From: a virus
IMG/VR virus record: IMGVR_UViG_3300034062_006608
Coordinates: 1 to 52,481 of that record
Length of the DNA: 52,481 nt
Direction: 5' to 3' (one strand)
The position numbers and the translations under genes are program-made. The notes below the pieces were generated by a model that was not told the DNA's origin, did no database searches, and was given only the letters and a program-made list of their open reading frames with translations. Positions within the stretch are counted from its first letter, which is position 1, and each line of letters opens with the position of its first letter. Of this stretch, positions 1 to 52,481 are shown one piece after another.

Positions 1-168
1 CCTCCAATAGATTGAGGAGTGGATTTGTGGGGGTTTTCGGATATTAGGGGATATTTTCGGATATGGAATGTGGCGGTGGGTGGTGAATGCGGATTGCAGG
101 GTACTTTATAGGGTTTCGTAAAAAATACTTAATTTGCATCTATTACTAATTTTACATAAATAAACGTT
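1..168. other. G-rich intergenic leader with direct repeat
   Basis: No open frame with a start codon is visible here. The first 110 bases are unusually G-rich on the plus strand for this AT-rich window. They contain a direct repeat TTTTCGGATAT at 34-44 and again at 54-64, a 20-bp period (about two helical turns), which could be an operator or initiator-binding site. The stretch just before the gene at 169 is A/T-rich with TTTG at 133-136 and TAATTTTA at 147-154. Their spacing is too short for a good Bacteroidota promoter, so I do not call one. Confidence 0.4.
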
Positions 169-918
169 ATGGCATCAGTAGACGGAATAACCGTAAATTC
201 AGCAACAATAGCTAATTGTTACAAGATGTTTTATCCCAATTCCTATAAAAGATTAATAGAGAAAAATAGGTTTCATTACCTAGAACTTTGGGGTATAAGG
301 ATGGCTACCTGTGACACATCACTCCCTGATGACTATTTGGGTGGTATCAGAATAAATAATTTTAACTTTTTAGAGGTTGTAACTGCTGCTGCTTCAACAG
401 ACCCCACACCTAAATATGTAGCCACACCTGTAGATGCTGCTGCAAGAGCAGCGGGTGGTACAGCTTATGTAAAAGAAGGGCAACACCCATACAATTACAT
501 AGGTAAAACACACAGACTTTGGAAGCCTTATCCTGCATTTTGCCCTACAAGAGCTATGCCTGTTTATAGATGGAATCCAACTCCCCAAGAAGTAGCCACT
601 GCAAAGCAAAAAAAACTAGCATTATCTTCATTCTTTGACGCTGCATTAAAAGCGGGTAGAGTTAAAGTATCAACTTCAATAGACACTTGTATACATAGAG
701 CATGGTCTAATACAAAGCTAAATGCCGATTCTGCAGGATGTCAAGTATTCGCTAATTTATCTACTTTGGAGACTTTAGGTACTTGGGCTACTGCTCATAT
801 TAAAAAAGGATATGGCAATTTCTTTATTTACACCCTTTTCACAAAAGAGCAATTCTTACAAGCAAATAATCAAACATCCGTTCTAAATAAATTAAATAAC
901 CTATTTTTTACTAAATAA
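169..918 (+). CDS. Putative cell-wall lytic protein with YkuD-like H...SAGC motif
   Basis: 249 aa, no signal peptide or membrane helix. The C-terminal part has IDTCIHRAW (H176) followed 12 residues later by S188-A-G-C191 and QVF. This resembles the H-x(n)-[ST]-x-G-C catalytic arrangement of L,D-transpeptidase (YkuD)-like enzymes and a family of phage lysin-like proteins with a SAGCQVF signature. The same signature occurs in the gene at 2064, so the two are distant paralogues. The N-terminal 140 residues carry several Cys and aromatic residues and are not recognised. It opens a plus-strand run of wall-active genes spaced by 0-22 nt. Peptidoglycan cleavage during entry or exit is inferred from motif and neighbours. 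Confidence 0.5.
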   Translation: MASVDGITVNSATIANCYKMFYPNSYKRLIEKNRFHYLELWGIRMATCDTSLPDDYLGGIRINNFNFLEVVTAAASTDPTPKYVATPVDAAARAAGGTAYVKEGQHPYNYIGKTHRLWKPYPAFCPTRAMPVYRWNPTPQEVATAKQKKLALSSFFDAALKAGRVKVSTSIDTCIHRAWSNTKLNADSAGCQVFANLSTLETLGTWATAHIKKGYGNFFIYTLFTKEQFLQANNQTSVLNKLNNLFFTK

Positions 919-919
919 T

Positions 920-1168
920 ATGAAACTTAAAAAAATACTCATAGGTCTTGTAACCATAGCAGCAGTAGTGTATGGTGGTTACTTAATAAAGAAATCATAT
1001 ATAAACAAAGGCTACGAGTCAAAAGACGATGCTAAGGAAGTATTGCTTTCTTACTATGTTATTTCATTGGGTCTTCCTGATACAAAACAAAACAGGGACA
1101 AATACCGTAGTATGACCTTAGAGCAACTAAAAAAAGAGTTGAATTTACAAGATATTATAGTGGAATAG
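920..1168 (+). CDS. Small single-helix membrane protein
   Basis: 82 aa. Residues about 5-22 form one hydrophobic helix after a Lys-rich start (MKLKK), followed by KK and a soluble mixed-charge tail containing a short LEQLKKELN helix. It starts 2 nt after the previous stop and ends 1 nt before the next start, so it is translationally coupled with the wall-enzyme genes on both sides. The form (short helix, then soluble domain) is like the many small membrane proteins at 38-44 kb. Function unknown; a virion membrane or lysis accessory protein is possible. Confidence 0.6.
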   Translation: MKLKKILIGLVTIAAVVYGGYLIKKSYINKGYESKDDAKEVLLSYYVISLGLPDTKQNRDKYRSMTLEQLKKELNLQDIIVE

Positions 1169-2041
1169 ATGCAAGACAATAAATACGATAAATATATCTA
1201 TGGGGGCTTAATCTCTGTTTTCGTGATTGGGCTTTTGCTTTCTTTTAAAAAGAAGGTAATATTTGGGTTATCTGCTTTAGGTTGGAGTAAATCCACTAAT
1301 TTCTTTACTACGACAAAAGGTATTAATCTTTCAGCAATAGCTTCAAAAGGAGGGATAAAATTAAGTAGAAACAAAGGTATTGGTAGCAGCGGTTATTCTG
1401 CGTCCAAATATCAATCTGCAAAAAAGAACCCTAAAGTCTATTGGGCTATTTATAACATATCAAAAGATAGGCTAGTAGCAAAAAGCTCAAATGCTAATAA
1501 GAATGTGTATGGAGCTTCAGTTCCAAAAGTTATTGTAGCTTCAGCAGCACTCGACAAATTCAAAGGCAATTTCCCTAATCAATCTGATTATGACAAGGTT
1601 ATAAAGTTATTAGTTAAAAGTAACAATGATGTTTGGACACCACTACAAAACTTGGCAGGTGGAGCTAATGCTGTAAATGATTGGTCTAAAAAAATGGGAT
1701 ATACTATGCAATCAGCAAGAGGTATGGGTAACAATGCCAATGCAGTAGATATGTGTAAGTTTTGGTCTGATGTTTGCCATAATAGATTTGATGGGGCTGA
1801 AGTAATATTTAGGGTTACAGCATCTTGTCAAACAAGTGCATCGAGAAGTAGGAAGTATTTACCAACTTCGGTATTCATAGGAAGTAAAACGGGAACTTAT
1901 GAATCTTCTAATCATGATACAGGATGGCTACAAGTAGGTAATGACTTTTATTCTATAAGTGTTCTTACTGAATTAGGAGCAAGTGGTTCAGACGTAATAG
2001 CTACTATGTTCAGGGGACTATATGAAGAGTATATAAAATAA
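1169..2041 (+). CDS. Membrane-anchored serine beta-lactamase/DD-peptidase-like protein
   Basis: 290 aa. A transmembrane helix lies at about residues 10-27. The soluble part carries the three active-site elements of the penicillin-recognising serine enzymes in order: S117-V-P-K120 (SxxK), S151-N-N153 (SxN) and K240-T-G242 (KTG). The stretch CQTSASRSRKYLP before the KTG box is typical of class A beta-lactamases. I see no obvious counterpart of the class A general base Glu166. A D-Ala peptidase acting on peptidoglycan peptides is therefore at least as likely as antibiotic hydrolysis. It sits between two lysin-like genes, which supports a wall-processing role at the virion or host membrane. Confidence 0.7.
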   Translation: MQDNKYDKYIYGGLISVFVIGLLLSFKKKVIFGLSALGWSKSTNFFTTTKGINLSAIASKGGIKLSRNKGIGSSGYSASKYQSAKKNPKVYWAIYNISKDRLVAKSSNANKNVYGASVPKVIVASAALDKFKGNFPNQSDYDKVIKLLVKSNNDVWTPLQNLAGGANAVNDWSKKMGYTMQSARGMGNNANAVDMCKFWSDVCHNRFDGAEVIFRVTASCQTSASRSRKYLPTSVFIGSKTGTYESSNHDTGWLQVGNDFYSISVLTELGASGSDVIATMFRGLYEEYIK

Positions 2042-2063
2042 ACAGCCAAATAAAAAAATTAAA

Positions 2064-2741
2064 ATGGAACGTAAACTCACCGATATAATCAAATCTGCTG
2101 AAAGGTTGGGCTATTCTATTGACAAAAGACCTAATAAGCTAAACATCATTGGGGTAAGGAACTCTGCTGCTACTAGCCAAGATAAGTTTGATGACCTGAT
2201 TGCTTATTTCTTTTATGACAAAAATGGAAAGTTAGTCGGTAGAGTTGTATCGGGAACTACTGACCCATCTACTGCTTTTTTGAAAAGCCCCATCAACTTA
2301 AAGGGTGCTGCTATTTTAAAGAGCGGTCAATATAAAGATGCCTACCAAATAGGCTTACACAGAAACAAATATGAAGCCTTAGTTCAAAGAAAGCCTGTAA
2401 CGGTCATAAGAGACGATGACAGAAACGCTTTAATTAACTATTTAGCCCCTACTCAGACGGGTTTATACGGAATCAATATACACAAATCAACAAAAGGAAA
2501 GAATAATGAGGATATAATAGGTTTGGATAGTGCAGGGTGTCAGGTCTTCAGAAACATTCGTGATTTCGAGGATATGATGCAATTAGCCCGAATCAGTAAA
2601 AATAAGTACGGAAACTCTTTTACTTACACACTTTTAGACGATAGGGACTTAATTAAGTTTGCAAATACAAGCGTAGCACTTATTGCGGGTATAGGTTTAG
2701 TTGCTGCATCCATCTACTTCTTTATTAAAAAGTCTAAATAA
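2064..2741 (+). CDS. Phage lysin-like protein (SAGC motif) with C-terminal membrane anchor
   Basis: 225 aa. It has a pattern I recognise from a widespread phage lysin-like family: N-I-x-G-V-R-N near residue 28, TTDPS at 65-69, AILKSGQY at 83-90, GLHRNKYEAL at 97-106, RDDDR, then GINIHK (H140) and DSAGCQVF (C159), ending with FTYTLL. The H-to-Cys arrangement is YkuD-like. A hydrophobic helix at about 204-221 followed by KKSK anchors the C terminus. It follows the beta-lactamase-like gene after 22 nt and overlaps the next start by 1 nt. Peptidoglycan hydrolysis is the likely activity; the exact bond cleaved cannot be read from sequence. Confidence 0.6.
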   Translation: MERKLTDIIKSAERLGYSIDKRPNKLNIIGVRNSAATSQDKFDDLIAYFFYDKNGKLVGRVVSGTTDPSTAFLKSPINLKGAAILKSGQYKDAYQIGLHRNKYEALVQRKPVTVIRDDDRNALINYLAPTQTGLYGINIHKSTKGKNNEDIIGLDSAGCQVFRNIRDFEDMMQLARISKNKYGNSFTYTLLDDRDLIKFANTSVALIAGIGLVAASIYFFIKKSK

Positions 2742-3328
2742 TGACCGAATACAAACCCAAAGACTATATACTCATTTTAGTCGTAGCTGCCATCATAATC
2801 GTGGGAATTGAATCTTTTAAGCCAAAGGTTGAAAGTGCCCCTGTGGTTACAAAGAAAGGCAGGAATATTATCATTGGGGATAGTCATGGAGTTGGCATTT
2901 CTTTTATTACAAAGAGTGCTAAAGCGGAGAAAGGTCTAGCTAAAAGCGGTTGGACTTTGGCAAATGTTCTAGCTGCCCTGAAGACAAAAGCTGTGGATAA
3001 TGGTGTGTCTAGGGTGTTTATATCTATTGGAACTAATGGTCAATTCAGCTATACTGATGACATAAAAGGCTTAGTAAATACTATAAAGGCTAAGTTCCCA
3101 AATGCAACTATATACGTTTATGGGGGTTCTTATGGGTGGAGTGGTTCTAGGAGCAGAGCAACCCTAGAGAGCAGATTCGCTGATTACTACAAAAGATTTA
3201 AAGATTTGGGGGTGTATGTAATGAAAAATAGGCTAGGCTATTTCACTACTGACGCTGACGCACATTCTGTTAAAACCAATCAAGCTAAAGCTATAGCTCA
3301 GGAAATTGACGAACTGAGCAAATCTTAG
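2741..3328 (+). CDS. Membrane-anchored SGNH/GDSL-type hydrolase
   Basis: 195 aa. One transmembrane helix at about residues 9-25. The SGNH blocks follow: GDSHG with nucleophile S48 (block I), a Gly at 70 (block II region), ISIGTNG with N99 (block III) and DADAHS with D173 and H175 (block V). Such hydrolases remove acyl or acetyl groups from glycans, including peptidoglycan and capsular polysaccharide. It is the last gene of the plus-strand wall-enzyme run and converges with the minus-strand gene at 3325, overlapping by 4 nt. Deacetylation of host wall or surface glycan is inferred. Confidence 0.7.
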   Translation: MTEYKPKDYILILVVAAIIIVGIESFKPKVESAPVVTKKGRNIIIGDSHGVGISFITKSAKAEKGLAKSGWTLANVLAALKTKAVDNGVSRVFISIGTNGQFSYTDDIKGLVNTIKAKFPNATIYVYGGSYGWSGSRSRATLESRFADYYKRFKDLGVYVMKNRLGYFTTDADAHSVKTNQAKAIAQEIDELSKS

Positions 3329-3537
3329 ACGTTATTCTCTTCTAAGCACTTATCACAAAAGATATTACCATTTAGCCTTTTGCCATGCTTTGAGCAGATG
3401 TCATGCTCACTTTCATATTCGTCTAAAAAATCTAGCCCTTTATAGTCGCTATGGTGCTTTTTCATGTTGTCTATTAGATATACCCAAACTATAGATACTA
3501 TAGCTGCAAGGAGGAAAGAAATTAATATACCCATCAT
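3325..3537 (-). CDS. Small membrane protein with C-terminal zinc-knuckle-like motif
   Basis: 70 aa. Residues 3-21 form a transmembrane helix. The C terminus has C48-x2-H51 and C61-x2-C64, a plausible zinc-binding CxxH/CxxC pair. It is the last gene of the minus-strand early module. No family is recognised. Confidence 0.55.
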   Translation of the reverse strand: MMGILISFLLAAIVSIVWVYLIDNMKKHHSDYKGLDFLDEYESEHDICSKHGKRLNGNIFCDKCLEENNV

Positions 3538-3541
3538 TTTA

Positions 3542-3817
3542 TTAGTTTTCTTGACGTAAATAATTGTGATAAAACACTAGCTTGTATATCAGGTTTATCG
3601 AGTGATATATGTTGTACACAGGTATGTGGTGAATGAACAAGTGGTCTATTACCTTTCTATTTTCATAGATAGCTTTGTACAGCGTCATAGATGACAAGTT
3701 CTGTAACACATAGAGCTTTGGGTTTTCTATTACTAAAATGCTGATTGTGATTAGCAATCTTTTTAAAAGCATAGACATCAAGTAATTGAAAATAACTAGT
3801 ACAAGGAGTATTTTCAT
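3542..3817 (-). CDS. Hypothetical hydrophobic protein
   Basis: 91 aa, rich in Ile, Leu, Tyr and His, with a strongly hydrophobic N-terminal 30 residues and further hydrophobic stretches. It overlaps the upstream gene's stop by 4 nt, as real neighbours here often do. No domain is recognised and the unusual composition makes the call uncertain. Confidence 0.4.
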   Translation of the reverse strand: MKILLVLVIFNYLMSMLLKRLLITISILVIENPKLYVLQNLSSMTLYKAIYENRKVIDHLFIHHIPVYNIYHSINLIYKLVFYHNYLRQEN

Positions 3818-4065
3818 AGGTTATTTAGTTTTTTTATTTTCTTTAGTATTTTATGTTTGGTTTCACTGCCGAAAGTCCAATCAGCCTCTTCTATAAACCT
3901 AATATGCCGTTCATTTAGCTTGTTCCATCTATGTAGCAGGACGAACTTAGTGTACGCAAAACTTATGTCGCACATTTCAAAAAAAGCAATACCGATGAGC
4001 TTTTGGTATCTGCCAATCAAGTACCCTGTTAATAAGGTTAGTGCAAAAAGTGTTAAGTATTCCAT
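3814..4065 (-). CDS. Small membrane protein
   Basis: 83 aa with one hydrophobic helix at about residues 4-20, then a charged, Lys-rich soluble tail. The ATG is preceded by the GACCATAAAA leader shared with several genes of this module. Function unknown. Confidence 0.5.
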   Translation of the reverse strand: MEYLTLFALTLLTGYLIGRYQKLIGIAFFEMCDISFAYTKFVLLHRWNKLNERHIRFIEEADWTFGSETKHKILKKIKKLNNL

Positions 4066-4099
4066 TTTTATGGTCTTTTTTTGTTAATTAAAATGTTAG

Positions 4100-4963
4100 T
4101 TATTCGGGAATATCAGGTAGAGAACCTAGTGTATTACTTACAGAGGCTTGTTTAGTTGGGGTTATCTTTTTGCCGTCTATTACAATTACTTGCTTTTGCT
4201 CATCGTCCCATGCAATAGTTGCACCACCTTCTAAATGGCTATCTAGCTCTACAGCTTTTTTGCCATGAAAGTCTTTAGGTAGCATTTTTGATAGCTGCAC
4301 TAGGGCAATCTTTCTGAGCATCCACTTGTTAGGGTCTTTCTTATCGTTGAAATAAAGGTCATTATTGTACTTAGAAAGGTTTTGGATATTCATTATATCA
4401 AGTCTTGATAAGACAGTAAACTGATACTCACCATTTTTCATTTTAGCTACTGCATAGGCAAACTTAATCTTGTCTGAAGTTCTAGGTAGGTTGAAATTAG
4501 GTTTGTGAACGATATTGGGTTCTAAGCCATAGGTAGGCTCAAATTCCTCTCCTTCGTATACTACTTCTGTGTGTATGCGGGTTATTTCGCCACTTCTTAA
4601 AAGGATATTAACTAAGCCTTTGTAACCGATTAAAGGGGTAACAGAGGGCTTACCATCTATTTTACGAGGTATCAGGTAGAACTCCCCTAGCATATCTGAA
4701 GGAATAAGACCGATTTCTGCTCCTGCAAGGATTGAGGCAAACATACTAGCAGGGTTTGACATAAAGGCTTCAAGTAGCTTTGGGTTCTTTTTTATTTCAG
4801 ATAAGACTATCTGCTTAAACTGAGATACATCAATGTTATGTTTCTTTAAAAGATTAGGCAGCACACTTTGTTCGTACTGCTCTATGTTTTGCTGAAACTT
4901 TTGAATAGGAGTTAAAGTCTTGGCTACTGCAACTTCTTGTTGTTCTTGTTCTTCTTTTTTCAT
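4100..4963 (-). CDS. recT: RecT-family single-strand annealing recombinase
   Basis: 287 aa, the usual length for RecT. The conserved core is clear: LLEAFMSNPASMFASILAGAEIG, GEFYLIPR, the GYKGLVNILLRSGEI box at about 124-138, AYAVAKMKNGEYQF and the C-terminal WMLRKIALVQLSKMLPK. RecT proteins bind single-stranded DNA and anneal complementary strands in phage recombination and replication. The nuclease partner is probably the Cas4-like exonuclease encoded at 5354, with only two small genes between them. The ATG lies in a TAAACCATG context. Confidence 0.92.
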   Translation of the reverse strand: MKKEEQEQQEVAVAKTLTPIQKFQQNIEQYEQSVLPNLLKKHNIDVSQFKQIVLSEIKKNPKLLEAFMSNPASMFASILAGAEIGLIPSDMLGEFYLIPRKIDGKPSVTPLIGYKGLVNILLRSGEITRIHTEVVYEGEEFEPTYGLEPNIVHKPNFNLPRTSDKIKFAYAVAKMKNGEYQFTVLSRLDIMNIQNLSKYNNDLYFNDKKDPNKWMLRKIALVQLSKMLPKDFHGKKAVELDSHLEGGATIAWDDEQKQVIVIDGKKITPTKQASVSNTLGSLPDIPE

Positions 4964-4966
4964 GGT

Positions 4967-5227
4967 TTATGCGTTGTATTTAAGTTTTGATTCTATGTAA
5001 ATAATTTGTTCGTCTGTTAGGCTAGAGAAGTCCACTTTGGCATAGTCTTCGTTTAAAAGTAAATAAACCGCATCAATATGCAGCTCAGTCACTTCGCTAT
5101 CGTCAATTAAATGATGTCCATGAAAGTCCTCTTCTCTATGGCGGGTTTCTACATTATAGGAATATGAAACAAAGAGACCATCTTCAATCTCTTCTTTGTC
5201 TTTTATGAAATCGTATTTTTTACTCAT
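4967..5227 (-). CDS. Hypothetical acidic protein
   Basis: 86 aa, rich in Asp/Glu, with two Tyr-containing beta-like segments and no membrane helix. It lies between recT and the exonuclease gene and its ATG overlaps the stop of the small gene at 5224 (ATGA), so the three are probably co-translated. A role in the RecT/exonuclease recombination module is suggested only by position. Confidence 0.55.
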   Translation of the reverse strand: MSKKYDFIKDKEEIEDGLFVSYSYNVETRHREEDFHGHHLIDDSEVTELHIDAVYLLLNEDYAKVDFSSLTDEQIIYIESKLKYNA

Positions 5228-5343
5228 TTTATTCTATATATTTTTGTGTACCTGCCTTTAACTTCACAGAAATAGTTTACCCATTGGAAGTTCTTTTTAA
5301 GCCAAATGATTTGACCACACAGGTAACATTTATACTTAAACAT
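5224..5343 (-). CDS. Small Cys-containing protein
   Basis: 39 aa, starting MFKYKCYLCGQIIW, with C6-x2-C9 and a later Cys in YFCEV. This could be an incomplete zinc knuckle. Its TGA overlaps the ATG of the next gene (ATGA), an arrangement that supports real translation. It fills the gap between the exonuclease gene and the acidic protein. Function unknown. Confidence 0.5.
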   Translation of the reverse strand: MFKYKCYLCGQIIWLKKNFQWVNYFCEVKGRYTKIYRIK

Positions 5344-5353
5344 AGCTATACTT

Positions 5354-6154
5354 TTAGTAGTGTATTTCCTCTATAAGTGGAACTTCTGCTCTTTTATCAC
5401 ATTCATTAAAGAAGTGACAACCCTGACATCTTTGATAAGTAGGTCTAGCTTCTAGCTTATCGGGATTGTTGTAAAAGAAGTCTATATAACGCTTCATTTT
5501 AGAAACATATTGTTCCTCGTGTAGAGTAATGTGCTCTTCCTGAATATTAGCTTTGATAATCTTTGCTTTATCAGGGTCTTTTGAGCTGAAAATAAAGAAG
5601 TAAAAAGGTATGTTTTCAATACCCTCTAAGTTCTTAATTAGATACTTATAGTGAATCGGCTGAAGTAGTAGTTTTGGCTTATATACCAAAGACTCAGTAT
5701 GCCACCCATACTCATTAAATTTGTCATCAATTAAAGAAGTATACTTAACATCAATGATGCAGTCCTCTCCTTTCCAATTAGCCCTAACGTCACTAATACC
5801 ACTAGACCCATCAAATAGCATATACTCACCGATTTTCTTGATTTCGATTTCGTGCTTTTTAATGATGTCTTTGAATAGTAAGGCTGATTGGTTTGCCTTT
5901 TCGTAATCTGCTGCTAACTTCTCTTTAGCTGTACCCTTGTAAACCATTTCAGGCTCAGGGATAGGGTCACCTGCTCTAACGTATTCAGTTGCTTTGTACT
6001 CAAAATAAGTACCTAACTTTTGTACCGCACTTTGTGGGGTTGATTTTCCCTCAAAATACTTTTTGAAAATAAGTAGACCACAGCCATTAACGTTTTGGTC
6101 GTAATAGTCTACAAGCTCTTTAAGAAGGGATTGGGAAAGGTTTGGTTTTTTCAT
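5354..6154 (-). CDS. PD-(D/E)xK exonuclease with Cas4/AddB-like cysteine cluster
   Basis: 266 aa. The nuclease core is visible: GISDVRANW (D122) and CIIDVKYTS (D135-x-K137), then LLLQPIHYKYL as the Q-x3-Y (QxxxY-type) motif of RecB-family nucleases. One Cys near the N terminus (C25 in NGCGLL) and three near the C terminus (C243-x2-C246-x5-C252) match the iron-sulfur arrangement of Cas4 and AddB nucleases. With RecT close by, it likely resects viral DNA ends to give single strands for annealing. The leader AAAACCATAAAAATG belongs to the repeated start context in this region. Confidence 0.8.
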   Translation of the reverse strand: MKKPNLSQSLLKELVDYYDQNVNGCGLLIFKKYFEGKSTPQSAVQKLGTYFEYKATEYVRAGDPIPEPEMVYKGTAKEKLAADYEKANQSALLFKDIIKKHEIEIKKIGEYMLFDGSSGISDVRANWKGEDCIIDVKYTSLIDDKFNEYGWHTESLVYKPKLLLQPIHYKYLIKNLEGIENIPFYFFIFSSKDPDKAKIIKANIQEEHITLHEEQYVSKMKRYIDFFYNNPDKLEARPTYQRCQGCHFFNECDKRAEVPLIEEIHY

Positions 6155-6168
6155 TTTTATGGTTTTTA

Positions 6169-6480
6169 TTAATAATCGTCTGTTGGAAATTGTCTTCTCT
6201 TGTCATCATTAAACTGCTTTCTTTGATTGATTAAGTCCATAGCACTTTGTACATCGTCTAGCTCAATCTTTACGGCTGATTTTGATAACTCGTTTTCGTT
6301 TATAAATTTATGCTTTTCACAGTAAAAATTGTCAGAAACTTTTATGTGCATTAGCTTTTCATGGTTATAGGCTGAAGACACCCTAATCACCCCACAGCTC
6401 TGTAGTTCTTGCTTGTAAAATCGGCAGTTAAGACACCTCCTTACAATCGGCATTGATTTTTGGTTTAGGTAAAATTCCAT
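6169..6480 (-). CDS. Small putative zinc-binding protein
   Basis: 103 aa. C16-x2-C19-x9-C29 and C54 with a nearby His (CEKHK) suggest a metal site. The C-terminal part is charged and helical (DDVQSAMDLINQRKQF). Lies 14 nt upstream of the exonuclease gene on the same strand. No family recognised; a DNA-module accessory is plausible from position. Confidence 0.5.
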   Translation of the reverse strand: MEFYLNQKSMPIVRRCLNCRFYKQELQSCGVIRVSSAYNHEKLMHIKVSDNFYCEKHKFINENELSKSAVKIELDDVQSAMDLINQRKQFNDDKRRQFPTDDY

Positions 6481-6500
6481 AGTTCTCTCTCTCTTTAGTT

Positions 6501-6950
6501 TTAAAATAGTGTTATTTGTTTGGTATCATTATTTGGCTCTAAATCATATACTAATTTATAGTAAGTAAGTACGCTTTCATTTAATTGGTTTATGAATGTG
6601 CAGGTGTCCTGAAGTACAGTTGTCCTCGCTTTGAGGTATTTCCTTCTTTTAACGCTATCATATTCAACGCTTACCATACCATTAGACTTAAAATTAGCGA
6701 TAACTTCTTTAGCTCTTTTGTCTATTAGGTCTATATGTGTTTGGAATTGATTTACAAAGGTTTCTCTATGTAAAACAGCCTCAGCAATCATTTCTCTTAG
6801 TTTCTTTCCATTTTCCACCATTAGAGCTAAAGCTGTACTACTTAGTGTATTAGCTATAGACCTCCTTTCAGCTTCAGTAAGGTCAGGGTACAGGTCAGCC
6901 AATCTCTCACAAAAGGTTTCAAATATTTCGTTTCTAAAAGTATTTTGCAT
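6501..6950 (-). CDS. Hypothetical helical protein
   Basis: 149 aa, almost entirely predicted helix (FCERLADLYPDLTEAERRSIANTL at the start, a KRRKYLKARTTVLQDTCTFINQL segment later). No membrane helix. Unrecognised; sits between the polymerase-palm candidate and the Cys-containing protein in the early module. Confidence 0.5.
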   Translation of the reverse strand: MQNTFRNEIFETFCERLADLYPDLTEAERRSIANTLSSTALALMVENGKKLREMIAEAVLHRETFVNQFQTHIDLIDKRAKEVIANFKSNGMVSVEYDSVKRRKYLKARTTVLQDTCTFINQLNESVLTYYKLVYDLEPNNDTKQITLF

Positions 6951-6992
6951 AGTTTTGTATTAGTAGTTCCAACTGCAAGTTTTTACATTTTT

Positions 6993-7748
6993 TTAGAGAG
7001 TCGAGAGGTTTGTGCCAATCGGCTCTTCTTTTTTTGGTTTATCTATTTCCACTAGCTGTTTCCAATCAATACTTACAGAATCCAAATACATCTGCACTAT
7101 TTCTCTATTTTTCTTTGTGTCCTTGTAATAAATACAATCAGTCTTGTAGCATATAAAGTCATTACCTAGCATATCAGCCATCACCATCATGTGCTCAAAG
7201 CACTCGTATCTTATATTATCATACACTCGCTGTAATACAGGCTCAAATTTCAGGACTACAGACTTGTTGGTCACTTCACCCTTATTAACTAAAAAATACT
7301 CCTTTTTGGAGCTTAAATTAGCAAGAGAGGCTAGTCTGAGTGACTTATCCTTAACCATCAGCCCTTTTTCGTATGTTTTGCTGCTTATATACCCGTTTAA
7401 GAAGGCTATTCTCCAATAGGCATGGTCTAGGTCTGTGGCGGTAATTTTACCTTTTGGTTGCTCTATGTTAGGATTCCAATAGTTTACGGGAAGTCTTTTT
7501 TTGGCTACTATCTTTTTACCAAAACAAAAGTCTTTAACCTCGTTCATAACGCTACGAAATATCCAAATATCTTTTGACGATGCTGATTTTCTGTTAGAAG
7601 GGAAAACGAACTTACGGTCACCCCAAATAAGTTCAGTAGAATAAGAGCCTCTTCTGTAGTAGGCTTTAGTGTTAGAGTGCTTTAATCTGCCAAAGATTAG
7701 GTCTTCAGATTTGCTTTTAATTATGGTTATGTTGTCTAAAAAATTCAT
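6993..7748 (-). CDS. Candidate minimal family B DNA polymerase palm protein
   Basis: 251 aa. Three segments resemble the family B polymerase motifs in order and rough spacing: DLDHAYWRIAFLNGYIS at 106-122 (motif A), KSLRLASLANLSSKK at 135-149 (motif B) and CYKTDCIYYKD at 200-210 (motif C). The protein is far too short for a normal PolB, and no 3'-5' exonuclease or thumb is visible. It may be a polymerase/primase derivative, a split polymerase subunit or a decayed gene. It lies in a DNA-metabolism block with RecT and an exonuclease. Seen: the motifs; inferred: polymerase ancestry. The leader is AAACCATAAAAAGACCATG. Confidence 0.4.
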   Translation of the reverse strand: MNFLDNITIIKSKSEDLIFGRLKHSNTKAYYRRGSYSTELIWGDRKFVFPSNRKSASSKDIWIFRSVMNEVKDFCFGKKIVAKKRLPVNYWNPNIEQPKGKITATDLDHAYWRIAFLNGYISSKTYEKGLMVKDKSLRLASLANLSSKKEYFLVNKGEVTNKSVVLKFEPVLQRVYDNIRYECFEHMMVMADMLGNDFICYKTDCIYYKDTKKNREIVQMYLDSVSIDWKQLVEIDKPKKEEPIGTNLSTL

Positions 7749-7764
7749 GGTCTTTTTATGGTTT

Positions 7765-8619
7765 TTACTTTTTACCTTTCTTGATTTCGTCTCTCAAAAC
7801 TTCGTATTTGACTTTTGAGAAAGCTCCCGATTGGTAGGCTAGTTTTAGCGAATCTAAGGCTTTTTTTACAGATTCATTTATTTTTTGATTTTCAGGTTTT
7901 TTGCTCCTAGCTTTTTTTGCAGCTCTAGCTCTTTTACGCTTATCCTTTTGTAAGTCTTTGAACCTCCCCTGAAAGTACCCTGATATAGACTGAGCAGCCT
8001 TTTCCTCTTTTTTTGTTCTTTCGTAATCTACTCCTTCAAATGTGTCCTGTGGTGTATCATTTATGGTTAATACATAGTCCACAAAGTAATTAATCGGGTC
8101 TCCATTATTTTTCTTTCTAGGCTTTAGTTTTACGATACCATAAAAGTAAGCCACACCTGAATCGTTACCTTCCAAATAGTCTCTTATGTCATCTATTAGG
8201 TCAGCAACACCATTTGAGTAATAGTTATAATTACTTGTATTAAATATCCTTGTTTTGCCGATAAATCCTGCATTAACTCTAACGTCTAAACAATCAGGTA
8301 GGAAATTAGAAATATGCTTGTCTATTTCATAGTATTCAACGGCTGCTAGATACTGCTCAGGAAGTAGTAAAGGGTTACACACCTCTTTAGGTGGTAAGGC
8401 TTTAATTATACCCCTTAAATCTCTTTTTATTTCACTTACTAGAACTTTCTCTTGAGCCTTGAACTTTGGATATAGTTGCTGAGAAACAATCTTTCTTTTG
8501 GCAGCTATGGATAGCTTTTGTTGATTGGGGTCTCTGTCGTTTTGGTTGCCTAATTCTTTCAGCAAGTAGTTATATAACCGTATACCTTTTAGCGGTTTTT
8601 TCTTGCTGTTGTTTGGCAT
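7765..8619 (-). CDS. Hypothetical basic protein
   Basis: 284 aa, strongly basic, with Lys/Arg-rich termini and a KDKRKRARAAKKARSKK stretch around 220-236. The middle contains a Tyr/Asn-rich beta region with NYNYYSNG near 153-160. No domain is recognised. It is 16 nt upstream of the polymerase-palm candidate. DNA binding is likely from charge. A terminal protein for protein-primed replication is conceivable from position and Tyr content but is not shown by sequence. Confidence 0.5.
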   Translation of the reverse strand: MPNNSKKKPLKGIRLYNYLLKELGNQNDRDPNQQKLSIAAKRKIVSQQLYPKFKAQEKVLVSEIKRDLRGIIKALPPKEVCNPLLLPEQYLAAVEYYEIDKHISNFLPDCLDVRVNAGFIGKTRIFNTSNYNYYSNGVADLIDDIRDYLEGNDSGVAYFYGIVKLKPRKKNNGDPINYFVDYVLTINDTPQDTFEGVDYERTKKEEKAAQSISGYFQGRFKDLQKDKRKRARAAKKARSKKPENQKINESVKKALDSLKLAYQSGAFSKVKYEVLRDEIKKGKK

Positions 8620-8655
8620 AAAATAGGATTGGATTTTGTTCGGGGTGTAAATTTA

Positions 8656-8985
8656 CTAATAAGATAGGTAAAATTCATTAACTAATATTGCATTTTCTCT
8701 GCCAATCAGTATATCGACCTCACTCCTATCCATATTTTTTATATTATTTAAGGCTTTATCAATCAAAACCAAAGCTATTATTTTGGCTGTAAAAGCAGGA
8801 AAACCCATTCTTTTTGCCTTCATAATTATTTTCCAATCCATACCAAAATTGATACTCACATTTGTGAGGATAGTTTCAAAGATTTTATAGGTAGGGGTAT
8901 ACTTATCAAAGCCATACTGATATATAGCATCTTCTTTAAGCCAACCGCTTTCTCTTATAGTCTTTATAACTGATTTAGCTATCAT
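8656..8985 (-). CDS. Hypothetical protein
   Basis: 109 aa, mostly helical with no membrane segment or recognised motif. It overlaps the upstream gene by 4 nt and starts in a CAAGACCATG context. Part of the early module; function unknown. Confidence 0.5.
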   Translation of the reverse strand: MIAKSVIKTIRESGWLKEDAIYQYGFDKYTPTYKIFETILTNVSINFGMDWKIIMKAKRMGFPAFTAKIIALVLIDKALNNIKNMDRSEVDILIGRENAILVNEFYLSY

Positions 8986-9251
8986 GGTCTTGAATGTTTA
9001 AAAAACCTTCCGTTTACCTCTATTGGCTCTTCAAAAAAGTCTTTTCTAGATTTGGTTATTTTATAAGTTAAGATACCGATTGTAATACCCATTTGTTTAC
9101 AGAAGTTGTCTTTACCTTCAATTATTTCACCACTATTGATGTCCTCAAATACGATACCTGTTACTCTTTTGTGATTGTTACCCATCATTCTTTTGGCTTT
9201 ATCAACTCTATATCCGTTGTATTGCTTCCTGTTTATTATTGCGTTGTACAT
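8982..9251 (-). CDS. Hypothetical protein, possible NUMOD/HTH-like
   Basis: 89 aa. The segment KDNFCKQMGITIGILTYKITKSRKDFFE resembles the short helix-turn-helix (NUMOD-type) sequences found in homing endonuclease tails and in some phage regulators. Basic and DNA-binding in appearance. Overlaps both neighbours by 1-4 nt. Weak assignment. Confidence 0.45.
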   Translation of the reverse strand: MYNAIINRKQYNGYRVDKAKRMMGNNHKRVTGIVFEDINSGEIIEGKDNFCKQMGITIGILTYKITKSRKDFFEEPIEVNGRFFKHSRP

Positions 9252-9688
9252 TACTCTTCTCCTTCTTTTTTTACTCTGTATTTTTTAATAAAATCAAAAG
9301 GAACAAACTTTTGAAGCTCAAATCCCTGCTGCTTAAAATTTAAGAAACGTCCCCAATCTTTGATAAGTGACTTAGGGAAAACGTACTTTTCGTCATTATC
9401 TATAGTTAAGTGGATAGTCTTGATTTCTAGTGAATCGTCATTAATTATATTCCAATTAAAGCCATAACCTTTTGTAGCATAGTGATAGTGCTTTTGGCTC
9501 TTTCTAGTTACATGAAAGCTGTGGTCATGTAGGTATAAATTACCTACGTTACGTCTTCTGCCCTCACTTTTAAGTTTCAGGAAAATGGTTGCACCTACAT
9601 CATATTTGTTTTCATCTGAGAAGATTCGCATAAAAACTATATTTTCAAATCCGTCTTCTCTAGCAACTACTCTGCTACCTACTATCAT
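9251..9688 (-). CDS. Hypothetical protein
   Basis: 145 aa, beta-rich with many Lys, Tyr and His and no membrane helix. Starts at an ATG in the AATAAGACCATG context with AAACCATAAAAA just upstream. No family recognised. Confidence 0.5.
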   Translation of the reverse strand: MIVGSRVVAREDGFENIVFMRIFSDENKYDVGATIFLKLKSEGRRRNVGNLYLHDHSFHVTRKSQKHYHYATKGYGFNWNIINDDSLEIKTIHLTIDNDEKYVFPKSLIKDWGRFLNFKQQGFELQKFVPFDFIKKYRVKKEGEE

Positions 9689-9710
9689 GGTCTTATTTTT
9701 TATGGTTTAA

Positions 9711-9902
9711 TTAATTGACTACAAAGTGAATTTCCATACTACGCTTATCTAAACGTATGTACAGTTCAGTGTGCTTTTGCTCGTCTTTTTGTATTTCTAA
9801 ATACCTTCCGACTAAAACTGCTGCAGCATCTAATTGCACCTGATGGTTACAGCTATCAATAATTTTTGCTATCCAATCGTATAAATGGTCTGCTTGTTTC
9901 AT
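9711..9902 (-). CDS. Small helical protein
   Basis: 63 aa, helical, starting MKQADHLYDWIAKIIDSC. No motif recognised. It follows the 31-aa gene at 9912 after 9 nt and precedes the 145-aa gene. Confidence 0.45.
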   Translation of the reverse strand: MKQADHLYDWIAKIIDSCNHQVQLDAAAVLVGRYLEIQKDEQKHTELYIRLDKRSMEIHFVVN

Positions 9903-9911
9903 GGCTTAAAT

Positions 9912-10007
9912 TTAAAAGTTATCTGCTACTAAGCATAGCAATATAATAATAAAAATGCCAAAATAGGCAACTTTAGGACTCCAACTTTCTTGTTGATACT
10001 TGTTCAT
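9912..10007 (-). CDS. 31-aa single-helix membrane peptide
   Basis: Reads MNKYQQESWSPKVAYFG followed by a run of Ile/Leu (FIIILLCLVA) and a short DNF end: one transmembrane helix, about residues 14-28. The start is supported by a leader (TAAACCATAAAAATC) nearly identical to the one before the gene at 10032-10865. Function unknown; short membrane peptides in phage early operons sometimes modulate host membrane enzymes. Confidence 0.5.
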   Translation of the reverse strand: MNKYQQESWSPKVAYFGIFIIILLCLVADNF

Positions 10008-10031
10008 GGCTTTGATTTTTATGGTTTAGAT

Positions 10032-10865
10032 TTATAAAATTTTTACACGCTGTAATAAGGTTTCGTCTTGACCTTTGTAATTGTCATGCTTAATAGTAGC
10101 CTGAATAGTTACAAATTCGGTTGTGCTGATTGAAGGAGGTGTAGTTCCTTTATATTTGAAAAAACGATTTTCAGCATCAATATAATTAATGATGTAGCAC
10201 TTACCGAACTGAGTTTCAAAACTAAAAGAACTAATCTCTTTAACAGCTATTTTAACCTTCTCACCCATTTGGTAAAAGTGACCTTTATTCATAGACTTAG
10301 AAAGCTCTAATTTGGCTGCAAATTGAGGTGAGCAATAGTTCTTACGAATAGTGATTGACTCCCCTGATTCAACAACTATAGTTTTTGAGGTATTGTAACG
10401 AATTAATAAACCAAGCTCTGCTAATCTTCTACGAGCATATACCTGAGAACGAGCTAAATCGATGCTATGGTCAAAATTATTTTCGAGGTATAAAGCCCAT
10501 AATATCTTAGGGTCTTCACACTCCATAATCTTATCACCTTCACATTTAAAGCCATAAGGAAAAACATCAGGTGTTAAAATAACTCTTTTAGTTGCACGAC
10601 TATCACGACTATTAAATTCCCACTTTTCACCATGTATGCTTTCGTTAATAGGTAGTTGAGGATATAACTGCTTAACCTTCTCTAAATCAGTAGAAATACG
10701 CTTGATGTAGGAATACTTAGCATAACCATTACCTCGTACCCAAGCTCCGCTACCTGTCATTGAGTAAGAGTATTCAGTTATCCAAGACCACAAACAATAG
10801 TAAGTCCCTGAAAAACCGATAATTAGACCGCTGTCTGTTGGTGTTGAAGTGTTTTGATTAGTCAT
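10032..10865 (-). CDS. Hypothetical DNA-module protein with possible OB-fold C terminus
   Basis: 277 aa. The last 75 residues (FSFETQFGKCYIINYIDAEN, FFKYKG, TEFVTIQATIKHDNYKGQDETLLQRVKI) look like an OB-fold/ssDNA-binding-like domain seen at the C terminus of phage replication-associated proteins. The middle contains a helical DLARSQVYARRRLAELGL segment. It is first in the early module and is preceded by the best promoter candidate of the region (10896-10928). Role in single-stranded DNA handling is inferred. Confidence 0.5.
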   Translation of the reverse strand: MTNQNTSTPTDSGLIIGFSGTYYCLWSWITEYSYSMTGSGAWVRGNGYAKYSYIKRISTDLEKVKQLYPQLPINESIHGEKWEFNSRDSRATKRVILTPDVFPYGFKCEGDKIMECEDPKILWALYLENNFDHSIDLARSQVYARRRLAELGLLIRYNTSKTIVVESGESITIRKNYCSPQFAAKLELSKSMNKGHFYQMGEKVKIAVKEISSFSFETQFGKCYIINYIDAENRFFKYKGTTPPSISTTEFVTIQATIKHDNYKGQDETLLQRVKIL

Positions 10866-10895
10866 GGTTTTGATTTTTATGGTTTAATTGATATG

Positions 10896-10928
10896 TAAAT
10901 CTATATAAAAACGTAATACCAAAACAAA
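10896..10928 (-). promoter_or_regulatory. Candidate Bacteroidota-type promoter for early module
   Basis: On the minus strand TTTG (10928-10925) is followed after 21 nt by TAGATTTA (10903-10896), one mismatch from the Bacteroidota -7 element TAnnTTTG. It lies about 30 nt upstream of the ATG at 10865 and could drive the minus-strand run down to 3325. Confidence 0.5.
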
Positions 10929-10961
10929 TATTGTGTTAAAATCTTGTTAAAGCCATTAACA

Positions 10962-11783
10962 TTAGTCTAATAGGAACTTACAATACTCAGTCATCTTATC
11001 AGCGTCAAAGTCATTATAATGCTCTTCAAAGTAGAGGTAATAGTCAGCATAAACCTTCTTAATTTCCTCTTCTGAGTAGATTCTAAGCGGTTTGTCGGCT
11101 ATGTCCTTAGAGGCTGCTTTATGGTTGTTAAAATTATCAGGGTTGTCTATATCCCCGCTCTGTTTGTGCGGTGCATCCATAATATCCCCGTCATTCCAAT
11201 TAAAGCAGTAACTAGGTATACAGTCATCGTCATTTTCAAACAATTCGCCACTATCCCTCATTTTAGTATACCAACCTAGCCCTTCTTTGCCTGTTTCAAG
11301 CAAATAGCCGTACTCTCTTACCTTTTTGATGTCAGCTACTATTGAAGCCTCCATAGTGTTCCTAACGAGCCTTAAATTGCCTCCGCTGTAAAAAAATGAA
11401 TAGGCAGGTTTGAAACTAGGTAAACCCGTTTGCTCAATCTTGTCTATTCCTTGTCTAATAAAGTGAGGTAAAAAAATGTCATCGTCATCCCACGTCACAG
11501 TATAGTCACCACCTGCAAATACCAAAGCATCCCTTCTGATTGCTCCCACGTTGGTATAAGGTTCTTTTGTAACCCTATCAATATTGTTGTTTATGATTAA
11601 AACACCATGTGGCATAAGCCTACATTCGTCATCAGTATAAGGGTGCTCTACGTCTGTATTATAGATTATTAGCTCTTTGTTTGGATAGTCCTGAGCTAAA
11701 AAACAATTCATGGCTCTTTCAACGCACTTAAATCTTCTGTAAGTGCACATAACTGCTGAAACTTTTGGTAATTCTTTAAACAT
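10962..11783 (-). CDS. Family 2-type glycosyltransferase
   Basis: 273 aa. GT-A fold signatures: PKVSAVMCTYRRFKCVERAM at the N terminus, QDYPNKELIIYN, NVGAIRRDAL and an Asp-rich metal/nucleotide-sugar motif TWDDDDIFLPHF (D99-D102). No membrane helix. It ends a five-gene run (10962-14166) that starts from a good promoter candidate and includes another GT and a methyltransferase. Probably glycosylates a viral or host surface structure; donor and acceptor unknown. Confidence 0.8.
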   Translation of the reverse strand: MFKELPKVSAVMCTYRRFKCVERAMNCFLAQDYPNKELIIYNTDVEHPYTDDECRLMPHGVLIINNNIDRVTKEPYTNVGAIRRDALVFAGGDYTVTWDDDDIFLPHFIRQGIDKIEQTGLPSFKPAYSFFYSGGNLRLVRNTMEASIVADIKKVREYGYLLETGKEGLGWYTKMRDSGELFENDDDCIPSYCFNWNDGDIMDAPHKQSGDIDNPDNFNNHKAASKDIADKPLRIYSEEEIKKVYADYYLYFEEHYNDFDADKMTEYCKFLLD

Positions 11784-12465
11784 CTGTGTAGTTTTTAGGG
11801 TCTTTATGTTGTTTCGTATATTGTGTGGTTACTTTTTGTCCTATGTTATCTATGTAGTATTTTTCCTCTTCGTCTAAATTTTCTAAATCTATGTAAAAAG
11901 GGATATGCCTACAAATAAAGTCCTTTCTAGCTATTCTTAAAGACCTAAATGGGTTGTCTCCAATATTTCTAAGTAAAGAAAAAGTAGTGTCTGTATCGGC
12001 TAAGTATACGTCTTGTTCAACTGATTCTTTCCACCATACCGATTCATTCCTTATTACCTGATTTTTATATCTATAGTGATTTGGTAGGTCATCTATTTTG
12101 ATTGCTAAGGCTACCTTATTCATTTCGTACTTCTGTAGTAGATTGTACATCACTAATTGGTAGTCATCGGGCATATTTTCGTTTAGCTGCAAATCAGAAT
12201 CTGTATAAATAAAATATTCACCTAGCTCTTTATAAATGGCTGTAGACCAAATAGCTAAGTGTCCCTCATTTTTTAAATATCTTATATCCACCTTCTTATC
12301 AACCTCTTTATACCACTCAATTAAAGGCTGATAGCTAGACTCATTATCAAGAATGATTATTTCTTGTTTTGGGTTCAGCATGAATAGATGCTCGACCATT
12401 TTTTTTGTAGTAGTGAGCCTGTTTCTATTGTTAATAACTATTGGAAACATCTTATGCAAAGTCAT
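11776..12465 (-). CDS. Glycosyltransferase-like protein (GT-A)
   Basis: 229 aa. FPIVINNRNRLTTTKKMVEHL and EIIILDNESSYQPLIEWY at the N terminus and YTDSDLQLNEN (DxD-like, residues about 92-96) identify a GT-A glycosyltransferase. Overlaps the next gene by 8 nt and the upstream methyltransferase by 14 nt, indicating translational coupling. Same glycan pathway inferred. Confidence 0.7.
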   Translation of the reverse strand: MTLHKMFPIVINNRNRLTTTKKMVEHLFMLNPKQEIIILDNESSYQPLIEWYKEVDKKVDIRYLKNEGHLAIWSTAIYKELGEYFIYTDSDLQLNENMPDDYQLVMYNLLQKYEMNKVALAIKIDDLPNHYRYKNQVIRNESVWWKESVEQDVYLADTDTTFSLLRNIGDNPFRSLRIARKDFICRHIPFYIDLENLDEEEKYYIDNIGQKVTTQYTKQHKDPKNYTDV

Positions 12466-12961
12466 AATTTACAAAATATCCATAGTGGTCATCCCCGCAT
12501 AAATACTTCATTTGAGGGTATCTTTCTAAAAAGACATCTTTAGTCAAATCAGGCTGATGGTGTGTTTCATACACATTATCGAACTCTGTGCCCTGCTCGT
12601 ACATATAGGGTACAGCTACTAAGCAAAGTTTATCTTTTGCGGTTATCTTATCTAGTAGGTTTTTAGCTTGAACAAAAGTAATGTGCTCTAACACATCACC
12701 CATTATTAGATAGTCATAACTATCAAAATCAAACTCCAAAATGTCACCAAAAATTAGTTTGTTGTACTTGCTTTGAAGGTCAAACATTTCTGCATATTTC
12801 GGGAATATTTCGATTCCATCCATGTTTGGAAAGTCTGCTTTAAGTAAATGACTATAAGTGCCACATCCTGCACCTACGTCTAAAATACTTACTGAATTTT
12901 GTACATTTTTGATAAAATGGTCTCTAACCACGTCTTTGAATAAACCGTAACTGTAAGGCAT
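12452..12961 (-). CDS. Class I SAM-dependent methyltransferase
   Basis: 169 aa. Motif I is clear (ILDVGAGCGTYSHLL, residues about 27-40), followed by an acidic residue after the second strand (DGIEIFPKYAEMF) and a motif IV-like YLIMGDVLEHIT. Length fits the minimal fold. Among glycosyltransferases it may methylate a sugar; a role in nucleotide modification cannot be excluded. Confidence 0.75.
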   Translation of the reverse strand: MPYSYGLFKDVVRDHFIKNVQNSVSILDVGAGCGTYSHLLKADFPNMDGIEIFPKYAEMFDLQSKYNKLIFGDILEFDFDSYDYLIMGDVLEHITFVQAKNLLDKITAKDKLCLVAVPYMYEQGTEFDNVYETHHQPDLTKDVFLERYPQMKYLCGDDHYGYFVNYDFA

Positions 12962-12970
12962 ATTTATGTT

Positions 12971-13201
12971 TTAAATTTCCCATTTATTTAGCGGACAGGC
13001 TTGTATACCTTTTGGGCTGAACACCTTTCCTTTTGTAGCACATCCGCACTCCGAACAATATGAAATTGTGGTATCTACCCATTTATCACACTCCATACAA
13101 GTCTTTAATCTTATGGCTGCAATTTCTTTTTGCTCTTCGGTAGCGGTTACCATAGTAGCATAAGATTGTACTATTTCCTTTATTTTTTCTAAAGTAAACA
13201 T
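12971..13201 (-). CDS. Small zinc-ribbon protein
   Basis: 76 aa. An N-terminal helix is followed by C35-x2-C38, C49-x2-C52-x-C54 and C69-P-x3-W. I recognise this layout from small phage proteins that occur near glycan genes (CxxC...CxxCGC...CP.KW). Overlaps the upstream gene by 13 nt. Structural zinc site likely; function unknown. Confidence 0.6.
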   Translation of the reverse strand: MFTLEKIKEIVQSYATMVTATEEQKEIAAIRLKTCMECDKWVDTTISYCSECGCATKGKVFSPKGIQACPLNKWEI

Positions 13202-14166
13202 GATTTTTCCCCCACTTTTTTCATAAATTCAAAATATTTGTAGCTGCACCTATCTTTCAAATATGTAGAACCATCAGCAAAATATGGTAGCTGACTCATA
13301 TAATTAGCTTTGTAAAATAATTCTTGTGAAACGTCTCCTGTTACACCTGCATTGTGCATAATATATGCCTCGTCCCACTTACTTATATTATCTGTAGCCC
13401 ATGCAAAATTTAGTTCAGGAATTATATTTGTGTTATAACCACGCATCCAAGCATTCCATGCAATAGCCCACATATCAGAACACCAAATTTGTAATTCATG
13501 GTGTGTAGGGTCTGCAATTTTCTTTTGCATATTTAAAGCGGTAATATCTTTGAAGAGCTTTTCGCAATCTTTTTCTACTTTGTCCCAAAATACCCAATCA
13601 ACTCTTTTCATTAAGTATTGAGCACCACCTGCCTGATTTTCTCTGTTTCTTACTAATTCAGGATGTATACCAACTATTTCGCACATAGTATTTAATACAT
13701 CTTCCCCTTTAGAAACTACATAGTTATATCCTAAATAACCTATTGTATCTGATACATACCAATTGGTGTCATCGTCACAAAGTGTGTGTATAAAGTCAGG
13801 GTATTTTGTGAATATGATGTCGCAATCATGGTAGAAAACACACTCTTCCTCAAGCTGAGGATATTTCTTGAAGTGTTGTTTTAGCACATTTGGTCTAATA
13901 GACGAAGTATAACTGAATGGATAAACCCTTGTATCTGTGTAATAAAAAAAGTCGGCAACATCTTTATAACGCTGCTCGACCTTATTCATAATATCTAATT
14001 TGTCCTGAAAATCGGACTCGTTTGTATTGTAAGCTATCAGAATATCAATCTGATTATTCTCGTGTATACCTAAACTTTTAAAGTTTTCTAGCATAACCTC
14101 GACCTGCCACGCAAAATATGGTATAGCAGGTTGTACACACATAAATGTTACATTCTTTTCCTTCAT
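13189..14166 (-). CDS. Putative glycosyltransferase (DxD, GT-A-like)
   Basis: 325 aa from the ATG at 14166. I chose this start over one 30 nt upstream because the upstream one would lie inside the promoter candidate at 14194-14223. The sequence begins KNVTFMCVQPAIPYFAWQVEVML, has a FYHDCDIIFTKY block (DxD near 118-120), GGAQYLMKR and a His in HNAGVTGD near the C terminus, as expected for a nucleotide-sugar dependent transferase. First gene of the 10962-14166 operon. Confidence 0.6.
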   Translation of the reverse strand: MKEKNVTFMCVQPAIPYFAWQVEVMLENFKSLGIHENNQIDILIAYNTNESDFQDKLDIMNKVEQRYKDVADFFYYTDTRVYPFSYTSSIRPNVLKQHFKKYPQLEEECVFYHDCDIIFTKYPDFIHTLCDDDTNWYVSDTIGYLGYNYVVSKGEDVLNTMCEIVGIHPELVRNRENQAGGAQYLMKRVDWVFWDKVEKDCEKLFKDITALNMQKKIADPTHHELQIWCSDMWAIAWNAWMRGYNTNIIPELNFAWATDNISKWDEAYIMHNAGVTGDVSQELFYKANYMSQLPYFADGSTYLKDRCSYKYFEFMKKVGEKSCLL

Positions 14167-14193
14167 GGTTCTTTTTTTTATTAAAAATCTTCC

Positions 14194-14223
14194 CAAATAT
14201 ATGAAACCTTATTTTATTAACAA
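14194..14223 (-). promoter_or_regulatory. Bacteroidota-type promoter for glycan operon
   Basis: On the minus strand TTG (14223-14221), a 19-nt spacer, then TATATTTG (14201-14194), an exact TAnnTTTG match. It ends 28 nt before the ATG at 14166 and overlaps the end of the upstream mucin-like gene. It would let the glycosyltransferase genes be transcribed separately from the virion genes upstream. Confidence 0.6.
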
Positions 14224-15299
14224 GGTGTTTCTGTAGTTAATGTTCCATTACCACTTGTAATTAGCCAATTGTTTGTACCATCAGCATAGTAGTTATCAGG
14301 AGCTAACGCACTTAAAGCACTATCTTGATACAATACAACACTATTAGCAAGTGTTGGAACTGCTGCATAATATGTTATAGGAGCTATACCAAACTCAAGA
14401 CAAGCATTTGCACCACTAACACCATCAACTCCTAAAGGAAAACCATAAAACGCTGCAGTAGTAGTTGTCGTAGTTGTACTAGTTGTAGGAGGCTCTGTTG
14501 TAGTTGTCGTAGTTGTACTAGTTGTAGGAGGCTCTGTTGTAGTTGTCGTAGTTGTACTAGTCGTAGGAGCTTCAGTCGTAGTAGTCGTAGTTGTACTAGT
14601 CGTAGGAGCTTCAGTCGTAGTAGTCGTAGTTGTACTAGTTGTAGGAACGTCTGTAGTAGTAGTCGTAGTTGTACTAGTTGTAGGAACGTCTGTAGTAGTA
14701 GTTGTAGTCGTACTAGTTGTAGGAACGTCTGTAGTAGTAGTCGTAGTTGTACTAGTTGTAGGAACTACAACAGTTGTGGTAGTAGTCGTAGTGCTTGTTG
14801 TCGGTACATCTGTTGTACTTGTAGTTGTTGTACTAGTAGTAGGTACTCCTGTAGTCGTAGTAGTAGTAGTGCTAGTTGAAGGCAGAGTAGTAGACGTTGT
14901 GGTCGTACTAGTTGTAGGAACTGCTGTAGTAGACGTTGTAGTCGTACTAGTTGTAGTACCCGTTGCACAATCACTTACGTTACCATAAACATTAGTATCG
15001 TCTTGAGTATATAAATAATTAACTGAAGATATTGTTTCAGTACAGAAAAAACCAAACCCTAAAGCGTTTAAGGCTGATAAATAAGAATTAAGTGAGTTAG
15101 CTGTGTAACTTAGTGGATATGTAGCACCATTAATTACTATACTTCCTGTTCCACATGATAAATCTATGGTTTGAATATTCCATGAATACTTTGTAGTAGC
15201 ATTAATAGAGTAAATATTCCTTTGTAGTAAGGGAACATTTATATCACAATCTGTATTGTTTTTAACACTGAACTGTACTAATTCTTTTTTCTGTGCCAT
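14217..15299 (-). CDS. Mucin-like Thr-rich repeat protein (putative virion surface)
   Basis: 360 aa in three parts. Residues 1-110 are a beta-rich domain with Cys pairs. Residues about 112-283 are about a dozen 13-residue repeats of the form PTTSTTTTTTTD/E-V/A/P-P, closely resembling the mucin tracts that carry O-glycans. The remaining 77 residues form a small domain ending ...TTETPC at the stop. No signal peptide or membrane helix. A similar Thr tract followed by a domain ending in Cys occurs in the gene at 27650. It leads into the capsid-like gene at 15303 in a run of virion-like genes. Extended, probably glycosylated surface spike is the inference. Confidence 0.6.
   Translation of the reverse strand: MAQKKELVQFSVKNNTDCDINVPLLQRNIYSINATTKYSWNIQTIDLSCGTGSIVINGATYPLSYTANSLNSYLSALNALGFGFFCTETISSVNYLYTQDDTNVYGNVSDCATGTTTSTTTTSTTAVPTTSTTTTSTTLPSTSTTTTTTTGVPTTSTTTTSTTDVPTTSTTTTTTTVVVPTTSTTTTTTTDVPTTSTTTTTTTDVPTTSTTTTTTTDVPTTSTTTTTTTEAPTTSTTTTTTTEAPTTSTTTTTTTEPPTTSTTTTTTTEPPTTSTTTTTTTAAFYGFPLGVDGVSGANACLEFGIAPITYYAAVPTLANSVVLYQDSALSALAPDNYYADGTNNWLITSGNGTLTTETPC
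14455..14965 (-). repeat. 39-bp coding repeats (Thr-rich tract)
   Basis: About a dozen copies of a 39-bp unit encoding the 13-residue Thr/Ser-Pro repeat of the mucin-like protein. Adjacent copies are nearly identical at the DNA level, so copy number is likely to vary by slippage or recombination. Confidence 0.8.
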
Positions 15300-15302
15300 G
15301 TT

Positions 15303-15800
15303 TTATTCTTGGTCAATTAAGTAATTGCAATAGTCATCAAATATTTTGACTCCTTCAGCATTTTCAAGCTCTTGAAAGTTATTGTCTCCGTACTGCTCCA
15401 AATCTCCACCCATGTATTCAATTAGAGCAAACATCTTAAAATATACTAACTCTTGAGCGTATAGATTGAATGTTAATGAAGAAAACCCGTCAAAAATTAT
15501 TTCATCGGGGTTAGTTTCATAATAAATGGCAGGTTGGTCTTGGTATGGGTCTATTGCAAAAGCTAAATAACTGCTCATCTGATTACCTGCAGCATTAAAA
15601 TGCGTGTAGAAAAAAGGTTGGTTAATTTGCTTATATGTCGAAGATGACAAATAAAAGAACTCAGAACCATAGACATATGTTCCCAAACTTGCCATTAACT
15701 GACTATACGTTATAGTTGGTGTACTTACACTGCTACTAGCGGGTACAGCCGAAACCATTGGAAGTAATGCAGTAGAAGTAACTGAAGGTAACAAAGCCAT
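15303..15800 (-). CDS. Paralogue of the putative major capsid protein (minor capsid/penton candidate)
   Basis: 165 aa. Residues 61-117 align without gaps at first, then with a short insertion, to residues 141-193 of the capsid candidate at 44248. Both have QP...GNQ...IDPYQ[ND]Q and then DGF[ST]xLTF[NS]x[YF]A. The N terminus is short and Ala/Ser/Val-rich; the C terminus is acidic (GGDLEQYGDNNFQELEN). Viruses with single jelly-roll capsids often use two related capsid proteins, so this may be the second one, a penton or a spike base. It lies 3 nt upstream of the mucin-like gene. Confidence 0.55.
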   Translation of the reverse strand: MALLPSVTSTALLPMVSAVPASSSVSTPTITYSQLMASLGTYVYGSEFFYLSSSTYKQINQPFFYTHFNAAGNQMSSYLAFAIDPYQDQPAIYYETNPDEIIFDGFSSLTFNLYAQELVYFKMFALIEYMGGDLEQYGDNNFQELENAEGVKIFDDYCNYLIDQE

Positions 15801-15802
15801 AA

Positions 15803-16132
15803 TTACATTATTTTATTTCCCTTTAAATCAGCAGCGAATAACCTCCCGCTACCTTTATCCTTATGGACTCTCATTCCATACTCTTTTGCAAATTCTGCAT
15901 TCATATCACCTAAAAAAGATACTGATTCACCTGCTTGTTGTGCAGATTTATAAGCACTTAACACAACAGCAGCATTTTTTACTTCCTCTTCAGTAGGCTC
16001 AGATTTTGATTTAGAGCTAGAACTTGTCTTTTTAGTAGAAGACCCACCAATAGGCATAATTTTCTTTATAGCCCAATAAAATAGGAATCCACCACCAAAG
16101 ATTAAAAGTAGTTTTTTTGTATTAGTATTCAT
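15803..16132 (-). CDS. Small N-terminal-anchored virion-like protein
   Basis: 109 aa. Helix at about residues 8-22, then a Ser/Lys linker (SSTKKTSSSSKSKSE) and a soluble domain containing SFLGDMNAEF at 72-81, which resembles the FTG-x-[DE]-x-F motif of the capsid candidate. 1-nt overlap with the upstream gene. Function unknown. Confidence 0.55.
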   Translation of the reverse strand: MNTNTKKLLLIFGGGFLFYWAIKKIMPIGGSSTKKTSSSSKSKSEPTEEEVKNAAVVLSAYKSAQQAGESVSFLGDMNAEFAKEYGMRVHKDKGSGRLFAADLKGNKIM

Positions 16133-16497
16133 TATTTACCGTATTTTTTAACTAGAAAATATACACCAACAATAGCTAAAATACCACCTACTAAGTATAC
16201 AGTACCCATTTTGATACCGCCCACAAAGTCACCTTGTAGTCTTTCTTTTTTGCTTGTATTTAAAATGTCAAGTGTGTTATTAGTTTCGTTAGGTGTCACA
16301 ACACCTTTCTTTGACAATAAATCATTTAATACACCTTGTAGCTTGTCAGTATTCTTTTTTAACAAGTCCATAGCTGCTTGACCATATTGACCACTATTTA
16401 TAGCGTCTGATACATCGTTTAATTCAGCTTTTATCTGATTTACTAAAACGTCTTTTTTTTCAGGGGTCAATATTTGACCTTTTTGAATATCTGCCAT
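16132..16497 (-). CDS. Small C-terminal-anchored virion-like protein
   Basis: 121 aa. Soluble helical N-terminal part (VNQIKAELNDVSDAINSGQYGQAAMDLL) and one C-terminal transmembrane helix at about 98-115 (YLVGGILAIVGVYFLVKK) ending in Lys. The same tail-anchored design recurs in many genes at 38-44 kb. Confidence 0.6.
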   Translation of the reverse strand: MADIQKGQILTPEKKDVLVNQIKAELNDVSDAINSGQYGQAAMDLLKKNTDKLQGVLNDLLSKKGVVTPNETNNTLDILNTSKKERLQGDFVGGIKMGTVYLVGGILAIVGVYFLVKKYGK

Positions 16498-16498
16498 A

Positions 16499-16855
16499 TT
16501 ATTTATTTCTATTTATAAGACTTATAGTTAGTCCACCCACTACTATCAAACCGCCAATACCCGCCACAATATACATAGCCTTTTTGGTTTTTTCCTTTTC
16601 TGCTTGTACTTTACCTAAAGCATCAATTCTAGCAACATCTAGTTTACCTAGTGTATCACCTAAAATTTGCTGTCTTGCTGCTTCACTATTAGCTTCAATT
16701 AATTGCTTGTTTAAAATAACTTTTTGGTCATAATCTAAAGCAGATAGGTTCTGAACGAACCTGCGTCTTTGATTCATGTCCTTTGTATTTGCTATAGCAC
16801 TAGCTATTCCTGTCAAAGCACCTGCTACTGCTGTTCCTGCTAATATATAACTCAT
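16499..16855 (-). CDS. Tail-anchored helical membrane protein (paralogue pair A)
   Basis: 118 aa. N-terminal Ala/Gly-rich hydrophobic segment, central coiled helix (RRRFVQNLSALDYDQ, LNKQLIEANSE) and a C-terminal helix at about 93-113. Aligns along its length with the gene at 17288 (RxFxQNLxxLxxxQ, LNxxLxEANxE, KRID/ARID, C-terminal helix), so the two arose by duplication. Virion membrane role inferred. Confidence 0.6.
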   Translation of the reverse strand: MSYILAGTAVAGALTGIASAIANTKDMNQRRRFVQNLSALDYDQKVILNKQLIEANSEAARQQILGDTLGKLDVARIDALGKVQAEKEKTKKAMYIVAGIGGLIVVGGLTISLINRNK

Positions 16856-17283
16856 TCTGCTATTTTTTTGGTGTTATTGATAAACGGGTTTTCATGTTTT
16901 TCTATTATCCTGTCCTCTATTTCTTGTAAATCTTCAGTATTACTTGGGTTTAAATGATATGTTGTCCAAACGCAATCTTCAACCACATATAAAACCCTTC
17001 TAGTTCCCGCTTGGGTTATCCCTGTATAAGGAGCTTCATATTCTACCCATTCACCTGCATCAATACAAACCATAACTCTACCTTTTGAAATGGTAAAAGG
17101 ATGCTGTGTTTTATGTATTTTACTAGTGATTAAAGAACCTGCAGCCATAGTAATTTCTCTGATATACATACCGTCAGTAAACCTATGCTCCAAAGGGCAT
17201 ACGATTTGCTCTTGCTCTAAAATCAGAGCTTCAAGCTCGTCTATTTTTAGGTCATTGGTTCTTTGTAGTAATTCTGTACTCAA
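16852..17283 (-). CDS. Cupin-like small protein
   Basis: 143 aa. A helical N terminus is followed by a cupin-type beta-barrel: EHRFTDGMYIREITMAAGSLITSKIHKTQHPFTISKGRVMVCI and YTGITQAGTRRVLYVVEDCVWTTYH. Small cupin-like proteins of this form occur near structural genes of many phages. Metal-ligand residues (H near 79, 83 and 130) are partly present; enzymatic activity is uncertain and a structural role is possible. It sits between the two paralogous tail-anchored proteins. Confidence 0.6.
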   Translation of the reverse strand: MSTELLQRTNDLKIDELEALILEQEQIVCPLEHRFTDGMYIREITMAAGSLITSKIHKTQHPFTISKGRVMVCIDAGEWVEYEAPYTGITQAGTRRVLYVVEDCVWTTYHLNPSNTEDLQEIEDRIIEKHENPFINNTKKIAE

Positions 17284-17287
17284 ACTA

Positions 17288-17674
17288 TTATTTTTTTACT
17301 ATGTATGCTATAATTCCGATGCCAACTAAAATAAAAGCACCCGCTGCTATATATGTGTTTGTTCTCGCTTTCCTTTCTTTTTCACTAACTGAAGCAACTA
17401 ATAAATCAATCCTTTTTGTTTGCAAATTAGTCAGCACGTCTCTGATTATTTTAATTCTTTCAGTTTCGTTATTAGCCTCCATAAGTGCTCTATTCAAAGC
17501 ATCTTGTTGCTCTAAACTTAAAGTAGCTAAATTTTGAGAGAATTTTCTTTGGAGGTTCGTATCACCTATACCCGTAATAGTAGTAACAGCAAGAGAGGCT
17601 ACTTCGCCACCTGCTTGTATAGCTGCAGCAGTATTTGCTGCCTGTGATGCTCGTAATGCTGCTTCTTGAGACAT
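17288..17674 (-). CDS. Tail-anchored helical membrane protein (paralogue pair B)
   Basis: 128 aa. Ala-rich N terminus, a helical middle (LQRKFSQNLATLSLEQQDALNRALMEANNETE) and a C-terminal transmembrane helix at about 109-126 ending KK. Paralogue of the gene at 16499. Likely virion membrane component. Confidence 0.6.
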   Translation of the reverse strand: MSQEAALRASQAANTAAAIQAGGEVASLAVTTITGIGDTNLQRKFSQNLATLSLEQQDALNRALMEANNETERIKIIRDVLTNLQTKRIDLLVASVSEKERKARTNTYIAAGAFILVGIGIIAYIVKK

Positions 17675-17684
17675 ATTTACTTAA

Positions 17685-18146
17685 TTAAAAACCTAAAATT
17701 TTATTTGGGTCAAACATTGGAACTCCAACTTGAGGTGTTGGTGCAGCTAACAATTTAGGTACATATTGTGTTTTAGACCAAACTAATCCTCTTTTTGCAG
17801 CTATTGCGTCAATTTCAGCTAAACTATCTACTTGAGTTTTACCTGTAATGGCTTTAAGTGCAGTTTGGGTTTCAGTTCCGAAGTCACCATCTGCCCCAAA
17901 TTTAGGTAATTTGTCTGTACCAATAGCAAGTTGTAAACGCTGAACTAAAGCACCTTTAGAGCCTTTTTTTAATGGAAAATCAGATGCAGTTGTAGTGCCT
18001 CCGCTAGAAGTAGTGCCTCCGCTAGAAGTATCAATATTACCCTCGCTATCCATTACTGAAGGTGTCTTTTTCATAGACCTGATAATGTAATAAATGCCTA
18101 CAATACCAAGAGCAATTGGCAACCAATATTTTTTCCCCTTAACCAT
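17685..18146 (-). CDS. Membrane-anchored peptidoglycan-binding protein
   Basis: 153 aa. A transmembrane helix at about 8-24, a Gly/Ser/Thr linker (DTSSGGTTSSGGTTTASD), then a peptidoglycan-binding domain of the PG_binding_1 type (LKKGSKGALVQRLQLAI ... FGADGDFGTETQTALKA, residues about 58-100). It would attach an internal or outer viral membrane to the wall. First gene of the 14217-18146 virion-like run, directly downstream of a terminator. Confidence 0.75.
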   Translation of the reverse strand: MVKGKKYWLPIALGIVGIYYIIRSMKKTPSVMDSEGNIDTSSGGTTSSGGTTTASDFPLKKGSKGALVQRLQLAIGTDKLPKFGADGDFGTETQTALKAITGKTQVDSLAEIDAIAAKRGLVWSKTQYVPKLLAAPTPQVGVPMFDPNKILGF

Positions 18147-18211
18147 ACAATTAAAATTTAGTATAAAAATAAATAAAATTACCTACATACAGCATTTTTC
18201 CGATATTAAAT

Positions 18212-18246
18212 AAAAAAAATAGCCCAATTTCCGAAGATTTTGGGCT
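18212..18246 (-). terminator. Intrinsic terminator after sulfation cassette
   Basis: Stem AGCCCAA/TTGGGCT (18221-18227 with 18240-18246) around a 12-nt loop. On the minus strand it is followed by a U-run (18219-18212), so it terminates transcription coming from 18270. It separates the sulfation genes from the virion genes at 17685. Confidence 0.75.
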
Positions 18247-18269
18247 TTTGTATGGGGGGAATGGGTATT

Positions 18270-18491
18270 TTAAGTCTTTTTTCTTTCTTTGAGACCAAAT
18301 TTAATGTATTTATACCAAATTCGCTCATGAATATAATATTGAATAGGTTTATATAGTAATTCAGCTACTCCAAAGGCTGTTCCAACCTTTATTGAGCCAC
18401 TAACCCACCACATAATCAAAAATCCGATTAATGTGCTCAAAATCCTATAAGATATGGTTTTTGCTAAGTGCCTTTTAGCCGATACTTCCAT
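18270..18491 (-). CDS. DUF2061 family membrane protein
   Basis: 73 aa. Two hydrophobic segments (ISYRILSTLIGFLIMWWVSG and a shorter FGVAELLYKPIQYYIHERIWYKY) with the DUF2061 pattern K-x3-YR, E, K-P...YYxHER-x-W. DUF2061 proteins occur next to or fused with sulfate-activation enzymes, including in phages. It is the last gene of the cassette and overlaps the nucleotidyltransferase gene by 17 nt. A membrane role in sulfation is suggested but unproven. Confidence 0.75.
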   Translation of the reverse strand: MEVSAKRHLAKTISYRILSTLIGFLIMWWVSGSIKVGTAFGVAELLYKPIQYYIHERIWYKYIKFGLKERKKT

Positions 18492-18861
18492 TATGTAGCT
18501 GTTTAAGTTGTTCTCTGATTTTTGTCGCTGAAATTTCTGCTATTTCGGGTGGAACTGATAACTGCTCTACTTTATAGCCAACGTCTCTGCCATAGTATAC
18601 ACCTTCAATGTCAGGTATAATCTGAACTAGCATCATACCCTTATCCATCCATTCACTTGTTTCAGGGTCAGTAAAAAACATAGTCATTACCTGCTGTGCA
18701 GTAAATGGGTTCTTTTGGTCTGTTGGAACGTCCCTTATTCCTATCAAAACAGGTACACCTTCGTTTATTTTCTTTCTAAATAAGTATTTGTGACCCTCGT
18801 GAAGACTCTGATACCTTCCTATGAAAAGAGCATATTTCTTTGACGCATTCTTTGATTCCAT
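18475..18861 (-). CDS. HxGH nucleotidyltransferase (adenylyltransferase-like)
   Basis: 128 aa. The nucleotidyl-transferase signature GRYQSLHEGHKYLF contains the HxGH box (H21-x-G-H24), and ISATKIREQL near 105-114 is the second nucleotide-binding motif. The stretch VLIGIRDVPTDQKNPFTAQQV is typical of a small phage adenylyltransferase that travels with APS kinase. It may make APS or activate another small substrate; it is not a classical ATP sulfurylase. Its first 86 nt overlap the end of the APS kinase gene in the +1 frame. Confidence 0.75.
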   Translation of the reverse strand: MESKNASKKYALFIGRYQSLHEGHKYLFRKKINEGVPVLIGIRDVPTDQKNPFTAQQVMTMFFTDPETSEWMDKGMMLVQIIPDIEGVYYGRDVGYKVEQLSVPPEIAEISATKIREQLKQLHNGSIG

Positions 18862-19273
18862 TATTTGTAGTATTTAATATTAATAAATTAGACATTTCAA
18901 ATTCGTTAGGTATGTCGAAATCCTTTACATGAAAAGACTCTCTGCCTCTTATATCACTATATTGTAGGTAAACCCATACAATCTGACCTTTACAAAGCTC
19001 TTCTAAATATTCTCTAGCTTCTTTGATTGGATAAACAGCACTTACGATTACTTCGTAGTACTTGTTATTCATAAAAGTTGCTATGTCGCTTATCTTTTGT
19101 AAGTTCTTTATTCTCCCTTCTTTTGAAAAATCTTTATTCTTAAAAAGCTCTCTAATATCGTCTCCGTCTATGATTGGGGTTGATATACCTCTTTCTAAAA
19201 ACAGTTCTGATTGAAAATCTTTTGCTAGTGTTGTCTTACCGCTATGGGGCTGTCCAAAAATTATTGTAATCAT
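18776..19273 (-). CDS. cysC: Adenylylsulfate (APS) kinase
   Basis: 165 aa. P-loop GQPHSGKTT (residues 7-15), IDGDDIREL matching the APS-kinase LDGDxxR box, RIKNLQKISDIATFM and VSAVYPIKEARE matching the conserved middle helices. APS kinase phosphorylates APS to PAPS, the sulfate donor for sulfotransferases. The sulfotransferase gene lies immediately upstream with a 4-nt overlap. The last about 28 codons are shared, out of frame, with the nucleotidyltransferase gene. Confidence 0.8.
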   Translation of the reverse strand: MITIIFGQPHSGKTTLAKDFQSELFLERGISTPIIDGDDIRELFKNKDFSKEGRIKNLQKISDIATFMNNKYYEVIVSAVYPIKEAREYLEELCKGQIVWVYLQYSDIRGRESFHVKDFDIPNEFEMSNLLILNTTNNGIKECVKEICSFHRKVSESSRGSQILI

Positions 19274-20091
19274 TTTGTATATCTAAATTGTTCGAAAAAC
19301 CATTTATAATTATCATAAATCCATGCTGTAACATCCTTACCCAATAACTGCTTTGCTTTAGAAGGTACGGGCTCTAGTTTAGTTCTGATTACATGGTCAC
19401 CAAACGTACCATAAACCTCGTCATCTTCTTTTGTGACTTGTTCTATGTTATCAAAATCGTGTTTGTAAAATGGTATATCTAAGTACTGATATATTCTTGT
19501 CATTTCAGTATCAGGATATAAACATAAATCCTCAAATTTTACAAAGAGCATTTTACTATCTATTCCCATTCTAAATATCTCTGAAAGCCTTTCTATTGCT
19601 AGACCTACAGGCTGTCCTGCAGCCCATATATCTACTCTTTTTGGAACGGTTGTACCTTGTCCTTTAGCCCAATCTAGTATATCAGATTGCTTTTCAGGAT
19701 GCTTTCTAAAATTGTTTTCCATTGATGCAAAAACATCCCTTAAATCCCGAACCATACAAATAATTTTAGGTTCGTCTTGTCTTACAAACTGTAAAAAATC
19801 GTAGTGGATTCCCCACCCTCTTGATTTGTCTATTACATACTTTTTGTCTGTAATTGCATTATAAAAAGCGTTCATTCCTGCATTTGCAAAAGATTGCCAA
19901 CCTTTTTTCATAAGTTCAGCATCTTGAGCTATAAACTCAGGAGAAGTTGTGTAATTAGCTCTAGCTCCAAATATGAGTTCTAATACACCGCTTGTAGGAG
20001 TTGCATATATATCGGGGTTTTGAGCTAGAATATTCTGAAGCAAGGTTGAACCTGCTCTTGGTAGGCTTGATTGAAAGAATAATTTTTCCAT
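19270..20091 (-). CDS. Sulfotransferase family protein
   Basis: 273 aa. The N-terminal FFQSSLPRAGSTLLQNIL is the 5'-phosphosulfate-binding loop of PAPS-dependent sulfotransferases. IICMVRDLRDVFASMENNFR is the 3'-phosphate-binding segment, and LFVKFEDLCLYP matches the later conserved YEDL box. It is co-encoded with APS kinase, so donor supply and transfer are linked. The acceptor is probably a glycan or Tyr/Ser on a surface protein. The 1-nt overlap with the DUF6165 gene indicates coupling. Confidence 0.8.
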   Translation of the reverse strand: MEKLFFQSSLPRAGSTLLQNILAQNPDIYATPTSGVLELIFGARANYTTSPEFIAQDAELMKKGWQSFANAGMNAFYNAITDKKYVIDKSRGWGIHYDFLQFVRQDEPKIICMVRDLRDVFASMENNFRKHPEKQSDILDWAKGQGTTVPKRVDIWAAGQPVGLAIERLSEIFRMGIDSKMLFVKFEDLCLYPDTEMTRIYQYLDIPFYKHDFDNIEQVTKEDDEVYGTFGDHVIRTKLEPVPSKAKQLLGKDVTAWIYDNYKWFFEQFRYTK

Positions 20092-20462
20092 TATTTATAA
20101 GATTTTTCTTCTACTATTTCTGAATGATATTTAGTATTGATGGCTTTTTTAACCAAAGCCCTTTTATCATTGAATTTGTATACATTTCTAGCAAGTTCAA
20201 TAAAATCAGCACCAAAGTCTTTTGACCTTTCGTGTGAACGCTTTGAGTTCTCTATTTCCCAAAGGATAAGGTTAATCTTATATAGCTTCTTAAATTCTTT
20301 TGTAGACGCATATTCTTTGTCTAGCTTATGTGCTATTTTGCATAGGTAATTGTACTCTTTTAGTACGTTGTGCAGCTTTTCGGGTTCGGTGATTCTGAAC
20401 CTTTTAATTTCGAGAATGGTTATTTTATCAAATAACTCACCCACGCTTACTTTTATGGTCAT
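20091..20462 (-). CDS. DUF6165 family protein
   Basis: 123 aa, helical. It begins IKVSVGELFDKITILEIKRFRI, the hallmark of DUF6165, a family found beside glycosyltransferase genes in bacteria and phages. First gene of the minus-strand sulfation operon and divergent from the heptosyltransferase-like gene at 20535, so both may be controlled from the 72-bp interval between them. Molecular function unknown. Confidence 0.7.
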   Translation of the reverse strand: MTIKVSVGELFDKITILEIKRFRITEPEKLHNVLKEYNYLCKIAHKLDKEYASTKEFKKLYKINLILWEIENSKRSHERSKDFGADFIELARNVYKFNDKRALVKKAINTKYHSEIVEEKSYK

Positions 20463-20534
20463 TTTGTTTATTTTGGTGTAAATGTAAATGTTTTAATCAA
20501 AATATAGTAAATTTATGCCGAAAAATAACCATAA
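20463..20534. promoter_or_regulatory. Divergent intergenic region between glycan operons
   Basis: A 72-bp, very AT-rich spacer between divergent genes; it must hold promoters for both directions if they are not read through. TTTG occurs on the plus strand (20472-20475) and TAAATTTA (20508-20515) is a one-mismatch -7 element, but their spacing is too wide to pair. The plus-strand gene starts in an AACCATAAATG context, as in the early module. Confidence 0.35.
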
Positions 20535-21500
20535 ATGAAGCCAATTTGTTTGAACCTCTCAGAGTGTAATGGGCTAGGTGATTTAATATGTGCTACACCT
20601 ACAATCAAAAAAATACACGATTCTTACGGACAAAAAATAACTGTACTATCCAAAATTCCTGAACTCTTTAAGACTAACCCCTATGTAGAGAAAAGTCTAA
20701 AATCAAGCTCTGTAGATATAGACTATTTCAATGAGAACTATTTGATGCACAATAGTTTTTACAACGTAGGTAAGAAAAATGAAAGGGGTATTGAAATGCG
20801 TCATAATATGATGGACATTCGTCAGTTTCATGCCATCCATTTAGGGTTTATGTTAGCCGAAAACGAGATGGAATGTTTCTATGAGCCTTTGACTCCGCTC
20901 ACTATTGAAGTGCCTGAAAAATACGTTTTGATTCATCCCGTATCTACATGGGAAAGCAGAACTTGGAGTGCAGAAAATTGGATGCAGCTCACACAGAGCT
21001 TAAACGATTTAGGCTATAACGTAATATCCATAGGAAAGGACTCGTCAGAGACGGGATTTTTCAACGTTGATAAGCCTGTCTTTAATTTTGAAATTGAGAA
21101 AGGCATGAATCTAATGAACAAGACCTCTATTTCGGATTGTTGGCATCTTATTAATAAAGCTATGTGCTTCGTTACAATGGATTCGGGACTTTTACACCTT
21201 GCAGGTACTACCAAAACACCTATCATACATTTAGGCTCTTCTATAAAGCCTGAATTTAGAATGCCATATAGATTTGGTAACCATCAAAGCCGTTGTTTAG
21301 TACAAAATAATAAATTAGTTTATTACTATATAAGAGGTATGTGTGGTTTAGAATGCGGGTCTGACATGAAATACGGAGTTAAACAATGGGGTGATATACA
21401 AGGTGTACCCCCGCTTATTAAATGTTTGGAAAATAAGCCTACTTATGAATGCCATCCTTTTGTAATAAATGTATTGAATAAAATTTTAGAAACAGAATAG
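20535..21500 (+). CDS. Family 9 glycosyltransferase (heptosyltransferase-like)
   Basis: 321 aa. GT9/GT-B signatures: NGLGDLICATPTIKKI at the N terminus, VLIHPVSTWESRTWSAENWMQL in the second lobe, and DCWHLINKAMCFVTMDSGLLHLAGTTKTPIIHLGSS near the C terminus. ADP-heptose:LPS heptosyltransferases have this layout. It starts a four-gene plus-strand glycosyltransferase operon (spacing 3, -4 and 1 nt). The TibC-like enzyme at 25221 shares the fold, so heptose or a similar sugar is a candidate donor. Confidence 0.8.
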   Translation: MKPICLNLSECNGLGDLICATPTIKKIHDSYGQKITVLSKIPELFKTNPYVEKSLKSSSVDIDYFNENYLMHNSFYNVGKKNERGIEMRHNMMDIRQFHAIHLGFMLAENEMECFYEPLTPLTIEVPEKYVLIHPVSTWESRTWSAENWMQLTQSLNDLGYNVISIGKDSSETGFFNVDKPVFNFEIEKGMNLMNKTSISDCWHLINKAMCFVTMDSGLLHLAGTTKTPIIHLGSSIKPEFRMPYRFGNHQSRCLVQNNKLVYYYIRGMCGLECGSDMKYGVKQWGDIQGVPPLIKCLENKPTYECHPFVINVLNKILETE

Positions 21501-21503
21501 TTC

Positions 21504-24200
21504 ATGAAAAAGAAATTACTTATTATTTCCCCACACTATTCGACAGGTGGCAGTGGTCAGTTTAGCGTAAACAAAGTAGAACTAATAAAAAATGATTTTG
21601 AAATAAAGGTAGTGGAGTATAGCTTTTTAGCCTATCAGTTTGTCGTGCAAAGAAATAGGATAATTGACCTTGTAGGACTTGATAACTTTTACTCTTTAAG
21701 TGGAGACAAATCAGGTATGCTTAAAAAAATAATTGAAGATTTTGAACCTGATGTAATATCAATGGAGGAGTTTCCTGAAATGTTTATGGATAAAGCCATA
21801 GCCGATTGGATATACTTGTCTGATAGAAAATACAAGATTTTTGAAACCACCCATGACAGTAGCTTTAACCCAAAGAACAAAATTTATACCCCTGATGAAT
21901 TTGTATTTGTAAGTGCTTACAATTCACTTATGTACAATCAGTTCAATATTCCTGCTACTGTTTTAGAATACCCAATAGACTACATAGAAAGAAACAAAGT
22001 AAAAGCTAGAGAGGAACTTGGGCTAGAGCATGATTACAAGCACATAGTAGTGATTGGTCTTTTTACTCCTCGTAAAAATCAAAAATACTCTTTTGAACTA
22101 GCTGAAAAACTATCTGACTATAAAGTTAAGTTTCATTTTATTGGCAATCAGGCTGAAAACTTTGCATTTTATTGGAAACCTTTAATGGACAAAAAACCTG
22201 AAAATTGTATTGTTTGGGGTGAAAGGTCAGATACAGAAACCTTTTTACAAGCTGCAGACTTATTTCTATTCACTTCCAAAGGTGATAAGGGTAATAAAGA
22301 ATTAAACCCTTTGGTAATAAAAGAAGCTGCAAAATATCAAGACCTGCCAAAACTAATGTATAATTTAGACGTATATCTAAACAAGTACATTCAGAAAACT
22401 GACTTTAATCTACTCTCAGGTGATACGTTACAAGACACAGATAAAATAAAAGCTCTTACAAGTCCTTCAAATTTGTATGGTTCAAATGAGGAACTTATCG
22501 TTTTAGGTACTTACCCAAATCTTAAAAGCAGAATACAACTAACAAAGGACACCATTAAAAGCCTGAAAGTTACAGGCAGAGACGTATTACTTATTTCTCA
22601 TTTACCTGCTGATACTGAAACCCAAAACTTAGTAGAGCACTATATCTACGATAAGTACAACCCATTAACTCACCACTCTTACTATACAAGATTTTTTAGG
22701 AACACAGATGACTATTACGCTGAAATAAATATCAATGGACTTAAATATAGCAACCAATCTCTTTGTGTTTATACCAATTTGATAACTGCAGCAAAGTACG
22801 CAAAGCAGATGGGCTACAAAAGGTTCTTTTATACAACCTATGACGTAGTCTTACATGAGAAGGATTTGGATATTATAGAAGAGAGTTACAAGTCTGTGGA
22901 AAGTAGCAAAGGGGCTTTTTTAGGGACTTTAGATACACCATTTGGAAAAGGCATACAAACCAATGGAATGACATTTGATACCGATTATTTTCTACAGGCT
23001 TTTGAAGATGTACGCACCCCTGACAAATACAATGAGCTTTGTGAGAGAGTTGGAGCACAGAACTTTTTAGAAGACTTTTTAATAAAAGTAATAAATAACA
23101 ACAACTCAAATAATGAAGTAACGCTGATTCATAATCAGGAGCAGACCCTTTTAAAGAACAGCGGTTTAGGTGTAGCTTCCAACTCTGAATACTATTCTAT
23201 TTTACCAATTGTTCGAAAACAGAACAATTTTATGTTCTATTTCTATACATATAATGTAGATGACAGAAAGCTAAAAATTAGCATAGATAGTAAGAATTTC
23301 AATTTTATGAAAACTATTGAAATAAGTAAGACAAATGAAGCTATGCAAGAGTTTGTTTACTCAGGTGAAGAGGTACTAGTAACCTTAGAGTTTTATGATG
23401 GTGAACAAGTTTACAAAAAGGAGCACTACAAGATAAATGAAGAGACCTTACCAAAATATAGCAATACAGGACATTTCAAGTGGAACAAAAGACCAAAAAT
23501 AAAATTAGTACACCTTCAAACTACTAGAAACGATGAAAAAGAACAAAAAAGCAGAGAGCAACTCCAAAAGGTTAGAGAGTATGGGTGGGAATATATCTTG
23601 CACACCAATACACCATACACAGACTTGCCACCTAAACACAACTGCCAAAGACCCGATTGTGTTTCTTACGAACTCTTCGATGAACAAACTATTCAGCGTA
23701 TCGGAACTGCACTTTGCCCCTCGCATTTTGGTTGTTACTTAGCTTTTAAAGAAGCTATTTTAACTGAATTTGAAGATTGTGACTATTTAATGGTTTGTGA
23801 AGGAGACTGTAAGTTAGAGTTGCCAATAGAAGATTTTATCAAAACAGTAGAATCAACTTGTCCCACTATCACCGATAACAATATCGGCTATATGTCTTAT
23901 GGTGACAAAGCTACGCTTGAACATGGTTGGCTGCAATCCCCTGTGGTTAGAGAAATACCTAATCAAGACTTAATCTACATTACAAATCACATCATAGGGC
24001 TTCAGTGTATTATGTTCCCAATAAATATAAAAAAATGGCTGAAAGAAAAATTAAGAACGCATTCTTGGGACGCTGCCGATATGTTCCACAACTCAGTATT
24101 TGTTAATTCACCTTATAATATGGCAATACTGCATAAAAGAATAACATCACAATTTGATGGATATTCAACTATTGACAGAACTAATAAAAAATTTTTATGA
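21504..24200 (+). CDS. Multidomain glycosyltransferase (GT4-like, middle domain, GT25-like)
   Basis: 898 aa with at least three parts. Residues 1 to about 290: GT-B type, with LLIISPHYSTGGSGQFS, HIVVIGLFTPRKNQKYSFELAEKL and AADLFLFTSKGDKGNKELNPLVIKEAA (E-x7-E-like). Residues about 330-540: a second transferase-like domain beginning ELIVLGTYPNLKSRIQLT. C-terminal about 220 residues: GT25-like, with KLVHLQTTRNDEKEQKSREQL, CPSHFGCYLAFKEAI and the acidic CEGDCKL motif. Such tandem transferases can build oligosaccharides processively. Overlaps the next gene by 4 nt. Confidence 0.75.
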   Translation: MKKKLLIISPHYSTGGSGQFSVNKVELIKNDFEIKVVEYSFLAYQFVVQRNRIIDLVGLDNFYSLSGDKSGMLKKIIEDFEPDVISMEEFPEMFMDKAIADWIYLSDRKYKIFETTHDSSFNPKNKIYTPDEFVFVSAYNSLMYNQFNIPATVLEYPIDYIERNKVKAREELGLEHDYKHIVVIGLFTPRKNQKYSFELAEKLSDYKVKFHFIGNQAENFAFYWKPLMDKKPENCIVWGERSDTETFLQAADLFLFTSKGDKGNKELNPLVIKEAAKYQDLPKLMYNLDVYLNKYIQKTDFNLLSGDTLQDTDKIKALTSPSNLYGSNEELIVLGTYPNLKSRIQLTKDTIKSLKVTGRDVLLISHLPADTETQNLVEHYIYDKYNPLTHHSYYTRFFRNTDDYYAEININGLKYSNQSLCVYTNLITAAKYAKQMGYKRFFYTTYDVVLHEKDLDIIEESYKSVESSKGAFLGTLDTPFGKGIQTNGMTFDTDYFLQAFEDVRTPDKYNELCERVGAQNFLEDFLIKVINNNNSNNEVTLIHNQEQTLLKNSGLGVASNSEYYSILPIVRKQNNFMFYFYTYNVDDRKLKISIDSKNFNFMKTIEISKTNEAMQEFVYSGEEVLVTLEFYDGEQVYKKEHYKINEETLPKYSNTGHFKWNKRPKIKLVHLQTTRNDEKEQKSREQLQKVREYGWEYILHTNTPYTDLPPKHNCQRPDCVSYELFDEQTIQRIGTALCPSHFGCYLAFKEAILTEFEDCDYLMVCEGDCKLELPIEDFIKTVESTCPTITDNNIGYMSYGDKATLEHGWLQSPVVREIPNQDLIYITNHIIGLQCIMFPINIKKWLKEKLRTHSWDAADMFHNSVFVNSPYNMAILHKRITSQFDGYSTIDRTNKKFL

Positions 24201-25219
24201 AAGTAATTCAAGTGATTTCAGGGCATATACCAATAGAAAACACAGGCAAAAGGAGGTGGGGAGCTGTAGAGCTTATTCAATCTGAATATCAGAATGGTTT
24301 AAGGAATTTAGGTGTAGAATGTGAAATTAAATGGCTCAATGAAGTGCCTACTGATGAGAATGTTATAGCTCATATTCACGTTGCAAATCTTTGTATTGAA
24401 GCTCAAAAAATGGGTATTCCTTATATCTATTCTAACCATGACCATACTTCAGTCCACTATGGCAAAGGTAGTTGGCTTTATAACCAACAGCTAGAAGCTA
24501 TTAAAGGGTCTGTTTTTTCAATCTGCCATGCTGAATCAGTTATGGACTTTTTTGATTCTACAGATAAGCTATTTTATTTGCCTCATGGAGTAGATACAAA
24601 ATACTATATCCCAAATAAGTACCCTGTGACTGAAAAGAAGCTACTTATGGTCGCTGCAAATGGAATGGCAGGTGACTATAATTTGGACAGGAAAGGGTTT
24701 AGATTAGGTATTGAGGCTGCAAGAAAACTAGATTTACCAATTACGATTGTAGGTACAGAGGCTAATGCTAGATTCTTTGAATTGAATAGTGACCTATTAA
24801 AGTACGATAAACTAACTGTAGATGCCACTAACCCAACGGAAGACAGAAAGCTACAATATTTCCATGAGCACAGCGTTTTCCTCCACCCTTCTTATCTTGA
24901 ATTTGGTAGCCCTAATATTACCCTTTTAGAATCTTGGGCTTGTGGTTTACCGATTGTGGGCTCTTATGATGGTAGTAGACACATTGAAGGGCTGCAGATT
25001 TTAAAAGCACTCAATGTAGATGAGATTTGTTCAAAAATTGAGTATGTGTATGATAACTATGAAACTATCAGAAATAAAATGCTTGTAAACAAAGAGCTGC
25101 ACGATTGGTCTACCATAGTTGGCTATTTAAAAAAGATGTATGAAGCCTTTGAAGTTATTGGTATTCAAGATACAAGTGAGGATGTTAAAACAAAGTACTT
25201 AAACATATACAACCGATAA
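24197..25219 (+). CDS. Family 4-type glycosyltransferase
   Basis: 340 aa. GT-B fold: MKVIQVISGHIPIENTGKRRWGAVE at the N terminus, LPHGVDTKYYIP in the hinge region, DRKGFRLGIEAARKLDLPITIVG in the second lobe and GSPNITLLESWACGLPIVGS, the E-x7-E region that binds the nucleotide sugar. It lies in the plus-strand glycan operon 4 nt inside the previous gene's end. Acceptor unknown; the operon context suggests virion or host surface glycan synthesis. Confidence 0.8.
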   Translation: MKVIQVISGHIPIENTGKRRWGAVELIQSEYQNGLRNLGVECEIKWLNEVPTDENVIAHIHVANLCIEAQKMGIPYIYSNHDHTSVHYGKGSWLYNQQLEAIKGSVFSICHAESVMDFFDSTDKLFYLPHGVDTKYYIPNKYPVTEKKLLMVAANGMAGDYNLDRKGFRLGIEAARKLDLPITIVGTEANARFFELNSDLLKYDKLTVDATNPTEDRKLQYFHEHSVFLHPSYLEFGSPNITLLESWACGLPIVGSYDGSRHIEGLQILKALNVDEICSKIEYVYDNYETIRNKMLVNKELHDWSTIVGYLKKMYEAFEVIGIQDTSEDVKTKYLNIYNR

Positions 25220-25220
25220 A

Positions 25221-26297
25221 ATGATTAAATACAACCTACACCATGTAAATGGTCTTTTCTTTGAGATTAAAAGTGACGGAGGTAAAAACCTTAACTACAA
25301 TGTTACGTTCACTGACAACAGCTCTAATAAGGTTATTTATGAAACTTCTTTAAAGCCAAATATGTGGTCTAGGCTAGATAAAAGATATTTAACTGATGTA
25401 ACTATAGAAGTAAAGTATAACAACAGAACCATAGAAAAAGTAAATATACTAGAGCATTTTAAGGGCAAAAAGGTATTTATATGCTTTGAGAGTAAGAGCT
25501 TGGGTGATACTTTGGCTTGGATTCCTTATTGTGAGGAGTTTAGAATAAAGTACAAGTGTGAGGTGATTGTTTCTACTTTTATGAACTCTTTATTTGAAAA
25601 ATCATACCCTGAATTAAAGTTTGTTGGTAGAGGTGTAGTGGTGGAAAATATTGCAGGTATGTTTGAATTAGGTTGGTTTTACGATAAGAACAAAGAGCCT
25701 CAGCACCCTGTGACTATTCCTTTACAACAAGCTGCCACTAATATTTTAAGATTAGAATACAAAGAGGTTATACCGAAATTAGACTTTACTCCAAAAGAAA
25801 GACCTATTGAGCAGAAATATATCTGTATTTCAATACATAGCACAGCTCAGTTAAAATATTGGGACTATTGGCAGGAGCTAGTTGATTGGCTAGTATCTGA
25901 AGGGTATAAGGTAGTAGAAGTATCAAAAGAAGTATCAGAGCTAAATAATCTAACAGAAATTTTAGATAAAAGTATACCATCTGTTATGAACTATTTGCAC
26001 CACGCTGAATTTTACATTGGACTTAGCTCAGGAATTTCATGGCTTTCTTTTGCTATGAGAAAGAAGGTTTTTATGATTGCTAATTTTAGCACCAAAGACC
26101 ATGAGTTTCAAACGGACTGTATAAGAATAACAGACGAATCAGTTTGTCATGGCTGTTGGAATAACCCTATGTTTAAATTTGATAAAGGTAGTTGGGGATA
26201 TTGTCCCGAACATGAAGACACCCCAAATGCTTTTATGTGTCACAAAGTAATTACTTCAGATAGGGTAATAGCAGAAATAAAAAAAGCAGGTTATTGA
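25221..26297 (+). CDS. TibC/BAHT-like protein O-heptosyltransferase
   Basis: 358 aa. The N-terminal about 80 residues are a beta domain; then ICFESKSLGDTLAWIPYCEEF begins a GT9-like GT-B fold, and LHHAEFYIGLSSGISWLSFAM is the second-lobe donor site. Near the C terminus, C309-x2-C312-x15-C328-x11-C340 matches the iron-finger cysteines of bacterial autotransporter heptosyltransferases (TibC, Aah), which glycosylate Ser in repeated beta-helical adhesin passengers. The giant repeat fibre at 28138 is a likely substrate. Last gene of the plus-strand operon, converging with 26291 by 7 nt. Confidence 0.75.
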   Translation: MIKYNLHHVNGLFFEIKSDGGKNLNYNVTFTDNSSNKVIYETSLKPNMWSRLDKRYLTDVTIEVKYNNRTIEKVNILEHFKGKKVFICFESKSLGDTLAWIPYCEEFRIKYKCEVIVSTFMNSLFEKSYPELKFVGRGVVVENIAGMFELGWFYDKNKEPQHPVTIPLQQAATNILRLEYKEVIPKLDFTPKERPIEQKYICISIHSTAQLKYWDYWQELVDWLVSEGYKVVEVSKEVSELNNLTEILDKSIPSVMNYLHHAEFYIGLSSGISWLSFAMRKKVFMIANFSTKDHEFQTDCIRITDESVCHGCWNNPMFKFDKGSWGYCPEHEDTPNAFMCHKVITSDRVIAEIKKAGY

Positions 26298-27184
26298 CCC
26301 GCCTTTTCTTGTTTCTTTATAGATTCTATAATTTCGTCTGCATTAAAGATTTCCTCTTCATTATTGTAAGGGAACTCCTCAAGTAGTCCAATTATATTGA
26401 ATTTGCCAAATACCGATGCTTTTAAATCAGGCTTTACGGTAAATGGAGCTGCTAATATGTTATCATGAAGCTCATAACCAAACACCTTTGGGGTATTAGC
26501 TATCCAACAAACAGTAGATTTTTTATTAAGTGCAGCAGCAGTATGTTGTAAGAAGCTGTCCATAAAGAACCTCTTCTCACTCATTTCACAAAGAACTGCC
26601 ATTCCTTTAAAGTTATCAGTAACAGAGAAAGTGCCTTCAAAACCAACTTGGTCTTCTCTTCTAGCATGAATGATATTGTATTCATTTGCAAAGGCACGAA
26701 TCACTTTATCTACAATATGTCTTGGAATATCTCTAGCCCATGAATATTTTAGCTCCTGACCTGCAGCACCACCATTGGTTTGAATTAGCATGATAGGTTT
26801 GTCAGAGTAGTATTTCTGCTTGAAAAAGGTTCTTTCTCTTTCATTTATGATTACTTCAGGCTGTTCGTTATCATATGGCACATCAAACATTTTGCACCAA
26901 GTTTCAATCAAATGCTCTTTGCAAAGGATGTGCTCAGTAACATTGTATGGCTCATTTGCCATAACTAGAACGTCCTGATTTTCGATATACTTAGAATAGA
27001 AATAGGCTTCTTGACCAAAGCCAAAAGCCATATCTACATCTTTACTATTAGAAAATACTTCAGGATAACCTGTAAGTACGATTAATTTGTCAGATGGGTA
27101 TTTTTTCTTAATTGCTTTACAAACAGCAGTGGCAGTGATTGACTTACCAATACCGCCCGAAATGGAAAAAATGATGTTTTTCAT
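26291..27184 (-). CDS. GT-B-like glycosyltransferase (GT9-related)
   Basis: 297 aa. MKNIIFSISGGIGKSITATAVCKAIKKKYP, KLIVLTGYPEVF and later FFMDSFLQHTAAALNKKSTVCWIANTPKVFGY form a GT9-like pattern known from phage genomes. The GGIGKS stretch looks like a P-loop but is the GT9 N-terminal glycine loop, so I do not call an ATPase. It is the downstream-most gene of the minus-strand fibre block and adds a sixth or seventh glycosyltransferase to the window. Confidence 0.65.
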   Translation of the reverse strand: MKNIIFSISGGIGKSITATAVCKAIKKKYPSDKLIVLTGYPEVFSNSKDVDMAFGFGQEAYFYSKYIENQDVLVMANEPYNVTEHILCKEHLIETWCKMFDVPYDNEQPEVIINERERTFFKQKYYSDKPIMLIQTNGGAAGQELKYSWARDIPRHIVDKVIRAFANEYNIIHARREDQVGFEGTFSVTDNFKGMAVLCEMSEKRFFMDSFLQHTAAALNKKSTVCWIANTPKVFGYELHDNILAAPFTVKPDLKASVFGKFNIIGLLEEFPYNNEEEIFNADEIIESIKKQEKAGQ

Positions 27185-27207
27185 GATTATTTTTTAATTA
27201 TTAAGGT

Positions 27208-27603
27208 TTAAGCCTTTGTTGTAGTACTTGTAGTAGAACTCGTTGTTGGAGCTGCTGTTGTTGTACTAGTAGTTGTAGACGTTGTTGTAGGTGGCACATA
27301 CGCAAGTACTGCTTGAGCAAGGTCATCTAATAATTGTTGGTCTAAGTCTGCAGCTTGAACTCTAAAAGACTGAGCATTTGGTTCGTTAGGAAGCCAATCT
27401 GAGAATAGCTCATAGAAGTTATTGATTGCATGGTAAGTCTTTTGACCTGCATAACCTTCAGGTCTTTTACTCCATACGCTGTCTACTACTAAATCTGCTA
27501 AGTCTTTTACAGCAGAATAAGGTGCTTGTACATTTTGGGTATCAGAAATAGCTTGAACTGTTCCAAAACCGAAGATGTGTAGTGTGTTCCAAGGGTTTGC
27601 CAT
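27208..27603 (-). CDS. Small domain with Thr-rich mucin-like tail
   Basis: 131 aa. Residues 1-102 form a mixed helical domain (MANPWNTLHIFGFGTVQAISD, helical end AADLDQQLLDDLAQAVLAY). The last about 30 residues are a PTTTSTTTSTTTAAPTTSS type tract. Same linker type as the genes at 14217, 27650 and 50170. Probably a virion surface or fibre accessory protein carrying O-glycans. Confidence 0.5.
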   Translation of the reverse strand: MANPWNTLHIFGFGTVQAISDTQNVQAPYSAVKDLADLVVDSVWSKRPEGYAGQKTYHAINNFYELFSDWLPNEPNAQSFRVQAADLDQQLLDDLAQAVLAYVPPTTTSTTTSTTTAAPTTSSTTSTTTKA

Positions 27604-27649
27604 TGTTTTTATTTTTATGATTGTAAATTTAGTATTTTTTTATTGATTA

Positions 27650-28138
27650 TTAACAAGGGAATGTACTAATAATATTACCGCTATTATCTACTTGATAGCT
27701 GTCTGAACCTGCTCCTTGAGAATACCAAAGGTTTCCACCCGCAACAGGAGTTGTTCCACAGCCACCTGAAACATAAAGTATTGTAGGGGCTAAAGCGTTA
27801 TCAGTATCAAACAATGTTAAGGTATTGAAATGGTCGCATGGGTTTATATTGTTAGGATATAGGAAAATTTGCTGACAAGACGCTGTTGTAGTTGTTGTTG
27901 TTGTACTTGTACTTGGTGGTGGTTGTAAGTTCTCTTTTACGACTAACTGATTTGAAGCCTTTGCTGCATAAGAAGGATAAGAAGTATTTATAAATACATA
28001 GAAATCAGCGTCAGCTTTTGTAATCTGCTCTGTGCTTACAGGTATGGTATTTTTTAATACAAACACCCCTGTAGTTACTGCATCTTGAAGATTGTTAAAA
28101 GATATACATTGATTATTTGCAAGAGCAGCCCAACTCAT
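27650..28138 (-). CDS. Fibre-associated protein with Thr linker and Cys-terminal domain
   Basis: 162 aa. The first 75 residues are a small mixed domain; a PPPSTSTTTTTTT linker at about 77-89 leads to a C-terminal domain rich in Gly, Asn and Cys ending NIISTFPC. The end resembles that of the mucin-like protein at 14217 (TTETPC). Its start overlaps the stop of the giant fibre by 1 nt, so it is expressed with the fibre and may cap or assist it. Confidence 0.5.
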   Translation of the reverse strand: MSWAALANNQCISFNNLQDAVTTGVFVLKNTIPVSTEQITKADADFYVFINTSYPSYAAKASNQLVVKENLQPPPSTSTTTTTTTASCQQIFLYPNNINPCDHFNTLTLFDTDNALAPTILYVSGGCGTTPVAGGNLWYSQGAGSDSYQVDNSGNIISTFPC

Positions 28139-31100
28139 TACGCTTCGTATTTTTTAAGTTTGTCTTCTAATTTAGCTATTCTTTCCTCTAAAGTCATCAT
28201 TTTATAGATATGAACTTGATGGTAGTCTACGTTCAATTTACCTTTTTCGTCTGTTCTTACAGAATCAGGCAGTATCTCTTGTACGTTTTGTGCTGAATAT
28301 CCAATATTGATACGGCTGACATCACCTTCTTTCCATTTGAAGTAAATAGGATTGATATTGTCAAATGAGTTTACTCTACAATGAATGTCCTTCAATCTTT
28401 CATCAGAAGATTCAAAGTATGCTTGTGCCCACATACAAGATATAGCACAGAAGTTATTCCAATAGAATGTATTATTACAACCTCCTGTAAAACAAAGACC
28501 GCCACCACCTGAACAATTCCCTGATATAGTAACTGCTCTACCGCCTACTACTGACGAATGTCCACCTGACGATATGTTAAACTCACCACCTAAAATACCT
28601 GAACGATATCCTGATGCAGTGTTACTAAAACCACTTCCAATAAAAGACCTTTGACCTGAAGCTATATTACATACACCACCAACAATAGTAGCATCATATT
28701 GTGATGCAGTATTTGTACTTCCTCCACCAATGAAAGCTCCTGCACAAGTTGCAACATGAGCTGCACCACCAACTATTACAATATTTGCTATATTTCCTGT
28801 GCCACAAGTTGTGTTACCCGTACCGCCTCCTATAAATGCTTGTGGACTTAATGCTCTATTTGTATTTCCACCTCCAATTACTGACCATGCACCTGAAGCA
28901 ATATTACAAGCACCACTTACACCTCCTCCACCACCAATAAATGAGCAGTTTCCTGATGCACAGTTACAATATCCTCCTGCTATTGCCGAATAGCAACCCA
29001 TAGCTTTATTACCATCTCCACCACCTACAGCAGCAACAAAGCCTGTGCAGTTGAAATATCCTCCACCAATTGCTCCATAAGAAGCACAAGCAACGTTTCC
29101 AATACCACCTAAAATACTTGCATAATAATTACCACTAGCTGTATTTTGTTGCCCTCCACCAACTGTATTACAATTACCTGATGCTACGTTAGACACACCA
29201 CCTACTACTACAGAACGATAACCTGAAGCAGTATTACTATCTCCTCCTCCAACAAAACTTCTACCACCACTAGCTGTGTTTGATGCACCACCTGCAACTG
29301 TTGCAAAATATGAACCACTTGCTGTGTTTGATGCACCACCACCCACCGTAGCATAACCTATACCTGAAGCTGTGTTTGAAGCACCCCCTGAAATTACTGC
29401 ATATATACTTGAAGCACCGTTTGAGTTACCTCCTGCTACTGTAGCAGCATACCCTGAAGATGTATTATTGAAACCTGCTGCTACACTATACGTTCCTGAA
29501 GCTCTTGTATTTCTACCACCTGCTGCTGTTGAGGCAAATCCTGTGGCACATACACATATACCTCCACCTGTAAATGTATACGTTGATGATGATGTATTTG
29601 CTACCCCCCCTCCAACAAAAGAAAATGCTCCTGAAGCTGTGTTGTTTGCTCCACCAACTACAGTAGAGCAATTACCTGAAGCAGCGTTCCCTGTTCCACC
29701 ACCAATTGTTGCTACTATTCCTGATGCAGTGTTTGACGAACCACCTGCAATAGTACTAGCTCTGCATCCTGAAACGATATTTAAAGCACCACCACCAATC
29801 GTTGCATCATAAGTTCCTGATGCAGTGTTTTTATAACCACCTGATAATGTACCTGTGATACCTGTTGCACAGTTACAATGACCGCCTCCAATAAAACCAA
29901 AATTCCCCGCTCTATTTAGATAACCACCACCTATCGTTGCACATAAACCTGAAGCTGTGTTTGTAAAACCACCACCTATTGTTGAATAATTACCTGAAGC
30001 AGTGTTTGTTGCACCCCCTGAAACAGTACTTCTAAGTCCTGATGCACCATTTGAAAGACCACCACCAACAGTAGCAAAATAATTACTTGCTGTGTTTGAT
30101 TGTCCACCTGATACAACTGAACGTACATTAGTTGCATTATTCCCAACACCACCACCTATTGTTGCCCCATCTGAACCTGCACTATTTCCATTACCTCCTG
30201 ATACTGTTGTCCAATTATTACAAGATAAGTTTCCTTGTCCACCACCAATAAAAGAACAATTCCCTGATGAGCAGTTTCTTACACCACTTCCAACAGTGGA
30301 ATATACTCCTGTAGCTCTATTACAATATCCTCCTGATATAGTAGAATATGTATTGTTACCTATATTACTATCACCACCACCAATTACTGCATAGTTTCCT
30401 GAAGCTGTGTTTGATGAACCACCTCCAACAAAAGACCTGTTTCCTGTTGCATTGTTTCCAAGACCACCTGCAACAGTTGTCCAAATAGCTGTTACACTAT
30501 TACTATTACCTCCTGCAATCGTAGAATGAGTTCCTGATGCTATATTAGACTGACCTCCTCCTATAAAACTATGACAAGCTGATGCTGTGTTAGAAGTACC
30601 ACCTGCTACCGTAGCACTTACAGTTCCTGATGCAGTGTTACCACTACCTCCTCCCACTGTTGCAAAATAATTACCTGATGCTGAATTGTTTTCTCCACCA
30701 CCTACAAAACTATAAGATGCACCAATAGCTTTATTACCATTACCACCAACAACACTTCCATATATTGCTGTTGCTCTATTTTGAAATCCTCCTCCTATAG
30801 TTGAAAACTGCCCTGCTGTGTATAAGGTTGTTGGTGCTATACAGTATGTTGTACCATTGAAAGTACCACCACTTGTATTATTACCAACACCACCTGCAAT
30901 TGTTGCTCCTGCTGCACAAGTAGAACCTGCACTATTACATATCCAATTGCAAATACCTCCTCCTATTGAAGATTGAGTACCATTTGTATAGTTTCTATAT
31001 CCTCCTGATACTGTTGAACCATATCCTAAACTATTATTAAAATATCCTCCTGATACTACGGTGTAGTAGCCTGAAGCTGTATTTGTATTTCCCCCGCCAA

Positions 31101-34100
31101 CAGATGCAAATCTACAAGCTGTACCACCGCAACCTCCACTAATAGTAGACCAAATACCTACAGCATTGTTACCTTGACCACCTCCAATTGTTGAACAAGC
31201 TGCTGATGCCGTATTGACTATACCTCCTCCAATAGCTGAATAATTTCCAAGTGCTTTATTGTTATCACCTCCACCAACAGCAGCCACAAATCCTGTGCAG
31301 TTATAATAACCACCTGCAATTGCACCATAACCTGTATCACAAGCTATATTACCAATACCACCTGCAACTGTTGTAAAACAACCTGCGGAAGTATTTCCAA
31401 TCCCCCCACCTATCGTTGCACAATTACCTGAAGCTAAGTTTGACTGACCTCCTCCTACAAATGACCTCGAACCTGAAGCTGTGTTCCCTTCACCCCCTCC
31501 TATAGAACTTACAGCACCACTTGCAGTGTTGCATCTACCTGCACCTACAAATGCTCCTAATGAAGAAGCAACATTTAAATAACCACCTGCAATAGTTGAA
31601 GTATCTGCATTTGCTGTATTTTGTAAACCACTACCAATAAAAGAATAATTACCTGATGATGTATTACTTATACCTGCTACTATTGCAGAACGAAGTACTG
31701 ATGCTATATTATTTTCTCCTCCTCCTATAAAAGATGAAGCACCTGAAGCTAAATTGTTATTACCACCTACTACTACACCTCTTGTACCTGTAGAACGATT
31801 ATTACAACCACCAACTACAACAGCAGCATAACCACCTGAAGCAGTGTTTGTACAACCTCCACCAACAAACGACATACAACCTGATGCTGTATTCGATAAA
31901 CCTCCCGCTACAATAGAATTGCTTCCTGAAGATATATTACTTTGTCCACCACCAACTGTTGATTTGTTACCACTAGCTGTGTTTAATGCACCTCCACCAA
32001 TTGTAGCATCATAAGTACCACTTGCTGTGTTGGTAAAACCACCACCAATTGTGCCTGTAACTGATGAAACAAGGTTACAATGACCTCCTGATATAGTACT
32101 ATATGCAGAACAAGACCTATTTGCAAAACCCCCACCAACTGTTGAACAAACCCCAACACCGCAGTTTGAACGTCCACCTGATACTGTAGATTGTGCACCT
32201 AAAGCACTATTAGCCCAACCTCCACCTACTGTAGAACGGTAGCCTGATGCTGTTCCTCCAACACCTCCTGCAACAACACTTTCACTACTTGAATTATTAA
32301 ATGCACCACCTCCAATAGTATTCCAATATCCTGAAACAGAATTTGAATTACCTCCCCCAATTGTAGATTGACAACCATTTACTGTATTGCAAAGACCTCC
32401 CGATATTGTGCCATATCCTGAATTTATAACACGATTACACAATCCACCTGATACTGTAGAGAGTAATGTTGTAGCACAATTAACTAAACCACCGCCAACA
32501 AAAGCTCTGCATCCACTTGATATATTACTACTACCACCGCCAACAAAAGAACCATATCCACTTGCAGTGTTACTATTACCACCTACAACAGACGCAAAAT
32601 ATCCTCCACTTACTGTGTTTGATTGTCCCCCACCTAAAAATGCTCTATTACCACTTATTGAATTTGTACTACCACCTCCGATAGTAGACCATTGAGTTGT
32701 TACAGTATTTGATTGACCACCACTTATAGTAGAGCAATTCCCTTGAGCTGTATTAGAAAGACCCCCACCTATTGCCGAATGAGCCCCTGATGCTGCGTTC
32801 CCACAACCAATACCACCACCACCGCCAATAAAAGAGCAGTTCCCTGATGCTGAATTGACATAACCACCTGCTATGGCTGCATAGTTTCCTAACGCTACGT
32901 TACCATCTCCACCTCCAACAAAACTTACAAAGCCTGTGCGGTTAAAATATCCACCACCAATGTGACCATAAGAACAACAAGTAAGGTTTCCGATACCCCC
33001 ACCTATACTTGAAAAATATAAGCCACTAGCTGTGTTACAAAGCCCCCCTGCAACAGTTGATAAACAACCTTGAGCTGTATTTAATTGTCCTCCACCTATT
33101 GTTGATTTACAACCTGAAGCAACGTTATTTTGTCCACCGCCAATTGAAGCAAAAGCAGATGTTGCATTATTACAATAACCACCTGAAACTGTAGATTGAC
33201 TAGCACTCGCTGTATGGAATAAACCACCGCCAACAAAAGAATTGTCTCCCGAAGCTGTGTTTGACAAACCGCCAACAACTATTGCTCTATATCCTGATGC
33301 CGTTACATTTTGACCTGATAAATTTCCTGAAAAAGCACCTGTTGTATTGTTACTTACTCCACATCTTACAGAAGAACAACTTCCTGCTCCAAGTACGATT
33401 ACAGCACCAACACCTGAAGAACCACTAGAACCACTTGAACCATTCGTTCCTGAGCTGCCACTAGTACCTGAACTTCCTGATGAGCCTGAACTTGCACTAG
33501 TGCCTGAACTTCCTGACGAGCCACTTGAACCACTCGTACCTGACGAACCTGACGTTCCTGAACTTGCACTCGTACCTGACGAGCCACTAGTCCCTGAATT
33601 TCCACTCGTGCCTGAGCTACCTGATGAGCCTGAGCTACCTGATGACCCTGAAGTTGCACTCGTCCCACTGCTACCACTGCTTCCTGACGAACCACTTGAG
33701 CCACTAGTTCCTGACGAACCATTTACTCCTGAAGTGCCTGAGCTACCACTTGAACCTGATGTTGCTGACGAACCTGAGCTTCCACTAGTTCCTGACGTTC
33801 CATTTTCACCTGCAGTGCCTGAGCTTCCACTTGACCCACTTGAGCCTGAAGTAGCACTCGTACCTGAGCTACCATTTGCCCCTGAAGTGCCTGACGAACC
33901 ATTTGTTCCTGACGAACCTGACGAGCCATCAGTTCCTGACGAGCCACTCGTTGCAGAAGTACCTGCACTACCTGAAGTTGCAGAAGTACCTGATGAGCCA
34001 TCCGTTCCACTGCTGCCATTCGTTCCTGAAGTGCCTGAGCTACCTGAAGTTGCTGACGTACCACTTGAAGCTGAAGTACCACTTGAAGCACTCGTACCTG

Positions 34101-36342
34101 AGCTGCCATTCGTTCCACTAGTGCCATTTGCCCCTGACGTACCTGACGTACCACTTGGAGGGTTAAATGTCGTTTGAGCGTATGAGTAGTTACTCGTACC
34201 CTCTGTGTAAAATGTTATATTATGATTAGCAGAACCGCCCGTAAATTCAGCATAAATTTGACAATAAAGCCTATCTGTTGCGTTTAATGCGGTTTGACCT
34301 AAAAATAAATCTGTAAAAAATTCTTTAATTACTCCATTAGATAATGATTCTGTATCAAGATTTGTAGTACCTAAAAGAGTAGAAGTACCGCCCGTTGTGT
34401 AACTATAAAGTTCTACGTCTACTGCAACATCTTTATTTGAATCAATTGAAAAGTGTGTTACCCAAGCCCAATTCCCTGCAGGAATATTTGTTAAATTAGG
34501 TACACCTGAGTCTGTTGCATATGTTGCAATTAATGTTCTTGTATTTACAGCTACATTTGTAACTATAGTTTGCTCTGCTCCTACTACTGCTGTAGGAGAC
34601 CATTGTTTATATGTAGGACTGCCAAAAGCAGAATTTGTATTTAAAGACTGATTTAGATAGTATACTAGACCACCCGCAACACCACTCACACCACTTGTAC
34701 CTGTTGTACCTGAGCTTCCTGACGATGCAGAAGTACCACTTGATGCACTCGTTCCTGAGCTACCTGAAGTTGCAGACGTGCCACTAGTACCTGACGAACC
34801 TGAGCTACCATCCGTACCATTTGTACCTGACGAACCTGAAGTTGCAGAAGTACCACTTGATGCACTCGTACCTGAGCTACCACTCGAACCACTCGTGCCA
34901 CTCGTACCTGTAGTTCCTGACGAGCCTGAACTTGCTGAAGTACCTGAGCTGCCACTTGAACCACTAGTGCCTGAACTAGCACTCGTACCTGACGAACCAT
35001 CAGTACCTGAGCTTCCATCCGTTCCTGCCGTACCTGCAGTGCCTGAAGAACCACTTGATGCAGAAGTTCCTGAGCTGCCTGAAGTACCTGCCGATGCACT
35101 CGTACCTGAAGTGCCACTTGAAGCACTCGTTCCTGACGAACCATCAGTGCCTGAGCTACCATCCGTTCCTGAGCTGCCATCCGTACCACTAGTGCCTGTA
35201 GTTCCTGACGAACCTGAACTAGCACTCGTACCTGATGAACCACTTGAACCTGACGTTGCAGACGTGCCTGACGTTCCTGCTGTACCTGAAGAGCCTGAAC
35301 TTGCACTCGTGCCCGAAGAACCACTTGAACCACTCGTTCCTGAGCTACCTGATGAGCCACTTGACCCTGAAGTTGCAGATGTACCACTACTTGCAGACGT
35401 ACCACTACTTGCACTCGTTCCACTAGAACCTGACGTGCCTGATGTCCCTGCCGTACCCGAAGAGCCACTTAGACTCTTTTGATTCATAATAGCAGTGGTG
35501 TTATTTATCTTTATATATACAGGGTAAGCATCACCGATAGCGGGAGGAGTAACTGATAAGTTATTCAAACCACTTGGGTCAAAATATAGTACATCACCCA
35601 CGTTACCAACAAGAGTAGGTAAGCCACTAACGATACGACCAACGGGTCTTACACGAAGATTACCATTTTCAGGGGTATCAGCAGAAGTGACCATACCCGC
35701 TATCTGAACGATATTGGGCTCTAAAGTAGAAGTTACTTTGACAAATTTTCCTGAGCTGTTGATTTTAACGAAATCACCAACGGCAATACCTGAATAAGTA
35801 TCGTCATCGGGGTCAATGCAGAAAAAGTCAGTTATATAGTTTCTGAATCTAAACCTATCATGTAGGTCATTAAGCCAATTGGATAAGTCTCCGATTTGGC
35901 TTCTAATTTGTTCTGTTGCTACAACAATAGGTAGCCCATCGTCACCTAATCTAAAAATAACACCTACGAAACCTTCAGGAGGGAAGTTATTTCCCATGCC
36001 TGTATTATCAACAACAAGATTGTAAAGGTCTACGTCTTGTAGAGTTACGGTACAGCTTGTATTAAACTCACCGCCAATATTTGAAACAGAAAGTATCTTG
36101 TAGCAGTTACCATTTGGTAAGCCAAGCCACATTCCAACTTCAATATTTGTAGAAGTATAGTAAAGAGGTGGAGTAGTATCGTAACTACTCGTCTCTTGTA
36201 TTTCAATAGTTAAATCACATTCAAAAGTGAATGGAGAGCCATTCCAAGGACTAAGTGCATTTACATAGGTCGATACTACACTTGTAGAACCGAAGTTTAT
36301 ACTTGCAGGTATTGTAATAGGTGGTTTTATCAAACTCGCCAT
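28138..36342 (-). CDS. Giant fibre: collagen-like, YadA-like beta-roll repeats, S74 chaperone
   Basis: 2734 aa. Residues 1-290: N-terminal attachment domain. About 290-555 and 730-980: Pro-free collagen-like Gly-X-Y runs (GSSGTSG/GTSASSG) flanking a beta domain at about 555-730. About 1000-2610: about one hundred 15-residue repeats of the type S-T-I-G-G-G-x-x-N-T-A-S-G, like the YadA head beta-roll. About 2640-2734: peptidase S74 intramolecular chaperone (SSDERLKDI, FKWKEGDVSRINIGYSAQNVQEILPD, C-terminal coiled coil), which trimerises and cleaves itself off. It is a receptor-binding fibre or host-adhesion spike. Ser/Thr/Asn-rich loops are candidate acceptors for the nearby glycosyltransferases. 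Confidence 0.85.
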   Translation of the reverse strand: MASLIKPPITIPASINFGSTSVVSTYVNALSPWNGSPFTFECDLTIEIQETSSYDTTPPLYYTSTNIEVGMWLGLPNGNCYKILSVSNIGGEFNTSCTVTLQDVDLYNLVVDNTGMGNNFPPEGFVGVIFRLGDDGLPIVVATEQIRSQIGDLSNWLNDLHDRFRFRNYITDFFCIDPDDDTYSGIAVGDFVKINSSGKFVKVTSTLEPNIVQIAGMVTSADTPENGNLRVRPVGRIVSGLPTLVGNVGDVLYFDPSGLNNLSVTPPAIGDAYPVYIKINNTTAIMNQKSLSGSSGTAGTSGTSGSSGTSASSGTSASSGTSATSGSSGSSGSSGTSGSSGSSGTSASSGSSGTAGTSGTSATSGSSGSSGTSASSGSSGTTGTSGTDGSSGTDGSSGTDGSSGTSASSGTSGTSASAGTSGSSGTSASSGSSGTAGTAGTDGSSGTDGSSGTSASSGTSGSSGSSGTSASSGSSGTTGTSGTSGSSGSSGTSASSGTSATSGSSGTNGTDGSSGSSGTSGTSATSGSSGTSASSGTSASSGSSGTTGTSGVSGVAGGLVYYLNQSLNTNSAFGSPTYKQWSPTAVVGAEQTIVTNVAVNTRTLIATYATDSGVPNLTNIPAGNWAWVTHFSIDSNKDVAVDVELYSYTTGGTSTLLGTTNLDTESLSNGVIKEFFTDLFLGQTALNATDRLYCQIYAEFTGGSANHNITFYTEGTSNYSYAQTTFNPPSGTSGTSGANGTSGTNGSSGTSASSGTSASSGTSATSGSSGTSGTNGSSGTDGSSGTSATSGSAGTSATSGSSGTDGSSGSSGTNGSSGTSGANGSSGTSATSGSSGSSGSSGTAGENGTSGTSGSSGSSATSGSSGSSGTSGVNGSSGTSGSSGSSGSSGSSGTSATSGSSGSSGSSGSSGTSGNSGTSGSSGTSASSGTSGSSGTSGSSGSSGSSGTSASSGSSGSSGTSGSSGTNGSSGSSGSSGVGAVIVLGAGSCSSVRCGVSNNTTGAFSGNLSGQNVTASGYRAIVVGGLSNTASGDNSFVGGGLFHTASASQSTVSGGYCNNATSAFASIGGGQNNVASGCKSTIGGGQLNTAQGCLSTVAGGLCNTASGLYFSSIGGGIGNLTCCSYGHIGGGYFNRTGFVSFVGGGDGNVALGNYAAIAGGYVNSASGNCSFIGGGGGIGCGNAASGAHSAIGGGLSNTAQGNCSTISGGQSNTVTTQWSTIGGGSTNSISGNRAFLGGGQSNTVSGGYFASVVGGNSNTASGYGSFVGGGSSNISSGCRAFVGGGLVNCATTLLSTVSGGLCNRVINSGYGTISGGLCNTVNGCQSTIGGGNSNSVSGYWNTIGGGAFNNSSSESVVAGGVGGTASGYRSTVGGGWANSALGAQSTVSGGRSNCGVGVCSTVGGGFANRSCSAYSTISGGHCNLVSSVTGTIGGGFTNTASGTYDATIGGGALNTASGNKSTVGGGQSNISSGSNSIVAGGLSNTASGCMSFVGGGCTNTASGGYAAVVVGGCNNRSTGTRGVVVGGNNNLASGASSFIGGGENNIASVLRSAIVAGISNTSSGNYSFIGSGLQNTANADTSTIAGGYLNVASSLGAFVGAGRCNTASGAVSSIGGGEGNTASGSRSFVGGGQSNLASGNCATIGGGIGNTSAGCFTTVAGGIGNIACDTGYGAIAGGYYNCTGFVAAVGGGDNNKALGNYSAIGGGIVNTASAACSTIGGGQGNNAVGIWSTISGGCGGTACRFASVGGGNTNTASGYYTVVSGGYFNNSLGYGSTVSGGYRNYTNGTQSSIGGGICNWICNSAGSTCAAGATIAGGVGNNTSGGTFNGTTYCIAPTTLYTAGQFSTIGGGFQNRATAIYGSVVGGNGNKAIGASYSFVGGGENNSASGNYFATVGGGSGNTASGTVSATVAGGTSNTASACHSFIGGGQSNIASGTHSTIAGGNSNSVTAIWTTVAGGLGNNATGNRSFVGGGSSNTASGNYAVIGGGDSNIGNNTYSTISGGYCNRATGVYSTVGSGVRNCSSGNCSFIGGGQGNLSCNNWTTVSGGNGNSAGSDGATIGGGVGNNATNVRSVVSGGQSNTASNYFATVGGGLSNGASGLRSTVSGGATNTASGNYSTIGGGFTNTASGLCATIGGGYLNRAGNFGFIGGGHCNCATGITGTLSGGYKNTASGTYDATIGGGALNIVSGCRASTIAGGSSNTASGIVATIGGGTGNAASGNCSTVVGGANNTASGAFSFVGGGVANTSSSTYTFTGGGICVCATGFASTAAGGRNTRASGTYSVAAGFNNTSSGYAATVAGGNSNGASSIYAVISGGASNTASGIGYATVGGGASNTASGSYFATVAGGASNTASGGRSFVGGGDSNTASGYRSVVVGGVSNVASGNCNTVGGGQQNTASGNYYASILGGIGNVACASYGAIGGGYFNCTGFVAAVGGGDGNKAMGCYSAIAGGYCNCASGNCSFIGGGGGVSGACNIASGAWSVIGGGNTNRALSPQAFIGGGTGNTTCGTGNIANIVIVGGAAHVATCAGAFIGGGSTNTASQYDATIVGGVCNIASGQRSFIGSGFSNTASGYRSGILGGEFNISSGGHSSVVGGRAVTISGNCSGGGGLCFTGGCNNTFYWNNFCAISCMWAQAYFESSDERLKDIHCRVNSFDNINPIYFKWKEGDVSRINIGYSAQNVQEILPDSVRTDEKGKLNVDYHQVHIYKMMTLEERIAKLEDKLKKYEA
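28510..33360 (-). repeat. 45-bp coding repeats (YadA-like 15-residue units)
   Basis: About one hundred degenerate 45-bp units encoding the beta-roll part of the giant fibre. Phase is held by a GGG-x-x-N core, with occasional 1-2 residue insertions and longer loops near 30840-30960. It is coding, not CRISPR: units are contiguous with no spacers. Confidence 0.85.
33405..34160 (-). repeat. Collagen-like repeat region 2 of giant fibre
   Basis: Gly-Ser-Ser/Gly-Thr-Ser triplet repeats without Pro, residues about 730-980 of the fibre. Ala or Asn/Asp replaces Gly or X positions at intervals (SASSG, TNGSSG). Highly repetitive DNA prone to length change. Confidence 0.75.
34675..35475 (-). repeat. Collagen-like repeat region 1 of giant fibre
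   Basis: Gly-X-Y triplets of Ser/Thr/Ala, residues about 290-555 of the fibre. The opposite strand gives long Pro/Glu/Val-rich frames that are shadows of this repeat. Confidence 0.75.
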
Positions 36343-36350
36343 ACATCAGA

Positions 36351-37097
36351 TTAAACTTTTGCGAAGAAATAGATTGTCATAGTAGAAGCACCTACTGTAG
36401 CATATCCTGCCAAAGTACCCGATAAACTATAAAAAGTTACTGAAGTATATCCGCTATCTTGGAACATAGAATAGTTACCTGTGGTGTTACCTGTAAAAGT
36501 TCTTGTAAGCACATTCGCTCCATTGACACCATTTGTCCACGCACTTGTAATTACATTTCCTAATGGATGACCAATAGTAAACTGACTACCTGAATCAATA
36601 GTAAATGACCAACCTGATGCACCAATAAGATTTGCACCTACAGGGTCTGTTGCACTTGCTACACTATTTAAAGCACCATTCACCGTATTAAGTACAACTG
36701 TGTATGTTTTCAAAGTACCCGCTGCACTCACACCGCTAGTACCTGTAAGACCTGAACTGCCTGAAGTTCCTGATGAGCCTAAAGCACTAGTTCCTGAAGA
36801 ACCTGCTGTTCCTGCTGTGCCACTTACCCCTGAAGTTCCTGAAGCACCTGAGCTACCACTTGAGCCACTACTTCCGCTTGAAGCAGACGTACCGCTAGTG
36901 CCTGTTAGACCTGCAGTGCCTGAGCTACCTGTAAGACCTGACGTGCCTGAGCTACCGCTAGTGCCTGAAGTACCCATACCCGAAGTACCTGAAGTACCAA
37001 AGGTCTGACCGCTAGTACCTGATGAGCCCGAAGCTCCACCTCCACCGCTACCGCCTGAAGTAAACCCAAAATAGTCTGTGCCTAGAAAGTTGCTCAT
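36351..37097 (-). CDS. Short collagen-like fibre
   Basis: 248 aa. A short N terminus (MSNFLGTDYFGFTSGGSGGGG), then about 110 residues of Gly-Thr-Ser/Gly-Ser-Ser triplets, then a beta-rich C-terminal domain from about 130 (TYTVVLNTVNGALNSVASATDP, TRTFTGNTTGNYSMFQDSGYTSVTFYSL). It starts just upstream of the giant fibre with 8 nt between them and is probably a partner fibre or tip. No chaperone domain. Confidence 0.65.
   Translation of the reverse strand: MSNFLGTDYFGFTSGGSGGGGASGSSGTSGQTFGTSGTSGMGTSGTSGSSGTSGLTGSSGTAGLTGTSGTSASSGSSGSSGSSGASGTSGVSGTAGTAGSSGTSALGSSGTSGSSGLTGTSGVSAAGTLKTYTVVLNTVNGALNSVASATDPVGANLIGASGWSFTIDSGSQFTIGHPLGNVITSAWTNGVNGANVLTRTFTGNTTGNYSMFQDSGYTSVTFYSLSGTLAGYATVGASTMTIYFFAKV
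36721..37064 (-). repeat. Collagen-like repeats of short fibre
   Basis: Gly-X-Y triplets encoding GTSGSSG-type sequence in the short fibre, the third such block in the window. Nearly the same vocabulary of codons as the giant fibre blocks suggests exchange between the genes. Confidence 0.75.
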
Positions 37098-37107
37098 TAT
37101 AATTTAT

Positions 37108-37506
37108 TTATACTTTTATTAGTTCGGTTAGGTAGACTTCTTTAACAAATTTACCTGCATTAAATAGAAAAAATCTGCATTTTTCGTCATCTTCTTTGTC
37201 TAAATAAACACAGACATCAACTTGTTCGCTACCCAACTCCTCTTTAAATCCGTTTAAGAACCCTATGATATGTGGGGGAACAAAAACTGTATACCCTTTC
37301 AAATCAAATTTTACGTTCAAAATATCTTTTAAACTAACCTCTTTTACAGGTTGGTTATTGTAACACACTTTATATCCTTCCTCTTCTTCGCCTTTAAGAT
37401 ACAACATTAAAGACACTTCACTTTCCTCTTTTTTTGATTCTGCAGCATATCTTTTTATGCCTTTACAGAATATTTTTGTTGCTTCACTGATAATGAAATC
37501 TTGCAT
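37108..37506 (-). CDS. Hypothetical protein
   Basis: 132 aa, charged, Lys/Glu-rich, mixed alpha-beta with no membrane helix; KEVSLKDILNVKF and KEVYLTELIKV repeat a short pattern. The start has the AAAACCATAAAAATG leader otherwise seen in the early module. It lies between the fibres and the membrane-protein array. Function unknown. Confidence 0.5.
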   Translation of the reverse strand: MQDFIISEATKIFCKGIKRYAAESKKEESEVSLMLYLKGEEEEGYKVCYNNQPVKEVSLKDILNVKFDLKGYTVFVPPHIIGFLNGFKEELGSEQVDVCVYLDKEDDEKCRFFLFNAGKFVKEVYLTELIKV

Positions 37507-37537
37507 TTTTATGGTTTTTTTTTGTGTAAGAAAATAT

Positions 37538-37816
37538 TTATGACTTCGATATAACTATTTCCGCTATGTCCCCCGATGTACCCGCATCAATCGTAACTCC
37601 GTCAATAGGGTTAGAAACGGCTGCTGCCGTAACAGTAACACCTTGTCCTTCGTTTAAGGTTACAGGGTCAGAAGCAATACCTTGAAATGTACCGCTACCT
37701 GCTACTGTTATTGTACCTAAACGACAAATAACGCTTAGTCTTACTGCATTATCTGATGCAACTACCGTTAAGCTGTCATTGGTAAGGGTGTATGTCCAAA
37801 TGTTTGTTGCTCCCAT
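37538..37816 (-). CDS. Small beta-rich virion-like protein
   Basis: 92 aa, almost all beta strand with Thr/Val/Ala (TYTLTNDSLTVVASDNAVRLSVICRLGTITVAG). It resembles small phage surface or head-decoration proteins but no family is certain. It precedes the fibre genes. Confidence 0.5.
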   Translation of the reverse strand: MGATNIWTYTLTNDSLTVVASDNAVRLSVICRLGTITVAGSGTFQGIASDPVTLNEGQGVTVTAAAVSNPIDGVTIDAGTSGDIAEIVISKS

Positions 37817-37820
37817 TTTA

Positions 37821-38309
37821 TTATTTTATTAAGCTCTTAAAATTGTTTTTATACTCAAAAGGTATAGTTGCTTTTACAAAGCCACTTTCCACTTTTACAA
37901 AGCCCTTTGCCTCAAAAGTCATATCTTTTGCTGCAATAGTCAGTGTTACTAAATTCACTATATTACCTAGAACAAGTCTTGGGTCAAAGCTAAATCTATA
38001 CGTTGCATCTGTAGTTTTAGCAGGTAGAACCACTATGTCTTTCACATCGTTTACGTTACCTACTTTGATACCATTGATGGTAAAATCAAGATACATTTCC
38101 TTTATGGTAGCCTCTACATTTGAAGCGTTATAGATTCTATTAGTAATATCCAAAGATATGTTATCCATAGATATTTTAACCACTTTAAGACCTACTACTT
38201 GATAAGTAATATCCTTTAAGAAGTTAATCTGCTGCTTGTAATAGCGAACAAGGGCATAACCGATTACGGCTAACCCTGATACTACTAAAAGTGGTCTTAA
38301 ATTCTTCAT
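37821..38309 (-). CDS. Membrane-anchored LEA-2 (WHy)-like protein
   Basis: 162 aa. N-terminal transmembrane helix (about 6-22), then an LEA type 2-like beta sandwich: LDITNRIYNASNVEATIKEMYLDFTINGIKVGNV, VVLPAKTTDATYRFSF, VNLVTLTIAAKDMTFEAKGFVKVESGFVKATIPF. LEA-2 domains occur in bacterial envelope and stress proteins; in a virion a membrane-surface structural role is likely. 4-nt overlap with the upstream gene. Confidence 0.6.
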   Translation of the reverse strand: MKNLRPLLVVSGLAVIGYALVRYYKQQINFLKDITYQVVGLKVVKISMDNISLDITNRIYNASNVEATIKEMYLDFTINGIKVGNVNDVKDIVVLPAKTTDATYRFSFDPRLVLGNIVNLVTLTIAAKDMTFEAKGFVKVESGFVKATIPFEYKNNFKSLIK

Positions 38310-38908
38310 TTTCTAAAAATTAACGCAATTACTACGAGTGCACCTAGCCCAATTCCACCGTAAATTAATAAATTTTTGTTTACACCACCTACAGTTTTTG
38401 TATCACCTCCCATGTCAAGACCCATCAAATCACTTTTCGCTTTATCAACACTAGTATCTGATACGGTTGTAAGGGTATCTAAAAGGTCTTTTCTCTCTTT
38501 TTCCTTTTTTTGAGCTTCAGCTTTATTTACGCAATCGTACTGATTTCTAAGCATTTTTGCATTAGCTTCTGCCTCAATAGCAAACTTTCTTTGAATCGGT
38601 AATTCAAAAGCATTACTTGAAGCCATGAGTTTTGTAATTCTTTCTCTTTCTACCATAGCGTCTTGAAGTAGTAAATCAATGCCACCACAGGTTTTTGTAT
38701 CATATCTAGCCCACTTTGCTTTAGCGTCTTTCTCTACTTGAGCAATAGACTCTTTACGCTTTTTGCTACCAAATAGGCTATAAAACTGCTCTTCACCTGT
38801 AAAACAAGCATAACCATTAGTTTTTTCGTCTACAAAGCATCTGTCATTTCCTACTCTTGAAGGAGCTAAAGCACTGAGCTCATTATTTTCAATCATGTCT
38901 ATAGCCAT
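38306..38908 (-). CDS. Tail-anchored virion-like protein with FTG motif
   Basis: 200 aa. The N-terminal half has C24, C35 and C74-like cysteines and ACFTGEEQFYSLFG at 34-47, an instance of the FTG-x-[DE]-x-F motif also found in the capsid candidate. The middle is helical and Lys/Glu-rich. A single transmembrane helix lies at about 180-197 and the chain ends FRK. Probably a virion membrane protein facing capsid or DNA with its N-terminal domain. Confidence 0.6.
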   Translation of the reverse strand: MAIDMIENNELSALAPSRVGNDRCFVDEKTNGYACFTGEEQFYSLFGSKKRKESIAQVEKDAKAKWARYDTKTCGGIDLLLQDAMVERERITKLMASSNAFELPIQRKFAIEAEANAKMLRNQYDCVNKAEAQKKEKERKDLLDTLTTVSDTSVDKAKSDLMGLDMGGDTKTVGGVNKNLLIYGGIGLGALVVIALIFRK

Positions 38909-38917
38909 AACCTTATT

Positions 38918-39427
38918 TTATATTGTGTATTTAATCTTTTTAGCAGCCCAATTCTTATTTATATCAGTAACTCTGTAAGCTGTTAAACCACCCCACTCGT
39001 TACCTAATTCCTTCTTAACGTAAGTCAATAAGTCCATTTTATCACCCACAGGTATACCAAAAGCATAGTCCTGACGGCTACCAAATGCTTTAATGAGTTT
39101 GGCAACATCAAGGTCATTTTTCATCTTTTTCAAAGAATCTTGAACTGCACCATAGTCATCACCAACGGCAAATCTCATACTATTATATATAGTATTAGCC
39201 AAAGTATCGTATACGCTATCAGGGTAAGAGGCAACCTGAATTTTTTGTAGATTTGATATTTCGCTGTTTATGTTTCTTCCTAATTCAGCATTTCTTTTAG
39301 CTGCTTCTGAAGGAAATACAATCGTGTAAAGTTTCTTACCAACGAAAAATAGGGCTGCAGCACCGCCTACTACAACTATACCTTTAGCCCATTGTGGCAA
39401 ATCTTTATAATATTGATATACTTTCAT
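38918..39427 (-). CDS. N-terminal-anchored virion-like protein
   Basis: 169 aa. Transmembrane helix at about 16-33 (GIVVVGGAAALFFVGKKLYTIVF), then a helical soluble domain with DSVYDTLANTIYNSMRFAVGDDYGAVQDSLKKMKND. The segment ALIKAFGSRQDYAFGIPVGDKMDLLTYVKKELG resembles the small helical domain seen in other membrane proteins of Bacteroidota phages. Function unknown. Confidence 0.55.
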   Translation of the reverse strand: MKVYQYYKDLPQWAKGIVVVGGAAALFFVGKKLYTIVFPSEAAKRNAELGRNINSEISNLQKIQVASYPDSVYDTLANTIYNSMRFAVGDDYGAVQDSLKKMKNDLDVAKLIKAFGSRQDYAFGIPVGDKMDLLTYVKKELGNEWGGLTAYRVTDINKNWAAKKIKYTI

Positions 39428-39436
39428 AATATTTTT

Positions 39437-39694
39437 TTATCTTACTATTTTACCGCCTTTTGTATTGTAGATTTTACCCTCAAATTCAAATGTTGCAACA
39501 TTGTTTTTTGCAGCTTTAGCCCAAGGTCTTAAAAAGTTCATACCTACTAAGTCTTTTAATTCCTCTGCAGAACCACTATAATTGTTTGTGTTTTTGATGG
39601 TTTTTACATAAGCATTTTTAGAAAAAAACATATAGTAAGCTCCATAAGCCACTACTGCATAAAGTCCAACGTAAAAAACTACTTTTTTATTCAT
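39437..39694 (-). CDS. Small N-terminal-anchored virion-like protein
   Basis: 85 aa from the ATG at 39694 (MNKKVVFYVGLYAVVAYGAYYMFF), which places a transmembrane helix right at the N terminus like its neighbours. A longer in-frame start 78 nt upstream would overlap the metallopeptidase gene and add a helix-poor leader, so I prefer this one. Soluble part of about 60 residues with Asn/Lys. Function unknown. Confidence 0.55.
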   Translation of the reverse strand: MNKKVVFYVGLYAVVAYGAYYMFFSKNAYVKTIKNTNNYSGSAEELKDLVGMNFLRPWAKAAKNNVATFEFEGKIYNTKGGKIVR

Positions 39695-39704
39695 AACTAT
39701 TTTT

Positions 39705-40508
39705 TTAATTTCCTGAAGCGTAAACGTCTTTAATGTTATATTCCTCGATATAGTCCTTAATGAACTTATCAATAATTTGGTATCTTAATTTATTCTGTTC
39801 CGATGGATAGCCCATAAATGTTTCTCCAAAAGCAGCATAAGCCTCTTTAATAGGATAGCCCAAGCCTAAATATATTGTAAGACCGTTCAAGTCTGCTTCA
39901 GTTTCGTTTGATATATCACTATTCACATAGTAATGGCTAAACTCATGGAGTAAAATTGCCATTCTCATAGGAATAGTAAAAGGTATAAAGGATTCCTGAG
40001 AAACCTGTATTCTACCATTTTTTGTACTAATACGAGCAGGAGTAGCCATTTTCTGACCTTTACTGCTAATAATAAAAGGTAGGTATTCTATTTTGAAATT
40101 ACCTGCAGCACTTACATAATCTTTTTTAGAAGATAGCCAACCTGCATTGTAACAGAACTTTTGAGCAAAAGCCACAAAATTCCTTACTAATGGAGTGTCC
40201 ATTTTGGTTTTACCCAAAGTAATATCGAGCTCTTCTCTTTTTACTTCTAGTACTTCAAAAGAAGGGTCTTCACCCTTTTTCTTGTTACCATTTTTTTCGT
40301 TGTATATATCCAAAAGACAAGTGTTTGGAGCTAAAGGCATCCTAACAAATAAGTCTTGAGTTCCATCTATTGTTTTGGTTCTATTAGTAAAATAGGTATT
40401 AGCCTGACCTGCATCGTATACCTTTAATACAATAACTTGAGGACTAGTGGTTCTCACTACGACCTTCACCATACAAGGAGAATATCTTGTCCAAAGTCTA
40501 TATTGCAT
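39705..40508 (-). CDS. Putative zinc metallopeptidase (HExxH)
   Basis: 267 aa, apparently without a membrane helix. ILLHEFSHYYVNSD contains the HEFSH zinc motif, and NETEADLNGLTIYLGLGYP about 15 residues on supplies a gluzincin-like E-x2-A-D second part. The N-terminal 170 residues are beta-rich. It could be a virion-maturation peptidase or cleave a host surface protein. Start uncertain: an internal Met (CMVKVVV) about 36 nt downstream is an alternative. Overlaps the upstream gene by 11 nt. Confidence 0.65.
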   Translation of the reverse strand: MQYRLWTRYSPCMVKVVVRTTSPQVIVLKVYDAGQANTYFTNRTKTIDGTQDLFVRMPLAPNTCLLDIYNEKNGNKKKGEDPSFEVLEVKREELDITLGKTKMDTPLVRNFVAFAQKFCYNAGWLSSKKDYVSAAGNFKIEYLPFIISSKGQKMATPARISTKNGRIQVSQESFIPFTIPMRMAILLHEFSHYYVNSDISNETEADLNGLTIYLGLGYPIKEAYAAFGETFMGYPSEQNKLRYQIIDKFIKDYIEEYNIKDVYASGN

Positions 40509-40803
40509 CAGTATACAAAGGGGTTTTTATTTTTTCAGGATTTACACGACTTCTACGTTTTTGAGATTCAAAAGCCTTTTCTTTTACCGCCTTAGTAGCT
40601 TGTACAGGAGGTAAAACAACTTCAAAATCTCTTAAAAAAGCATTCGTATACTTTGAAGATTCTACGTTTGTAGCATCAGCAATAACTTCTTTTACTTCAG
40701 CGTCTGTCATTAAACTAGCAGAAGGTTTTTTGAAACCTCTGTAATATAAGTGAGCAGCAATACCGCCTACTAAAACTCCAATAAGTACATCACCTATTTT
40801 CAT
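40498..40803 (-). CDS. Small N-terminal-anchored virion-like protein
   Basis: 101 aa. A Gly-containing transmembrane helix at about 5-22 (LIGVLVGGIAAHLYYRGF), then a basic soluble tail with RRSRVNPEKIK. 1-nt gap to the upstream gene. Function unknown. Confidence 0.55.
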   Translation of the reverse strand: MKIGDVLIGVLVGGIAAHLYYRGFKKPSASLMTDAEVKEVIADATNVESSKYTNAFLRDFEVVLPPVQATKAVKEKAFESQKRRSRVNPEKIKTPLYTDAI

Positions 40804-40804
40804 A

Positions 40805-41110
40805 TTATTTCTTTTTCATAATTTGACGAGCTACAATAGCTAACAAAATAATACCACCAACGATATATAAAGTCTTTACAGGCATTCCTAATACTGTTTT
40901 TCCCATGTCTTTTTCTTTAGTTTTAAATTTATTTAAAGTTAAATTAATTTCTTGATTTAACTCATCATTCAAAGGGAAAATCCCTTTTGTTTTTTCTCTT
41001 GTTAGCCACTCAGAGAAATTGAGTGTACCGCCATCTTCTTTGTAAATTTTGAAAAGCTGATTTGCGGTTAGTGTTTTGTCCAAATCAATTTGACTTTCTG
41101 CCATATTCAT
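40805..41110 (-). CDS. Small tail-anchored virion-like protein
   Basis: 101 aa. A soluble charged N-terminal domain (TLTANQLFKIYKEDGGTLNFSEWL, TLNKFKTKEKDM) and a C-terminal helix at about 80-97 (TLYIVGGIILLAIVARQIMKKK). Function unknown; the design suggests a virion membrane protein. Confidence 0.55.
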   Translation of the reverse strand: MNMAESQIDLDKTLTANQLFKIYKEDGGTLNFSEWLTREKTKGIFPLNDELNQEINLTLNKFKTKEKDMGKTVLGMPVKTLYIVGGIILLAIVARQIMKKK

Positions 41111-41112
41111 GT

Positions 41113-41562
41113 TTATTTTTTAAATAAGTACAAAGAAGAAGCAAAACCTATCATATTATTGCCATCTTCAGAAACTTGATACCAACCTGCAACCTGTGAA
41201 GGGCTGCCGTAAAGGGTACTTCCGTTTGCTACCTTCTTTACTATTTCAGATTTTGCACTTGGAGTCTTTCTAATATTTAGATTACTACCTAGTGTTTTAA
41301 CCTGATATGCTTGTTTAGAGCCTGTGTTTAAGAATAAAGCAGCTAATGGGTTTGTAAGTGCTAAATTAGCTGATACAAGTGCATTTTTTTGCTCTTCTGT
41401 TAATTCAGTAGATGTTGAAGCTGTAGGGTCAATACTTGTAGTTTCTCCTTCAACTTTTGGAGCATCTTTTTTACCGAATAGCTTTCCTCTAAAAGCATAG
41501 AGTAAACCACCTACAGCTAATACACTTGCAACCCCGATTAATATTTTTGTATTCTTTTCCAT
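41113..41562 (-). CDS. Membrane-anchored SH3b-domain protein
   Basis: 149 aa. N-terminal transmembrane helix (about 7-24). An acidic linker leads to a C-terminal bacterial SH3 domain: SNLNIRKTPSAKSEIVKKVANGSTLYGSPSQVAGWYQVS ... GFASSLYLFKK (residues about 93-149). SH3b domains bind cell-wall peptides, so this may tether the virion membrane to peptidoglycan, complementing the PG_binding_1 protein at 17685. Confidence 0.7.
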   Translation of the reverse strand: MEKNTKILIGVASVLAVGGLLYAFRGKLFGKKDAPKVEGETTSIDPTASTSTELTEEQKNALVSANLALTNPLAALFLNTGSKQAYQVKTLGSNLNIRKTPSAKSEIVKKVANGSTLYGSPSQVAGWYQVSEDGNNMIGFASSLYLFKK

Positions 41563-41563
41563 T

Positions 41564-41965
41564 TTATTTGTGTTCTATTAGTAATTCACCCAAAACTTCT
41601 ATTCTGCCAACCTTTTTTTGAAAGTCAATTTGACCGATACTCATGTCCTGAATACCATTATTTACTTCACTAATCAGACCTTTAAGTTCTTTTTCAGCCT
41701 CAGCAAAATCTAATTTTCCTTCAGCAGCACTCTTATAGTAGGGTTCTTTGACATCAAAATGATAGTAAGTCAGCATTGATAGTCCACCCTTTTCTTTAGC
41801 GTTTTCTGCAATCTTCATAGCACCCTCTCCCCTTTTTTTAGAGAAGTCTTCAAGTTCTTTGTCAGTGCTCTGAGTACTTTTCTTTTTACTTTTATTCATA
41901 ATTAAATAGGTTAAGCCTAAAAGACCTAACCCACCTAATATGAATGCTTTTGTGTTTTGTTCCAT
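41564..41965 (-). CDS. N-terminal-anchored virion-like protein
   Basis: 133 aa. Transmembrane helix at about 8-23 (FILGGLGLLGLTYLIMNKSKKK), then a helical charged soluble domain. 1-nt overlap with the upstream gene. Function unknown. Confidence 0.55.
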   Translation of the reverse strand: MEQNTKAFILGGLGLLGLTYLIMNKSKKKSTQSTDKELEDFSKKRGEGAMKIAENAKEKGGLSMLTYYHFDVKEPYYKSAAEGKLDFAEAEKELKGLISEVNNGIQDMSIGQIDFQKKVGRIEVLGELLIEHK

Positions 41966-42192
41966 TATTCCTCTACTTTAGGTAGTAATAACTGAGATAC
42001 CAAACCACCAATAATAGCTCCTATAAACGCTGAAGAGACTAAATTGTACTGACGAGAATAACCTATTAAAAGACCACCTGCCATTCCAATAAAGCCTCCT
42101 GTTATAGTGCCTTTTGTTTTTTTCAAAGCCATACTATCAGACTTTGATTTAAGCTCTTTAGCTTTTTGTAATAGTTCTGATGCTTCAGCCAT
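41965..42192 (-). CDS. Gly-zipper two-segment membrane protein
   Basis: 75 aa. A charged N-terminal helix of about 25 residues, then GTITGGFIGMAGGLLIGY and SSAFIGAIIGGLVSQLLL, two Gly-rich hydrophobic segments separated by a short loop. Such Gly-zipper proteins form pores or pack in viral membranes. Function inferred only from form. Confidence 0.55.
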   Translation of the reverse strand: MAEASELLQKAKELKSKSDSMALKKTKGTITGGFIGMAGGLLIGYSRQYNLVSSAFIGAIIGGLVSQLLLPKVEE

Positions 42193-42203
42193 TTTTTATT
42201 TTT

Positions 42204-42305
42204 TTATTTTTGACCGCTCTTCCAACTTCTAGAAACTACATAAACAGTAACACCTAGTGCTACAAGTCCTAAAGCATACGCTAGTAAATTTTTTCCGTTT
42301 TTCAT
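42204..42305 (-). CDS. 33-aa single-helix membrane peptide (WKSGQ family)
   Basis: MKNGKNLLAYALGLVALGVTVYVVSRSWKSGQK: one transmembrane helix, then a C-terminal SRSWKSGQK. The 35-aa gene at 51543 has the same plan and ends SAWKSGQ, so the two are paralogues. It fills the 110-bp gap between neighbours and its ATG lies just beyond the preceding gene's stop. Likely a minor virion membrane protein. Confidence 0.55.
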   Translation of the reverse strand: MKNGKNLLAYALGLVALGVTVYVVSRSWKSGQK

Positions 42306-42307
42306 TT

Positions 42308-42706
42308 TTATGGATTGAATTGTGATAAAATCGTTTTTTGAGGTCTATTCTTTGAAGCACATCTACAAGCATCTTGAATATGAACAGGAGTTGAACCCGT
42401 TGCATTCATAAACATTGGTGCACCAACACCTCTGTCATAAACGTTAGGTATTAAATTCTGAGAACTTATGTAAATAGGAGGCTTAACACCACTACCCAAA
42501 GCACTAACGGTTAAAGGGTTTGCAGTTAAACCACTTGATGGCTGCTGAGGAGCAGGGTTAGGGTCAGGAACACCTACAATAATTGGAGGATTTTCATTTT
42601 TTAAATCTGAAACCTTAACTCCTTTTTTCTTACTATAATATCTTAAAGCAAGTATAGTTGCTACTATACCCGCTCCAAACCATAGTATTTTATTATCTGT
42701 TGCCAT
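42308..42706 (-). CDS. N-terminal-anchored virion-like protein
   Basis: 132 aa. Transmembrane helix at about 7-24 (ILWFGAGIVATILALRYYSKKKG). A Pro/Asn-rich middle and a C-terminal part with CRCASKN cysteines and IYISSQNLIPNVYDRGVGAPMFMN. Similar Gly-Ser-Tyr-Asn stretches occur in the gene at 49136. Function unknown. Confidence 0.55.
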   Translation of the reverse strand: MATDNKILWFGAGIVATILALRYYSKKKGVKVSDLKNENPPIIVGVPDPNPAPQQPSSGLTANPLTVSALGSGVKPPIYISSQNLIPNVYDRGVGAPMFMNATGSTPVHIQDACRCASKNRPQKTILSQFNP

Positions 42707-42708
42707 GA

Positions 42709-43410
42709 TTAGTTAGTTTTTTTAGCTTTTACAATAAGGTATATAGCTGTGATTGCTACTAATACACCTGCACCAACAATGATGTATGTTGTAACACTAG
42801 TTTTCTTACTAGGCTTACCCATATTTGCTCTTAGCTCATCTTGTTGAGCTTGTAAAGCTGCAGCTTGATTAGTGATGTTATTAGCATCAGCCTGAGTTCT
42901 ATTGTTTATTCTATTCAAGCCAATTTGAATACCTGCATTTACAGTTTCTTGACTAGTAAGTGCTCTACCAATATTAGATAGCAATAGACCTACACCTGTT
43001 TTTCCTTGAGGATTTTCGGCTGTAACTCTTGCCTTCTTTCTTGCAGCAGCAGCCTGAGCATCAGCAGCTCTTTTTGCAGCTCTTTCAGCAGCAGTCATAT
43101 TATAAAAATCATCAGCTCCTGTGAATTGAAAATCGTCAATTCCTGTAAAGCCAAAATCCTGTGAGCTACCAACAAATGATAAGGTTTCACCTGCCTCTTT
43201 AACTTTTCCTGTTAAAAAATCAGCTAACTCATTTTTGAAGTTTGTACTTTTAGCTGAAGCCATCAAAACGGCAATAGTAACTTCTTTGTCAGAAGGATTG
43301 TTACCTACTACAACTCCGTTTCTTTTAAGTAATCTTACTAAACCATCTTTATCAGTAACTACAGCGTATGATAACGCTTCCTCTGTTACTTGTAGTGCAC
43401 TTACTGCCAT
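42709..43410 (-). CDS. Tail-anchored virion-like protein with tandem FTG motifs
   Basis: 233 aa. N-terminal helical domain; then FGFTGIDDFQFTGADDFYNM at 86-105 with two tandem FTG-x-D-D-F motifs, preceded by SFVGSSQDF. An Ala/Lys/Arg-rich helix (AAERAAKRAADAQAAAARKKARVTAE) and a Gln/Ala coiled region follow, with a transmembrane helix at about 211-227. Motifs match the capsid candidate at 44248, which is three genes upstream. Confidence 0.65.
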   Translation of the reverse strand: MAVSALQVTEEALSYAVVTDKDGLVRLLKRNGVVVGNNPSDKEVTIAVLMASAKSTNFKNELADFLTGKVKEAGETLSFVGSSQDFGFTGIDDFQFTGADDFYNMTAAERAAKRAADAQAAAARKKARVTAENPQGKTGVGLLLSNIGRALTSQETVNAGIQIGLNRINNRTQADANNITNQAAALQAQQDELRANMGKPSKKTSVTTYIIVGAGVLVAITAIYLIVKAKKTN

Positions 43411-43425
43411 TTTATTTTATTTTAA

Positions 43426-43728
43426 TTATTTTTTATTTACATAGTACGTTACACCATAAATAGCTAGTGTAATACCAATTACCCATGCCCATTTTTGTCC
43501 CTTAGACATTCTTACACCAAATAAGCCTTCAACTTCGCTTACAGGATTGCTTGAGTCATTTGGCAAAGGTGCACCTTCCATAGTTTTTTTATCCTGTGGT
43601 GGTGGTGAAAATTTGCTTTCATGCCTTTTCATGCAATCTTCAAAACTGCTATATTTGCTTTTATCGTAACCATAGCTACAATATTGAAGTTTTGCCTCTG
43701 CTGCGTTTTGTGGTGCTCGTAAAGCCAT
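43426..43728 (-). CDS. Tail-anchored virion-like protein
   Basis: 100 aa. Soluble N-terminal half with Cys and CMKRHESKFSPPPQD, then a transmembrane helix at about 79-96 (WAWVIGITLAIYGVTYYVNKK). Function unknown. Confidence 0.55.
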   Translation of the reverse strand: MALRAPQNAAEAKLQYCSYGYDKSKYSSFEDCMKRHESKFSPPPQDKKTMEGAPLPNDSSNPVSEVEGLFGVRMSKGQKWAWVIGITLAIYGVTYYVNKK

Positions 43729-43733
43729 TTTAA

Positions 43734-44156
43734 TTATTTTTTAGTTGTTATGATTGCGAAGGCAATTAACACAGCTCCTGCAAACATTAACATACCTGTT
43801 TCCGAAGTTAATTTTTTATTGTCAGCAACTTGTTGTGCTGCTTGAGCTTGAAGCTGACCTGAGAAGTTCATGTAAGATTCAAGAATATTTTTATTTGGAT
43901 TTGAAGCGGTACAAGTACAGCCATCAGGCTTTTTACCGTACTTCTTTTCGAAGTAGTCCATGAACAATTCTTTGTCAGGGTTATTTTCGATAATTTCCAT
44001 TAATATAGGTTCGCCCTCGTAGGACACGAGTTGCTGTAAAACCGTAGAAAGAGGTTGGTCTCTGTCAAATTCGTAGCCATGTCTATGTGCCAACGATTTC
44101 ACAAAATATGGATTCGCTGCAGCGGTGTATGCGTATATGTTTACATTACTCGACAT
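43734..44156 (-). CDS. Tail-anchored virion-like protein
   Basis: 140 aa from the ATG at 44156 (MSSNVNIYAYTAAANPYFV); the codon three positions upstream is TTG, so I prefer this start. C-terminal helix at about 123-137. Helical soluble part with HGYEFDRDQPLSTVLQQLVS and PDGCTCTASNPNKN. Separated from the capsid gene by a bidirectional terminator. Confidence 0.55.
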   Translation of the reverse strand: MSSNVNIYAYTAAANPYFVKSLAHRHGYEFDRDQPLSTVLQQLVSYEGEPILMEIIENNPDKELFMDYFEKKYGKKPDGCTCTASNPNKNILESYMNFSGQLQAQAAQQVADNKKLTSETGMLMFAGAVLIAFAIITTKK

Positions 44157-44182
44157 GATATGCAATTTAGTGAATTAAAAGT

Positions 44183-44230
44183 AAAAAAGGGCGAAGCTGA
44201 TATAAAATCTGCTTCAGCCCTTTCTTTTTT
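44183..44230. terminator. Bidirectional terminator after capsid gene
   Basis: Stem AAAGGGCGAAGC/GCTTCAGCCCTTT (44186-44197 with 44211-44223, one bulge) around a 13-nt loop. It is flanked by an A-run on the left and a T-run on the right. It lies just downstream of the capsid gene on the minus strand, so it probably ends the capsid transcript and increases capsid-specific expression. Confidence 0.75.
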
Positions 44231-44247
44231 ATTTTATACCGCTAGAA

Positions 44248-44949
44248 TTAACGAGCAGCAGGTCTGATAATCTTTGGACTACCGTATTGCTTAGAAACAG
44301 GGTCTCCGTTTAAGCCACGAGCAATATTGATGTTATCAGAAGGGTAGAATTGGAACTGAACTGAAGTTGCAGCAAATACGCTGAAAGTCAATTTAGTGAA
44401 ACCATCGATACGGAATGGTTGCTTTAATTCAATTACACCACTTTGGTTCTGATATGGGTCGATTACAGGTGTCAAGATTTTAACCGCTTGGTTACCGTTA
44501 GCGTCTTGAGTAGTTAATGTAATCGGTTGTAACACTTGACTAGTTACACCATTTACTGAGCTAATCAAAGTAGAACCGATTGTGAAAGGGCTTACACTTG
44601 ATTGGTTAAGTAAGTTGTAATAAGTTGTGTTAGAAAGGTTAGACGTAATGGTTACGTTGTTTACAGTTAAAGAACCTGCAGAGAAACCTGCATTGTTCAA
44701 GTAAACGTAAGCACCAAATACATCTACAGAAACTGCAGCGTTTGAAGCGTTAGAAACTGTGATGATGTAAGGTTGAGACTTCATCATACCTGCTGCTGCC
44801 ATAGGAGCTGCTGCAGTAGAAGCGTCAGCTGCACTGAAGAAGTTTTCTGCACCTGTAAAATAGGTTTCGTCTGCGAAACCGTCTACACCAATAAACTGCT
44901 CGTTAATAGAGCGGTTAGCTTGTTGTAAGTACTTTTGAATACTAGACAT
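44248..44949 (-). CDS. Putative major capsid protein (jelly-roll-like)
   Basis: 233 aa, no membrane helix. Residues 20-38 contain GVDGFADETYFTGAENFF with one FTG motif. From about 58 onwards the chain is a run of alternating beta strands (YIITVSNASNAAVSVDVFGAYVYL, GSLTVNNVTITSNL, VIDPYQNQSGVIELKQPFRIDGFTKLTFSVFAATSVQFQFYPSD) as in single jelly-roll coats. It is isolated between a terminator and its own promoter region, and close to a packaging ATPase. Residues 141-193 are homologous to the protein at 15303. The capsid role is inferred; no family was confirmed. Confidence 0.5.
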   Translation of the reverse strand: MSSIQKYLQQANRSINEQFIGVDGFADETYFTGAENFFSAADASTAAAPMAAAGMMKSQPYIITVSNASNAAVSVDVFGAYVYLNNAGFSAGSLTVNNVTITSNLSNTTYYNLLNQSSVSPFTIGSTLISSVNGVTSQVLQPITLTTQDANGNQAVKILTPVIDPYQNQSGVIELKQPFRIDGFTKLTFSVFAATSVQFQFYPSDNINIARGLNGDPVSKQYGSPKIIRPAAR

Positions 44950-45007
44950 TGTGAATTAATTTATTTTTTTTTAAAAATTTGATTTGTTGTAGTTAGTTCC
45001 TTATGAA

Positions 45008-45115
45008 TTAAGCACCAATCTTAGCTTTGTCAAGCAACGGCTTAACTGCTAACATATAAAGGGCTACACCCGCTGTTACTACTAAAACTTTACCTGCAAG
45101 AGATTTGAAGTCCAT
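45008..45115 (-). CDS. 35-aa single-helix membrane peptide
   Basis: MDFKSLAGKVLVVTAGVALYMLAVKPLLDKAKIGA: one transmembrane helix with Lys at the end. It lies directly upstream of the capsid gene, in the same transcription unit, and 66 nt downstream of the -7 promoter element. A minor membrane-associated virion protein is likely from position. Confidence 0.55.
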   Translation of the reverse strand: MDFKSLAGKVLVVTAGVALYMLAVKPLLDKAKIGA

Positions 45116-45292
45116 TTTTTTCTAATTTAAGTTTTTAAGAATGATTGTGTATCAACTGAATACAGATTCAAATGACATACCAAACCTATGTACTTAATTT
45201 TAATTGATAATTAAATATAATTACTTTGTTTACTACAATCATTAGTAGCAAAATGGCTTAATTTAATACTTTATATTGCTTTTGTTTGTAGC
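45116..45292 (-). promoter_or_regulatory. Promoter region for capsid transcript
   Basis: A 177-bp AT-rich stretch with no gene. On the minus strand TAGGTTTG (45188-45181) is an exact match to the Bacteroidota -7 element TAnnTTTG, 66 nt upstream of the ATG of the small gene at 45008. No clear -33 TTG lies at the expected distance, so an activator or a viral sigma factor may replace it. Confidence 0.5.
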
Positions 45293-45327
45293 AAAAAAAA
45301 TCCCCAATAGAATTAACTAAAGGGGAT
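45293..45327 (-). terminator. Intrinsic terminator after packaging ATPase gene
   Basis: Stem ATCCCC/GGGGAT (45300-45305 with 45322-45327) around a 16-nt loop, followed on the minus strand by eight U residues. It closes the transcript from 46-52 kb just downstream of the ATPase stop and insulates the capsid promoter. Confidence 0.7.
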
Positions 45328-45351
45328 AAAACGAAAAACTCAACATATAAA

Positions 45352-46173
45352 CTATCCTATATACTGAGCAAGTAGCCTTCTTTTAACTTCAGCTCTTGCA
45401 GTATTATCATTGTATTTTTTCTTATTCTTTTCGTCTTTGAGCACCAAATAAGGATTTGTAAGGGCTCTGAAGTTTTCGCTAATATATTGCTCTACAGCAT
45501 CTTCAATCATTTCTTGGCTATAGTTACCTCTGATATTTGATTCGTCCATGTCTACATAGCAGTAAAACCTCTTGTTGCCTGAATCGTACTGAGTGTTTAC
45601 CATTATTTCAGCAATACGCATATACTCAAACTTATCAGGGAATTTATTTTTATGCCTTTCTACTGATTCCACATTCTTATGAAATCTTAATTGGTTTAGA
45701 TTACCCCAAAGTTTAGTTACAATACGACCAATAGACTGATAAGACAGAATAATGTCTAATCCAACGTGACGATTTGTAGCAATAGCACCCACTAAATCAG
45801 AAGGCATATGGTCACCAATAAATTTAGAAGGGTCTTCAATTACTAAAAGTCCATTTTTAAAAGTGCTTAATACATAGAACAAAGCCTGAGCCCATTCGTC
45901 TAGTGTCATTCTAGTTCCGTTGGGGTGGAAAGGTCTTATCCTTCTAACTTCTACATGGGGGTGAATAGTAAAAAGCCCTACATCATTAAGCGACAAAGCT
46001 CTAATTCCAAATACTCCGTACTCATCGTTTACGTCCATTACAAGAGCCTTACGACCTTTAATGCCATGATAAGGGTCTCCTTCTACATATTTGTTTATGG
46101 TAATCATGTGAGCCCACGTCTTTCCCACACCTTTTTTACCAACTGCTGCCATCAATAAAGGTTCTCTTCCCAT
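45352..46173 (-). CDS. FtsK/HerA-superfamily packaging-type ATPase
   Basis: 273 aa. Walker A GKKGVGKTW (12-20), KALVMDVNDEYG strand at about 42-53, Walker B GLLVIEDPS (108-116) and a sensor-like DIILSYQSIGR (140-150). Size and layout match the genome-packaging ATPases of non-tailed dsDNA viruses with an internal membrane; HerA/Zot-like relatives are alternatives. It sits with unknown genes upstream and the capsid candidate downstream, as is common in those viruses. No second ATPase or terminase is seen in the window. Confidence 0.7.
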   Translation of the reverse strand: MGREPLLMAAVGKKGVGKTWAHMITINKYVEGDPYHGIKGRKALVMDVNDEYGVFGIRALSLNDVGLFTIHPHVEVRRIRPFHPNGTRMTLDEWAQALFYVLSTFKNGLLVIEDPSKFIGDHMPSDLVGAIATNRHVGLDIILSYQSIGRIVTKLWGNLNQLRFHKNVESVERHKNKFPDKFEYMRIAEIMVNTQYDSGNKRFYCYVDMDESNIRGNYSQEMIEDAVEQYISENFRALTNPYLVLKDEKNKKKYNDNTARAEVKRRLLAQYIG

Positions 46174-46175
46174 TT

Positions 46176-46463
46176 CTAATTTTTTGTTTCTTTAAGTGCC
46201 ATTTCTATTCTGTAAGAATCGTACACTTTTGAAAATGATATTCTTCTGATAGTAGTATCACACATAGCAAAGTCATACTCAATCTTCATAAAGTTTTCTT
46301 TCTTTATAAAAATTGGAATAACCTTACAATCCTCTACACAAATAATAAAATCGTCATCGTTTTCAACAGGGAAATAGATTTTTTCTGCTTCTCTGTCAAA
46401 CACACGAATAACACTCATGATTCGCTGCTTAAACTCAATCCATTCAGGGCTTTTAATTTTCAT
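46176..46463 (-). CDS. Hypothetical protein next to packaging ATPase
   Basis: 95 aa, mixed alpha-beta, Asp/Glu and Lys-rich with no membrane helix. 2-nt gap to the ATPase gene and 1 nt to the upstream gene, so probably co-expressed with packaging. Function unknown. Confidence 0.5.
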   Translation of the reverse strand: MKIKSPEWIEFKQRIMSVIRVFDREAEKIYFPVENDDDFIICVEDCKVIPIFIKKENFMKIEYDFAMCDTTIRRISFSKVYDSYRIEMALKETKN

Positions 46464-46464
46464 T

Positions 46465-47592
46465 TTAGTCTAGTCCTTGCATTTGTGGATTTGGTTTCTC
46501 TTTTCCGTCTCTGTCCGTTTCTCTCAAAATGATTGCTTCAGCTATTTCACTTTCGTCAATGTTGCTGATATAATCTTTTGGTCTACGACCTCTTTTACCG
46601 TTTGTCTTTCTGCTTTTCATAGCCTCTTGATATGAGCTACTTCCACCATTTGCTTTTGCTGCATTTTCACTCCAAATCTTTTCCTTTGCTCTTTGTTCCA
46701 TGAGCTTTGCTTTACCCGTTGAAGGAACTTTGTGTTCCGTTACAGTTGAGTTTATTACCGCCTCATTTGAATTGAAATTATCAAAGTCCTGAGTAGGCTC
46801 ATAAGTAGGTGTCGGGGTTGGAGTTGGTGTAGGCTTTGGTGCAGATGGTTTAGGTGTTGGTACAGCACCGCTAGATTTAATAGCTGCAGTATTTTCTACT
46901 AAAGCATTAATTAAATCGTTTGCAGTAGATTTCATTTGATAAATGAGAACGCTCTTAACTGCAATATCCTTACCAAAAGCAAAGAGTACATACTGCTCAT
47001 CAGTCATACCCGCACCTCTTTTTTCTAGTATTCTTACTAGTGGAGGCTTAACGTCTTTTTTGAACTCTTTAGAAACAACTAAAGTGTCTTTTGTTTGGTT
47101 GTTAAACTCTTCGATAAATTCACCTGCAGAAATTGTAGAACCATCGGCTGTAGGAACTTGAATAGATAAATCTAATTCACCTTCAGCTTGAAGTTTTTTA
47201 ATTCTTTTTTCAGGAATTTTTAGGAACATATTTCCCCATGAGTTGATTTGCTCATAGGTATCTAATATGATTGTAGCTAAGTGTTCTGCACCTGCTTTCT
47301 TTTCTGCATCACTTGCTTGATTCATAGCAGGGTTTACAGGAGCTGATTCGTTTCTACGATTACCTCCACCGCCACCATCACCGCCTAACATATCGTATGG
47401 GTTGTCTCTAGTATTGATTGACTGAGGTTGAAAAGAAGGCTCAGGAATAATAGTAGATAATTGGTCTTGAGAAACAAAACCCGTAGGCTGACTATATGGT
47501 TTATCATTTACGTTGTCGCTAAAGGGCATAAACTCCCTTTTTGGCTCTGTAAAGGTTTGCTGATTTTGTTGCTGTTCAGTCTGATTTTCCAT
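46465..47592 (-). CDS. Disordered scaffold-like protein
   Basis: 375 aa. N-terminal 100 residues are Gln/Pro/Asn-rich and disordered, with GGDGGGGGNRRNESAPVNPAMN. Residues about 95-245 form a helical core (AEHLATIILDTYEQINSWGNMFLKIPEKRI). A Pro/Thr repeat (PKPTPTPTPTPTYEP) and a basic C terminus (KTNGKRGRRPKDY) follow. It lies upstream of the ATPase and may organise packaging or DNA; no family recognised. Confidence 0.5.
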   Translation of the reverse strand: MENQTEQQQNQQTFTEPKREFMPFSDNVNDKPYSQPTGFVSQDQLSTIIPEPSFQPQSINTRDNPYDMLGGDGGGGGNRRNESAPVNPAMNQASDAEKKAGAEHLATIILDTYEQINSWGNMFLKIPEKRIKKLQAEGELDLSIQVPTADGSTISAGEFIEEFNNQTKDTLVVSKEFKKDVKPPLVRILEKRGAGMTDEQYVLFAFGKDIAVKSVLIYQMKSTANDLINALVENTAAIKSSGAVPTPKPSAPKPTPTPTPTPTYEPTQDFDNFNSNEAVINSTVTEHKVPSTGKAKLMEQRAKEKIWSENAAKANGGSSSYQEAMKSRKTNGKRGRRPKDYISNIDESEIAEAIILRETDRDGKEKPNPQMQGLD

Positions 47593-47597
47593 GATGG

Positions 47598-48017
47598 TTA
47601 TTTGTTTAATAGTATTTTATCTAGTTTGTCTTTTATTTTTAAGTATGGTATATCCGATTTGTATTTAGGGTTCAAAGACTCAATCAGGATTTTGTATTTA
47701 CTGATATTGGTCTTATGCCTAGATGTAAACACATTATCACTAATGTCTCGTATAGTCATACTTTTGTAAAGATAGTAAACGCAAAAACCCACCGCAAACT
47801 TGTTATCCCCTCTAGCGTACTTGGCATAGAGTAAAGATTCTACATCCATACTGAATGCCTGTGAAACTGAGTTTAATACCAAATTTATGTATGGGTCATC
47901 AAAAGAGGTTACTTGACCATCTTCTATTGTGAGAGCAGCCATTGTTTTGTCATATCCATTTTTCTTAAAATAATTGACAAAAGTCTCTAAGGCTATAAAT
48001 GTATTATCAAGATTCAT
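47598..48017 (-). CDS. Hypothetical protein
   Basis: 139 aa, helical, with FAVGFCVYYLYKSMTIRDISDN, which resembles a helix-turn-helix. Starts in an AATAACCATG context. Possible DNA-binding protein; function unknown. Confidence 0.45.
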   Translation of the reverse strand: MNLDNTFIALETFVNYFKKNGYDKTMAALTIEDGQVTSFDDPYINLVLNSVSQAFSMDVESLLYAKYARGDNKFAVGFCVYYLYKSMTIRDISDNVFTSRHKTNISKYKILIESLNPKYKSDIPYLKIKDKLDKILLNK

Positions 48018-48059
48018 GGTTATTTTTTATTGAACAAATGTATTTATTTTATCTCAAAT

Positions 48060-48461
48060 TTACCAACCTGAAATTATATTTTTTAATTTACCGCCATTTT
48101 GTTTAAACCACTCTTTGCCTATCACTCTTAGCTTTACATCAGGGTGATATTTAGCCATCCTTTTAATCTTTGTTGCTGACTTTGCATCCATGTAGCCCTT
48201 TATTTCAATCCATTCCTCTGAGCCACTAGGAAAAATGACCATAAAATCAGGTTTATAGTTATTTGTTCCCCTCTTTATTCCCTCAAACCAAAAGGTCTTA
48301 GGTTCGTGCTGCCATTCAATTACATGACCATGCTTTTTCATAAACTCCAAATACAAAGCATATCTATATTCCCATCTGCTTCTATAAAAGTTTCTTTTAC
48401 CACCAATTTCAGCCCAATCTTGTTTCCAAGTGGACTTACCGTCTTTTAAGTGTATTTGCAT
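48060..48461 (-). CDS. PD-(D/E)xK endonuclease (phage resolvase-like)
   Basis: 133 aa. SRWEYRYALYLE (E31), WQHEPKTFWFEG, YKPDFMV (D72) and WIEIKGYMD (E86-x-K88) form a complete PD-(D/E)xK site of the T7 endonuclease I/Vsr-like type. Probably cleaves branched DNA such as Holliday junctions before packaging or takes part in recombination with RecT. The 1-nt overlap with the phosphatase gene suggests coupling. Confidence 0.75.
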   Translation of the reverse strand: MQIHLKDGKSTWKQDWAEIGGKRNFYRSRWEYRYALYLEFMKKHGHVIEWQHEPKTFWFEGIKRGTNNYKPDFMVIFPSGSEEWIEIKGYMDAKSATKIKRMAKYHPDVKLRVIGKEWFKQNGGKLKNIISGW

Positions 48462-49102
48462 TATAGTCCGTATCTAGCTTTGAAATCTCTGTCTTTTATA
48501 ATTGTTTCAACACAATAAAGTGAAAAATCATTATCTGAAGGATAGTGAAGACCCAAATAAATTCTTGAGTATTCAATGTCCTTAGCCAAAGAATCAAAAT
48601 AGCTAAACTTCTCAGGGAAGTGATTGCCTAGAACATGGCAAATCAAAGCTGCCTGAAATGTGTGACCTGCAGGATATGATGGTGTTTCAGCCGAAACTGA
48701 GCTAAAAGGGAATAGTTTTAATTTGTAGTGCTGTGCTAACTGATAAGGTCTTGGACGCTGAAAATGGTACTTTAATTTAAGTATCACAGGCAGACTTTCG
48801 TCTATTAGACTATCTACTAGTTCTATGCCTTTGTCCCCTAGTTCTTGATTAATAATAACACTAGCAAATATTCTTTCAATAGAAGGGTCGTATGACCTAT
48901 ATCTTTTGAGAGCCTCTTCATCAGCTTTTACATCACCGATAAAATCTACTAACTCGTTTAATTCCTCTCTAGTAGCTTTTGAGCTATTTAAAGGGAAACC
49001 AAACTTGATTAATTGAGGCAAATGTTTGTCTAAAGGGCTTTCAGCCTCTAAAAAAGGTAATTGCCTTTGCGTTGGATTGCCATAGGTTATAGAATCAAGC
49101 AT
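48461..49102 (-). CDS. PAP2-family acid phosphatase
   Basis: 213 aa. All three PAP2 motifs are visible: K111-x6-R118-P, SYPAGHTFQ with H147, and S179-R-x5-H186-x3-D190. No clear membrane helices, so it resembles class A acid phosphatases or vanadium haloperoxidase-type soluble members rather than the integral lipid phosphatases. Phosphate removal from a lipid or glycan precursor is possible. Unusual in a virion gene block. Confidence 0.75.
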   Translation of the reverse strand: MLDSITYGNPTQRQLPFLEAESPLDKHLPQLIKFGFPLNSSKATREELNELVDFIGDVKADEEALKRYRSYDPSIERIFASVIINQELGDKGIELVDSLIDESLPVILKLKYHFQRPRPYQLAQHYKLKLFPFSSVSAETPSYPAGHTFQAALICHVLGNHFPEKFSYFDSLAKDIEYSRIYLGLHYPSDNDFSLYCVETIIKDRDFKARYGL

Positions 49103-49135
49103 AATTGTTTATGGTTATTTTGTGTTTTTATATTT

Positions 49136-49573
49136 TTATTTTTTTACCCACCTATTACTTATGACTACTCTCGCTAAACTATTTTCTCTTAATTCGGGAG
49201 CAGTAAATTTATAAACTCCAAATTGAGTAGTTAAAGTATCACCCAATATTGGTTTATTACCTACGGCATATTTTTTGGTGTAAGCACTTTCAAAAGCTGT
49301 GACCTCTTCTTTGCTATCCATCATTCCTCCATAAGCATTACTATAAACCCTATTTGATGGAATTACAGATGGTTCTCTACTAGGTAGCTTAATACCTGCT
49401 CCAATGCCACCTCCAATTAGGTAAGGATTAGAATTTGATTGCATACCACCTGATTCAGCTTGAGATTGAGGCTGAGTAACTGCACCTTGACCTCTATTAC
49501 CTCTCATCTTGTAGACATAAAATGCTACTGCACCTAAGCCTAAAGCAATTAGAATCTTTTGATTTGTTGTCAT
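49136..49573 (-). CDS. N-terminal-anchored virion-like protein
   Basis: 145 aa. Helix at about 6-21 (KILIALGLGAVAFYVYKM), then a Gln/Gly/Ser-rich segment and a domain with PSVIPSNRVYSNAYGGMM and TAPELRENSLARVVISNRWVKK. Some likeness to the 42308 product. Function unknown. Confidence 0.5.
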   Translation of the reverse strand: MTTNQKILIALGLGAVAFYVYKMRGNRGQGAVTQPQSQAESGGMQSNSNPYLIGGGIGAGIKLPSREPSVIPSNRVYSNAYGGMMDSKEEVTAFESAYTKKYAVGNKPILGDTLTTQFGVYKFTAPELRENSLARVVISNRWVKK

Positions 49574-49789
49574 TTATTTTCTGTTTTTCAAGTAATTATT
49601 TCCGTTGTATAAAAGTGTAGAAAGTCCTAAAACGAATAAACCAACCCTTATTGGATTGGATAAACTCTTTTGACTAGCTACATAAAAACAAAAAGGTGAA
49701 ACGACAAATACGTCTACAAGTCTTATCTGCTGAACAGATAAAAATGGACTATACGTTGTACTAGTTTCTTTTTTTGTCATATTATCCAA
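49574..49789 (-). CDS. Small two-helix membrane protein
   Basis: 71 aa with two hydrophobic segments (about 22-37 and 46-60). 8-nt overlap with the upstream gene. Possible virion membrane or holin-like protein given the GH19 endolysin at the right edge, but no holin family is recognised. Confidence 0.5.
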   Translation of the reverse strand: MDNMTKKETSTTYSPFLSVQQIRLVDVFVVSPFCFYVASQKSLSNPIRVGLFVLGLSTLLYNGNNYLKNRK

Positions 49790-50168
49790 GTCTCATAACG
49801 GGTCTTCTACCTCTTGAGCCTGAAGCGTTTACTTCTGCTGTTTTCTTAGCAGCAAGAGCAGCACTTTCTAACTTACCGATTCTTTCAATCACATCATTGT
49901 AAGCACTCTTTTCCATAGCCATCATTAGTCTGAAATATTGAATAGCATAAATACCAACACCCACTATCAAAGCAGACACAGATACCTCTACTACGTTAAT
50001 ATCACCAAACCATGCTCTGATACCGCCACCACTTGTTGTTTCACCGCCTTCTGCCATAGCAGGTGCAGGTGATGCGGGTGGGGGTGCAGCCATAGGCATT
50101 GGAGCTGCTGCGGGAGCAGGTGTGCTTACAGGTGCAGGAGGGGGACTATTTTCTATTGTTGTATTCAT
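49782..50168 (-). CDS. Pro/Ala-rich membrane protein
   Basis: 128 aa. The first 45 residues are Pro/Ala/Met-rich (PPPAPVSTPAPAAAPMPMAA), then a transmembrane helix at about 60-80 and a helical basic tail with SRGRRPVM. A Pro-rich arm on a membrane anchor could span a capsid or periplasm. Function unknown. Confidence 0.5.
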   Translation of the reverse strand: MNTTIENSPPPAPVSTPAPAAAPMPMAAPPPASPAPAMAEGGETTSGGGIRAWFGDINVVEVSVSALIVGVGIYAIQYFRLMMAMEKSAYNDVIERIGKLESAALAAKKTAEVNASGSRGRRPVMRLG

Positions 50169-50169
50169 T

Positions 50170-50757
50170 TTAATCTTTTTTCTTTTTAGCTACTAAGTAA
50201 ATTCCTAGTGCAACTAGTAATAACCACCAATAGCTCTTTTTCTTTTTTTCAGGTGCAGCATCTTCACTACCACCGCCTCCACCACCGCCCATAGGTCTAA
50301 CACCTAGATTGGTTGCAGGTAAAACAGGCATAACGGGAACTACGGGGACTGCAGGTACTACCACGTTTGTACTAGGTTTTGGAGCTTCCGTTGTGGTACT
50401 AGTAGTTGTGCTAGTAGTACTATCTTCAGGCTTGTTGCAATACCTTTGAAACATATCATAAGCAGCCATCGTTTCATTTGGAGTTGCAGCTCCACCACCA
50501 TTAGTAGAAATGTAAGTGGCTAAATCAGCACAAAAGGTAGGAGAGCTAAGTTGGGGCAAAGGCATACCTGAACCACCTTGAATAGCGTCTTTTGTTTCAG
50601 CGTTTAAAGGGGGTATGTTAGTTCTTACATCTTTACCTTCCCCGTCACTACCAACAAATTCAGACTTACCCGTACCTATATCATACGAGTGATTTCGAGG
50701 TTTTACGAATTTATCTTCTCCCTCGAATATAATGACCTTTTCCTTCCTTTTTGCCAT
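50170..50757 (-). CDS. Tail-anchored virion-like protein with Thr-rich linker
   Basis: 195 aa. N-terminal disordered segment with SEFVGSDGEG, a small Cys-containing domain (FCADLATYIS, YDMFQRYC), a TTSTTTSTTTEAP linker at about 114-126, a Pro/Val stretch, poly-Gly, and a transmembrane helix at about 174-190 ending KKKKD. The Thr linker matches the mucin-like genes at 14217, 27208 and 27650. Confidence 0.6.
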   Translation of the reverse strand: MAKRKEKVIIFEGEDKFVKPRNHSYDIGTGKSEFVGSDGEGKDVRTNIPPLNAETKDAIQGGSGMPLPQLSSPTFCADLATYISTNGGGAATPNETMAAYDMFQRYCNKPEDSTTSTTTSTTTEAPKPSTNVVVPAVPVVPVMPVLPATNLGVRPMGGGGGGGSEDAAPEKKKKSYWWLLLVALGIYLVAKKKKD

Positions 50758-50762
50758 AATGC

Positions 50763-51398
50763 TTATTTCGTTTTGTATTTTTTCCCTAAATGTGAAATTC
50801 TCATTTTTTCTTTTGTTTCTTCAGAAACCACTCTTAGCCTAAGAGAATCAGATATTTTTTTTCTATGTTCCTCTGAAAAAGTTATACCTTTTCTTGATAA
50901 ACTAATGTTTAATCTGTGCTCTTCTGTAAAAGACTCTCTTTTTTTACCCTTAAAATGTAAACTTAATTTTAGCTTACGTTCTTCAGATAACTTAGTGCCT
51001 TTTAGTGTATTAGTGCCTGATATTTTAGGCTTTCTCATCTTTTTTTTATCCTCTTCAGACCTCTTAACACCTTTATACATCGTAGAATAAAGTTGTTTTC
51101 TTTCTTCAGGGACTTTTAAGCCTAAAGTACCTTCACCGCCATCTGTCAAATTACAAAGAATATTTTTTGAGTTTTCTCTATAAAATGAAATAAGATATTG
51201 CTCTATTTTACACGCTTCTTCCCAAACTAGGTCTCTGTGTGTAATTTCGGAAATAAAACCTACTTCATTGTATATTCTATTCCACAAATAGTTCCTTCTA
51301 TACTTTTTTGTTTCGGTGGCTCTAGATTTGTTTTTTGCTATACCAACATAAAATACTTCCTTATTATCAGGTCTCTTATGTAAATATACTATTGCCAC
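50763..51398 (-). CDS. GIY-YIG endonuclease with NUMOD3 repeats
   Basis: 211 aa. IVYLHKRPDNKEVFYVGIAKNKSRATE is the GIY-YIG core (variant Y-L/Y-V-G). Three to five NUMOD3-type repeats follow (KLSEERKLKLSLHFKGKK, TEEHRLNISLSRKG, FSEEHRKKISDSLR), the DNA-binding arm of free-standing homing endonucleases. It stands between virion-like genes and is probably a mobile insertion in a virus genome. The DNA target is not visible. Confidence 0.8.
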   Translation of the reverse strand: MAIVYLHKRPDNKEVFYVGIAKNKSRATETKKYRRNYLWNRIYNEVGFISEITHRDLVWEEACKIEQYLISFYRENSKNILCNLTDGGEGTLGLKVPEERKQLYSTMYKGVKRSEEDKKKMRKPKISGTNTLKGTKLSEERKLKLSLHFKGKKRESFTEEHRLNISLSRKGITFSEEHRKKISDSLRLRVVSEETKEKMRISHLGKKYKTK

Positions 51399-51404
51399 TG
51401 ATTC

Positions 51405-51524
51405 TTACTTTAATTGGGCTGCTGCACGTTTTATAGCGTCAGTCCAACGTTCACCCTGCTTTCTAATTTTCTTAGCCAATTTAGCAATATCTGCTACATT
51501 GATTTTCTTTTTAGCTGTTGCCAT
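51405..51524 (-). CDS. 39-aa basic protein
   Basis: Reads MATAKKKINVADIAKLAKKI, then RKQGERWTDAIKRAAAQLK: a Lys/Arg-rich helical protein. The pattern K-I-R-K-x-G-E-x-W-x-A-I/L-K-R-A resembles a small motif seen in virion or DNA-associated proteins. Probably binds DNA or a virion partner. It lies between the homing endonuclease gene and the membrane peptide at 51543. Confidence 0.5.
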   Translation of the reverse strand: MATAKKKINVADIAKLAKKIRKQGERWTDAIKRAAAQLK

Positions 51525-51542
51525 TTTTATATTTTTTAGTGA

Positions 51543-51650
51543 TTATTGACCACTTTTCCAAGCAGAACTGATTACTCTTACGGTTACATAAAGAACTAGT
51601 AAGCTAATACCAACTCCAACTGCTGTAGATACAATACCTTTCTTTTCCAT
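51543..51650 (-). CDS. 35-aa single-helix membrane peptide (WKSGQ family)
   Basis: MEKKGIVSTAVGVGISLLVLYVTVRVISSAWKSGQ: one transmembrane helix and a C-terminal SAWKSGQ. Paralogue of the 33-aa gene at 42204. Likely a minor virion membrane protein. Confidence 0.55.
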   Translation of the reverse strand: MEKKGIVSTAVGVGISLLVLYVTVRVISSAWKSGQ

Positions 51651-51722
51651 GATTTTTATTTTTTAGATTTAAAAATAAGTTGTATAAAATTAGCAATTAT
51701 TTCTAATTACCTATATTTTTTT

Positions 51723-52244
51723 TTATTTAGCTGTTACATTTGCACCAAAACTGCCTTTACCTCCAAAGAAAGCGTCATCCCAAAAGGTCTCTTCGTTACC
51801 TGTGAATGATTTGTCCTGAAATACGTCAAAACCTGCACTTTTAGGTACACCCCAAACTCCGCTAACGATACCCTCTTCGCTACCCGTAAAAGAATGAACA
51901 TCGTCTTTATTCCTAAGTACTTTGTGTACTAAGTTTCTTTTAAGAACCTCAATTCTGTCAAAATAACGCTGCCCGTTTGGCTGAATTGATGTACCGAACC
52001 TTACACCCCAATCGTAAGCTATAAGATAACTAGACTCACCTCGAAGTACAAATGGCTTACCATTTATTTTTAAATAAGCAATTCCCTTATTGTAGTCAAT
52101 GCTATCAATAGTAATTTTAGGAGACCATATGTTATTTTTATAAAAAGTGTAAAGACCAAAAACAGCTACAATGCCCGTAGATATAGCTGCTATCTTCAGA
52201 AATGTACTATTCGCTTTGCTTAGTTTACTTGTTAAATCTGACAT
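51723..52244 (-). CDS. N-terminal-anchored virion-like protein with FTG motifs
   Basis: 173 aa from the ATG at 52244 (MSDLTSKLSKANSTFLKIAA); a longer frame would overlap the endolysin gene. Transmembrane helix at about 16-36. A beta-rich domain (TIDSIDYNKGIAYLKINGKPFVLRG) is followed by VHSFTGSEEGIVSG at 117-129 and DKSFTGNEETFWDDAFFGGKG at 144-164. These repeat the FTG-x-[DE]-x-F motif of the capsid candidate and its membrane-protein neighbours. Confidence 0.6.
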   Translation of the reverse strand: MSDLTSKLSKANSTFLKIAAISTGIVAVFGLYTFYKNNIWSPKITIDSIDYNKGIAYLKINGKPFVLRGESSYLIAYDWGVRFGTSIQPNGQRYFDRIEVLKRNLVHKVLRNKDDVHSFTGSEEGIVSGVWGVPKSAGFDVFQDKSFTGNEETFWDDAFFGGKGSFGANVTAK

Positions 52245-52245
52245 A

Positions 52246-52481
52246 TTAAGCCATTGTTGAGTGAAATGAATCGAAATGTTTTTGACGGTCAGCCAAACCA
52301 ATAGTGCCTCCATTTACCCTCTTAGTAACTGCAAGTACTACTTCGTGACCATGACCTTTGTCACAAATATCCCATAATTTGTTGGTATGAAAGAAAAAAG
52401 CTGCACTCATAAGTGGATATTTACTAGCAACTAAATCGGGGTCAGCCAAAATATCGTCTTCTACAAACTTGTCAAAAGCTG
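52246..52481 (-). CDS. GH19-type endolysin, 5' end outside window
   Basis: Partial: the frame stays open to the right edge, so the N-terminal part is missing. The visible C-terminal about 78 residues (ADPDLVASKYPLMSAAFFFHTNKLWDICDKG, VTKRVNGGTIGLADRQKHFDSF) match the C-terminal part of GH19 chitinase/lysozyme-like endolysins (NGG-x-x-G-x-x-x-R). It hydrolyses peptidoglycan glycan strands. Only 1 nt separates its stop from the next ATG. Confidence 0.75.
   Translation of the reverse strand, partial: AFDKFVEDDILADPDLVASKYPLMSAAFFFHTNKLWDICDKGHGHEVVLAVTKRVNGGTIGLADRQKHFDSFHSTMA

Follow-up and report, generated by a model that had tools for sequence, protein, structure and literature searches.

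The DNA analysed here, which we call the window, is a viral stretch of 52,481 nucleotides (IMG/VR record IMGVR_UViG_3300034062_006608, positions 1 to 52,481). A gene cluster on its minus strand encodes an FtsK/HerA-type ATPase, a very short membrane peptide, and a protein with a jelly-roll fold, with a promoter element ahead of the last two genes (Table 1). Both larger open reading frames (ORFs) lie where the initial annotation had placed them; the peptide falls below the size limit of the ORF list. Relatives of the jelly-roll protein, the 44248 product, were found on 58 IMG/VR contigs and two MAG contigs.

Table 1. Features of the window discussed in the text
Feature	Position	Strand	Basis or remark
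Endolysin-like protein	2064..2741	+	C-terminal membrane helix 203-221
RecT single-strand annealing protein	4100..4963	-	Pfam PF03837, 1.9e-28
Miniature B-family DNA polymerase candidate, 251 aa	6993..7748	-	AF2 fold and structural matches
Terminal-protein candidate, basic (57 K+R, 36 D+E)	7765..8619	-	Beside polymerase
Vertex spike candidate: conserved N-terminal domain, Thr-rich stalk, variable tip	14217..15299	-	Place after paralog
Second jelly-roll-family protein, 165 aa	15303..15800	-	Capsid paralog, E 4.5e-10; profile-profile 98.1%
Fibre or spike protein, 2734 aa, C-terminal S74 chaperone domain	28138..36342	-	PF13884, 1.3e-7 (C-terminal piece)
Membrane-anchored SH3 domain protein, candidate wall-binding virion protein	41113..41562	-	PF08239, 9.1e-7; helix 6-24
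Single-helix membrane protein with FTGIDDF and FTGADDF, virion candidate	42709..43410	-	Helix prediction
Single-helix membrane protein, virion candidate	43734..44165	-	Helix prediction
Major capsid protein candidate, single jelly roll, 233 aa	44248..44949	-	AF2 model, fold matches, relatives
Single-helix membrane peptide, 35 aa, MDFKSLAGKVLVVTAGVALYMLAVKPLLDKAKIGA	45008..45115	-	Candidate packaging-vertex or capsid-membrane peptide
GAATCTGTATTC element in capsid leader	45158..45169	-	Leader alignment
TAnnTTTG promoter element, Bacteroidota type, for peptide and capsid genes	45181..45188	-	Conserved place; alignment of six leaders
Packaging ATPase candidate, FtsK/HerA superfamily, 273 aa	45352..46173	-	hhalign ranks, DUF87, place
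Nuclease, TnsA-like	48060..48461	-	DUF1064, 3.4e-6

The leader of the capsid candidate is conserved across the group. At 56 of 60 loci the reading frame of a one-helix membrane peptide of 30 to 45 aa stops no more than 80 nt before the capsid gene. TAnnTTTG, which we take to be the Bacteroidota-type promoter consensus, stands 150 to 320 nt upstream of the capsid match at 58 of 60 loci, whereas shuffling predicts 9.0, and this supports the earlier proposal that 44248 has its own promoter. The evidence is the fixed place of the element before the capsid gene, because TAnnTTTG is not enriched over the whole window (68 versus 75.7); a sigma-70 scan of the window gave nothing of note (13 versus 9.7) and did not pick up this site. 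The 11-letter core of GAATCTGTATTC recurs at 11 of 19 loci tested, all close relatives, with no exact match at the other eight. A terminator of its own had also been ascribed to 44248. The minus strand has three terminator-like sites, all of them within the ORF; downstream of it there is none.

The AF2 model of the 44248 product is a beta sandwich of the jelly-roll type over residues 61 to 200 (block means of pLDDT 70 to 94), with a disordered N-terminal arm that carries YFTGAENFF. The fold is a single jelly roll, not a double one, with one domain of about 150 residues, and the jelly-roll likeness noted earlier is thus borne out by both the model and its fold matches. These matches were middling, with Z at most 5.8, no PDB structure at E 0.001 or better, and seven BFVD entries at that level, mostly collagen/C1q-like or uncharacterised proteins. 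The model therefore establishes a jelly roll, not a capsid. The matches include carbohydrate-binding modules and phage fibres, and none of the 50 fold matches listed is a known single-jelly-roll capsid protein of Halopanivirales/Singelaviria, an absence that does not speak against kinship. No sequence match to a known capsid protein appeared in Pfam, PHROGs, INPHARED phages, PDB sequence profiles, or a reference set of 354 ORFs from PRD1, PM2, P23-77, IN93, SH1, FLiP, phi29, and T7, where the capsid profile (A3) reached at best 6.6% over 12 columns, with no convincing similarity to VP16/VP17 or VP4/VP7. Such similarity is low within Singelaviria too: according to PMC6414509, SH1-type and P23-77 capsid proteins share under 20% identity. 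One contig, G031, additionally encodes a tandem double jelly roll of 397 aa.

The neighbouring gene encodes the packaging ATPase candidate. Its FtsK/HerA type, as initially annotated, is supported by Pfam DUF87 (HerA central domain): with the threshold set at E 0.05, 20 of the 39 family members match this model, the best at 1.1e-5; the window's copy itself had no match in the Pfam search. We compared profiles by hhalign with the 354 ORFs, a set drawn entirely from those eight phages and viruses. Ranks 1 to 4 were the packaging ATPases of P23-77, IN93, SH1, and PM2 (89.4, 84.1, 42.5, and 33.4%, the SH1 match spanning 36 columns), followed by T7 gp19 (4.5%), phi29 gp16 (6.3%), and PRD1 P9 (6.1%), which does not outscore those of T7 and phi29. 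Within this set, packaging ATPases of tailless membrane phages come closer to the group's ATPase than do those of T7 and phi29. All 57 contigs that extend far enough upstream of the capsid gene carry the ATPase gene there, and distances for the two proteins correlate (r 0.816, 34 taxa). Sequence searches gave nothing useful for the capsid protein, ATPase, and 15303 paralog against Pfam and PHROGs, for the first two against INPHARED phages, or for profiles of the ATPase, capsid protein, and polymerase against PDB sequences. The best PDB rows for the ATPase span no more than the Walker A region of ClpB.

Spike proteins and lectins often contain jelly rolls. With carbohydrate-binding modules and phage fibres among its fold matches, the 44248 product could also decorate a shell or form a spike, the shell being built of another, unrecognised protein, possibly in a highly diverged tailed phage. 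Some PHROG tail-fibre families do match proteins of the relative G002. We consider this reading unlikely, since 44248 and the ATPase occur together in 57 of 57 contigs with enough DNA, and since 44248 varies little among relatives while the spike-like protein varies much. The terminase model PF03237, which finds the T7 control, matched none of 20 contigs of 52 to 102 kb. The portal and HK97 models (PF04860 and PF05065) likewise matched none of the 20, but both also miss T7, so their silence counts for little and leaves the tailed-phage alternative some room. PHROG scans of 113 of the 115 ORFs of contig G015 and 109 of the 114 ORFs of G002 revealed no true terminase among the best 25 of 72 and 69 families, respectively. 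The G015 "terminase large subunit" matches fall on one 823-aa AAA ATPase whose matched stretch, from about 150 to 521, looks intein-like by eye, and a "virion structural protein" match covered only 51 residues of a small protein. The missing tail genes, initially suspected as a possible window effect, are no such effect for the families tested in contigs of this size. Terminal repeats, a B-family polymerase fold, and a terminal-protein candidate (see below) add a resemblance to PRD1, although phi29, which is small and tailed, also replicates in this way.

A paralog of the capsid candidate, the 15303 product, is encoded about 28 kb from 44248 in the window, and a separate copy of it occurs in 15 of 16 and 22 of 29 contigs, together 37 of 45. 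Its profile (A8) found nothing convincing among the 354 reference ORFs (3.3% best among the rows shown). It may be a penton or a second capsid protein. The second role would make the same kind of virus one with two major capsid proteins in mixed capsomers, in the style of VP16/VP17 of P23-77 or VP4/VP7 of sphaerolipoviruses, and the group a giant branch of Singelaviria (Helvetiavirae), which is characterised by two vertical single-jelly-roll major capsid proteins. The frequency of the paralog pair, an ATPase nearest those of P23-77, IN93, and SH1, and a linear genome ending in terminal repeats like that of Sphaerolipoviridae (PMC12643093) are in keeping with this arrangement, which we regard as possible but doubtful: the two genes are far apart and not neighbours as in P23-77 and SH1, and known single-jelly-roll capsid proteins gave no convincing sequence match. 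In addition, of 10 contigs read, 7 have a spike-like gene after the small paralog, which suits a penton. Most likely, the 15303 paralog and the 14217 spike candidate would together form the vertices.

The right end of the window is a contig end, and G002 runs about 33 kb further. Inverted terminal repeats occur in 4 of 19 contigs examined, the window itself having none, and indicate linear genomes of about 72 to 85 kb; other contigs of the group reach 102 kb. The window is best explained as roughly two thirds of a linear double-stranded DNA genome. Such a genome exceeds those of the tailless membrane viruses described from prokaryotes, as initially noted for those of bacteria. In the genomes with terminal repeats, the polymerase candidate and the putative terminal protein lie near one end. 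The AF2 model of the 6993 product (pLDDT 86.6) has B-family polymerases as 40 of its best 50 structural matches listed (Z up to 9.3), with a best Foldseek E of 0.0099. The motif A Asp and the second motif C Asp are invariant in 22 polymerase rows. None of the 23 rows keeps the first Asp of motif C, and 22 of them have Lys or Arg instead. At 251 aa, the modelled protein would have little room for an exonuclease or for TPR1/TPR2. The candidate occurs in 23 of 34 contigs, with a relative of the 7765 protein adjacent in 20 of the 23 loci. This place suggests that the 7765 product is a terminal protein and that replication in the group is protein primed. At the place of the TnsA-like nuclease, the G015 protein matches Holliday junction resolvase families. 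The endolysin-like product had no match in the Pfam search; its G002 counterpart matches PHROG 3000 (9.5e-35) and a PHROG endolysin (2.1e-11).

The initial annotation counted about 25 proteins with a single transmembrane helix. Among the 74 window ORFs of 60 aa or more, a loose cut-off gave 21 (mean of the shuffles 11.4, maximum 19; T7, 2 of 42) and a strict one 14, with the 35-aa peptide to be added. The strict counts were 2 of 19 in PRD1, 4 of 23 in SH1, and 0 of 42 in T7, with one extra protein with more helices in SH1 and one in T7. The window's share is close to that of SH1; contig G010 has only 13 of 117. These predicted proteins would suit an internal membrane in the particle. Four window proteins contain FTG-x-D/E-x-F, five times in all (0.46 on average in shuffles, maximum 3), and G002 has five occurrences too (0.91, maximum 4). 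Counts in G015 (1), G010 (2), and G006 (2) are within shuffles, and the motif is thus no family signature.

Taken together, the window is most probably part of the genome of a tailless, probably internal-membrane virus of Bacteroidota (probability about 0.85), with 44248 as the likely major capsid protein of its group. The initial reading of a large non-tailed membrane virus is upheld, with the membrane and the capsid role as parts that we infer. Of the observations behind it, the ORFs, fold, ATPase type, and promoter stood, and the lack of matches to the tested terminase, portal, and HK97 families extends to contigs of up to 102 kb; the terminator and the membrane protein count were not confirmed. 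The lack of a Shine-Dalgarno signal (4 of 69 versus 3.2) and the TAnnTTTG promoter point indirectly to Bacteroidota as the host. The two MAG matches are short contigs, one binned as Bacteroidetes and one as Chlamydiales. FtsK/HerA ATPases serve in conjugation too, and the element could in principle be a linear plasmid or satellite that has a HerA-type transfer ATPase and no capsid of its own. This is very improbable given the endolysin-like proteins, the S74 fibre, the spike-like gene, and the capsid-type gene order.

Such a virus might work as follows. The 44248 single jelly roll, with its disordered arm, would form capsomers around a vesicle whose membrane is packed with one-helix proteins of the virus, and the 15303 paralog and the neighbouring 14217 spike would most likely occupy the vertices. 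The HerA-type ATPase would sit at one special vertex and pump in the linear genome, and the 35-aa peptide may belong to a membrane conduit, compare P9 with P20/P22 in PRD1. The 7765 terminal protein would prime copying from the inverted terminal repeats, and the stripped-down 6993 polymerase would do the copying. Tentatively, the group could stand between SPV1 (single jelly roll, no packaging ATPase) and Singelaviria, with one single-jelly-roll capsid protein, a derived penton, an ATPase, a genome near 100 kb, the tandem fusion in G031, and protein-primed replication by perhaps the smallest known B-family replicase. The G031 fusion would then show in nature a second instance of the single-to-double step once suggested for Varidnaviria.

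The group looks like a widespread tail-free group of bacterial viruses with genomes four to ten times those of PRD1, PM2, and P23-77. We found no description of it in open-licence PMC papers, and it is apparently undescribed so far. If the reading is true, tailless membrane viruses of bacteria can equal ordinary tailed phages in size (72 to 102 kb). The group would then be a test case for the kinship of single and double jelly-roll capsid proteins, for replication of such viruses with terminal repeats and without a canonical polymerase, and for the lower size limit of replicative B-family polymerases.

Among known systems, the Thermus phages P23-77 and IN93 (Matsushitaviridae, Singelaviria) have the nearest packaging ATPases (89.4 and 84.1%) and share single-jelly-roll capsid proteins and an ATPase gene upstream of the capsid genes. 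Unlike the group, they have circular genomes of 17 to 20 kb, two neighbouring capsid genes, and no annotated B-family polymerase, and no capsid sequence similarity was found. The Sphaerolipoviridae (SH1, HHIV-2, HCIV-1) share linear double-stranded DNA with inverted terminal repeats, and the SH1 ATPase ranks third. They have two single-jelly-roll proteins, against two paralogs here, one of them modelled as a single jelly roll, and terminal proteins attached to their DNA, against a candidate gene here. They infect archaea, have genomes of 28 to 31 kb, and lack a canonical polymerase (PMC12643093), whereas the group has a polymerase candidate and falls outside that size range at about 72 to 102 kb. 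The candidate family Huracanviridae (ANME-1 viruses PBV264 and PBV238) is described in PMC9894754 as tailless with single-jelly-roll capsid proteins related to Helvetiavirae; it resembles the group by this description and differs in its archaeal host.

The order of ATPase, tiny membrane peptide, and capsid gene recurs in PM2 (Corticoviridae; P9, P7 of 34 aa, P2) and PRD1 (Tectiviridae; P9-ORFi-P20-P3), and PRD1 also has a terminal protein beside its polymerase. Both have a double-jelly-roll capsid protein and, unlike the group, genomes of 10 to 15 kb; PRD1 P9 is not specially near the group's ATPase (6.1%). The double jelly roll of PM2 is stated in PMC6414509, and prokaryotic double-jelly-roll viruses are given genomes under 20 kb in PMC8812541 and of 7 to 18 kb in PMC5894146. 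Like phi29-type protein-primed polymerases, the polymerase fold of the group is found beside a terminal-protein-like gene close to an end of a linear genome with terminal repeats. The phi29 polymerase gene encodes 572 aa, against 251 aa and a replaced first motif C Asp here, and phi29 is a tailed phage, unlike the tailless virus proposed for this group.

We found the jelly-roll capsid candidate (the 44248 protein) and the FtsK/HerA-type ATPase candidate where the initial annotation placed them, in a window that is itself a virus record in IMG/VR (52,481 bp). Singly, neither protein matched Pfam or PHROG at E 0.1 or, by tblastn, any of 50,697 phage records. Scans with the capsid protein and then its alignment recovered relatives at 59 loci in 58 IMG/VR contigs of 7 to 102 kb; two further relatives come from short contigs of MAGs, with bins assigned to Bacteroidetes (75% identity) and Chlamydiales (55% identity). 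The group is broad, since clustering of its 60 capsid proteins leaves 37 clusters at 95% identity, 25 at 90%, and 6 at 70%. Contig G020 carries two capsid genes in tandem.

Coordinates of features in the window and in related contigs
Feature	Contig	Position (strand)	Length
PolB candidate	window	6993-7748(-)	251 aa
Basic protein, terminal-protein candidate	window	7765-8619(-)	
Spike candidate	window	14217-15299(-)	
Capsid paralog (15303)	window	15303-15800(-)	165 aa
APS kinase-like and sulfotransferase genes	window	18776-20091(-)	
Capsid candidate (44248)	window	44248-44949(-)	233 aa
One-helix peptide	window	45008-45115(-)	35 aa
Palindrome-like GAATCTGTATTC, directly 3' of capsid promoter	window	45158-45169(-)	
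ATPase candidate	window	45352-46173(-)	273 aa
Homing-endonuclease-like gene	window	50763-51398(-)	
MAKGG/MADGG protein gene, right arm	G002	C1:56669-62950	
AAA ATPase with intein-like stretch	G015	L051:11989-14457	
Tandem capsid genes	G020	C1:35950-36525, 36675-37250	
Tandem jelly-roll protein	G031	C1:17225-18415	397 aa

The AlphaFold2 model of the 44248 protein, built on a 41-row alignment, had a mean pLDDT of 71.8 and a pTM of 0.60, with ten-residue block averages of 70 to 94 across residues 61 to 200 and values below 50 in stretches 15 to 56 and 216 to 233. Nothing that Foldseek matched in the PDB reached E 0.001; its best PDB rows were largely jelly-roll or similar beta-sandwich proteins (carbohydrate-binding modules, Cry toxin, phage fibres, nucleoplasmin-like HDT2, cupins, satellite tobacco mosaic virus coat, and picornavirus VP3). 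Fifty VIA-align rows included the coats of cowpea mosaic, satellite tobacco mosaic, cowpea chlorotic mottle, and brome mosaic viruses, along with AlgX, nucleoplasmins, and others, with Z at most 5.8. Seven BFVD matches reached E 0.001, most of them to uncharacterised or collagen/C1q-like proteins, and rank 15 was a grapevine fanleaf virus coat (probability 1.00, TM 0.52 by target length). The predicted structure shows a single jelly roll, and together with these fold matches it bears out the fold initially proposed; the fold alone is insufficient to establish a capsid role.

The ATPase was compared, as a 39-row family profile, with 354 mechanically called ORFs of at least 100 aa from eight reference phages by hhalign. 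Within this phage set the packaging-type assignment was supported, as the four top scores belonged to P23-77 (89.4%, 157 columns), IN93 (84.1%, 152 columns), SH1 (42.5%, 36 columns), and PM2 P9 (33.4%, 55 columns), followed by T7 gp19 (4.5%), phi29 gp16 (6.3%), and PRD1 P9 (6.1%). At E 0.05, the Pfam HerA domain DUF87 matched 20 of the 39 members, with a best value of 1.1e-5, and AAA_22 matched 26 (best, 9.1e-5). The ATPase gene lies 298 to 3097 bp 5' of the capsid match on the same strand in all 57 contigs that extend far enough; three more contigs are too short on that side, their match beginning at most 764 bp from the contig end. Pairwise distances of the two proteins correlated (r = 0.816, 34 taxa, uncorrected for shared ancestry).

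The 402-nt gap between the two window genes contains the one-helix peptide ORF, with TAnnTTTG, which we take to be the Bacteroidota -7 element, on its 5' side. By script, a hydrophobic peptide of 30 to 45 aa ending at most 80 nt from the capsid match was found at 56 of 60 loci, and TAnnTTTG was present 150 to 320 nt 5' of the match at 58 (9.0 expected from shuffling). At two loci without a scored peptide (L092 and L095), the membrane peptide encoded 5' of the capsid gene contains an expanded KIT repeat and is cut short by an early stop; in L111 and L112, also the two TAnnTTTG misses, the match begins within the capsid protein, and L111 has such a peptide farther 5'. Only 4 of 69 genes have a Shine-Dalgarno-like site in front of them (3.2 from shuffling), a lack of signal that, like TAnnTTTG, would fit a Bacteroidota host. 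The gene order is that of PM2 (ATPase P9, P7 of 34 aa, capsid P2); in PRD1 the genes run P9, ORFi, P20 (42 aa), and P3. The transmembrane proteins P20 and P22 of PRD1 are assigned to its packaging conduit (PMC4267777), and the window peptide may have a similar conduit role. The core of the palindrome-like sequence occurs in 11 of 19 loci tested, those 11 being the close relatives. Separately, an FTG-x-D/E-x-F motif occurs at five places in four virion-block proteins of the window (38306, 42709, 44248, and 51723) versus 0.46 from shuffling, with no enrichment in distant relatives.

The window encodes a second, smaller jelly-roll-family protein, 15303, whose sequence marks it as a paralog of 44248 (E 4.5e-10; profile-profile 98.1% across 97 columns), and the two could possibly both be major capsid proteins. 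A paralog copy apart from the capsid gene was present in 15 of 16 contigs of one set and 22 of 29 of another, the latter including two copies with a stop within the match. Identity to the window copy is 25 to 92%, more variable than for the capsid protein (52 to 98%; the sets overlap without being identical). In seven of ten contigs read, the gene 3' of the paralog encodes a protein of 223 to 1364 aa whose N-terminal domain is conserved and whose remainder is variable, and in five of them Thr-rich; in the other three (G004, G011, and G013), ORF picking took other frames. Such a pair would suit a penton and its spike. G031 (102,228 bp; loci L110 and L176) encodes both single-domain proteins and a protein with two such domains in tandem. 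Its halves match the capsid profile at 1.9e-45 and 1.9e-42 (rows L110 to L112 left out), and the halves are 34% identical to one another (E 4e-30). Origin of double jelly rolls by fusion of single ones is an older proposal, disputed in PMC8812541.

Perfect inverted repeats occupy the exact ends of G015 (74,101 bp; 653-bp repeat), and G034 (72,545 bp) likewise ends exactly in an inverted repeat, of 123 bp. Two more contigs show an inner portion of the repeat in off-set positions, 114 bp in G002 and 57 bp in G009; the full repeats would then measure 905 and 696 bp, and the genomes ~85.0 and ~76.4 kb. Assembly can produce perfect repeats at contig ends as an artefact, which is less likely here because the repeats are off-set in two contigs. 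Of the 19 contigs tested, the remaining 15, including the window, had no terminal inverted repeats and are taken as incomplete.

The PolB candidate has three PolB motifs by eye and no Pfam match. Relatives occur in 23 of 34 contigs, ~3 to 9 kb from one end in four terminal-repeat contigs and deeper inside some others (G037). All 22 aligned members keep Asp106 of motif A and Asp204 of motif C; the first Asp of motif C is replaced in all 23 rows, by Lys or Arg in 22 and by Asn in the other. Its AlphaFold2 model (pLDDT 86.6, pTM 0.82) had, among 50 structural matches listed, 40 family-B polymerases (Pol alpha, KOD/Tgo, E. coli Pol II, RB69, phi29, HSV, and monkeypox among them), 7 herpesvirus replication complex chains, and 3 family-A polymerases, as sorted by title; the best had Z 9.3 over 145 residues (rmsd 3.7). 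Foldseek rows (best E 0.0099) were PolB-rich, with reverse transcriptases and unrelated proteins. At 20 of 23 loci the basic protein adjoins the PolB candidate, where phi29 and PRD1 have their terminal protein, making it a terminal-protein candidate; the two may act in protein priming. Sphaerolipoviruses are described as lacking a canonical polymerase and probably using protein priming (PMC12643093), and by profile among the 354 reference ORFs SH1 had no relative of the PolB candidate.

The initial annotation had reported no terminase, portal, or tail gene. For terminase this stood: PF03237 matched 0 of 20 contigs and does detect T7. Portal PF04860 and capsid PF05065 also matched 0 of 20, weak evidence because neither model detects T7. 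PHROG scans gave no terminase among the best 25 of 69 families in G002 (109 of 114 proteins) or, save the intein-like stretch of an AAA protein, among the best 25 of 72 in G015 (113 of 115 proteins; a repeat scan of 92 covered the best 25 of 37). We rejected that G015 "terminase," as the matches fall on the stretch interrupting the AAA ATPase; because it draws such annotations, a pipeline could call this virus tailed. Tail-fibre-type matches among G002's best 25 of 69 families can come from spikes.

Other genes were noted. The homing-endonuclease-like gene (PHROG 314, 6.2e-15) is missing from G002, a near relative in which its two flanks adjoin. The right arm of G002 encodes very large proteins, the longest of 2093 aa, that contain many MAKGG/MADGG motifs and are possibly injected polyvalent proteins. 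The APS kinase-like and sulfotransferase genes lie near several glycosyltransferase-like genes (by eye), possibly for glycan or virion modification.

The best reading of the window and its relatives, to which we give a probability of roughly 85%, is a tailless membrane virus, based on the ATPase-membrane peptide-jelly-roll module, the ATPase kinship with P23-77, IN93, SH1, and PM2, the terminal repeats, the endolysin-like and fibre genes, and the lack of a match to any tested tailed-phage family. We found no such group described in the open-licence literature searched. The ATPase suggests membership in Singelaviria, which the capsid protein does not show. Known here from its genes, the virus would work in the same way as PRD1, PM2, and P23-77; what sets the group apart is its polymerase candidate and its size, 72 to 102 kb among group contigs and genomes, in line with the large genome initially proposed.
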